A stretch of DNA of 34,974 nucleotides from positions 1 through 34,974 of the forward strand of contig JAFAHI010000591.1 in NCBI GenBank assembly GCA_019237325.1, written 5' to 3'. Below are positions 1 through 34,974 of this stretch, in pieces (the stretch's first letter is position 1; each line of letters starts with the position of its first letter). The position numbers were made by a program, and so were the translations under genes. The stretch is from Verrucomicrobiota bacterium (GTDB taxonomy: Bacteria; Verrucomicrobiota; Verrucomicrobiia; Chthoniobacterales; JAFAMB01). Below the pieces are notes generated by a model, which saw nothing but the letters and a program-made list of their open reading frames with translations, had not been told where the DNA came from and did not search any database.

Positions 1-12
1 ACGAAAAGGTGC

Positions 13-143
13 AGCTCCGTAGGAGCGACATCTGATTGTGAAGGTAGGTTAGGGCGTAGCTACGCACCCTTAGATTCCGCTCCTAACGGAGCTGACCGTG
101 TCTGGGCCGCCGTGGCTATAAAGATTTTCGCTCCTACGGAGCT
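13..143. repeat. REP-like palindrome cluster (three units)
   Basis: Three copies of a short palindrome occur here: AGCTCCGTAGGAGCG at 13-27, CGCTCCTAACGGAGCT at 78-93 and CGCTCCTACGGAGCT at 129-143. A separate perfect palindrome, GCGTAGCTACGC, lies at 54-65. The second and third units, with a spacer ending in TATAAAGATTT, match the pair at 4995-5059. The arrangement resembles bacterial REP/BIME elements mobilised by RAYT transposases. No RAYT gene is in this window. Nothing else is recognised in the 300 bases that follow. Confidence 0.75.
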
Positions 144-472
144 AGTCACCCACAGACAATGAAATCGTAGCTCGCTCTCAGTTGCGAAGTGAGTTTCTTT
201 TGATTAAGCCGGACGCGATCCGCAAAATTATTGTCGGGCCAACCGGCGGCAGATGCTGATTTGTAGTGCTCATAAATTGGGCAGTCGTGGTTTAGTCCCC
301 TCAACACGACGTGTTCTGAAGACCTGGAAGTAAAAGCTAAGATCGCAGCGATCCGCCCATTTCTTGTTCCAATTGCCGCAATTTCTTCCTAGAAAGGCGC
401 ATCGTGAGTCCAGCGCTTAGGAAGGAAAATGTGCGGAGAAGTTTCGGAAGGGTCGCTTCTCGAACATGAATT

Positions 473-497
473 GCGGCGCTTAAGACGAAAGCGCCGC
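473..497 (+). promoter_or_regulatory. Strong hairpin upstream of the SDR gene
   Basis: GCGGCGCTT at 473-481 and AAGCGCCGC at 489-497 form a perfect 9-bp stem with a 7-nt loop. It lies about 60 nt before the dehydrogenase start codon and has no T-tract after it. It is therefore more likely a 5' leader or regulatory structure than a classical terminator. Function is not known. Confidence 0.45.
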
Positions 498-558
498 TTA
501 CCCGAAATTCGCGAGTATAGTTATATCTGTAACTACCTGAGATACAGAGCAAAAGAAT

Positions 559-1326
559 ATGTCATCAAAGAATTTGTTTGATCTAAGTGGACGCGTGGCG
601 GTCGTAACCGGCGGGAATGGAGGGATCGGTCGCGGGATTGCCTTAGGCTTGGCTCAAGCCGGCGCGGCAGTTGCGGTTGTGGCCCGTAACGATGATAAAA
701 ATCGACGCGTGGTAGGCGAACTTGAGGCGCGCGGTGTCCCCGCGCTGGCTGTGAAAACCGATCTCGCGGATCGGTCACAATTGCCGTCTGTTGTCCAGGA
801 GGTCGAGAAAAAGCTAGGACCAATCAATATTCTGGTTAACAATGCCGGTATAGTAGTTCTGGGCGGTGTTCTCGAGCTTAGTGCCGCAGACTGGGACCGC
901 GTGCTTGAAACCAATTTGAACGCTGGTTTTTTGCTTTCGCAGCTCGTTGCCCGTTCAATGATTCAGCAGGGCCGAGGCAAAATCATCAACATTGCCAGCG
1001 AATTAGCCCTATTCGGCTCCGGACTCGTCCCATCTTACAGCGCCTCCAAAGGTGCTGTGGTACAGCTGACGAAATCCATGGCCATCGAACTCGCAAAGTT
1101 CAATGTCCAGGTAAACGCCATCGCACCCGGGTTCATCGACCCCGATATGGTAGCGCCTATCAAAGAAATGCCGCTCTACGAGGATGTCATCAAACGAACC
1201 CCGGCCGGGCGTTTTGGCACGCCAGAAGAATGCGCTGGAACCGCGATCTACCTGGCCTCGCACGCTTCCGATTTTGTAACCGGTGCTACTATCTACCTGG
1301 ATGGCGGTTTCGCTGTGCAGCTATGA
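559..1326 (+). CDS. SDR family NAD(P)-dependent oxidoreductase
   Basis: This is a classical short-chain dehydrogenase/reductase of 255 aa, the usual length for the family. The cofactor-binding motif TGGNGGIG is at residues 17-24 and the structural NNAG motif is near residue 95. The catalytic Ser147, Tyr160 and Lys164 (YSASK) are all present, and the protein ends in the common YLDGGF segment. These enzymes oxidise or reduce hydroxyl or keto groups on sugars, steroids or acyl chains in the cytoplasm. The sequence is closest in feel to the gluconate 5-dehydrogenase or 3-oxoacyl-ACP reductase branch, but the substrate cannot be told from sequence. The Shine-Dalgarno site is weak. The gene stands alone, convergent with the next one 15 bases downstream. 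Confidence 0.9.
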   Translation: MSSKNLFDLSGRVAVVTGGNGGIGRGIALGLAQAGAAVAVVARNDDKNRRVVGELEARGVPALAVKTDLADRSQLPSVVQEVEKKLGPINILVNNAGIVVLGGVLELSAADWDRVLETNLNAGFLLSQLVARSMIQQGRGKIINIASELALFGSGLVPSYSASKGAVVQLTKSMAIELAKFNVQVNAIAPGFIDPDMVAPIKEMPLYEDVIKRTPAGRFGTPEECAGTAIYLASHASDFVTGATIYLDGGFAVQL

Positions 1327-1341
1327 CATTCGATTACGGCG

Positions 1342-1761
1342 CTACCGGGCGCGCAGAAGCCGGCTAATGCTCAGTTCATAGTCACGTCGCCATCGTACAG
1401 AGCACACAATCGTCAACAAAAGCAGCGCCGTGCAGGCGATCAAAACCGGAACTGCCAGGTATGGGATTATTACGCAGAACGGTGCTGCCACGGCCGCGGT
1501 CAACCACAAAATCAGTCCCAGTGCCTTTAGCGCGCGGGGTTGGCGTCTCCAGAACCAAGCGACTCGATCCAGCTCGTCCTTGGGTACAGCCTGATAGTCG
1601 ATCTCCACCTTTTGGAGGAGCTCGATAGGACATAACTCCTCGTATCTCCAAGCCTGATCGTCGTGCAAGTCCTTCCAAAATCTAACCAGATGTTCGCTAC
1701 ATTTGGTCCTTGGTACGGAGGAAGTATTCCAGCCCTTACTTTCCAATTCGCCGTTCTTCAT
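1342..1761 (-). CDS. Small membrane protein of unknown function
   Basis: This 139-aa protein has a soluble N-terminal half rich in Trp, Asp and Glu. Two closely spaced hydrophobic segments follow, at about residues 80-100 and 104-123, separated only by a Pro-Tyr turn. It ends in a basic, arginine-rich tail that would face the cytoplasm. The start is well supported by an AAGGAAGG ribosome-binding site 5-6 nt before the ATG. I do not recognise a family. The layout suggests a hairpin-anchored inner-membrane protein with a cytoplasmic head. It is not obviously in an operon with its neighbours. Confidence 0.6.
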   Translation of the reverse strand: MKNGELESKGWNTSSVPRTKCSEHLVRFWKDLHDDQAWRYEELCPIELLQKVEIDYQAVPKDELDRVAWFWRRQPRALKALGLILWLTAAVAAPFCVIIPYLAVPVLIACTALLLLTIVCSVRWRRDYELSISRLLRAR

Positions 1762-1992
1762 TGTCCTTCCTTTCGATCTATTTCCTTAAGTTGAATCAGG
1801 TCTTTAGTGTGAAATGTCCGGAATAAAGCGGCAATTCACTAGACAATGTTGAATTCTGATTAGACCGCCGTTGTTATCGTCCAGACTGCCGATTTCTTGC
1901 GTCGGCCCTTATCGCGTGCTGGGATCGGGCGGGCAACAGCAGAGACCGCATCCAATATCCGAATTCCCGGTTCCTCCATAACCCCAGCTTCT

Positions 1993-2460
1993 CTATTCCT
2001 CGACCAACGCACCCCTAAAGATCGACCTTGAATCAAACGTTGAATGATCGGGCCGCCAGAGACACCATCGATCTCCATTCTCTTTCTCAATTGGCAGGTG
2101 AAGCAGTAGATGAATTCTGCCTTCCTCGTCTTCGACCTGATAGGTAGGAACACCACCTCTCAAGGCAAGCTCAATGCCCGAGGTCTCATCCATCCAGAAC
2201 TTGAGTACGGTGAAGAAGCGGTCGGGTTTGTCGTCAGAAAAGAGCATCAATCGAGTGCTAGCGGGCAAAGCTTCGCCAAAGACGACGGGGCGCATCAGAT
2301 CTAGTTTGTGACCGAGCGCCAGGTGTTTGCAATACGTCGTTCCGCGTATTGACTTGCGCTGGGCGTGGGGGATCAAAAGTATGATTCCGGGCGAGCGATG
2401 GTGCATGTGCCGATTAAGTTTCAGTTGCCGACGCCAGCGACAATGCCGATGAATGTGCAC
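1993..2460 (-). CDS. Doubtful hypothetical protein, possibly a decayed gene
   Basis: This is an open frame of up to 155 aa. The N-terminal 35 residues, rich in His and Arg, look non-coding. The part from about residue 45 to 130 has normal protein composition, including a run beginning VVFGEALPAS and another near EDEEGRIHLLLH. No family is recognised, there is no convincing ribosome-binding site, and a second overlapping frame (1860-2156) carries similar-quality sequence. This could be a frameshifted remnant of a once longer gene. Nothing else is seen between 1762 and 2611. Confidence 0.25.
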   Translation of the reverse strand: MHIHRHCRWRRQLKLNRHMHHRSPGIILLIPHAQRKSIRGTTYCKHLALGHKLDLMRPVVFGEALPASTRLMLFSDDKPDRFFTVLKFWMDETSGIELALRGGVPTYQVEDEEGRIHLLLHLPIEKENGDRWCLWRPDHSTFDSRSIFRGALVEE

Positions 2461-2611
2461 ATTTTTGCCTCAAGTCAGAACGACTATCCAAGTTCATTGA
2501 CCGTCATTCAGGCAGTCATGGCCGGTAAATTGCCTCAACGCGTTCCCCCATCTTCGACCTGGTAAGAAGGCTGCTATACCAGCCTCAGACTTGGTGCACT
2601 AGTTACAGGGG

Positions 2612-3634
2612 TCAGTTCCCCATCGTAAGAACGACACGAAAACGGACTTTGCCGCTGTGCATTCGTTCGTAGGCCTCAGCCACGCGACTAAGAGGAAATT
2701 TCTCGATCATCGGATGCACGTCGCTCAGCGCGCTGAATTCCAAAGTGTCCTGAGAGTCGCGGGCGGTGCCCGAGTACCAGCCTGAGATTTGGCGGCGGCC
2801 CATTATCAAAGGCATCACGCTCACAGTAAGCGGCTCATTCGGTGCAGCCGGAATCAAGAGATTGCCATTTATTCCGAGGCCACCAACTGCGTCAGAGATC
2901 GCTTTCGCGCTCGGGGCCGTCGCCAGAATCACTCGCGCGCCACCAAGTTTCTGCAGTTCAGTCACCGTATCAACGGAGGCCCCATCTATGTAATGATGCG
3001 CACCTAGTTTTCTTGCGAGCGGTTCTTTGTCCGCGCCTCGTCCGAGGGCAACCGTGTGAAATCCCATTTTGCGAGCGTATTGGACGCCGAGATGTCCGAG
3101 GCCGCCAACTCCCTGTACGGCGACAACGTCGCCCGGACGCGCGCCGGAGTTGCGCAAGGCATTAAAGACCGTAACGCCTGCGCACATGAATGGCCCGGCT
3201 TCTTCGGCAGGTACCTGGGACGGAATAGCCGCGAGGGCTTCCGCCGGTGCGATCACGTATTCCGCATAGCCGCCATCATAGTCGATACCTGTCACCTTAC
3301 GATGAACGCACATGTTGAAGTCACCGCGACGACAGGGCTCGCAAACGAAATCATGGCCGCCATGCCAGCCTACGCCAACGCGATCGCCTTTTTTCCAGGT
3401 CGTAACTCCCTCACCAGGAGCATCAACGCTGCCGGCTATTTCATGACCTGGTACACGCGGATATTGCAAGCCCGGCCAGAGTCCTTCCTTGACCAGTTCA
3501 TCGCTGTGGCAGATTCCGCAGGCTTCCACCTTTATCCGTACCTGTCCGGGACCTGGTTCAGGAATCTCGCGTTCAACCAGCTCAAAATCGCCACCTGGTT
3601 TGCTAATCTGGGCCGCTGTCATTTTTGCTTTCAT
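2612..3634 (-). CDS. Zinc-dependent alcohol dehydrogenase (MDR superfamily)
   Basis: This is a medium-chain, zinc-containing alcohol dehydrogenase of 340 aa, the standard length. The catalytic zinc ligands are visible as Cys42 in CGICHSDE, the GHE motif at 63-65 and a Cys near 152. The NAD(P)-binding Rossmann motif is GVGGLG, at about residue 175. Enzymes of this group interconvert primary alcohols and aldehydes in the cytoplasm. The structural zinc lobe is odd: the expected four-cysteine array is reduced to Cys98, Cys101 and Cys109, with Asp95 where the first Cys normally sits. Translation could start at Met1 or Met5. The gene follows the rhodanese gene by 23 bases on the same strand, so the two are probably cotranscribed, perhaps as a small stress or detoxification unit. 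Confidence 0.9.
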   Translation of the reverse strand: MKAKMTAAQISKPGGDFELVEREIPEPGPGQVRIKVEACGICHSDELVKEGLWPGLQYPRVPGHEIAGSVDAPGEGVTTWKKGDRVGVGWHGGHDFVCEPCRRGDFNMCVHRKVTGIDYDGGYAEYVIAPAEALAAIPSQVPAEEAGPFMCAGVTVFNALRNSGARPGDVVAVQGVGGLGHLGVQYARKMGFHTVALGRGADKEPLARKLGAHHYIDGASVDTVTELQKLGGARVILATAPSAKAISDAVGGLGINGNLLIPAAPNEPLTVSVMPLIMGRRQISGWYSGTARDSQDTLEFSALSDVHPMIEKFPLSRVAEAYERMHSGKVRFRVVLTMGN

Positions 3635-3657
3635 AAGGAGTTTCGGGCGTTTCCTAT

Positions 3658-3975
3658 TTAAGGCTTAAGTTCGCCTTCCATTGGATACCCGCTGTCTTCC
3701 CAGTCCGCTATGCCTCCCGGATAATGCCACACGTTTTGAAAGCCGCGTTCAACGAATTGGTGATAGACCATAACACTTGCCGTACAACCGGGGTTAGAGC
3801 AGTAGACAATTATTTCCCCCTTCGGATTGAGTGTCTGGAAAAAAGCTTTTTCGAAGCGAATGGAGCCGGGAATCCGCTTTTCCCTAAACATCCACTCGTC
3901 CAAACAATTGACTAACGTGAATTCGGCGCGTTGGTCGAGCTTCTGCTTTAGCTCCTCGCGATTGATCGTATTCAT
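3658..3975 (-). CDS. Single-domain rhodanese-like protein
   Basis: This is a compact rhodanese-homology domain of 105 aa. It has the typical opening (REEL, then LVNCLDEWMF), the IPGSI segment near residue 36 and the active-site strand IIVYCSNPGCTAS. Cys59 is the predicted persulfide-forming nucleophile, and the C-terminal YPGGIADWEDSGYP is typical of the family. The frame is open upstream to 4200. The extra 75 residues are not rhodanese-like and AGGA stands about 7 nt before this internal ATG, so the shorter start is preferred. The active-site loop is the longer CSNPxCxxS form seen in a sub-branch of single-domain rhodaneses. It probably handles sulfane sulfur in the cytoplasm. The alcohol dehydrogenase gene follows directly. 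Confidence 0.82.
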   Translation of the reverse strand: MNTINREELKQKLDQRAEFTLVNCLDEWMFREKRIPGSIRFEKAFFQTLNPKGEIIVYCSNPGCTASVMVYHQFVERGFQNVWHYPGGIADWEDSGYPMEGELKP

Positions 3976-4242
3976 AAGAGCGTCCTGACCAGCGAAAATC
4001 TCGTCTGCCAGGGAGCTCCTTTCCAGTGCATTTTGCGGAAAGGCGGCCTCAGGTCTGGTCAGGTTGTTGCCGCAACCTACACCAGTAAACGGGGACCCAC
4101 CCGGCGCCGTGTAACCGACCGCTTGGCCGTTCTCCGGTTTTCGGGAATTCGGTTTCCATCTTGCTTCGAGGGCATCCGTGGCGATGTTGCCTACTGTCAA
4201 GGCCGGTAGAGGGCGAGCAGCGAACTTGAGGGTGAGGTAAGC

Positions 4243-4920
4243 ATGAAAGCGACGACGATGTTAGCGCTGGCCCTGATTTTCCTCGGGGCGGCTCCTGAAT
4301 TACGTGCGCAACACACTGCCGTCGTCATTAACCTAACTGAGCAGACGGCTTATTTGCTTGAGAATGGGCGAGTCGCCCTGGTTTCGCCAATCGCTTCTGG
4401 CAAAGAAGGCTGGGGAACGCCGAGTGGGAGGTTCCATATCATAAAAAAGGACCAGAACCATGTCTCCGGCGATTTTGGTCTGGTGGTCGATAGTTACGGC
4501 AGAATTGTCAATCCGGACGCGACTCCGAGTTCACGCGTGCCTCCCGGGTGCCATTATATGCCTGCTCCGATGCCGGACTACATGCAGTTTGGCCCATTTC
4601 TAGGGATGCATGGGGGATTCCTACCTGGTTACCCGGCATCGCACGGTTGTGTGCGGATGCCTCACGATTTCGCGGCGGAATTTTTTGCTCGCGTGGAGGT
4701 AGGCACACCGGTCGAAGTGATCGGCAACGCCCGGAGCGTAACGCACGTCAGAAAAGCGATACCCCTCGTTCAAGCCGGGGACTCCGGTCGCGGAGTTGAT
4801 CCTGATGAAATGGTTGGCAGCTCTCGAAATGTAACGCGGGTTAGAAGGGCGCTACCGGTCGTTCAGCCTGAGGGCCCCGGTCGGGCAACAAATGTTCACT
4901 CCTGGAACAAAGCCCAATAG
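4243..4920 (+). CDS. Secreted L,D-transpeptidase (YkuD domain)
   Basis: This 225-aa protein has a clear Sec signal peptide (residues 1-22, ending LRA). A YkuD catalytic domain covers about residues 24-160. The signature is intact: His123 in MHGGF, followed by SHGCVRMP with His134 and the nucleophile Cys136. Family members cross-link peptidoglycan stem peptides through 3-3 bonds or attach proteins to the wall, acting in the periplasm. After the domain the protein carries two copies of a 24-residue basic unit, at 161-184 and 192-215, each with the pattern VTxVRxAxPxVQ. This tail is not part of the known fold and may bind wall or envelope polymers. GAGGT stands about 6 nt before the ATG. The gene is divergent from the rhodanese gene. 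Confidence 0.88.
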   Translation: MKATTMLALALIFLGAAPELRAQHTAVVINLTEQTAYLLENGRVALVSPIASGKEGWGTPSGRFHIIKKDQNHVSGDFGLVVDSYGRIVNPDATPSSRVPPGCHYMPAPMPDYMQFGPFLGMHGGFLPGYPASHGCVRMPHDFAAEFFARVEVGTPVEVIGNARSVTHVRKAIPLVQAGDSGRGVDPDEMVGSSRNVTRVRRALPVVQPEGPGRATNVHSWNKAQ

Positions 4921-4994
4921 CCCGGATCATCGGTTGAAAAACGTGATTTAGCCTCCAGAGGAGCCACACCCTATCCTAAACGACCTTCCTATGC

Positions 4995-5059
4995 CGCTCC
5001 TAGCGGAGCTGATCGCGTTTTAGGTGCTGCTGCTACAAAGATTTCGCTCCTACGGAGCT
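4995..5059. repeat. REP-like palindrome pair
   Basis: CGCTCCTAGCGGAGCT at 4995-5010 and CGCTCCTACGGAGCT at 5045-5059 are separated by 34 bases containing TACAAAGATTT. The pair is a close copy of the 78-143 element, including spacer length and orientation. It lies in the 243-base gap after the transpeptidase gene, a typical place for REP/BIME elements. Confidence 0.78.
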
Positions 5060-5163
5060 ATCGGCTGAATTTGGCTTCATCTGTTTTTTGTCCGGCTGTT
5101 TTTGATTCCGCCATCAGAATATAAGTGTTGCTTTGAGAACGATAAGCGCTGCATGCTCGGCCC

Positions 5164-6147
5164 ATGAGCTACCTCTTATGTACGCATACTGGGGTGCGAT
5201 CCTCCGGATCAGGGGTAGGAAAAAAACTCAATCGTCCAGAAAAACGAATTGTTAGTTGGGTCGCGATCTGCGCGTTGTCTATTTTCTGTTCGAGCGTTCC
5301 GGTTCATGCAGGATTGCTAAAACCGGACGTGGATTATTCTAATTATCAAACGCCACTGCTGTTTCAGATGGTGAACCGGATTAAGGCCAAGATCGCAGCC
5401 CGTTTAGGACCAGGAGAGAACCGACGAGATCGCTATTTCATCATTCCTTTTGCTTACCAAAACAGAGGGAATAGCCCTAATTTTTCGCACTCCTTCATCT
5501 CAGTCGTACGCGTATTCGCCGATCAAAAGCAACCCAAGTATACCCCGGGCTTGAGACAAGGGATGTATAGGAATCGAAATTTTGAGGCCTTCACGATTAG
5601 CTGGTTACCACACGATTTCGATAAAAACCCGAATCTGTGCGTTTTCGACGGCGCGGGCAGCCGGGTCAACCCGAAACTTAACCAGTGTCGTCCCGTAGTC
5701 GGAAGAAACTTCACTCTGCCTGAGACACTGACGCTAGCGGTGAATGAAAAGGTTGCTGTGGGAATGTGGGGACCGTACGAGATCAGAAAAGAGGCGTTTG
5801 ATCTGGGTGTGAAAAGGAAGCGGCTACTCGACGGAGGAAGTATTCGCTATATAGCGGATGACCGCCTTTACCGCAAAAATCGGGTCGCGATCAATTGTTT
5901 CCACGCCATGGCTGGCTTGGAAGAGCTTTACCCTAATGGCGGATTTTTAGGGACTGGTTGGCGCATGTGGGGGATCGATGGTACAGCGCGAGTTCTCATA
6001 GAATACACTAAGGCAGTTCGAACCCAGGGCGCTATTCTCGAGCCAGTCGACTATAAAAAAGATCTTTACGGATTCGTGTACGGACCAGAACGCAATGCCC
6101 CTGGGGTTTATAACCCTTTCCGGAACGCGTCTGCCTATCATGATTAG
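5164..6147 (+). CDS. Secreted protein of unknown function, possible permuted papain-like fold
   Basis: This is a 327-aa protein whose hydrophobic export signal lies at about residues 28-49 (ending VHA), behind a basic stretch. The annotated start may therefore be too long; GTG at codon 11 is an alternative. The mature part is rich in aromatic and basic residues and has no family I can name with confidence. Two conserved-looking islands stand out: FSHSFISV with His109, and AINCFHAMAG with Cys245 and His247. A His followed much later by an NC motif is the order seen in circularly permuted NlpC/P60-type proteins. The link is an inference from motif order only. The gene runs in the same direction as the peptidase gene downstream. 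Confidence 0.6.
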   Translation: MSYLLCTHTGVRSSGSGVGKKLNRPEKRIVSWVAICALSIFCSSVPVHAGLLKPDVDYSNYQTPLLFQMVNRIKAKIAARLGPGENRRDRYFIIPFAYQNRGNSPNFSHSFISVVRVFADQKQPKYTPGLRQGMYRNRNFEAFTISWLPHDFDKNPNLCVFDGAGSRVNPKLNQCRPVVGRNFTLPETLTLAVNEKVAVGMWGPYEIRKEAFDLGVKRKRLLDGGSIRYIADDRLYRKNRVAINCFHAMAGLEELYPNGGFLGTGWRMWGIDGTARVLIEYTKAVRTQGAILEPVDYKKDLYGFVYGPERNAPGVYNPFRNASAYHD

Positions 6148-6255
6148 TTTGTGAGAATCCAGTCCTGAGGCCGGGCGAATAATCTCGCGGCTGTGCCGTC
6201 ACCAGTCGGCACAGACACAATTTGCATTTCGTCCCGTCTATGTCACCTCTGGGGC

Positions 6256-8421
6256 ATGTTCACGTTCTTGCTTCGGTCGTCCCGAGTCCTCCCGGTCGCA
6301 GCAGCCCTCGGAACAGCGGTTCACTTGCCGGCCGAGACCCTCACCCAGCCCGTGGCGCCGGTGCGCCCGGTGACCGACAATTACTTCGGAACCGTTGTCA
6401 CTGACAACTATCGTTGGATGGAGGATCTGAAATCGCCGGAGGTGCAAAAGTGGATGAAAGAGCAGGCGGCCTATACCAAAGATTACCTTGGTAAGCTGCC
6501 CGGACGCGATGCGCTACTAAAGCGGATCGAGGCATTAGACAACGCCGCGACCCGGGTTCCGGAAGTGCAATTGCACGGGACCTACTATTTTTATCTCAAA
6601 ACTAATGCTACCGATCAGACGCCGAAGTTGTATGTACGCGACGGCCCCGACGCAACCGAGCGGCCGCTGGTTGATCCGCAGGTCTTAGGGGGCGGGGAAA
6701 AGCGTTTCACTATCAGCGCCTTTTACCCATCGCCTGACGGCCGGTTCGTTGCGGTCGAAATCGCAGCGGGTGGCTCCGAAGAGGGCGTCGTACATGTTCT
6801 CGACGTCGCCACTGGAAAACCGCTGAAGGATAAGATCGATCGGGTTTGGGAATCGAGCGTGAGTTGGGTTTCCAACGATAAGTGCTTTTTCTATTCCCGT
6901 CTCCAAAAGCTCGAGCCCGGGATGACGGAACTGGACAAAGAACTTAACGAGGCGGCCTATCTGCACCGCCTGGGGGATGACCCGGAGATGGACACTCCGG
7001 TGCTCGGAAGCAAGTTCAATCCACCTGTCCCGATGCTCCCTACCGATTCGGGGTTCGTGACCGTGCCGCCGGACTCGCACTACGGTTTTGGGACTATCTT
7101 CCACGGGGTACAAAATGAGATCACGCTGCTCTGCTCGCCGATCGAGGCGTTAACGCAGGGAAAACCGTCTTGGACGAAAATCTGCGATGTGGATGACGGC
7201 GTTGTCGGTTTCGACGCGCGCGGTAACGACTTGTTCCTTCAGACTCATAAGGACGCGCCACGATTTAAGATCATCCACGTTGACTTACAACATCCGGACA
7301 TCGCCAAAGCGGATGTCGTGGTGCCGCAATCCGATCTCGTGATTAAAAACGTCGGCACAGCAAAGGATGCGCTCTACGTTCAAGCAGCGCAGACCGGGAT
7401 CGGACGCGTTCTTCGAGTTGCCTACGGTCAGAGCGAATCTCAGCAAATACAATTGCCCTTTGTCGGGGCGGTAGCCGGGTTCGCGACCAACCCGCAAGCC
7501 GACGGTGTGCTCCTGCGACTGGCCGGGTGGGTGGAAGCTCCCGGTTGGTATGCCTACAACCCGGGCACGAACCAAGTCATCGACACGAGGCTTGAGCCTC
7601 AGAATCCCGCTGATTTCTCCGGCATTACCGCCGTTGAAGTCACCGCGCCCGGCGCCGATGGCACGCCCATTCCACTTTCAATCATCTACAAAAAAGATCT
7701 TAAAATGGACGGATCAAACCCATGCTTGATGGAGGGGTATGGCGCCTACGGCATTACGATTGATCCTGAGTTTCAGGCTACTCAATTGGCGCTTTTGGAG
7801 CGGGGCGTGGTGGTGGCCTTTGCGCACGTTCGGGGCGGCGGGGAAAACGGGGAGGATTGGCATCTGGCGGGCCAAAAACTAACCAAACAGAACACCATCA
7901 GCGACTTTATCGCCTGCGCGGAATACTTGATAAGACAGGGGTATACCTCTCCCAGGAAGCTCGCTCTTCGCGGCACCAGCGCCGGCGGGATTACGATCGG
8001 CGGCGCACTCACCCAGCGCCCTGACCTGTTCGCCCTTGCTATTGTCAATGTGGGCGTCGTCAACCCCCTGCGAGCGGAAGCCGAACCCAATGGGGCTGTG
8101 AACGCGCCTGAGTTCGGATCGGTGAAAGACCCGGACGGCTTCAAAGCACTGTACGCGATGGACGCATACCAGCACGTTAAAGACGGTACCCCGTACCCGG
8201 CAGTGCTTCTCATTACGGGCGCTAATGATCCGCGTGTCGATCCGGTCGAACTCTTCAAAATGACCGCACGCCTCCAGGCCGCAACCTCCAGCAAGAACCC
8301 GGTGTTGCTCCGAGTCGACCCCGATGCCGGTCACGGCATCGGTTCTTCCAAGCAGCAGCACGATCTTATCACTGCTGACCAAGCGGCCTTGCTGCTGTCC
8401 CTGGCGGCGAATCGCGAGTAG
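6256..8421 (+). CDS. Prolyl oligopeptidase family serine peptidase (S9A)
   Basis: This is a secreted prolyl oligopeptidase of 721 aa from the preferred ATG. That ATG has GGGG just upstream and begins a good signal peptide (MFTFLLRSSRV to about residue 26). The frame is open to an earlier ATG at 6193, but those 21 residues do not look like an export signal. The N-terminal DNYFGTVVTDNYRWMED is typical of S9A, followed by a seven-bladed propeller and a C-terminal alpha/beta hydrolase domain. The triad is complete: Ser575 in GTSAGG, Asp658 in NDPRV and His693 in DAGHG, counted from the 6256 start. These enzymes cut short peptides after proline. A periplasmic role in peptide scavenging is likely. 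Confidence 0.93.
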   Translation: MFTFLLRSSRVLPVAAALGTAVHLPAETLTQPVAPVRPVTDNYFGTVVTDNYRWMEDLKSPEVQKWMKEQAAYTKDYLGKLPGRDALLKRIEALDNAATRVPEVQLHGTYYFYLKTNATDQTPKLYVRDGPDATERPLVDPQVLGGGEKRFTISAFYPSPDGRFVAVEIAAGGSEEGVVHVLDVATGKPLKDKIDRVWESSVSWVSNDKCFFYSRLQKLEPGMTELDKELNEAAYLHRLGDDPEMDTPVLGSKFNPPVPMLPTDSGFVTVPPDSHYGFGTIFHGVQNEITLLCSPIEALTQGKPSWTKICDVDDGVVGFDARGNDLFLQTHKDAPRFKIIHVDLQHPDIAKADVVVPQSDLVIKNVGTAKDALYVQAAQTGIGRVLRVAYGQSESQQIQLPFVGAVAGFATNPQADGVLLRLAGWVEAPGWYAYNPGTNQVIDTRLEPQNPADFSGITAVEVTAPGADGTPIPLSIIYKKDLKMDGSNPCLMEGYGAYGITIDPEFQATQLALLERGVVVAFAHVRGGGENGEDWHLAGQKLTKQNTISDFIACAEYLIRQGYTSPRKLALRGTSAGGITIGGALTQRPDLFALAIVNVGVVNPLRAEAEPNGAVNAPEFGSVKDPDGFKALYAMDAYQHVKDGTPYPAVLLITGANDPRVDPVELFKMTARLQAATSSKNPVLLRVDPDAGHGIGSSKQQHDLITADQAALLLSLAANRE

Positions 8422-8437
8422 CTTTTGGGGCGAACGC

Positions 8438-8810
8438 TTACTCGGAACTCTGGATGGCGCCCGCAGCGCGCAGCGCTCCGACCGCTCTTCGATGCTGATG
8501 ATTCACCTTTGTGGCCAACAGCATACCCAGAACTTGCAGACAGGCGGCTACCGCCAGAGCACTCGCGAAAGCGTTCCCGTATGCAGCGCTACCGGTTTGC
8601 TGCCCAAGGACGGTGAAGAAGACACTCCCGACCGCAGCAACGCCTACGGCAGCTCCGACCTGAAGAATAGAGGCAACAACGCCAGCGGCTAATCCGGCTT
8701 GTTCGGGTTCAACCTCGGTTAACACGATGCGGACCGTGGAAGGTTGTAGAAGGCCCGGACCTGTTCCAGCGCAGATCAGACCAGCGTAGAAAATGATTCC
8801 AGGGTCGAAG
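8438..8810 (-). pseudogene. Truncated copy of a DHA2-type MFS efflux pump gene
   Basis: The minus strand encodes only the last part of a major facilitator, including two transmembrane helices (beginning LTEVEPEQAGLAAGVV). It matches the C-terminus of the intact pump at 30624-32087 almost residue for residue. The DNA similarity extends back to 8810, where the reading FYAGLICAG still aligns with FYVGLILAG of the intact protein. It then stops abruptly. About three quarters of the gene, including the start, is missing, so it should not make a working transporter. Both copies lie on the same strand. Confidence 0.8.
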
Positions 8811-8815
8811 ATGGA

Positions 8816-8866
8816 TTATCGGCTCTGCGGTTTCAGTGAGCCGGTCTCATACTTATAGACCTTCAT
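8816..8866 (-). pseudogene. 16-codon ORF with strong RBS at the MFS junction
   Basis: An excellent Shine-Dalgarno sequence (GGAGGAAG) precedes an ATG and a 16-residue frame, MKVYKYETGSLKPQSR. The stop codon falls 5 bases before the homology to the pump begins, in the same frame as the MFS remnant. It could be the amputated start of another gene, cut by the recombination that brought in the fragment. A short regulatory peptide is the alternative. Confidence 0.3.
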
Positions 8867-9173
8867 CTTACTTCCTCCGCCGGCCATCCCAAAATCCGGT
8901 CAGCGAGCGCGAAAAGGGGCAGGCTCACCAGGGCGATAGCTTGTGCTGAATTGAGCGATACCCGTGATTCTTAATCAGTGGGTTCTCAGATCCGATTTCC
9001 ACACGTTAGGATTTCAGAGTAAACCACTTACGCATATTGGATCGCATTGGTTGTTTTATCATTTTTGGCTTTTTTTATTTCGGAAATCTTATAAAAATCA
9101 GATGTACTATGAGGTTCCATAATACCTTTAAAATCTGCCGGGCAGTGGCCGTTCCCGCCCGGGTTCCCAGGGC
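8867..9173. other. Gene-free region with AT-rich tract before the GH16 gene
   Basis: No gene is seen. The stretch 9048-9125 is strikingly AT-rich (GTTTTATCATTTTTGGC and following) and probably holds the promoter of the plus-strand GH16 gene. A weak CGGGC/GCCCG inverted repeat lies just before its start. No specific promoter boxes can be assigned with confidence. Confidence 0.35.
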
Positions 9174-9989
9174 ATGATGAGACGACGCGGCTTCATCGGT
9201 TCTGTTCTTGGTGGCATCGGCGCCAGTTTTCTGAGTGTTGAACGCGCGACTGCTAAGGCGGGCGGGCTTAGGCCTCCTCCGCTAGCTTTGTCCGCGGGCT
9301 TTTCCAATTTAATCTTTTACGAAGAATTTGATCGTACACCCGACATCGGGTTTGGCACTGACGGTCACAAATGGAACGCTGGACTTTGGTGGGAGCCGAT
9401 TCCTTCACGCAACGCCTTTAGTGTCAGCGATAGCATTTTGACCATTTCGTCCGGTACGAACCCTGAGGTAAATCTCTGCACTCAGTACCACGACGCGAGT
9501 GGCGGTACTCAATTCCTGGGTGGCTATTTCGAAGCCCGTATGTCTTGTACTGACTGGAGCGCGTTTTGGCTTTTCTGTTGGGATAGAGCTACGGTCTATG
9601 GAGATAAGGTATTGCCGTCAAATCCGCTAACCTGGACGAACGAAATCGACATCGTTGAAACGGATGGTGGTTCTCCGAATTCTGTATGGTGCACCCTTCA
9701 TAGAAATAGTTCTGCGGACAGTTTGCCGGACGAACAGAATTATCCCGCGCAGATCAATCTTAACACCTCCGCAATTGGGGCATGGCACGTCTACGGTTTG
9801 CTGTGGACCCAGCAATCTGTGACCTGGTTCGTGGATGATATTCCGGTGTTAAGCGTCCCGCCTTATGCCAGTACTTGGCAACCGGTTCAATTGGTCTTAA
9901 CGGCTGCGCCTGGCGGCGTTAATGGATCAATGTCTCAGACAGTTCCCCCGATCACACAGATTGATTGGGTCAGAGTCTGGCATCAATGA
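9174..9989 (+). CDS. Secreted GH16 family glycoside hydrolase with Tat-type signal
   Basis: This is a 271-aa beta-jelly-roll enzyme of glycoside hydrolase family 16. The catalytic motif EIDIVE is intact: Glu157 is the nucleophile, Asp159 the helper and Glu162 the acid/base. Substrate-groove features such as GGYFEARM and the terminal WVRVW strand fit the family, which cleaves beta-1,3 or beta-1,4 glucans and galactans. The N-terminus reads MMRRRGFIGSVLGG, a likely twin-arginine signal, so export may occur in the folded state. A close paralogue with a Sec signal sits inside the EPS operon at 16617-17417. This copy stands alone on the opposite strand, convergent with the response regulator. It probably trims or releases the EPS, or degrades external glycan. 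Confidence 0.88.
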   Translation: MMRRRGFIGSVLGGIGASFLSVERATAKAGGLRPPPLALSAGFSNLIFYEEFDRTPDIGFGTDGHKWNAGLWWEPIPSRNAFSVSDSILTISSGTNPEVNLCTQYHDASGGTQFLGGYFEARMSCTDWSAFWLFCWDRATVYGDKVLPSNPLTWTNEIDIVETDGGSPNSVWCTLHRNSSADSLPDEQNYPAQINLNTSAIGAWHVYGLLWTQQSVTWFVDDIPVLSVPPYASTWQPVQLVLTAAPGGVNGSMSQTVPPITQIDWVRVWHQ

Positions 9990-10036
9990 TTGCGACTGAC
10001 TTACTCGAATTGAAGAGCTGCGTGGTAAGGGAGTCC

Positions 10037-10048
10037 TGAAACGTTTCA
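10037..10048. promoter_or_regulatory. Perfect 12-bp palindrome of LacI/GalR-operator type
   Basis: TGAAACGTTTCA is a perfect palindrome with the central CG typical of LacI/GalR-family operators. It overlaps the stop codon of the response regulator gene, between two convergent genes, which is an unlikely place for an operator. It may be chance. Confidence 0.2.
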
Positions 10049-10735
10049 AACCGCTGCAGTTCCTACACCGTCTGGCGGTACAAGAACGCTCTCGAACATC
10101 TTCGCCGGAACTCGAGTAGTGGAGACGACGCCCATTTGAACCGCGATCAGCGTTAGAGATGCGGCGTTGTGTACACCCAGTTTTTGCATCAGCCGCATCC
10201 TATGGTTTTCGACTGTCTTGGTGGAGACTCCGAGTAACACTGCGATCTCCTTATTCGATTTGCCTTCGGCGACGGATTGCAATATTTCCATTTCCCTATG
10301 CGATAAAGCTTGGGTTGATGGCAATTGTGAGTTGCGGAGCAACTGGCTAATTTTTGGCGAAAAGAAGCGGCCGCCGGCCGCAACTATACGAAGTGCAAAA
10401 ACTAGTACCTCCAACGGTTCTGCTTTGTGCACAATGCCATTCGGTTCCCCCCGCAAAGCACTATTCAGAACCCCAGCATCCCACGCCCCGGTGAAGACCA
10501 GGATTCGCGTTTCAGGAAGTTCTCTGCGTAGCCTCGAGACAACTTCCTGACCGCACAACTCTGGCAGGTAAATGTCGACAATAGCAAGATCCGGCGCAGT
10601 TTTTTTGAAGAGGCGCATTGCCTCAAATCCGGTTCCGGCTTGACCAATTACTTTGTATTCCAGACATTCTAGATAGCGGCCCATCAATTCACGAACGGCC
10701 TGGTGATCATCCACTATTACAGTCGTCCTCTTCAT
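10046..10735 (-). CDS. NarL/FixJ-type response regulator
   Basis: This is a two-domain response regulator of 229 aa. The receiver domain (about 4-120) shows the acidic pair Asp9/Asp10, phospho-acceptor Asp54, Thr82 and Lys104, so phosphorylation should be possible. A LuxR-type helix-turn-helix follows (about 144-205, SHREMEIL through NKEIAVLLGVSTKTVENHRMR). The C-terminal 20 residues extend past the usual end. Such proteins bind DNA as dimers after phosphorylation. No histidine kinase is nearby, so it is an orphan here. Its position at the far end of the EPS operon, on the same strand, makes it a candidate regulator of EPS, but it lies beyond the operon terminator and has its own AT-rich upstream region. 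Confidence 0.9.
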   Translation of the reverse strand: MKRTTVIVDDHQAVRELMGRYLECLEYKVIGQAGTGFEAMRLFKKTAPDLAIVDIYLPELCGQEVVSRLRRELPETRILVFTGAWDAGVLNSALRGEPNGIVHKAEPLEVLVFALRIVAAGGRFFSPKISQLLRNSQLPSTQALSHREMEILQSVAEGKSNKEIAVLLGVSTKTVENHRMRLMQKLGVHNAASLTLIAVQMGVVSTTRVPAKMFESVLVPPDGVGTAAV

Positions 10736-11102
10736 TTAACTTCCAATACATCCTAAGTTGATCTGGTATTTATTAATTTCCCAAAAATTATACTCGCCGC
10801 AGTTATTCAGCCGCAAAACGTCCCTCGTCGCGAGCGATTACGTAGTCACAGCTCTAGCGAATACGCCGGAACGGATCACGTGCAAAACATAGAAAGAACA
10901 GGTTTATTAGTGGGAGCAACACTTAGACGTTGTTCACCACGCGGATATTCTCTCGACTTTGACTTATCTTCTGCATCGAGCAATTATCAATCGCTAGCGA
11001 CCGCCTTCGAGGACTTCATCTTGCTGAAGAGGAACGGTTCCGCGGACATACGGACTCAGAGACGAAACAAGCGAAGGACCAGCAGCAGCTCGTTCAAGTA
11101 GA

Positions 11103-11250
11103 AGCCGGCCATTTCGTCCTAAGTCGATTGTAGTTGCCAGTCGAGCCGAACCCAGTCAGGTCTGGGTCAAGGATATGATCTACGTTGGCACAGCCCGAAG
11201 GGCCGGCTCTATCCGGCATCAGCGTGAGCGGCGTAGGCAACTGCGATGAT
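11103..11250 (+). pseudogene. Decayed IS3-type transposase fragment
   Basis: A plus-strand frame reads RPKS, then PSQVWVKDMIYVGT, which matches the start of the DDE catalytic core of IS3-family transposases (family pattern PNQVWVTDITYV, with the first catalytic Asp at 11172-11174). A +1 shift after 11195 is needed to continue as EGPALSGI, corresponding to the family's EGWLYLAG. Nothing else of the element remains. This is motif recognition only, over about 50 residues. The rest of the 10736-11382 gap holds no convincing gene apart from the terminator. Confidence 0.45.
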
Positions 11251-11310
11251 AACACCAGAGTGGGACCGTTGTTCAGCGCCTTAAAACCGAATGTTTGCCG
11301 TTAAATCAGC

Positions 11311-11337
11311 AAAAAAAAACAGACACTCTCGTGTCCG
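11311..11337 (-). terminator. Rho-independent terminator of the EPS operon
   Basis: Read on the minus strand, CGGACAC-GAGA-GTGTCTG forms a 7-bp stem (one G-U pair) closed by a GNRA tetraloop. Nine T residues follow immediately. It starts 46 bases after the stop codon of the last EPS gene, which is the right position and strand to end the long transcript. Confidence 0.85.
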
Positions 11338-11382
11338 TTCTTTCGGGCAAGCCTAATTTTCTGTCGAAGGCCGCGTTCTGCG

Positions 11383-12237
11383 CTAAGCAAAGACGACGGC
11401 CTTATTCGCATAACAGAGGATCCGATGATCCAAGTGCCAGCGCACGGCGCGGGACAAAACGATTCTTTCCAGATCGCGTCCTTTCTGGATGACGTCGTCC
11501 AGCTGGTCCGAATAAGTGATCCTGGTCACTTCCTGTTCTATTATTGGTCCTTCGTCGACACTTGGCGTTACATAGTGTCCTGTCGATCCAAGGAGTTTTA
11601 CCCCGTGGGTGAAAGCCTCATGGTACGGTTCTACCGCCGGAAACCCTGATAGAAACGATTGCCTTACGTTAATAATCTTCAGCGGGTATTTCGCGACAAA
11701 CCCCGCAGAGATCACTTGCAGGTAGCGTGCGAGCACAATCAAATCCACACTGTGACGCGCCAACAATTCCAGTTCCTCAGCCTCCACTTGTGCTCTTATC
11801 TGTGGAGTCACCGGTAGGTAGTAAAATGGCACACTGTAATATTCTGCCAACAGGGTTGCACTCTGATGATTGCTGATGATTAAGCCGATGTCACAGTCCA
11901 GCTCCCCGGTTTGATATCGATGCAGAAGATCTAATAAACAATGCAAATGATGAGAGACAAAGACTGCAACTGCAGGTGTCTTAGTGCAGTATTCGACCTC
12001 CCAGCTAAGCGAGAAACGCAAAGCAAAGGTGCCGAACTTTCTCCGAAAGCATGCTTCGTTTAAGACGAAATCCTCTAGACTCCACTCTACGCGCAGTAAG
12101 AGAAGGTCTAGGGCATTGTCCAGGTGTTCATCCCAGTCAATGATGTTCGCGCCATACTCACACAAAAAGTCGCTGATGGCTGTTCCGGTACCCTTCCGGT
12201 ATGGGCAGCTAATTCGCAAGACTGCAGTGTTTTTCAT
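11383..12237 (-). CDS. PurU-like formyltetrahydrofolate hydrolase homologue lacking the catalytic His
   Basis: The protein is 284 aa, like PurU. An N-terminal ACT domain (about 5-80; GANIIDWDEHLD) is followed by a formyltransferase-fold domain (about 88-275). PurU hydrolyses 10-formyl-THF to formate and THF. Asn123 (IISNH) and Asp228 (VDEGPIIEQE) of the catalytic triad are present. The third residue is not: the family's NIHHSFLP reads NVRQSFLS, placing Arg192 at the catalytic histidine. The change is clear in the DNA (AAC GTA AGG CAA). The enzyme is therefore either inactive in hydrolysis or has a new role, for example formyl-folate binding or transfer. It is the last gene of the EPS operon, just before the terminator, an unexpected place for housekeeping folate metabolism. 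Confidence 0.85.
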   Translation of the reverse strand: MKNTAVLRISCPYRKGTGTAISDFLCEYGANIIDWDEHLDNALDLLLLRVEWSLEDFVLNEACFRRKFGTFALRFSLSWEVEYCTKTPAVAVFVSHHLHCLLDLLHRYQTGELDCDIGLIISNHQSATLLAEYYSVPFYYLPVTPQIRAQVEAEELELLARHSVDLIVLARYLQVISAGFVAKYPLKIINVRQSFLSGFPAVEPYHEAFTHGVKLLGSTGHYVTPSVDEGPIIEQEVTRITYSDQLDDVIQKGRDLERIVLSRAVRWHLDHRILCYANKAVVFA

Positions 12238-12435
12238 TCGGTTAAATCTGCGTACTCGATACCCAGAAAACCAGGTCTCGAGGATTTACCATGCCAAGTC
12301 AGCAGGACCCCACAGGAGCGTTATACCATAGGCATTCAAACCCGCTTTCCGGGCTACAAAGAAGGTATTTCCCGTTATCCTTGAGCCGCCCCGTAGAAAT
12401 GAATACGGTTTGTTGCCGTGACTCTGGATAGGCAC

Positions 12436-13272
12436 TCACCAGTTTGCCTCGGAACGGAATCTGCCTTTACTCTTTACGAAGGCCAGGTCCACTTGTCCCA
12501 AAGCGCCGTCAAATGGTCTTCTCTGATACCCGGTAATGTCATAAAGCTCATATCCTCGATCGAACATGAACGATATGACTTCACGCGTGAGGGGTTGACG
12601 TGGCAGAAAGCTGAACAACGATGTCTCCAGAATGAATAGTTCTGTGCGGCCAAAGGTTGTGTTCTGCGCTCCTGAAAGAGCTTCTAGTTCAAATCCTTGG
12701 ATATCAAGCTTTACGAGATCGGGGAGGAATCCCGGGTAGGTCTCGGCGAGGACTGAATCTATCGTCACGATCTGGGTTTTACGTTGCTTGCCGGATCCGA
12801 GTTGGCTCCGATCCACTGGGGGAAGGAAGGAAGATCCATTGAGGTCTGACCAGATTGTCTGGACTAGCTCTCCAGGCTTGCGACCCGCTCCTGCCTTTAT
12901 GTAACGACAAGTCGGTAGGCTGCTGCACAGTTTAGATAGATACGGCTCCATCTCGTCTTGCGGCTCAATCATGATCACGGATGCATTAGGAAAGATGGAA
13001 AGCGCAAGACGGGTCCAGGCGCCCCGATTCGCGCCAACGTCAACAATACCGCGCGGGATAAAGCCGCGAGCCCGAATATTTTCAAGAAAGCTGACTAGCT
13101 CGCCGACTCCCCCGCCACGATTGCGTTTGATCTCAATTCCAAAGGAATCGAGTCCCGATTTAATCGCCGATTTAACCGCGTACTTCATACGACGAAATGT
13201 TCCATTGCCAGGTCTGATTGCCATTGTCGGCTGGCTAGGGACGCTCACATTTAAAACCGATCTGTTAACCAT
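12436..13272 (-). CDS. FkbM family methyltransferase
   Basis: This is a SAM-dependent methyltransferase of the FkbM family, 278 aa from the longest start. The SAM-binding motif DVGANRGAWT is at 78-87, an acidic residue follows strand 2 (MIEPQDE, Glu103), and LVKLDIQGFELEAL is the family's second hallmark. FkbM enzymes O-methylate sugars and polyketides. In this setting methylation of an EPS sugar is the natural role. The start is uncertain: Met17 (13224) aligns with the first residue of the neighbouring FkbM protein, and both then share the leader MKxAxKSAxxSGL. The gene lies 5 bases after its upstream neighbour and is probably translationally coupled to it. Confidence 0.85.
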   Translation of the reverse strand: MVNRSVLNVSVPSQPTMAIRPGNGTFRRMKYAVKSAIKSGLDSFGIEIKRNRGGGVGELVSFLENIRARGFIPRGIVDVGANRGAWTRLALSIFPNASVIMIEPQDEMEPYLSKLCSSLPTCRYIKAGAGRKPGELVQTIWSDLNGSSFLPPVDRSQLGSGKQRKTQIVTIDSVLAETYPGFLPDLVKLDIQGFELEALSGAQNTTFGRTELFILETSLFSFLPRQPLTREVISFMFDRGYELYDITGYQRRPFDGALGQVDLAFVKSKGRFRSEANW

Positions 13273-13277
13273 ATTTG

Positions 13278-14096
13278 CTATTTTATTCTTAGGAATGAGA
13301 ATTCAGAGCTCGTTTCAGAGACATGAAATAAATCAAATCCTGCATCTCTGAGGCTCTGGACGGACTTGACCGTAGTAGCAAGAGATTCGATTCCGGTGCG
13401 GTGATGAAACTCGATCAAAAGCTGCCTAATCGGCACCGGGCACTGGAGAAGCTCAGGAAGCACATCGTACTCAGCACCTTCCACGTCCATTTTCAGCAGG
13501 TCGATCGCTTCAGTGCCGAGGTTCGTGGCAATGGTCGACAGCCGGTGTATTGTCACTTCCGTTTGGGTTAGTTTCTCTTTCATGTGCTCCTTGTGAAGCG
13601 AGTACATGCCGCCTGAGGAAGGAGCAAAAAAATCGGCTTGACCATCGATGGTACCCAAGCCCCATGGGTGAAAGATATAGTTGACGGGAATATTCTGTGT
13701 GGCGAGCCATTCAATCGCCAGAGGCGACGGATCGAAGCCGTGAACGGCCGTCCCAAAGCGCTCAATCAGTTCCAGGTCGAACGATATGTCGTCTCCGACC
13801 CCGAAAGAATACACAATGCTACGGGCGTTAATCAACTCCGGCACAATCGTCCATCCCCCATAGATTGAGCCGAGATGCTTTTTTCTTGGGTGAGCATCGA
13901 GTTTGTAGATTACGTCTCGACCAGTCAGGAGTCGAACAACTCGTTTCGCCATCCTGGCGTACCGGCGGGGTGAGAACAAGTAGCTCTTGCCTAACTTGTA
14001 GCGCACAGGCACTTGCTCCTCACCAAGTCCAGACCTAGTTGCGGATTTGATCGCGCACTTCATACAGAGAACTCCATCGAGCGATGTGATTGGCAT
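13278..14096 (-). CDS. FkbM family methyltransferase, second copy
   Basis: This is a second FkbM-type methyltransferase, 272 aa. The SAM site is the variant SFGVGDDISFD at 97-107, with FDPSP at 121-125 and the family hallmark LLKMDVEGAEYDVL near residue 200. Outside these motifs it differs strongly from the next gene, so the two probably methylate different positions. Their N-termini nevertheless share the unusual leader MKCAIKSATRSGL. It likely modifies an EPS sugar in the cytoplasm before export. It follows the GT92-like gene after a 198-base gap in which no gene is seen. Confidence 0.82.
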   Translation of the reverse strand: MPITSLDGVLCMKCAIKSATRSGLGEEQVPVRYKLGKSYLFSPRRYARMAKRVVRLLTGRDVIYKLDAHPRKKHLGSIYGGWTIVPELINARSIVYSFGVGDDISFDLELIERFGTAVHGFDPSPLAIEWLATQNIPVNYIFHPWGLGTIDGQADFFAPSSGGMYSLHKEHMKEKLTQTEVTIHRLSTIATNLGTEAIDLLKMDVEGAEYDVLPELLQCPVPIRQLLIEFHHRTGIESLATTVKSVQSLRDAGFDLFHVSETSSEFSFLRIK

Positions 14097-14294
14097 GGTG
14101 GGCCTTCAAGTCTCCCCACGCGGATCGATTTGTCCTCCGCGTGGCGAGTAGCCATTATCAGCTGTTGAAAGCGATTAAATAACAGCGAGAATTGGTTTTA
14201 TCATAGCTGGCTTATGAGTGGGGTTTCGCCCTACCTACTCCCGTACTGGTCCGAGTACCTCCCGTGATAAATAGATGGTTTGAAATCGATTAAA

Positions 14295-15227
14295 TTATAC
14301 ATACGGCTCCTTGTATCCGATAACCGTCATGTAGTCGCGAATATCCGACCCGTAGGCATTGCGGACCCAATCGTTAAAAAGTGCATTATGAGCCAGAAAT
14401 TCAGACTCTACTCTATCTTTGCGTCTTGTTCTGTATTTGTATCCCTCTTTATCAACGAATCCAATGCCTAGCTTGGATAAATAATTATTTTTTGAACGGT
14501 ATATGTAATGACTAATTTCGATGTCATATTGATCAGCCTTTACAGAATACGTGCCTCGGACCGGTTTCCCGCTTAAATTCACTGCGCTGGCGAGTGCGTC
14601 GAAAATGAAATTGTGCGAGTTATAATAGCCCTTAACACACTTCGGTTTTGCGATTACCTTTACGTGAGGATCCGTTGACCGGCTAGAATAAACAAAATTA
14701 TTAGTGACAAGGCCGGTTGGCACGGTTTCATGAAATGAGCTACCAAAATAGCGGTAATTTATTGCGAGCGCAGGGGATCCATTTAATCTCGACAAGACGT
14801 TAAGCAAAAGCCCCCTTTGCCGCTCGACAATGAACTCATCAGCATCGATAAATGCGACCCATTTACTTTCTGACGCAAACTTGTCAAAAAAGTCACAGTA
14901 GCAACTTGGTGATGCCGGAACGGCGTTCCACGGTATCACGGTCGCCAAACCACGATCGATAAATGGCTGAATCGCCGCGTCGGGATTGTCGTTGCTGTTA
15001 TTATCGTAGAAATAGAAATGTTCTGCCCCGATTAACTTGTGGTGCGCGATAAATTCCGGCAAGAACCTCGCTTCGTTTTTGATCCGAGTGACAACGCTGA
15101 GAAAGTAGGTGGGGTGAGAAAGCCGCTGCCGATAGATTAATTTACGATGGGGAAGAGAGCTATAGAGTAAACCTATTAAGTTATAACGGAGCTCACTCTT
15201 ATGACGAAGAAGGATTTCTTTAAGCAT
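14295..15227 (-). CDS. Glycosyltransferase family 92-like protein (DUF23)
   Basis: This 310-aa protein has the signature of GT92/DUF23 glycosyltransferases. A GT-A type start is at 43-80 (VVTRIKNEARFLPEFIAHH, then FYFYDNNSND), and WVAFIDADEFI carries the metal-binding DAD at 128-130. It has no membrane segment and probably acts at the cytoplasmic face of the membrane. Known GT92 members add galactose in eukaryotes; the bacterial donor and acceptor are unknown. Codon use is more AT-rich than in the neighbouring genes, hinting at separate acquisition. It lies 86 bases after the upstream glycosyltransferase gene, on the same strand. Confidence 0.82.
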   Translation of the reverse strand: MLKEILLRHKSELRYNLIGLLYSSLPHRKLIYRQRLSHPTYFLSVVTRIKNEARFLPEFIAHHKLIGAEHFYFYDNNSNDNPDAAIQPFIDRGLATVIPWNAVPASPSCYCDFFDKFASESKWVAFIDADEFIVERQRGLLLNVLSRLNGSPALAINYRYFGSSFHETVPTGLVTNNFVYSSRSTDPHVKVIAKPKCVKGYYNSHNFIFDALASAVNLSGKPVRGTYSVKADQYDIEISHYIYRSKNNYLSKLGIGFVDKEGYKYRTRRKDRVESEFLAHNALFNDWVRNAYGSDIRDYMTVIGYKEPYV

Positions 15228-15313
15228 GATTCTTGCCTTCCAAGCGCGTTAAAAACTTCCGGATGAAGCCGGAGGCCTGTGGGTAGCGCTTCTCTTTATC
15301 TTCATCGATCAGT

Positions 15314-16594
15314 TCAGGCAGGCCTCAGCATAGTCTCAGGATTACAGGTTCTGGGACCGGCAAGCCATTTGACCAGCTCCTTACATTCACTCCGGCTACA
15401 AACCCAGCTGGCGCGTGGCAGTGACAAAACCGCGTTTTCGAAGTCGCGATAGGTTTCTGCTGTCAGAGTCGCAAAAAAACCGTTCAACGAGGGCGCAAGC
15501 GGATGGTTAAGCATGATGCCAACGCCCAGTTGTTTGAGAAAGCGCCCGGTTTCGACCGAAACTAGGGCCATGGGCACGGCTCCGTACAATCCACCTTCGT
15601 AAACGCGGTTGGGCAAAAGCCAGGACGAATTAAGCCCTTCTTCAAACATATCGATTGCCCAGCAGAAATGCACACCGCGATAGATGTCTGGCAAATCCTG
15701 CGGATTTCGATAGGGGCCCAGAAACTTTACGCCGGGAAGATCGCGAACTTTTTTTTCGAAATCACCGAATAAATTTCTAAGCGGTTTACCCCGGATGATC
15801 ACCTCGACGGTGCCTTCGCTTTGTTGCGCAAGCTCGCTAAGCAGGCGCAGACTGCGTGTGCAACGTATCATGCCGAACCATCCAATCACCCATGGTGGTC
15901 CCGGCTTCCGTGGCGGCATAACTTCCGGCGGTACATTTTCGTCATCGATGTGCAGCACTTTGTTTTCGACTAAACGGATCGGGATCTTTAAACGCGCGGT
16001 GCGCTGAAAGTATTGGCTCACGAATGCCGGTGAGCTAGTGACAACCGCGGTGGCGCGACGCGACAATTGTCGCTCGAGCCAGCGTAAAACCCAGCCAACG
16101 GGTCCTCGATTAAGCATAAGCCGGTGAATATCGAGACATTCATAGACCAGCACGGGGAGCGGTTTGCAAAGACTGCGTCCACACGTGGCGATTACCAGCA
16201 TGTCGATATTCCTTGCGATGATAACATCCGTGTCAGTGAATAAAGTCTGGTAGTGGCGCAGGCTGATGAGTTTTTGCGCTACAGAAATGATGCGCCTTAA
16301 GAATCTGGCATTTAAGGTCTGGCCGAAATCCACTGCCGGGCATTCAGCGACGGTTTCGACTGCCTGCGGCACACGCCGGAATCCGGCAGCGGTTACTTGG
16401 GCACCTCCGGCGCACAACATTGCGACGCGCCGATGGATAGCGGCGTCGGCCAAGTCTTGTGCTAGCACGAGGATTTTTAGCGCGCCAGATCTTGGATGTT
16501 CTGTCGCCGATGAATTGCGAAGAACGTTACCGACCGGTGTCTTCTGATTAGGGATGCGGGTCGATTCAAAAGCAGTATGATCTTGCTTGGCCAC
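15314..16594 (-). CDS. Glycosyltransferase, GT4-like GT-B fold
   Basis: This 426-aa protein has the layout of GT-B glycosyltransferases: an N-terminal Rossmann-like half starting KILVLAQDLADAAIHRR near residue 40, and a C-terminal half with GWFGMIRC and LPNRVYEGGLYGAVPMAL. The latter takes the place of the family's nucleotide-sugar binding E-x7-E motif. About 38 low-complexity polar residues precede the fold, so an internal start is possible. It probably adds one sugar to the lipid-linked EPS repeat unit. Donor and linkage cannot be read from sequence. It is 22 bases downstream of the GH16 gene in the same operon. Confidence 0.8.
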   Translation of the reverse strand: MAKQDHTAFESTRIPNQKTPVGNVLRNSSATEHPRSGALKILVLAQDLADAAIHRRVAMLCAGGAQVTAAGFRRVPQAVETVAECPAVDFGQTLNARFLRRIISVAQKLISLRHYQTLFTDTDVIIARNIDMLVIATCGRSLCKPLPVLVYECLDIHRLMLNRGPVGWVLRWLERQLSRRATAVVTSSPAFVSQYFQRTARLKIPIRLVENKVLHIDDENVPPEVMPPRKPGPPWVIGWFGMIRCTRSLRLLSELAQQSEGTVEVIIRGKPLRNLFGDFEKKVRDLPGVKFLGPYRNPQDLPDIYRGVHFCWAIDMFEEGLNSSWLLPNRVYEGGLYGAVPMALVSVETGRFLKQLGVGIMLNHPLAPSLNGFFATLTAETYRDFENAVLSLPRASWVCSRSECKELVKWLAGPRTCNPETMLRPA

Positions 16595-16616
16595 AAGAGC
16601 TTCCCTTCTTCAGATT

Positions 16617-17417
16617 TCACTTCTCCCACACACGCACCCACTGAACCTGTGTGATGGGCGGCAGCACCGTGGAGGCTGAGCCGTTGACGCCGCCAGGAGC
16701 CGCAGTCAGTATCAGTTGCATCGGCTGCCAGGTGGATGGAAAAGGCCGCACGCTGGCGACTTTGACGTTGTCCACGTACCAAGTGACTTGATCTTGAGTC
16801 CATAGGAGGCCATAGGTATGCCAAGCTCCAAGGACTGGGTGATTAACCGAAAAACGATGCGGATTATTTAGCTCGTCGCGCACCCCGCCATCTCCTGAAC
16901 TATTTGCGTGGAGCGTGCAAAAGGCGGCGCTAGGCGAACCGGGATCAGTCTCAATGATATCGATCTCGTTAGTCCAGCTCAGAGGATTCGATGCTCGCAC
17001 CAGGTTTCCGTAGACATGGGGACGATTCACGCAGAAGAGCCAGAAGGCAGACCAGTCGGTGCAGAGCATGCGCGCCTCGAAATAACCACCAAGGAACTGA
17101 GTGCCGCCACTAGCATCGTGGTACTGAGTGCAGAGATTTACATAATTTTTACTACCTGCCGTTATGGTTAAAATGCTATCACTGACACTGAAGGCGATGG
17201 GTGAAGGAATCGGTTCCCACCAAAGGCCGGCATTCCATTTGTGGCCGGTGGTGCCGTATCCGATATCCATTGGCCCCTTGAATTCCTCGTCGAATGTGAG
17301 GTTCTGGAAACCGGCACTCAGCGCCTGGCCTGGAGGCGCAACCTCAGAACTCACGGTACCGGAGTAGGTCGCTGATGTTAGGAGGAAGCCAATCAGGACT
17401 ATGGCGGTCCTGTTCAT
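16617..17417 (-). CDS. Secreted GH16 family glycoside hydrolase in the EPS operon
   Basis: This is a 266-aa paralogue of the 9174-9989 enzyme, with long identical stretches such as LCTQYHDASGGTQFLGGYFE. The catalytic motif EIDIIE is intact (Glu151, Asp153, Glu156). It differs in export: residues 1-24 form a plain Sec signal peptide without twin arginines. GH16 enzymes inside EPS operons usually cut the polymer to control chain length or release it, and that is the likely role here, in the periplasm or outside. The gene sits between the WecG/TagA-like and the GT4-like glycosyltransferase genes with short gaps, so it belongs to the operon. Confidence 0.9.
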   Translation of the reverse strand: MNRTAIVLIGFLLTSATYSGTVSSEVAPPGQALSAGFQNLTFDEEFKGPMDIGYGTTGHKWNAGLWWEPIPSPIAFSVSDSILTITAGSKNYVNLCTQYHDASGGTQFLGGYFEARMLCTDWSAFWLFCVNRPHVYGNLVRASNPLSWTNEIDIIETDPGSPSAAFCTLHANSSGDGGVRDELNNPHRFSVNHPVLGAWHTYGLLWTQDQVTWYVDNVKVASVRPFPSTWQPMQLILTAAPGGVNGSASTVLPPITQVQWVRVWEK

Positions 17418-17489
17418 AGCGTTTTTATTTAAGTGGACAATGGATGACTCTTTGCTTTTTTCGAAACGATCAGCCCTAAAATTGGAAGT

Positions 17490-18236
17490 CTAGGTCACCG
17501 CACTTCGTTCTCGATACTTGGCAATGACGGGAAGGAGGCGCAGCGCTCCCCAGTAACGCGGCACAAACTTGCGGGGTGAATGCAGACAGCGGCAGAGCCA
17601 TCCCAACATGAGTCTATCGGCCAACGGCGGAACACTCGCCTGTATTCCGGAGAAGAATGCTATGGCTGAGCCGACGCAGATAATGGAGGGGGAATAAGAG
17701 AGATTTTCTTTTAGATACAGGCCTAGTGGCTCTTGTATTCCACCGCCGATATTAACAATAACATATCTCGGTTTGTGGGTCTCGATCCAGCTTAGCAGCT
17801 CGGGATCCGAAACCGCTTCGCCTTTCGGGTAATGCGGAGCAACATAGCATTCCTGTGCCGCAACGGGGATGCCCTTTCTGTTTAACCAGGATCGATTAAT
17901 TTTTGCCTCCTCTTTTGAAGGCATGATCCACACGGAGCTTCCCTCGGTTCGCAGTTGACCGCTGGTCAGCAAAAGGCGAAGAAGTCGTGGTCCAGAGATA
18001 CGAGGTAACTTCTGGCCGGTAAAAAGTCTCCAGAGGATAACCATGAAAGAGCTGTCTGTGACGGCAAAATCACTTTTCTCGACGGATTGACGGTAGATCG
18101 GGTCAGTTGGCAGTTCAGCTAAAGCTGGTGCAGCTGGAGCGATAATGAAATGGCCTTCGGCGCACAACCGTAGAAGCTCTGACGTACTGCCTGTAAAAAA
18201 GTTAATCGCCAGCACGCGTTTGAAGTTTTGAACCAT
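17490..18236 (-). CDS. WecG/TagA/CpsF family glycosyltransferase (GT26)
   Basis: This is a GT26-type glycosyltransferase of 248 aa, the family length. The core SDFAVTDSSFMVILWRLF keeps the key Asp (Asp61) in a TDS context rather than the usual ADG. The later VNIGGGIQEPLGLYLKE and CVGSAIAFFSG segments match the family's GxPxQE and GxxFD regions in altered form. The family's early TxNP motif is replaced by APAAP. Members add the second sugar to an undecaprenyl-linked acceptor at the membrane, and the C-terminal Arg- and Trp-rich part (WLCRCLHSPRKFVPRYW) fits membrane association. It probably extends the product of the initiating transferase. Confidence 0.82.
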   Translation of the reverse strand: MVQNFKRVLAINFFTGSTSELLRLCAEGHFIIAPAAPALAELPTDPIYRQSVEKSDFAVTDSSFMVILWRLFTGQKLPRISGPRLLRLLLTSGQLRTEGSSVWIMPSKEEAKINRSWLNRKGIPVAAQECYVAPHYPKGEAVSDPELLSWIETHKPRYVIVNIGGGIQEPLGLYLKENLSYSPSIICVGSAIAFFSGIQASVPPLADRLMLGWLCRCLHSPRKFVPRYWGALRLLPVIAKYRERSAVT

Positions 18237-18308
18237 AATTGTATTTGGTGTTGTTGAGGGCTAAGACAGGGGGGAGGAGGACGCCGCGTGCGTCTGGATA
18301 GAACGTAC

Positions 18309-19466
18309 CTAGGCGAGACGCCGCTTCGAACAGTTGAATACGACTAACAAGAATAGGACCGAGTACGTGTTTCCGAAACTGAAGGCCCGGACTTCGAACG
18401 ATCCATATACGATGTAGGTAACGATGATGGTCGCCGATAGAGGATACTCGAGGAGTCGGCGAATAGGCTTGAAGACAAAAGAAATCGCCTCACTCATCAT
18501 GAGTAGATAACTCGCTAATCCGGCCACGCCCATGTCTGCGAGCATCCCCAGATAGGCGTTATGAGCTGGCATTTGGTCGGGCATCAGTAGTGTGTGGCCC
18601 TTGAAACCGACACCAAAGACGGGTTCTGCTTCCCAGAGACTAATGGCAGCAGCCCATAAGTCGTCGCGTCCGGATCCGCCGGTAGCCAGGCCACGATACT
18701 TATCGTCGAGCATGAAGAGGCCGTCGAAGATTTTGCCGATCGGATTCAATACATCGAACCCGGTCAGAGTCATTACGGCACAAAGGGCCATGCCACCGAA
18801 AAAGGCTAAGAGGCAATAAGTAGAAAACTCTTTCGATCGGTGGCGCCATGTCCAAGAGACAACCGCGAACATCAGCGCGATGCCTGCGGCCAGAAGTGAG
18901 TCTCGCGATTCGAGCACAACCATTGAGTAGAGCGGTAGAGCGGATAGCGTTGCGGCCCAGACTATCGATCTAGCACTTAGCGCGCCGATGAAGGCGACTA
19001 AGGCCATCATTCCAACATAGTTCGGGTTCTCTGGCGGATCTACGCGTCCCCAAGTGACGGGCGCCGTAACGAGAATGATCGGCAACAGGAGGTTAACAAA
19101 AATGGAGGTGAGAACCAGCGTCTTTCTAAAATCGAGATCGATTCTCATCGTGATAAGATACAACGAGAAAAAAAGCAGCAGAGAACTCAAGATATTACCC
19201 GCAATAAAAACCCAGTCATATCGGTGCGCGTTAAAGAGGTAACTCGCCAATATGCTAAGATTCAACAGGAAAGCACCGAGCGAGACCAGCGGAGATACAG
19301 TGGCTATGACTGGTTTCTTGTAAGTTAGTAAAACCAATGTGATTGCTCCAGCAAGCAGTGGGAAAATGAGTGGAGCCGCACCTTCTGCACCCGCGAAGTG
19401 TATAATGTAAAAGGAAGCAGAAGCCCATATCGCCACCACGATTTCGTTTAGCCAGCGGTTAGTCAT
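18309..19466 (-). CDS. O-antigen ligase/polymerase family protein (Wzy-like)
   Basis: This is an integral membrane protein of 385 aa with about 10-12 hydrophobic helices. A large periplasmic loop before the last helices contains GVGFKGHTLLMPDQMPAHNAYLGMLADMG, the Wzy_C/O-antigen ligase signature whose HNAYL histidine is essential in family members. In a Wzx/Wzy pathway this protein would polymerise flipped repeat units in the periplasm. Its start overlaps the end of the flippase gene by 8 bases, indicating translational coupling. Ligase activity cannot be excluded from sequence, but the EPS context favours polymerase. Confidence 0.82.
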   Translation of the reverse strand: MTNRWLNEIVVAIWASASFYIIHFAGAEGAAPLIFPLLAGAITLVLLTYKKPVIATVSPLVSLGAFLLNLSILASYLFNAHRYDWVFIAGNILSSLLLFFSLYLITMRIDLDFRKTLVLTSIFVNLLLPIILVTAPVTWGRVDPPENPNYVGMMALVAFIGALSARSIVWAATLSALPLYSMVVLESRDSLLAAGIALMFAVVSWTWRHRSKEFSTYCLLAFFGGMALCAVMTLTGFDVLNPIGKIFDGLFMLDDKYRGLATGGSGRDDLWAAAISLWEAEPVFGVGFKGHTLLMPDQMPAHNAYLGMLADMGVAGLASYLLMMSEAISFVFKPIRRLLEYPLSATIIVTYIVYGSFEVRAFSFGNTYSVLFLLVVFNCSKRRLA

Positions 19467-20982
19467 TCGCGGGTCGCTCCGGGCGGTTATTGAAAAAGGC
19501 GCCGACGGCGGAAACGCCCAAGGTTCTCGCCTCCGACAAAAGATCGTGACCGATGTAGAGATAGAGAGCAGCGACCACCAGGATCCAGAGAGAGAAAAAG
19601 GCTAACGTATAGGCGATGGCTAAGGGGGTCGATTGCCGAAGGAAATCGAAGGGCTCAAAGCGTACGAAAAGCCATAAGCTCATGCCCAATACGGCGCTCA
19701 CCAGTGCGGCTAGGGAGCCTCGGACGCCTGCAGAGGTCGTGGTGCTGGGGGTTCGCAGCATGAATGAAAGTGAAATCGTGATCTCAGCAACCAGGATCAG
19801 GATCAGCCAAAGCAGTACGGATTTTGTTAGCAGAGCGATTCCGGAAAAAATCAGCAAACAGATGATGTAAAGATATTGTCGTCTGGCGATCTCGTGCACT
19901 TTTCCGTGCCGCAACATTAAGGCTTGCAGGATTTGGTAGGCATAAAGCGGGCTAGCAAGACCGAAAGTGATGGCGATTTGCCCGTATAGAGTGGGGTCTG
20001 ACCCGACCAGCCAAAAAGATGCTAGGCGGAAATTATCTGCGACGACTATGCCGGTAATTACAGAAGCGAAGAACGCCGCGAACAATACGCACAGGGTGAA
20101 CTGAGTTTCCGCAAGGACTGCCCGATGCGATCCTTTGAGCCATACGTATTGGACCGAGGCGTAACGCGACAACTGCAGAATCATTTGGCGCGCGGTTCCG
20201 AACAGCGCACGTAACGCGACATAGATGGTGACCGCGACAGGCTGGGCAATGGCAGACAGCACCAACACAGGAACGTATGCGCGCATCCAACTTGAAGCAG
20301 GGTCGACCATGGTATACCGGGCGATTCTCAGCGTTCTGAATGACAAGCCTGCTGGCATTGGCTCCAAGAGGCACAAGAGCCCGGTGCGGCGGCAGAGCCT
20401 GCCCTGCTGTGCGATGGCGAAGAGTCCGCTCAAACACCAGATCCAGGCTAAGACCTGCGGCGGCGAATGGAAGAAGGTGAGGGCGGCTATGGCCAGGCAT
20501 AATCGCGCGGCAGCCAGCAAGAGGTAACCAGCTTCGGCCTGACGGTACAACTCGAGCGAATCCAGGTACATCACTCTGACGTACACGATGGTTTCGAGGG
20601 CGACCCCTACGACCAGAGCAGCGCGCCACCAGAGGTAAGGCGTTTTTGCGTAAAGACAGGTGTAGCCCAGGTCTAGACCGATCAACGTTACAGTAGCCAC
20701 GCAAATGAGGATCCTGATCCAAGCCCACAGATGTTGGAACTCGGTTTTGGCCTGCTCGTCGACAGGATTGTGCGCGTAACGGATGAGTTCCGCATGACCG
20801 GCAGTACGCAATCCACAATCCGCGACGCTCACCATGGTGGCGACAGCAAGCATAGCGTACCAATTAGCGGTGCTGATATGACCCCAAATCCGGATTTGGA
20901 TCGGAAGCAGCACAACCTGATTTAAAAGCAGTACGCCCTGAGTCAGCATCGTCAGGGAAAAAAACTGGAAGAACTTCCGCAC
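19459..20982 (-). CDS. Polysaccharide flippase-like membrane protein (Wzx-like)
   Basis: This 507-aa polytopic protein has roughly 12-14 predicted membrane helices spread over its whole length, short basic loops and no enzymatic motif. This is the usual appearance of MOP-superfamily Wzx flippases, which move undecaprenyl-linked repeat units across the inner membrane. The first helix region (SLTMLTQGVLLLNQVVLLPIQ) and mid-protein YALRALFGTAR-type stretch fit the family. The family is defined more by topology than by sequence, so the call rests partly on position between the Wzc-like and Wzy-like genes. Its start lies only 5 bases after the kinase gene. Confidence 0.78.
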   Translation of the reverse strand: MRKFFQFFSLTMLTQGVLLLNQVVLLPIQIRIWGHISTANWYAMLAVATMVSVADCGLRTAGHAELIRYAHNPVDEQAKTEFQHLWAWIRILICVATVTLIGLDLGYTCLYAKTPYLWWRAALVVGVALETIVYVRVMYLDSLELYRQAEAGYLLLAAARLCLAIAALTFFHSPPQVLAWIWCLSGLFAIAQQGRLCRRTGLLCLLEPMPAGLSFRTLRIARYTMVDPASSWMRAYVPVLVLSAIAQPVAVTIYVALRALFGTARQMILQLSRYASVQYVWLKGSHRAVLAETQFTLCVLFAAFFASVITGIVVADNFRLASFWLVGSDPTLYGQIAITFGLASPLYAYQILQALMLRHGKVHEIARRQYLYIICLLIFSGIALLTKSVLLWLILILVAEITISLSFMLRTPSTTTSAGVRGSLAALVSAVLGMSLWLFVRFEPFDFLRQSTPLAIAYTLAFFSLWILVVAALYLYIGHDLLSEARTLGVSAVGAFFNNRPERPAND

Positions 20983-20987
20983 GGATT

Positions 20988-23378
20988 TTAGGTCTTATCG
21001 GCGGGCGTGGTCTGGCTGATCCGCGGGTGGGCGCTAGTTGTCGCTCCGAAGAGTTTTGCCTTTGGCTTAAGTTTTTGTTTCTTGCCGCGATGGGCATAAC
21101 AGTTGGCGTAACCGGAAAAGTAATAGTGCTTACCTGAACGGAGCGGCATTCGGTTAAAAACGAAACCCTGAAGGCTGCTGCCCGCCTGCGTAAGTAGAGC
21201 GCGTGCCCTGGCGACGGCTGCCGCCGGGGTTTTGATAGCACGGACGACTAAGCAGACCGATTGAACGTGTCTGCAAATGAGTTGAGTATCGCTAACTGCA
21301 TTGACTGGAGCACTATCTAGCACTATGCGAGCGAATTGCGTCCCCAGCTCATCCAATAAGCTAACAAAATCGCAGGAAGCAAATAGTTCAGATGGTCTTG
21401 ATGTTCGCCGGCCTGCAGGGAGCATGAACAGATTCTCGATGCCGGTCGGGCTACAGCAATCTATAGCGTTTACCCGTCCAGCAAGACAATCGGTTAGTCC
21501 CTCCGCTTTCGTATCAGCTAGTGCGATATTACTTAGTCTTGGTCGTCGGACATCGGCATCGATCAAGAGCGTGCGTAGGCCAGTCTGCGCAAGAGCTACC
21601 GAATAGTTAAGAGCGCAAAAGCTTTTGCCTTCCTTTGGATTCGCACTAGTGAAAAGTATGGTTTTATGTTTCGCGTGGAGCCCGAGAAAAGAGATCGTTG
21701 TTCGCAACGACCGGAATGCTTCGGCTTCGTACGAAGTCGGATCGCTGGTCAAGGCAGGTTCTTTCTTACGGCTAATTCGTTGGGATTCTGGGATAGCCGC
21801 TAGCGCAGTAACCCCCAAAATTCCTTCCGCCTGATCGATCGTCCGGATAGAATTGTCGACCATGTCGATAATAATTACCAGGCCGCCTCCGCAGGTGATG
21901 CCGATTAAAAGCGCCAACAGTAAAGTCTTTAACTGATCCGGTTCGGCCGTTTTTGCCACCAGTGGAGTTGACACAATCCGAATAGTTGCGTCCGAATTTC
22001 GGTTCGCGATATTGGAGACGTTCATTGGGCTCAAGGCCGATTGGTAGAGCCCGCGACCGGCGTCAACGTCAGGAGGTGGAGCGGTATGGGAGACCGGGAT
22101 CTCGTTAGGCGCGGCTGTCTTTGGTCCCTGCTCTTGGATTGCTTTCGCAAGCTGGGCTTCCGTGGCTTTCTTGTTCTCGTACGTTTGTGTCACTGAGTGT
22201 GCCGCGTCGAGTACCGCTCTATCTATTGCTTGCTTAAATCTTATGAGCTGGCTCCTGGCCGGATGCCTTGATCGTTGGTAGTCACTGAGTTGTTGACGCA
22301 GACTGGCAACGTCAGGAAAGGAGGCAATACTGGGCAAAGCTAACAACTCTTGCGGGTCCGTTGACCGCTGGATGACCGCGGCGTCCGCTTCCAGTTTCAT
22401 GCGCTCGCTCTTGGCTTCAGTCAGCTTGAGATTTAATTCTTTGAGCTTATCGCCAGCGATTTTTTGGTTGTTTTCGGATAAGGTCGATCCGTGATTTTCG
22501 GGAAACTTCTGGACTGGCTGTTGGGCATCTAAGAGCTTCGTTTCAAGCCGGTTCGTTTCTTGGCCGGGGCCGGCCTGCGTGTGAAGTCCTTGCGAGTTCT
22601 GATCGATGAAAGCTTTGGCGATCGCTTCAGCAAGCTGGGCAGCTCGCTTGGCATCGGTATCTTTAACACTGATATCGATGAGCCTGGTTCCATGGCGGAC
22701 CGCAGTTTTGACTCTCGGTCGAAATCTAGCGACCAGTTCGCTATCCAAATAGACTGAGCCATCTTTCTTTGGCGGCGCGAATGACGGATCCTTTTCCAGT
22801 CCGGCAGATGTGAGGACGCCTAACAGCAGCGTGTCGTTCAGGATGGCTTGCTCGACGGTTTTGATGTTTTCGTCCAGGTTGACATCTTGCTCGGTCCCGC
22901 TATCGCCAGAGTCAAAGTCCTGGAAATTGTTAAGGCGTGCGTTCTCGTAACGCTTTTTTTCAAAGTCGTAATTTGCTGAGTGCTCGTTAGCAGAGATTTG
23001 CGCTTTCTGAAAATCGAGGGCAGAGATTAACCCTCGTTGGGCCAGACGTTCGTCTGCTTGTAACTCCGCCAGCGCGCTATCGCGATCGGCCTGGGCTTTG
23101 GTCAAGGTGGCTTGCCTTTCCAACACTTCTGCCTGCAGGGCGGTTTGCAGTCGGATCATCTTGGCCTGGCCGCTTTTGCTTTCAACCTCGATGACGGTGT
23201 GGGATTCATACAATTTCGGGGTTAATTGCAAATAAACGCCTGCCGCGACCAGGCTCAGCACAGAAAAAAGCAGGATCAGCCACGCTTTTGATAGGAACAG
23301 ATTAAAGAAATGACCAAAGCCGAATGATCGCGCCAAGTCTGGATTATCTAGTTGGGTTGAGACAGCTCTTGTGTGCAT
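20988..23378 (-). CDS. Wzc-type polysaccharide co-polymerase and tyrosine autokinase
   Basis: This 796-aa protein is a fusion of a Wzz-type chain-length domain and a BY-kinase domain. TM1 is at about 32-50, followed by a long periplasmic coiled-coil-rich region and TM2 at about 490-510. The cytoplasmic kinase domain (about 540-745) shows Walker A (SANPKEGKS), Walker A' (LLIDADVRRP) and Walker B (IVLDSAP). The C-terminal tail has a short tyrosine cluster (HYYFSGYANCY) that would be the autophosphorylation site. Such proteins set polymer length and couple synthesis to export. The usual partners, a Wza exporter and a Wzb phosphatase, are not in the window. It follows the NRPS gene by 18 bases. 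Confidence 0.92.
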   Translation of the reverse strand: MHTRAVSTQLDNPDLARSFGFGHFFNLFLSKAWLILLFSVLSLVAAGVYLQLTPKLYESHTVIEVESKSGQAKMIRLQTALQAEVLERQATLTKAQADRDSALAELQADERLAQRGLISALDFQKAQISANEHSANYDFEKKRYENARLNNFQDFDSGDSGTEQDVNLDENIKTVEQAILNDTLLLGVLTSAGLEKDPSFAPPKKDGSVYLDSELVARFRPRVKTAVRHGTRLIDISVKDTDAKRAAQLAEAIAKAFIDQNSQGLHTQAGPGQETNRLETKLLDAQQPVQKFPENHGSTLSENNQKIAGDKLKELNLKLTEAKSERMKLEADAAVIQRSTDPQELLALPSIASFPDVASLRQQLSDYQRSRHPARSQLIRFKQAIDRAVLDAAHSVTQTYENKKATEAQLAKAIQEQGPKTAAPNEIPVSHTAPPPDVDAGRGLYQSALSPMNVSNIANRNSDATIRIVSTPLVAKTAEPDQLKTLLLALLIGITCGGGLVIIIDMVDNSIRTIDQAEGILGVTALAAIPESQRISRKKEPALTSDPTSYEAEAFRSLRTTISFLGLHAKHKTILFTSANPKEGKSFCALNYSVALAQTGLRTLLIDADVRRPRLSNIALADTKAEGLTDCLAGRVNAIDCCSPTGIENLFMLPAGRRTSRPSELFASCDFVSLLDELGTQFARIVLDSAPVNAVSDTQLICRHVQSVCLVVRAIKTPAAAVARARALLTQAGSSLQGFVFNRMPLRSGKHYYFSGYANCYAHRGKKQKLKPKAKLFGATTSAHPRISQTTPADKT

Positions 23379-23396
23379 TTGAATTAGAAAGGTGAA

Positions 23397-26027
23397 TCAT
23401 TTGCCGGCGAGGCTTGATTTGATACACTCCGCGAGTTTCGTGGCGAGAATCTGTACGCTTCTATCGTCCCAAAACAGAGTTGTGTGGCTGCCGGGCACGA
23501 CATGAACCTCGACTCCACCCTGTGCGATTGAGCTCCAGCCGAAATCGGGCTGGACCTCGAAGTCGATGGGTTGATCCATCGAGCGGAACAGCGTGACCTT
23601 ACCGGCGTAGGGTTTCGGTTTATAAACAAGGGAAGCGCGCCAGTTAGCCATTCGGATTTTCAGGGCTGGAAGCTGTGCAGGATCGTTCCGTCCACGCGTT
23701 GCCAGCATCTGGTAGCGTTCATTCCATTCGAGTAGCCGGGCGCCAAACTTGCCTCCGATGTAGGCTGCGGAGAATTCAAAGATACCCTCTACGGTGACTC
23801 CCTTCGACAAGAGACGCGGGATCCTGTAGCGAGCCACCTGCGTCCACGATCGCAACCGTGGTCGATTGCCGGGATTAGCAGCGTCAAAGAGTGCTAACAA
23901 GGCTACCTCTTCTCCGAGCGCGTTTAACTCTCGGGCGATCTCATAGCTCAACAGCCCTCCGAACGAATAACCGCCCAGTAAATATGGACCATGGGGCTGG
24001 ATCTTACGGATTTCCTTGAGGTAACAGGCGGCGGTCGCTTCGATCGAAGTCGGAGTGGAAAGGCTGCCGTCGAGTCCCTGTGCCTGGAAACCGTAGAAAG
24101 GTTGGTCTTTGCCGAGGAACTCTGAGAGCTGCCGATAGAAAAGTACATTGCCGTCCCCACCGTGAATCGCGAAGAAAGGTCGATTCCTGCCTTGTAGTTG
24201 GATCGCAACCAGCGGGTTCCAGTCCCGTTCAGAAGCCCCTAATCCGATTTTCTGGGCTAGCTTCTCGATTGTCGGCGCCTCAAAGAGAGTTGCCAGTGGG
24301 AGCCGTTTCCCGAGAGCCTTATTTATGTCCACAAATACTGATATTGCCTGTAGAGAGTTACCGCCGAGTTCGGAGAAGAAATTGTCGGTGACGCCAATCG
24401 GATGATGCCTAAGCACCCTTTCCCAGATCGCGATGAGTTGGGTTTCGAGAGCATTCCGTGGCGCAACTGGCCGAGTTCCGCGGGGAGCAATCGCTGGTTC
24501 CGGGAGTGCTTGCCGGTTGACTTTGCCATTAGGAGTCAAGGGGAGTTTATCAAGGAGAACCAATACGGAAGGAACCATGTAGGCGGGTAGAGTTTGCTGC
24601 GCGTGCTGGAGCAGGTCATCTGAGCTGACGCCGGTGGCAACGACGTAAGCCAGCAGACGCTCTTGATGCACGACTACGACACAGTCGCTGACGGCCGGAT
24701 GCTTTCGCAGGACTGCGTCGATTTCGCCTAACTCTATTCGCAGCCCGTGCAGCTTAACTTGATCATCGATTCGTCCGTGAAATTCGACGACTCCATCTTC
24801 TCGGTAGCACGCTAGATCGCCCGTCTTGTAAAGTGGGCCTTCGCCAAATGGATTGGGCACGAACGCCTTGTTTGTCATGTCAGGAAGATGCAGGTATCCA
24901 AGCCCTAGCTGTGCGCCGCCTATATATAGTTCACCCAGCGTTCCCCGACCGACTGGCTCCATCTTGTCGTCGAGGAGGTAGAGTTGTACCTCTGGAAGCG
25001 GCAAGCCGAGTGGAACGTTTGAAGTTAGCTCATCCCCTGCGCGGCATTTCCACGTGGTCACCGCGACCGTCGATTCCGTCGGTCCGTACAGATTGCAAAG
25101 TTCGCTGTCTGGCAATTTAGAAAAGAAACGCGCGACCGAACGCGAAGGCAGAGTTTCGCCCCCGCAAAACACTCGTTTGAGTGAGCGACACGAATCAGCA
25201 TTAGGATGCTCCAGAAATAAGGCTAGGGAAGACGGAACAAAATCGATTACCGAAATGTTTTCCGAAGTGATGAGCGCAACTAGATAGTCCGGATCGACTT
25301 CAAATCCTGGTCGGGCCAACACCATCGTTGCGCCGGTGAACAAAGGCCAAAAAAGTTCCGGTATCGAAAAATCGAACGTGTAAGCCGACCTCTGCACGAA
25401 GCGATCTTCCGGGCACAAAGGATAAGCTTCCTGCATGCGGTACAAGAAGCTGTACACCGCGCGGTGCGGGATCATTACCCCTTTTGGTTTTCCCGTCGAC
25501 CCGGAGGTATAGAGGACATAGGCCAAGCTCTCCGAGCTGAGTTCGGCAGGAATTGCGCGCCCAATTGCCGGAGACTCTTCTTCTAGCGCGAGAATTGGTA
25601 TCTGGAGTTCAGAAGACAACTTCCTCCTTAGCTCATCCTGTAACAGGATGGCGGCCGGCCTGGCGTCCTCAATAATGACCTCAAGTCGCTGTGCCGGGTG
25701 CTCAGGATCTAGCGGCAGGTAGGCCGCGCCGGCTTTGAGGATGGCCAATATGCCAATAACCATTTCCGGGGAGCGTTGGGATAGTAGAGCAACCAAGGCG
25801 CCGGGTCCTACCCCCGCGGTTTGTAGCCGACAGGCAATTGCATCAGACGCACTATCTAATTGCCGATAGCTTATTGACTGGCCCTCGTGAATTATCGCTA
25901 TGGTCTCAGGCGCCTCGGCTGCCTGTCTGGTAAACATCTGATGAAGCAGTATGCCGGTAGGCTGTGGAGCACCGCATTGAAGGTCGTCAACAGCCGGCAA
26001 AGCGACAGATAGTTTCGGCGAGAGCAT
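23397..26027 (-). CDS. Single-module NRPS: adenylation, carrier and thioesterase domains, no condensation domain
   Basis: This 876-aa protein has three domains. The adenylation domain (about 29-510) shows A3 TSGSTGKPKG at 174-183, A5 NLYGPTE, A8 GRIDDQVKLHGLRIELGEI and the A10 lysine Lys502. Asp219 in FDFSIPE occupies the position that binds the amino group in alpha-amino-acid-activating domains. A carrier domain follows (about 525-595, LGGNSL with the phosphopantetheine Ser558). A type I thioesterase is last (about 615-870, GYSFGG with Ser688, Asp715 and His848). It should activate one amino acid, load it on the carrier, and release or transfer it through the thioesterase. No condensation domain, second module or MbtH partner is present. 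It lies between the sugar epimerase and Wzc genes in the same operon, suggesting aminoacylation of the polysaccharide or of its lipid-linked precursor. Confidence 0.92.
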   Translation of the reverse strand: MLSPKLSVALPAVDDLQCGAPQPTGILLHQMFTRQAAEAPETIAIIHEGQSISYRQLDSASDAIACRLQTAGVGPGALVALLSQRSPEMVIGILAILKAGAAYLPLDPEHPAQRLEVIIEDARPAAILLQDELRRKLSSELQIPILALEEESPAIGRAIPAELSSESLAYVLYTSGSTGKPKGVMIPHRAVYSFLYRMQEAYPLCPEDRFVQRSAYTFDFSIPELFWPLFTGATMVLARPGFEVDPDYLVALITSENISVIDFVPSSLALFLEHPNADSCRSLKRVFCGGETLPSRSVARFFSKLPDSELCNLYGPTESTVAVTTWKCRAGDELTSNVPLGLPLPEVQLYLLDDKMEPVGRGTLGELYIGGAQLGLGYLHLPDMTNKAFVPNPFGEGPLYKTGDLACYREDGVVEFHGRIDDQVKLHGLRIELGEIDAVLRKHPAVSDCVVVVHQERLLAYVVATGVSSDDLLQHAQQTLPAYMVPSVLVLLDKLPLTPNGKVNRQALPEPAIAPRGTRPVAPRNALETQLIAIWERVLRHHPIGVTDNFFSELGGNSLQAISVFVDINKALGKRLPLATLFEAPTIEKLAQKIGLGASERDWNPLVAIQLQGRNRPFFAIHGGDGNVLFYRQLSEFLGKDQPFYGFQAQGLDGSLSTPTSIEATAACYLKEIRKIQPHGPYLLGGYSFGGLLSYEIARELNALGEEVALLALFDAANPGNRPRLRSWTQVARYRIPRLLSKGVTVEGIFEFSAAYIGGKFGARLLEWNERYQMLATRGRNDPAQLPALKIRMANWRASLVYKPKPYAGKVTLFRSMDQPIDFEVQPDFGWSSIAQGGVEVHVVPGSHTTLFWDDRSVQILATKLAECIKSSLAGK

Positions 26028-26132
26028 TGTTTCGTTGAGTCGAGTGGGTGATTCAGAAGCCGCAGCTCTTATTTTTTGCGACCAACTATCATTGCTCGCA
26101 CCGTCGTTTCAGATGTTTGGAAGGTTCTATCC

Positions 26133-27233
26133 TCAAAGTTGATATTCCTCCAATTGGGCGTGGGTCGATTTGTCTAAGGAAAACACTTGCGAGCGATCTG
26201 CGTGTGGCGCCGTTCTCCCGTCCCAGCTCCATTTTGAAAACAAGGAAGCGTTTGCGGTTATCTGGTCGTAGATCCAGCGATAGGTAAGCTCCATTCCGTC
26301 CCGCAACGATGTTGACGGTTCCCAGCCCAGCACTTTTCGAGTCAATGTGTTGTCGCTGTTGCGCCCGTTAACACCCTTGGGAGCCGAAACGTTGTATCTC
26401 CTCTCGAGCTTGATCCCAGCGATCTCCTCGACGATGTCGACTAGCTGGTTAATCGATACCAGCTCGCTGCTGCCGATATTAAGCGGATCAGCAAAGTCAC
26501 TTTCCATTAGCATCCGGCTGCCCTTCACACAGTCAGTGATGTACATGAAGCTGCGCGTCTGCTTGCCGTCGCCCCAGATCTCGATTTCGCGTCTGCCAGA
26601 AAGTTTTGCTTCGATCACTTTTCGGCAGATGGCTGCTGGCGCTTTCTCGCGTCCACCCTTGTAGGTTCCATGCGGGCCATACACATTGTGATACCTGGCC
26701 GTTCGCGTAACCAGTCCGTAGTCTTCGCGGAAATGGCGGCTCATCCGTTCGCTGAAGAGCTTTTCCCACCCGTATCCGTCCTCTGATAGAGCCGGATACG
26801 CGTCTTCTTCTTTAAGCGCCGTTACGTTCGAGTCAGTTTGCTTATCGCCGTTGTAGACACAAGCTGAGGAAGAGAAGAAAAACCGTCCCACACCGGCTTC
26901 TTTCGCGGCGATGAGGAGGTGTGTATTAATCAGCACACTTAGCATGCACGCGCCTTTGTTTAGCTCGATGAAACCCATCCCTCCCATGTCCGCAGCAAGA
27001 TTGTAGACCATCGCGATTTTCTCGGTTACTTCCCGGCACGCGTCTAAGTTTCTCAGGTCTAGGGTTAGGTTTTCCACGTCAACAAAGAGCTGATACCATT
27101 CCGAGAACGGTTTTATGTCCACCGCCCGAATGTGAAAACCATCTTCGCGAAACGCCTTTACGAGATGGCCACCGATGAAACCGCCGGCCCCTGTGACCAG
27201 AATCCGATTATCCTTGCTCATTGTCTTCGTCAT
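26133..27233 (-). CDS. GDP-mannose 3,5-epimerase-like NAD-dependent epimerase
   Basis: This is an extended short-chain dehydrogenase of 366 aa that resembles plant GDP-mannose 3',5'-epimerase more than UDP-sugar epimerases. NAD binds at TGAGGFIG (14-21). Cys125 (SSSACVY), Tyr154 and Lys158 match the plant enzyme's Cys145, Tyr174 and Lys178 in spacing, and KGGREKAPAA carries Lys197, equivalent to its Lys217. AADMGGMGFI is another shared signature. The reaction converts GDP-D-mannose to GDP-L-galactose and GDP-L-gulose, so the EPS may contain an L-hexose. The start is Met1 or Met5. It has an extra C-terminal tail of about 25 residues. A 316-base gap separates it from the antiterminator gene upstream. 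Confidence 0.88.
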   Translation of the reverse strand: MTKTMSKDNRILVTGAGGFIGGHLVKAFREDGFHIRAVDIKPFSEWYQLFVDVENLTLDLRNLDACREVTEKIAMVYNLAADMGGMGFIELNKGACMLSVLINTHLLIAAKEAGVGRFFFSSSACVYNGDKQTDSNVTALKEEDAYPALSEDGYGWEKLFSERMSRHFREDYGLVTRTARYHNVYGPHGTYKGGREKAPAAICRKVIEAKLSGRREIEIWGDGKQTRSFMYITDCVKGSRMLMESDFADPLNIGSSELVSINQLVDIVEEIAGIKLERRYNVSAPKGVNGRNSDNTLTRKVLGWEPSTSLRDGMELTYRWIYDQITANASLFSKWSWDGRTAPHADRSQVFSLDKSTHAQLEEYQL

Positions 27234-27549
27234 CTTTTCGTTATTAGCTCCGAACCGGGCTACTCGGGGTACTGGAGCTCACATTGTTAGTTCTGCTCTA
27301 AGTAGAATGTTCGCGTTAGTCCCCGGCCCACTTGTGAAAAAAATCCGAAAAGGTTCGCTCTATGGGGAGATTACCGGTCCCTTGCAAAGCAGCAGAAATG
27401 GCCATTGCCACGGGCTCGCCAATAGTTTTTCCCAGCGCAGGGAAGCTCGAGCGCCCATAAGCAGAGAGATGTTCAAAAATCGCAATTTAAAGCGCGCTCA
27501 TCTACCGTTACCCACGCTGATATCCGCTTACTTCTTCTCATGACCTCCG
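27234..27549 (-). promoter_or_regulatory. Long untranslated gap downstream of the antiterminator gene
   Basis: No gene is supported in these 316 bases, unusually long for this tightly packed operon. It directly follows the NusG-like gene and precedes the epimerase. It could hold a secondary promoter or a leader recognised by the antiterminator. On the minus strand a GGTAACGGTAG stretch (about 27499-27511) faintly recalls the ops element of RfaH targets, but the match is poor. Confidence 0.3.
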
Positions 27550-28116
27550 TCAGATGAGTAGCAGATGCTCGGCGCTGGTTTCAGTATGAAGGCTGCGTCC
27601 CATCCATTGAATCAGAATTTGCACGCGCTCCTTGGCTGTGATGAGTCGCGTAACCGAACCTTCTAACCCTTGGAACGGACCCTGGGTAATCTGGACCTGC
27701 GCTCCAGGCTGCAGTGTTTGATCAATTTCCACAACTTCATTTTCATCTGTGCGCTTTCTGATTTCGCTGATCAACGCATCAGGTAAGAGGGCCAGACGAT
27801 CCCCAAATTGTACGAAGCCGATAATACCATGTTCCTGTCTTATTCGGCGATGTAGGGCCGCGTAGTTAAATCGAGCGAAGAGGTACCCTGGAAACATGCA
27901 TTCAACGAACCAGACGAGCCCACGAGTGGTAAGCTTTCTAAAACGCACCCGAGGGCAGAAAGCTTCCACTTCAGAAATCTGGCGCAAGCATTTCGCTGCG
28001 ATATGTTCTCGTTTAGGTTGGGCGCGTAAGCAGAACCATAAGCTAGTGGGTTGGTCGTTCCAAATCTCGCGCGGAGTTAGAAGCATGTTGACCGGGTCTG
28101 CCTTGGATGATTGCAT
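27550..28116 (-). CDS. NusG-family transcription antiterminator (RfaH/LoaP-like)
   Basis: This is a specialised NusG paralogue of 188 aa. An NGN domain (about 26-125) begins WFCLRAQPKREHIAA and includes the typical MFPGYLFARF. A KOW domain closes the protein (about 135-188, GAQVQITQGPFQGLEGSV). Proteins of this type ride on RNA polymerase and suppress termination in long operons for polysaccharides or secondary metabolites. It is the second gene of an 18-kb EPS operon, the usual arrangement for such dedicated factors, and probably acts on its own operon. It lies 103 bases after the initiating transferase gene. Housekeeping NusG is ruled out by the lack of a neighbouring secE or ribosomal protein genes. 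Confidence 0.9.
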   Translation of the reverse strand: MQSSKADPVNMLLTPREIWNDQPTSLWFCLRAQPKREHIAAKCLRQISEVEAFCPRVRFRKLTTRGLVWFVECMFPGYLFARFNYAALHRRIRQEHGIIGFVQFGDRLALLPDALISEIRKRTDENEVVEIDQTLQPGAQVQITQGPFQGLEGSVTRLITAKERVQILIQWMGRSLHTETSAEHLLLI

Positions 28117-28219
28117 AGGCTGCTGATGACTTTAGGTAGGACTCGCGTCAGTTAGGCGTTCGGCTCGTACGCTAATTCAAGTTTTTCGCACAAGTGGTAA
28201 TCGCGTTGCCTGCCGTCGA

Positions 28220-29716
28220 TCAATGGGCGTTCTTATTCCTAAAAAATGTCAGAAGCATGGTCTGCAGGTCGAACAGCAGATTCCAGTGCTCAACATAATA
28301 AAGGTCGTAAGTGATTCGTTCTGTCAGGTCCGTGTCACCACGAAGACCGTTCACCTGCGCCCAACCGGTGATACCCGGTTTAACTGTGTGGCGCGCATTG
28401 TAATGAGGAATCTCGTGCTTGAAATTGCGAATCAGTTCCGGGCGTTCTGGCCGCGGTCCGACAAGGCTCATGTCGCCCTTTAGCACATTCCAGAATTGCG
28501 GCGTCTCATCGATGTTCCATTTTCGCATGAAGGTGCCAATGCGAAGCCGGCGGGGATCGTCTTTGGTAGACCAACCGGCATTGCCGTCTCGTTCTGCGTC
28601 AAGCCGCATACTCCGTACCTTTAGCATGTCGAATCTCTTGCCGTTCCGGCCGGACCGTCGCTGCCGGTAAAAGATTGGTCCCGGTGATTCGATGTAAACA
28701 AGGGTGCCGAAGACGGCGATTACCGGTATGGATAGCAATAACCCGACCGCGGCTCCAATGATATCAAAAAGCCGTTTAACCAGTCTGTTGAACAAGCGAT
28801 CGAGAGGCAGGCGGGATACCCCAAGAATGGGGATTCCATTCATCGTTTCCAAATACAGTCCGGAGACAAGGATGCTGAAATAGGAAGGCACAACCTTAAA
28901 TTGGACTAATTCCATCTCGCAGAGCGAGGCCAACGAATCGAGATGTTTGACGCCCAGGCTGGCGTCGACGATGAGCACGATATCGATCGCCAGGGTCTTG
29001 ATAAGGTCCGGAATATCGCTGTACCGGCCGACGTGGGGCAGATCGTCCGGTGGTTCTTCCTGAAAGTCGCCATCCGGCACCGAGACACAACAAACCACGT
29101 CGTATGGATGAGAAGCATCATTTTCAATGACCTCACGCAATCTTTGAGCATACGCGGTCCAGCCAACTGTAAGAATCCTGTGCCGGTGCTTATGCGCTAT
29201 AAATTCTCTCTGCAGGTAACTATACAAGCACCAGCGCCACGCATAGAGACCGAGTATCGCCGTTGTCGTCGCTAAGGCTACATAGCCCCGGGAGATGGGA
29301 GGCTGGAATTTAAATACCAGAGAAAAGCCTAAGAATCCTGCTCCCCACAATAGGCACGGGATGACTACATGTTTGAGCCTCGAATGCCCTTGCAGCAACC
29401 AGCCGGCATCATAGGTGTTCCTTTGTGCGAACAAGAGTATGAGAGACGCCGAGCCGCAAATTATGTAATTTAAATAATCGCCTAAATCTATTCCGCGGGT
29501 GTCTACACCGAACTGGCGCAACGGGGTCTGAAACCGCACCCAAAACGCGGCCAATTGCGACACCAAGGCCACGCCAGCATCGCCAGCAAGGCAGAGCAAA
29601 GCAATTCGGTAAGGAAATTCCCTGCATTCCTCGGTCAAATTATGATCGGCCAGGCTCAGCGCCGCTGGTAGCAATTCCCTAACTTCATCCTGACCCGTGT
29701 CTTCCAAGGGCTTCAT
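28220..29716 (-). CDS. Polyprenyl glycosylphosphotransferase initiating EPS synthesis
   Basis: This 498-aa protein is of the WcaJ/WbaP/CpsE type. Four N-terminal membrane helices (about 38-165) are followed by a CoA-binding-like Rossmann region (about 180-290) and another membrane-associated helix (about 316-345). The C-terminal bacterial sugar transferase domain is last, with FDMLKVRSM, DETPQFWNVLKGDMSLVGPRPERPEL and PGITGWAQVNG. It transfers a sugar-1-phosphate, often glucose or galactose, to undecaprenyl phosphate at the inner membrane, the first step of the repeat unit. As the first gene of the long minus-strand cluster it marks the probable promoter-proximal end. About 900 bases without a gene lie upstream. 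Confidence 0.93.
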   Translation of the reverse strand: MKPLEDTGQDEVRELLPAALSLADHNLTEECREFPYRIALLCLAGDAGVALVSQLAAFWVRFQTPLRQFGVDTRGIDLGDYLNYIICGSASLILLFAQRNTYDAGWLLQGHSRLKHVVIPCLLWGAGFLGFSLVFKFQPPISRGYVALATTTAILGLYAWRWCLYSYLQREFIAHKHRHRILTVGWTAYAQRLREVIENDASHPYDVVCCVSVPDGDFQEEPPDDLPHVGRYSDIPDLIKTLAIDIVLIVDASLGVKHLDSLASLCEMELVQFKVVPSYFSILVSGLYLETMNGIPILGVSRLPLDRLFNRLVKRLFDIIGAAVGLLLSIPVIAVFGTLVYIESPGPIFYRQRRSGRNGKRFDMLKVRSMRLDAERDGNAGWSTKDDPRRLRIGTFMRKWNIDETPQFWNVLKGDMSLVGPRPERPELIRNFKHEIPHYNARHTVKPGITGWAQVNGLRGDTDLTERITYDLYYVEHWNLLFDLQTMLLTFFRNKNAH

Positions 29717-30623
29717 ACAACTATCCGATTCTAGTCAAAGGGGTGGCAGGGTCGAATGTTGACCTGGAGAAGTCCGACACGTTCTCCTATCCCGACAAGT
29801 GTTCAGGAAAGCTGCCGCCGTTGGTCATGACCTTCCGGTCCGATCCAAAAACCATTGCCAGTCTTCGTAAACGCTTGGGTTAACGAAGTTAAATTAAATG
29901 GGTGTCAGCTTAGTCATCGGGTATCCCAATTGTGGTGCTGGGAGTCGATGACTTGCGATTAGACTTCACTGGAGACCGAGACTACGTACAGATCGTTATG
30001 GGGGGCGTTCAGACATAATGGTGCTCCAACTGACACAAACATTAACCATATAACTATTTCAGCACTGTTGTTAGACTCACGGTCACTGATGTTCCGAAAG
30101 GAACCAGATTGATTATGCTAATCCCTTTCGGGTTATTTCTCAGTTCAAGCAAGCGCTTCAACAGAACCATATGTTTGCAGTTGCAAGATTTGGCTTGAAG
30201 CTACCTTTTTTCCAGAAGACAGCAACGAGGTATCCTTCTCTAAAATGCTTAGCAATTTCCCCTAATGCACTGGGTAGTTTACCTCCATGCCTCAACAAAT
30301 CGCGGCCAGGACTGGACGGTGCCGGCCGAAAATGGATAGAGGCAAGTCCTTAGATGATCAATTAACCTGGGGGCCGTGTGGTTATCTATCTCATTCGGGG
30401 TGTTGGTGGGCGAATGGCGGTGCTACGATGTAACCGCCTACGAGCGACGTAGGCCGTTTCAGAGTCAGCCGGACGCGAGGTCTGCCAACAAAAGCGCGGT
30501 TTGGCATCCCGCGGGGCAACAGGGTGCTTCCAGGCTCGAGTTACAGTTGGGCCGATCTGCGTTCTCCAGAAACCGGTCGTAGCAACGTGCTGGAATCGGT
30601 CCGGCAGCTGTACAAACACTTAC
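29717..30623. other. Long gene-free region upstream of the EPS operon
   Basis: No gene can be supported in these 907 bases; the small frames present have no ribosome-binding site or family likeness. The region should contain the EPS operon promoter and leader. An inverted repeat, CCGAAAGG at 30094-30101 and CCTTTCGG at 30124-30131, and a second one, GGCGGT at 30416-30421 and ACCGCC at 30433-30438, are the only clear structures. Neither is followed by a T-tract. Confidence 0.4.
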
Positions 30624-32087
30624 TCAGGGCGCGGGACGCCGGCTACGGAAGGCACCGGTTCGACGCCGTTGATTCATCTTTGTGGCCAACAACATGCCCA
30701 AGACCTGGAGAACTGCGGCTACCGCGAGAGCGCTGGCAAAAGCGTTCCCATATGCGCCGCTACCGGTTTTCTGGCCCAAGACAGTAAAGAACACGCTCCC
30801 GACTGCGGCAACGCCTACGGCAGCGCCAACCTGGAGAATCGAGGTAACAACGCCAGCCGCTAACCCGGCTTGTTCGGGTTCAACCTCGGTTAACACGATC
30901 CGGACCGTGGAAGGTTGTAGAAGGCCTTGACCCAGTCCAGCGAGGATCAGTCCAACATAGAAAAGGATTCCGGGACCGAAGCCGGCGTACAAAGCGCCGG
31001 CAGTAATCACAAATCCCCCGGCGAGCAGACCGAACCCGGCGGTAAGGATATGGTTACCAATCCGGGCGTAAAGCTTGGCCGATCGAAGGGTGCCTGCAAA
31101 AAAGCCCGAAGCGAACGGCAGGATACCGATGCCCGAGACTAGGGAAGTCCATCCGAGTCCGTTTTGAAGGTAAATGCCGAACGTGAGGAAAAAAACGCTA
31201 ATACAATAGAAGAGAAAAGCCATGGCGAGGCCGGCGACGAAGGTGCGGTTCTTGAACAATTTCAGATCAACCAGTGGGGTGCCGCCCACCTGCGCAAGCC
31301 AACCTTCGAACCAGATGAACAATGCCAGGAGCGGTACGCTGGCAGCGAATGAGACAAAGGTCCAAGCGGGCCAGCCGGCTTCGCGGCCGCGGGTGAGGGA
31401 GTAAATGATCGAACCGAGAACTAACGACAAGAGGAATACTCCCACTAAATCGATTTTTGGCCGGCTCAATGGACGGACATCGGGCAAGAACTTCACGGCG
31501 CCTATTAAAGCGACAATTCCGATAGGGATATTGATCAGGAAAATGCTTTGCCAGGTTAATCCCAGCGGATGCAATGTTATCAACGCGCCTCCAAACAACT
31601 GACCGGCGATCGCTGCGATGCCGAATACGGAGCCGTAGAGCCCGATCACCCGGGGTTGTTCTGCCACAGAAAAAATCGTGCGGATGGTGGCGAGCACTTG
31701 AGGCGCCATCACGGCTGCTGAAGCGCCCTGCAGGATCCGCCCCAAAATCAGGATAGAGCCGTTCGGCGCGAAGCCGCAGATTGCCGACGCAACGATAAAA
31801 CCTGCCATCCCGGCCATGAACATCGGTTTGCGACCGTACAAATCACCAAGCCTGCCACCGGTAATCAAGAACACGGCATACGCCGAGGCGTAACAGGAAA
31901 TAATCAGCTGTAGCTGACCTCCTGTCGTGCGCAGTCCGTTTCCTATGGCCGGAAGCGCCAGATTCACAATGTAGAAATCCAGAGGTGGCAGAAATGCACC
32001 CATGAGAAGGACGATAATGATTGGGGTACGGGTGGGAGCGAAGCGCTCATCTACCCCCCGAAGAGAAAGTGTGGAATTTTCTGTCAT
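30624..32087 (-). CDS. DHA2-family MFS drug efflux transporter (EmrB/QacA-like)
   Basis: This 487-aa major facilitator has the 14-helix layout of the DHA2 drug:proton antiporter family. Motif A appears as GGRLGDLYGRKPMF near residue 100 and motif C-like GIAAIAGQLFGGALI near 175. It would pump hydrophobic drugs or similar compounds out through the inner membrane. No membrane-fusion partner of the EmrA type is adjacent. The gene lies 49 bases after the TetR gene on the same strand. A conserved operator-like sequence immediately precedes its start, so TetR control is likely. A truncated copy of its 3' part lies at 8438-8810. Confidence 0.92.
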   Translation of the reverse strand: MTENSTLSLRGVDERFAPTRTPIIIVLLMGAFLPPLDFYIVNLALPAIGNGLRTTGGQLQLIISCYASAYAVFLITGGRLGDLYGRKPMFMAGMAGFIVASAICGFAPNGSILILGRILQGASAAVMAPQVLATIRTIFSVAEQPRVIGLYGSVFGIAAIAGQLFGGALITLHPLGLTWQSIFLINIPIGIVALIGAVKFLPDVRPLSRPKIDLVGVFLLSLVLGSIIYSLTRGREAGWPAWTFVSFAASVPLLALFIWFEGWLAQVGGTPLVDLKLFKNRTFVAGLAMAFLFYCISVFFLTFGIYLQNGLGWTSLVSGIGILPFASGFFAGTLRSAKLYARIGNHILTAGFGLLAGGFVITAGALYAGFGPGILFYVGLILAGLGQGLLQPSTVRIVLTEVEPEQAGLAAGVVTSILQVGAAVGVAAVGSVFFTVLGQKTGSGAYGNAFASALAVAAVLQVLGMLLATKMNQRRRTGAFRSRRPAP

Positions 32088-32103
32088 AACCTGCCTGAAT
32101 TAA

Positions 32104-32127
32104 TGACTATACGTTCAAGAATTAGGG
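32104..32127 (-). promoter_or_regulatory. Probable TetR operator before the efflux gene
   Basis: TGACTATACGTTCAAGAAT begins a 24-base segment that matches 32777-32800 in all but a few positions (shared pattern TGACT, CGTTCAA, AAT, A, GG). The two copies stand before the efflux and TetR start codons, as expected if one repressor controls both. Confidence 0.55.
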
Positions 32128-32136
32128 CAAAAAAAA

Positions 32137-32760
32137 TTAGATTAGAGCGGCGAGCACCAGGTCCACAATCGGAGCTAAGTCTTTCTCTCCGTAGGTCTTG
32201 ATTTTCCCGAGCACTCGCAATCCCTCGATAACGCACAGTAAGAAATTGCCAACGGTACGCTCGTCGAGATTGGTTCTGAAAACTCCCGCCGCTTGGCCGC
32301 GAATAACCGTCGCTGCCAAGAGCGAAGCCATTTGGCGAAAGATCCGTTCCACGCGTTCGGCCACGTCCGGATCGTTCGGCAACATTTCCAGAGCTGTGTT
32401 TGTTACTAAGCAGCCGTGTCTGCTGCCCAGCACAGTCGCAGCGCGCGTGTAATAGAGCAGGGCGGCACGCAAGCCTTCCCGGCTCGGCCGAGGCGAAGTG
32501 AGGCTCTCGGCTAATCGCGCTAGATTCTTTTCGGCATACTGATCGATTGCGGCCAATAGCATCCCCTTCTTGTCCCCGAACGCGCCGTATAAACTCCCTC
32601 GTAAAAGACCGGTGGCGTCACAAAGATCCTCGATCGACGTCGCATGATAGCCTTGGTCCCAAAATACCTTGGCGGCAGCCTCAATCGCCACGGCTGGATC
32701 AAACTCTCTGGGGCGTCCGCGGTCAGCCGTGCCTGGTTTTTCTGAATAAGGAGCCATCAT
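32137..32760 (-). CDS. TetR/AcrR family transcriptional regulator
   Basis: This 207-aa protein has an N-terminal TetR helix-turn-helix (about 18-65, with GYHATSIEDLCDATGLLRGSLYGAF) and a helical C-terminal ligand-binding and dimerisation domain. Such proteins repress an adjacent efflux gene until a ligand binds. The MFS pump gene follows directly on the same strand. Repeated operator-like sequences lie in front of both genes, so autoregulation and pump control are likely. There are two consecutive Met codons at the start and no clear ribosome-binding site. A 13-base palindrome touches the start codon itself. Confidence 0.92.
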   Translation of the reverse strand: MMAPYSEKPGTADRGRPREFDPAVAIEAAAKVFWDQGYHATSIEDLCDATGLLRGSLYGAFGDKKGMLLAAIDQYAEKNLARLAESLTSPRPSREGLRAALLYYTRAATVLGSRHGCLVTNTALEMLPNDPDVAERVERIFRQMASLLAATVIRGQAAGVFRTNLDERTVGNFLLCVIEGLRVLGKIKTYGEKDLAPIVDLVLAALI

Positions 32761-32800
32761 ACTGTCCGACAGTTTATGACTGATCGTTCAACAATCAAGG
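32761..32800 (-). promoter_or_regulatory. TetR promoter/operator region
   Basis: A perfect palindrome, ACTGTCCGACAGT, occupies 32761-32773 directly against the TetR start. Next to it, 32777-32800 holds the second copy of the operator-like sequence found before the pump gene, with the imperfect dyad TGACTGATCGTTCA. On the minus strand TTGATT and TAAACT, 16 bases apart, could be -35 and -10 boxes overlapping these sites. Confidence 0.5.
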
Positions 32801-32838
32801 CAAAATCGTAGGCTACAGCTTTTTTTCTTGAGTTGAAG

Positions 32839-32897
32839 CATCGCCATCTGCGATGGTCGCAGCCGTCATAAATGGTCACGGAATCGGATGTCCGTGA
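32839..32897 (+). promoter_or_regulatory. Two tandem hairpins in the leader of the GH27 gene
   Basis: CATCGC/GCGATG (32839-32844 and 32850-32855) and TCACGGA/TCCGTGA (32876-32882 and 32891-32897) form two perfect small stems before the ribosome-binding site of the alpha-galactosidase gene. They may be a leader structure or operator sites. No known riboswitch pattern was recognised. Confidence 0.35.
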
Positions 32898-32927
32898 TCT
32901 CCCCCCGATTAATAAAAGGAGTTATCT

Positions 32928-34974
32928 ATGTTACGTGGTGCGGTTGTTTCGCGACACCTCTCGCGTGGTCGCGCATTGGGTTTCGTAGCAGCCATTGTGT
33001 TGGCTGCCAGCAGTTTGACGGTTTCGGCATTCGCCGAGAACAATGGCGTCTCCCTGACGCCGCAATTGGCATGGAGCAGTTGGAGCTTTGTTCGCAGGAA
33101 TCCCACGGAGGCGATCATCAAAGCTCAGGCCCAGGCTATGCATCAGAATCTGCAATCCTCGGGATTTGAGTACGTTAATCTCGACGATTTCTGGTACCTG
33201 GATCCGCGGGTCACCGTTGACGCTTATGGCCGATGGGTTCCGGATCCCACGACATTCCCCGACGGAATGGCGGCACTCGCTGCTTACATCCATAGCCTGG
33301 GACTGAAATTCGGAATGTATATCACGCCGGGTATTCCGGTGGCCGCGGTTAACGCAAATACTCCGATTCAAGGCACTCGCTATACCGCCAAGGACATCGC
33401 CGATGTCTCCCAATACGAAATCAATTATAATTTCGGTAACGTAAACTATTATATCGACTACACGAAACCGGGAGCACAGGCCTTCATCGATTCCTGGGCC
33501 AAACTGTTCGCTTCCTGGGGTGTGGACTATATCAAAATGGACGGGGTCGGAACCTGGGACGTTCCCGATGTGATTGCGTGGTCACAAGCATTAAATAAAA
33601 GCGGACGCAAGATTCATTTGGCTCTTTCTAACTCACTCAACCTAAGTGCAGCGACCACTTGGCAAGCATACGCAAATAGTTGGCGTATCACCGGTGACGT
33701 CGAGTACTATCACAGTTCAGTTTATCCGTTGACGAGTTGGAGCAACGTTCTCAACCATTTCCAATCGATGTCCCAGTGGACGGCATTTTCTGGGCCGGGT
33801 GGTTGGCCGGATCCAGATTCGCTAGAAATCGGAAATGGGCCATTAGACGGAATAAATTCCGACGGCAGCGACTTCACCCAGAATCAACGGCAAACAGTAT
33901 TTAGCTGGTGGTGTGTTACGGCAGCGCCGCTTATTCTCGGGACCGATCTGACCAGCAATATTGATTCGTATGATTATTCTCTGCTTCACAATAGCGAAGT
34001 GATCGCAGTTGATCAGGCCGGCGTTCAGGCCGCTCCGGTTGTGGATTATTTGACCAGCGATCCCGGCGGCAGCCAGCCGGAAACTTGGCGGGCTAAGGAA
34101 GCCGATAACAGTTTCACCATTCTCGTATCAAATCCCTCCGGGACCACCCAAACCGGAACGACCGCTTGGTCGTTGTTTGGTATTCCGGGACCAGTACTGG
34201 TGCGCGACCTATTGAACGGCGTTAGCCTGATCGGAACACCGAATCAAGATGGCGGATATCAGGTTCCTGGGTCGTTGCCTTACAACCTGACGGCATACCA
34301 AAGCCAGCTTCTGAAAGTAACGCCGATGGTTCCCGTGACCCAATATCTCGTGGACGGTCCGAATTCGAAGCTGCTTGGTTCAGCGCTATATGCACACGCT
34401 AATAGTTGCAGCGACGGAACCAAGGCCGGCTACATCGGTAATGGAGGATCGGTTGTGTTTGGGAATGTTTATGCGGCAAAAGCCGGTACCTACAACCTCT
34501 CAATTCTCTATTTCACAGATCCAGCCCGTCCCGGCACAATTAGTGTGAACAATGGGGCGCCGGTAACAGTGACATTTCCAAGCACCGGTTCTTTTTCCAC
34601 GCTTGGAGTGATCACCCAGCCCGTGCTACTTAACGCGGGTTACAACACGATCACGATTTCCGGGTCTGGCAGTTCCTACGCGCCCGACATCGACTCGATC
34701 ACGGTCCCGACAACTACTACTCAGTACCTCGCGGACGCGGCGCAATTTAACGGCAAGGATATTTCTATCGTTGCGTCGCCCGAGGGCACTGACGGAAAAA
34801 AGCTCACGGTTAGCCCGGGAGGCAATTACACGGTTACGTTTGACGTGTCCGCTGTAAGCAGTGGACCTCACTCGGTATTGATACTGTATCTTTCCGGCGC
34901 GCCTGCATCGGCAACTGTGAAAGCCAGTTCGTCAAAGGCCGTGGCCGTGAATTTTCCTTCCACTAGCGGAGACC
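32928..34974 (+). CDS. Secreted GH27 alpha-galactosidase with C-terminal carbohydrate-binding modules, partial
   Basis: The frame is open from an ATG with a strong AAAAGGAG site 6 nt upstream to the right edge of the window, so the C-terminus is missing (682 codons seen). A signal peptide covers about residues 1-36. The GH27 catalytic barrel follows (about 42-330): YVNLDDFW, the nucleophile Asp205 in YIKMDG, the acid/base Asp257 in WRITGD and GPGGWPDPDSLEIGNG. Next come a beta-sandwich domain (about 365-460), a CBM35/CBM6-like module beginning TQYLVDG and the start of a second similar module beginning TQYLADA. The enzyme removes terminal alpha-galactose from plant or microbial glycans outside the cell. 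It is divergent from the TetR gene and probably not controlled by it. Confidence 0.9.
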   Translation, partial: MLRGAVVSRHLSRGRALGFVAAIVLAASSLTVSAFAENNGVSLTPQLAWSSWSFVRRNPTEAIIKAQAQAMHQNLQSSGFEYVNLDDFWYLDPRVTVDAYGRWVPDPTTFPDGMAALAAYIHSLGLKFGMYITPGIPVAAVNANTPIQGTRYTAKDIADVSQYEINYNFGNVNYYIDYTKPGAQAFIDSWAKLFASWGVDYIKMDGVGTWDVPDVIAWSQALNKSGRKIHLALSNSLNLSAATTWQAYANSWRITGDVEYYHSSVYPLTSWSNVLNHFQSMSQWTAFSGPGGWPDPDSLEIGNGPLDGINSDGSDFTQNQRQTVFSWWCVTAAPLILGTDLTSNIDSYDYSLLHNSEVIAVDQAGVQAAPVVDYLTSDPGGSQPETWRAKEADNSFTILVSNPSGTTQTGTTAWSLFGIPGPVLVRDLLNGVSLIGTPNQDGGYQVPGSLPYNLTAYQSQLLKVTPMVPVTQYLVDGPNSKLLGSALYAHANSCSDGTKAGYIGNGGSVVFGNVYAAKAGTYNLSILYFTDPARPGTISVNNGAPVTVTFPSTGSFSTLGVITQPVLLNAGYNTITISGSGSSYAPDIDSITVPTTTTQYLADAAQFNGKDISIVASPEGTDGKKLTVSPGGNYTVTFDVSAVSSGPHSVLILYLSGAPASATVKASSSKAVAVNFPSTSGD

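Follow-up and report, generated by a model that had tools for sequence, protein, structure and literature searches.

Formyltetrahydrofolate deformylase (PurU) and GAR formyltransferase (PurN) are the described systems closest to the protein studied here. The catalytic residues named for these enzymes are a histidine and an aspartate, His108 and Asp144 in E. coli PurN and His106 and Asp142 in PurU (human numbering) (PMC3261824). Purine-pathway paralogues without a catalytic residue have precedent in PurF′ of some Crenarchaeota, which lacks the catalytic cysteine and is kept beside the intact enzyme (PMC3261824). We have analyzed a window of 34,974 nucleotides (the whole stretch of DNA under study, contig JAFAHI010000591.1 of a soil-type Verrucomicrobiota bacterium), which carries a PurU paralogue with an arginine at the position of the catalytic histidine. 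Like PurF′, it is a paralogue of a nucleotide/folate enzyme that is without a catalytic residue and has an intact copy in the same genome. However, several species conserve PurF′, which lies beside purine genes, whereas the PurU paralogue of the window is a singleton.

The gene is a single intact ORF of 284 amino acids on the minus strand (11383..12237), and its ATG lines up with the point where the nearest relatives begin (MKNTA...). The protein scores 307 bits against the PurU equivalog model TIGR00655, above the cut-off of 285.95; its score against Pfam Formyl_trans_N is 103 bits. Its relatives in the PDB are all formyltetrahydrofolate deformylases, and it shares a full-length alignment with PurU (TIGR00655; PDB 3w7b, 3o1l, 3obi, 3nrb, 3lou and 3n0v). 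An AlphaFold2 model, built with eight relatives as input, has a pLDDT of 90.7 and matches the six PurU structures with TM-scores of 0.91-0.92 and Z-scores of about 32-35 over 283 residues, including the ACT-like region. PurN shares the Rossmann-type formyltransferase domain with residues 88-284 (Z about 23-24) but, unlike the window protein, has no ACT region, and the window protein has no equivalent of PurN His108. These results bear out the first-pass annotation of a PurU homologue with an intact frame.

The active-site motif of the window protein, N-V-R-Q-S-F-L-S-G-F-P-A-V-E-P-Y-H, is encoded at 11620..11670 (minus strand). The family motif N-[IV]-H-H-S-F-L-P thus reads N190-V-R192-Q193-S-F-L-S197, with Arg192 (codon AGG) in place of the catalytic histidine and with further changes at the motif's adjacent His, its Pro and its Gly. 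Histidine occupies the catalytic position in 59 of the 59 other PurUs compared, leaving aside one homolog (L067) described below. The PurU motifs S-N-H and P-Y-H are kept, as are Asn190 before the histidine position and Asp228 within L-D-x-G-P-I (codon at 11551..11553, minus strand). The first-pass annotation had named Asp228 and Asn123 as the remaining catalytic residues. Asp228 stands, whereas Asn123 is the Asn of the S-N-H motif, conserved in itself and outside the Asn-His-Asp set, in which the asparagine is Asn190. We take Asn190 to be the counterpart of PurN Asn106. The weakest predicted region of the model is the active-site loop (mean pLDDT of 64 in block 191-200).

The histidine loss is one among several changes, and the core observation of the earlier annotation is both correct and stronger than it was stated there. 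In an alignment of 61 PurUs, 48 columns are near-invariant (at least 97% uniform with the window sequence left out). The window protein differs at 11 of them (D13Y, F46L, M173L, H192R, H193Q, P197S, G201A, I216L, A218S, L227V and H242Y), compared with 4 in the next worst sequence and 0 or 1 in most. A PurU of family f69 (L063, 1501-2340) differs at 4 near-invariant columns and has G-N-R in place of S-N-H, with an intact catalytic motif. It had also been proposed that the ACT domain and overall fold are kept. The predicted PurU-like fold does extend over the N-terminal ACT-like region (residues 1-85; 11983..12237, minus strand), but the ACT sequence is not kept: Tyr replaces the invariant Asp13, Leu stands in the F46 column, and the Pfam ACT model (PF01842), which scores 31.9 bits in the nearest relative (L035), does not match the window protein (P0001) even at an E-value of 1. 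The loss of this match also weakens the suggested folate-sensing role through the ACT domain.

A normal PurU elsewhere in the genome, which the first-pass annotation had advised looking for, is present. Contig C450 of the genome bin (785 contigs, 78% complete) encodes a second PurU, which has an intact motif (NVHHSFLPAF) and a TIGR00655 score of 332.6 bits, and hydrolysis is therefore covered in this genome. The bin also holds a PurN-like gene with NIHPSLLP (C467). In the tree, four PurUs of family f18 form the sister group of the window copy (support 100/97), while the PurU on C450 falls among those of the genome's own family, f1. The end branch of the window copy is 1.17 against a median of 0.16, and such a long branch is placed less securely than its support values imply; the identities nevertheless agree with it (best 54% to f18, 35-41% to f1). 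A recent duplication of the C450 PurU was rejected on this placement. Horizontal acquisition is the simplest reading of the origin of the window copy, and an old duplication followed by losses is a possible alternative. In the sister family f18 and its order, all 11 genomes were searched, and none holds a relative above 54% identity. No convincing repeats flank the window gene.

A motif scan covered 84,980 species, each represented by one genome, and used a pattern in which the His codon was replaced by any codon with C, G or T as its second base. The remaining positions of the pattern fit 33 of the 60 PurUs compared, so about half of the family was surveyed. The scan matched 38 stretches, under a pattern that leaves out His-to-Tyr, Asn, Asp and Gln changes and in a set that may omit entries close to the window's genome, and only one of these is a PurU. 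This homolog, from the Phycisphaerae MAG OFTM258 (L067, 2670-3584, minus strand; NIRHSFLPAF), has the His-to-Arg change at the same position as the window protein, but only that column of the 48 is altered, its codon CGC is one step from CAC, and it is unrelated to the window copy in the tree. A glycosyltransferase-like ORF (1363-2601) adjoins it on the opposite strand. When the pattern was relaxed and run on 388 genomes from the phylum, the window gene was the only PurU, and the five other matches are not PurU-like. None of the motif-scan matches in viral contigs reads as PurU. Separately, three viral-classed contigs from IMG/VR (L144, L145 and L147, each at 3001-3819) carry near-identical PurU genes in which NIHHSFLPGF is intact; this may be a metabolic gene carried by phages. 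An Arg clade linked to EPS genes, as the first-pass annotation had envisaged, was thus not found in the roughly half of the family surveyed, and the window PurU is probably a singleton and not a conserved part of the sugar pathway.

The codon-position pattern of the window gene matches that of ordinary PurU pairs and is not level as under drift. Differences from L035 at codon positions 1, 2 and 3 are 0.38, 0.26 and 0.68, compared with 0.38, 0.25 and 0.57 in an ordinary pair of similar identity (L035 and L046). There are no stops or indels in the frame. The replacements are conservative, with a mean BLOSUM62 score of +0.33 (about -0.2 to +0.4 in ordinary pairs, -0.5 in simulated drift). When neutral drift was simulated from L035 to the observed identity, none of 300 runs remained stop-free. 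The Arg192 codon is also hard to reach by drift: CAT to AGG changes all three bases and was seen in 0.3% of drift runs, and an easier route to AGG is an arginine held long enough for synonymous change. Together with the predicted fold, these features argue against free decay and support the earlier view that the gene is maintained or repurposed and no plain pseudogene.

We favor the reading that the window gene encodes a second, divergent PurU paralogue, catalytically impaired but kept as a folded protein, that is, a pseudoenzyme, and we place about half of our confidence in it. In this reading, the divergent copy, likely obtained from or held in common with a distant lineage of verrucomicrobial type, has lost the histidine that formyl-THF hydrolysis requires as well as part of its ACT effector site. 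We infer that the protein no longer hydrolyzes 10-formyl-THF and that its remaining role may be to bind a folate or folate-related ligand in the kept cleft, where Asn190 and Asp228 are present and the pocket changes are only conservative (M173L, I216L, A218S and L227V). It could then serve as a binding, buffering or partner protein, and its position behind the EPS genes would most likely be recent and without functional meaning. Against a pseudoenzyme, this is the only known sequence of its kind, and long-term conservation therefore cannot be shown; the low confidence of the model at the active-site loop also counts against it.

The main rival, which we consider possible though clearly less probable, is that a redundant, horizontally acquired purU copy is in early decay, with selection relaxed so recently that no stop has yet arisen. 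The intact PurU on C450 makes the copy redundant, the changes reach invariant residues of both the catalytic site and the ACT region, and no PurU was found in three other genomes (G001, G003 and the same-genus G002), which gave only PurN- and Fmt-like scores. Furthermore, the rate of change at invariant columns (24%) is about that at moderately conserved columns (19% and 23%), a flat profile that also fits a late relaxed phase. However, only 3-5% of runs were stop-free in drift to 76-80% identity, and 3% for the amount of drift that would explain the 24% change at invariant columns. The conservative replacements and the three steps from CAT to AGG also speak against early decay, and a maintained, impaired protein is favored over it.

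It is rather unlikely that the protein is still a formyl-THF hydrolase in which Asp228, Asn190 and water act without the histidine. The score above the PurU equivalog cut-off and the kept Asn190 and Asp228 are consistent with activity, as is the same His-to-Arg change in the otherwise canonical surroundings of the Phycisphaerae PurU. On the other hand, histidine and aspartate are the catalytic residues named for both PurN and PurU (PMC3261824), the motif is also altered at its second His, its Pro and its Gly, and the catalytic histidine is shared by the 59 other PurUs compared. Slightly less probable still is a neofunctionalized PurU in which Arg192 would form a new anion or ligand site, so that the protein would serve the EPS cluster as a regulator that binds folate or nucleotide, or as a transferase of new chemistry. 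For this gene, the automatic label "formyltetrahydrofolate deformylase" is probably incorrect. If the protein binds folate without hydrolysis, it would illustrate a one-carbon pseudoenzyme retained alongside an intact copy, and would caution that the curated PurU model gives its name to proteins lacking the catalytic histidine. As a singleton without a conserved neighborhood, it is a modest finding.

The location downstream of EPS genes on the same strand, noted earlier, is confirmed. The EPS cluster upstream of the paralogue (12436..29716, minus strand) encodes a sugar transferase, an RfaH-like protein, an epimerase, an A-T-TE NRPS-like protein, a Wzc-like kinase, a flippase-like protein, an O-antigen ligase/polymerase, a WecG-like protein, a GH16, a GT4, a GT92-like protein and two FkbM methyltransferases. 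No terminator-like or promoter-like minus-strand site is listed in the 198-bp gap between the paralogue and the first of these methyltransferases, FkbM1 (12238..12435, minus strand), and a putative intrinsic terminator, the hairpin GGACACGAGAGUGUCU followed by nine U, lies 3′ of the gene (11309..11345, minus strand; z of -3.2 for the surrounding 86 nt). The paralogue may therefore end the EPS transcript, and read-through from the EPS genes into it is possible as judged from these signals. In the same-genus genome G002, the operon is conserved from the sugar transferase through FkbM1, with amino acid identities of 70-88%, and has no PurU; the next 302 bp, which run to the end of the contig, are unrelated to the window, and a PurU gene beyond those 302 bp, on an unassembled stretch, is possible. 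The DNA after FkbM1 in G002 is not repeated elsewhere in that genome and thus gave no sign of an insertion sequence. The nearest PurUs, in families f18 and f20, have no match to the window's EPS genes within about 10 kb, which speaks against the proposed EPS link.

The first-pass annotation had suggested formyl transfer to an EPS amino sugar or to an NRPS-bound amino acid, and this appears quite improbable. The shared operon strand, the hairpin placed after and not before the gene, and the A-T-TE protein within the cluster would suit it. However, the G002 operon lacks the gene, so that a conserved place in an amino-sugar EPS cluster is not seen, and Arg192 breaks the Asn-His-Asp set that such an enzyme needs. 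No aminotransferase was recognized among the annotated genes of the window, and an amino-sugar acceptor is thus without a source there. The sugar formyltransferases ArnA and WbkC are only distant structural matches (Z 16-17, compared with 35 for PurUs), and a search of one literature library on PurU with EPS and on sugar N-formyltransferases returned nothing relevant. A sequence or assembly error in the metagenome bin, fragmented and incomplete as it is, is very improbable, since scattered errors could not account for changes at 11 invariant columns together with a codon altered at all three bases while the frame stays open, and the identity of the contig's EPS genes to those of a same-genus genome indicates that the contig is correctly binned.

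The EPS cluster itself also varies. An RfaH/NusG-like antiterminator gene (27550-28116) sits between the epimerase and the sugar transferase, and the syntenic gap in G002 (L134, 13792-14034) is only 242 bp long and has no such gene. Similarly, the second FkbM methyltransferase (13278-14096) is absent from the syntenic operon in G002, and the 3′ part of the cluster is therefore variable. Two similar GH16 glycoside hydrolases are found in the window, one inside the EPS cluster (16617-17417) and the other just past the PurU paralogue on the other strand (9174-9989).
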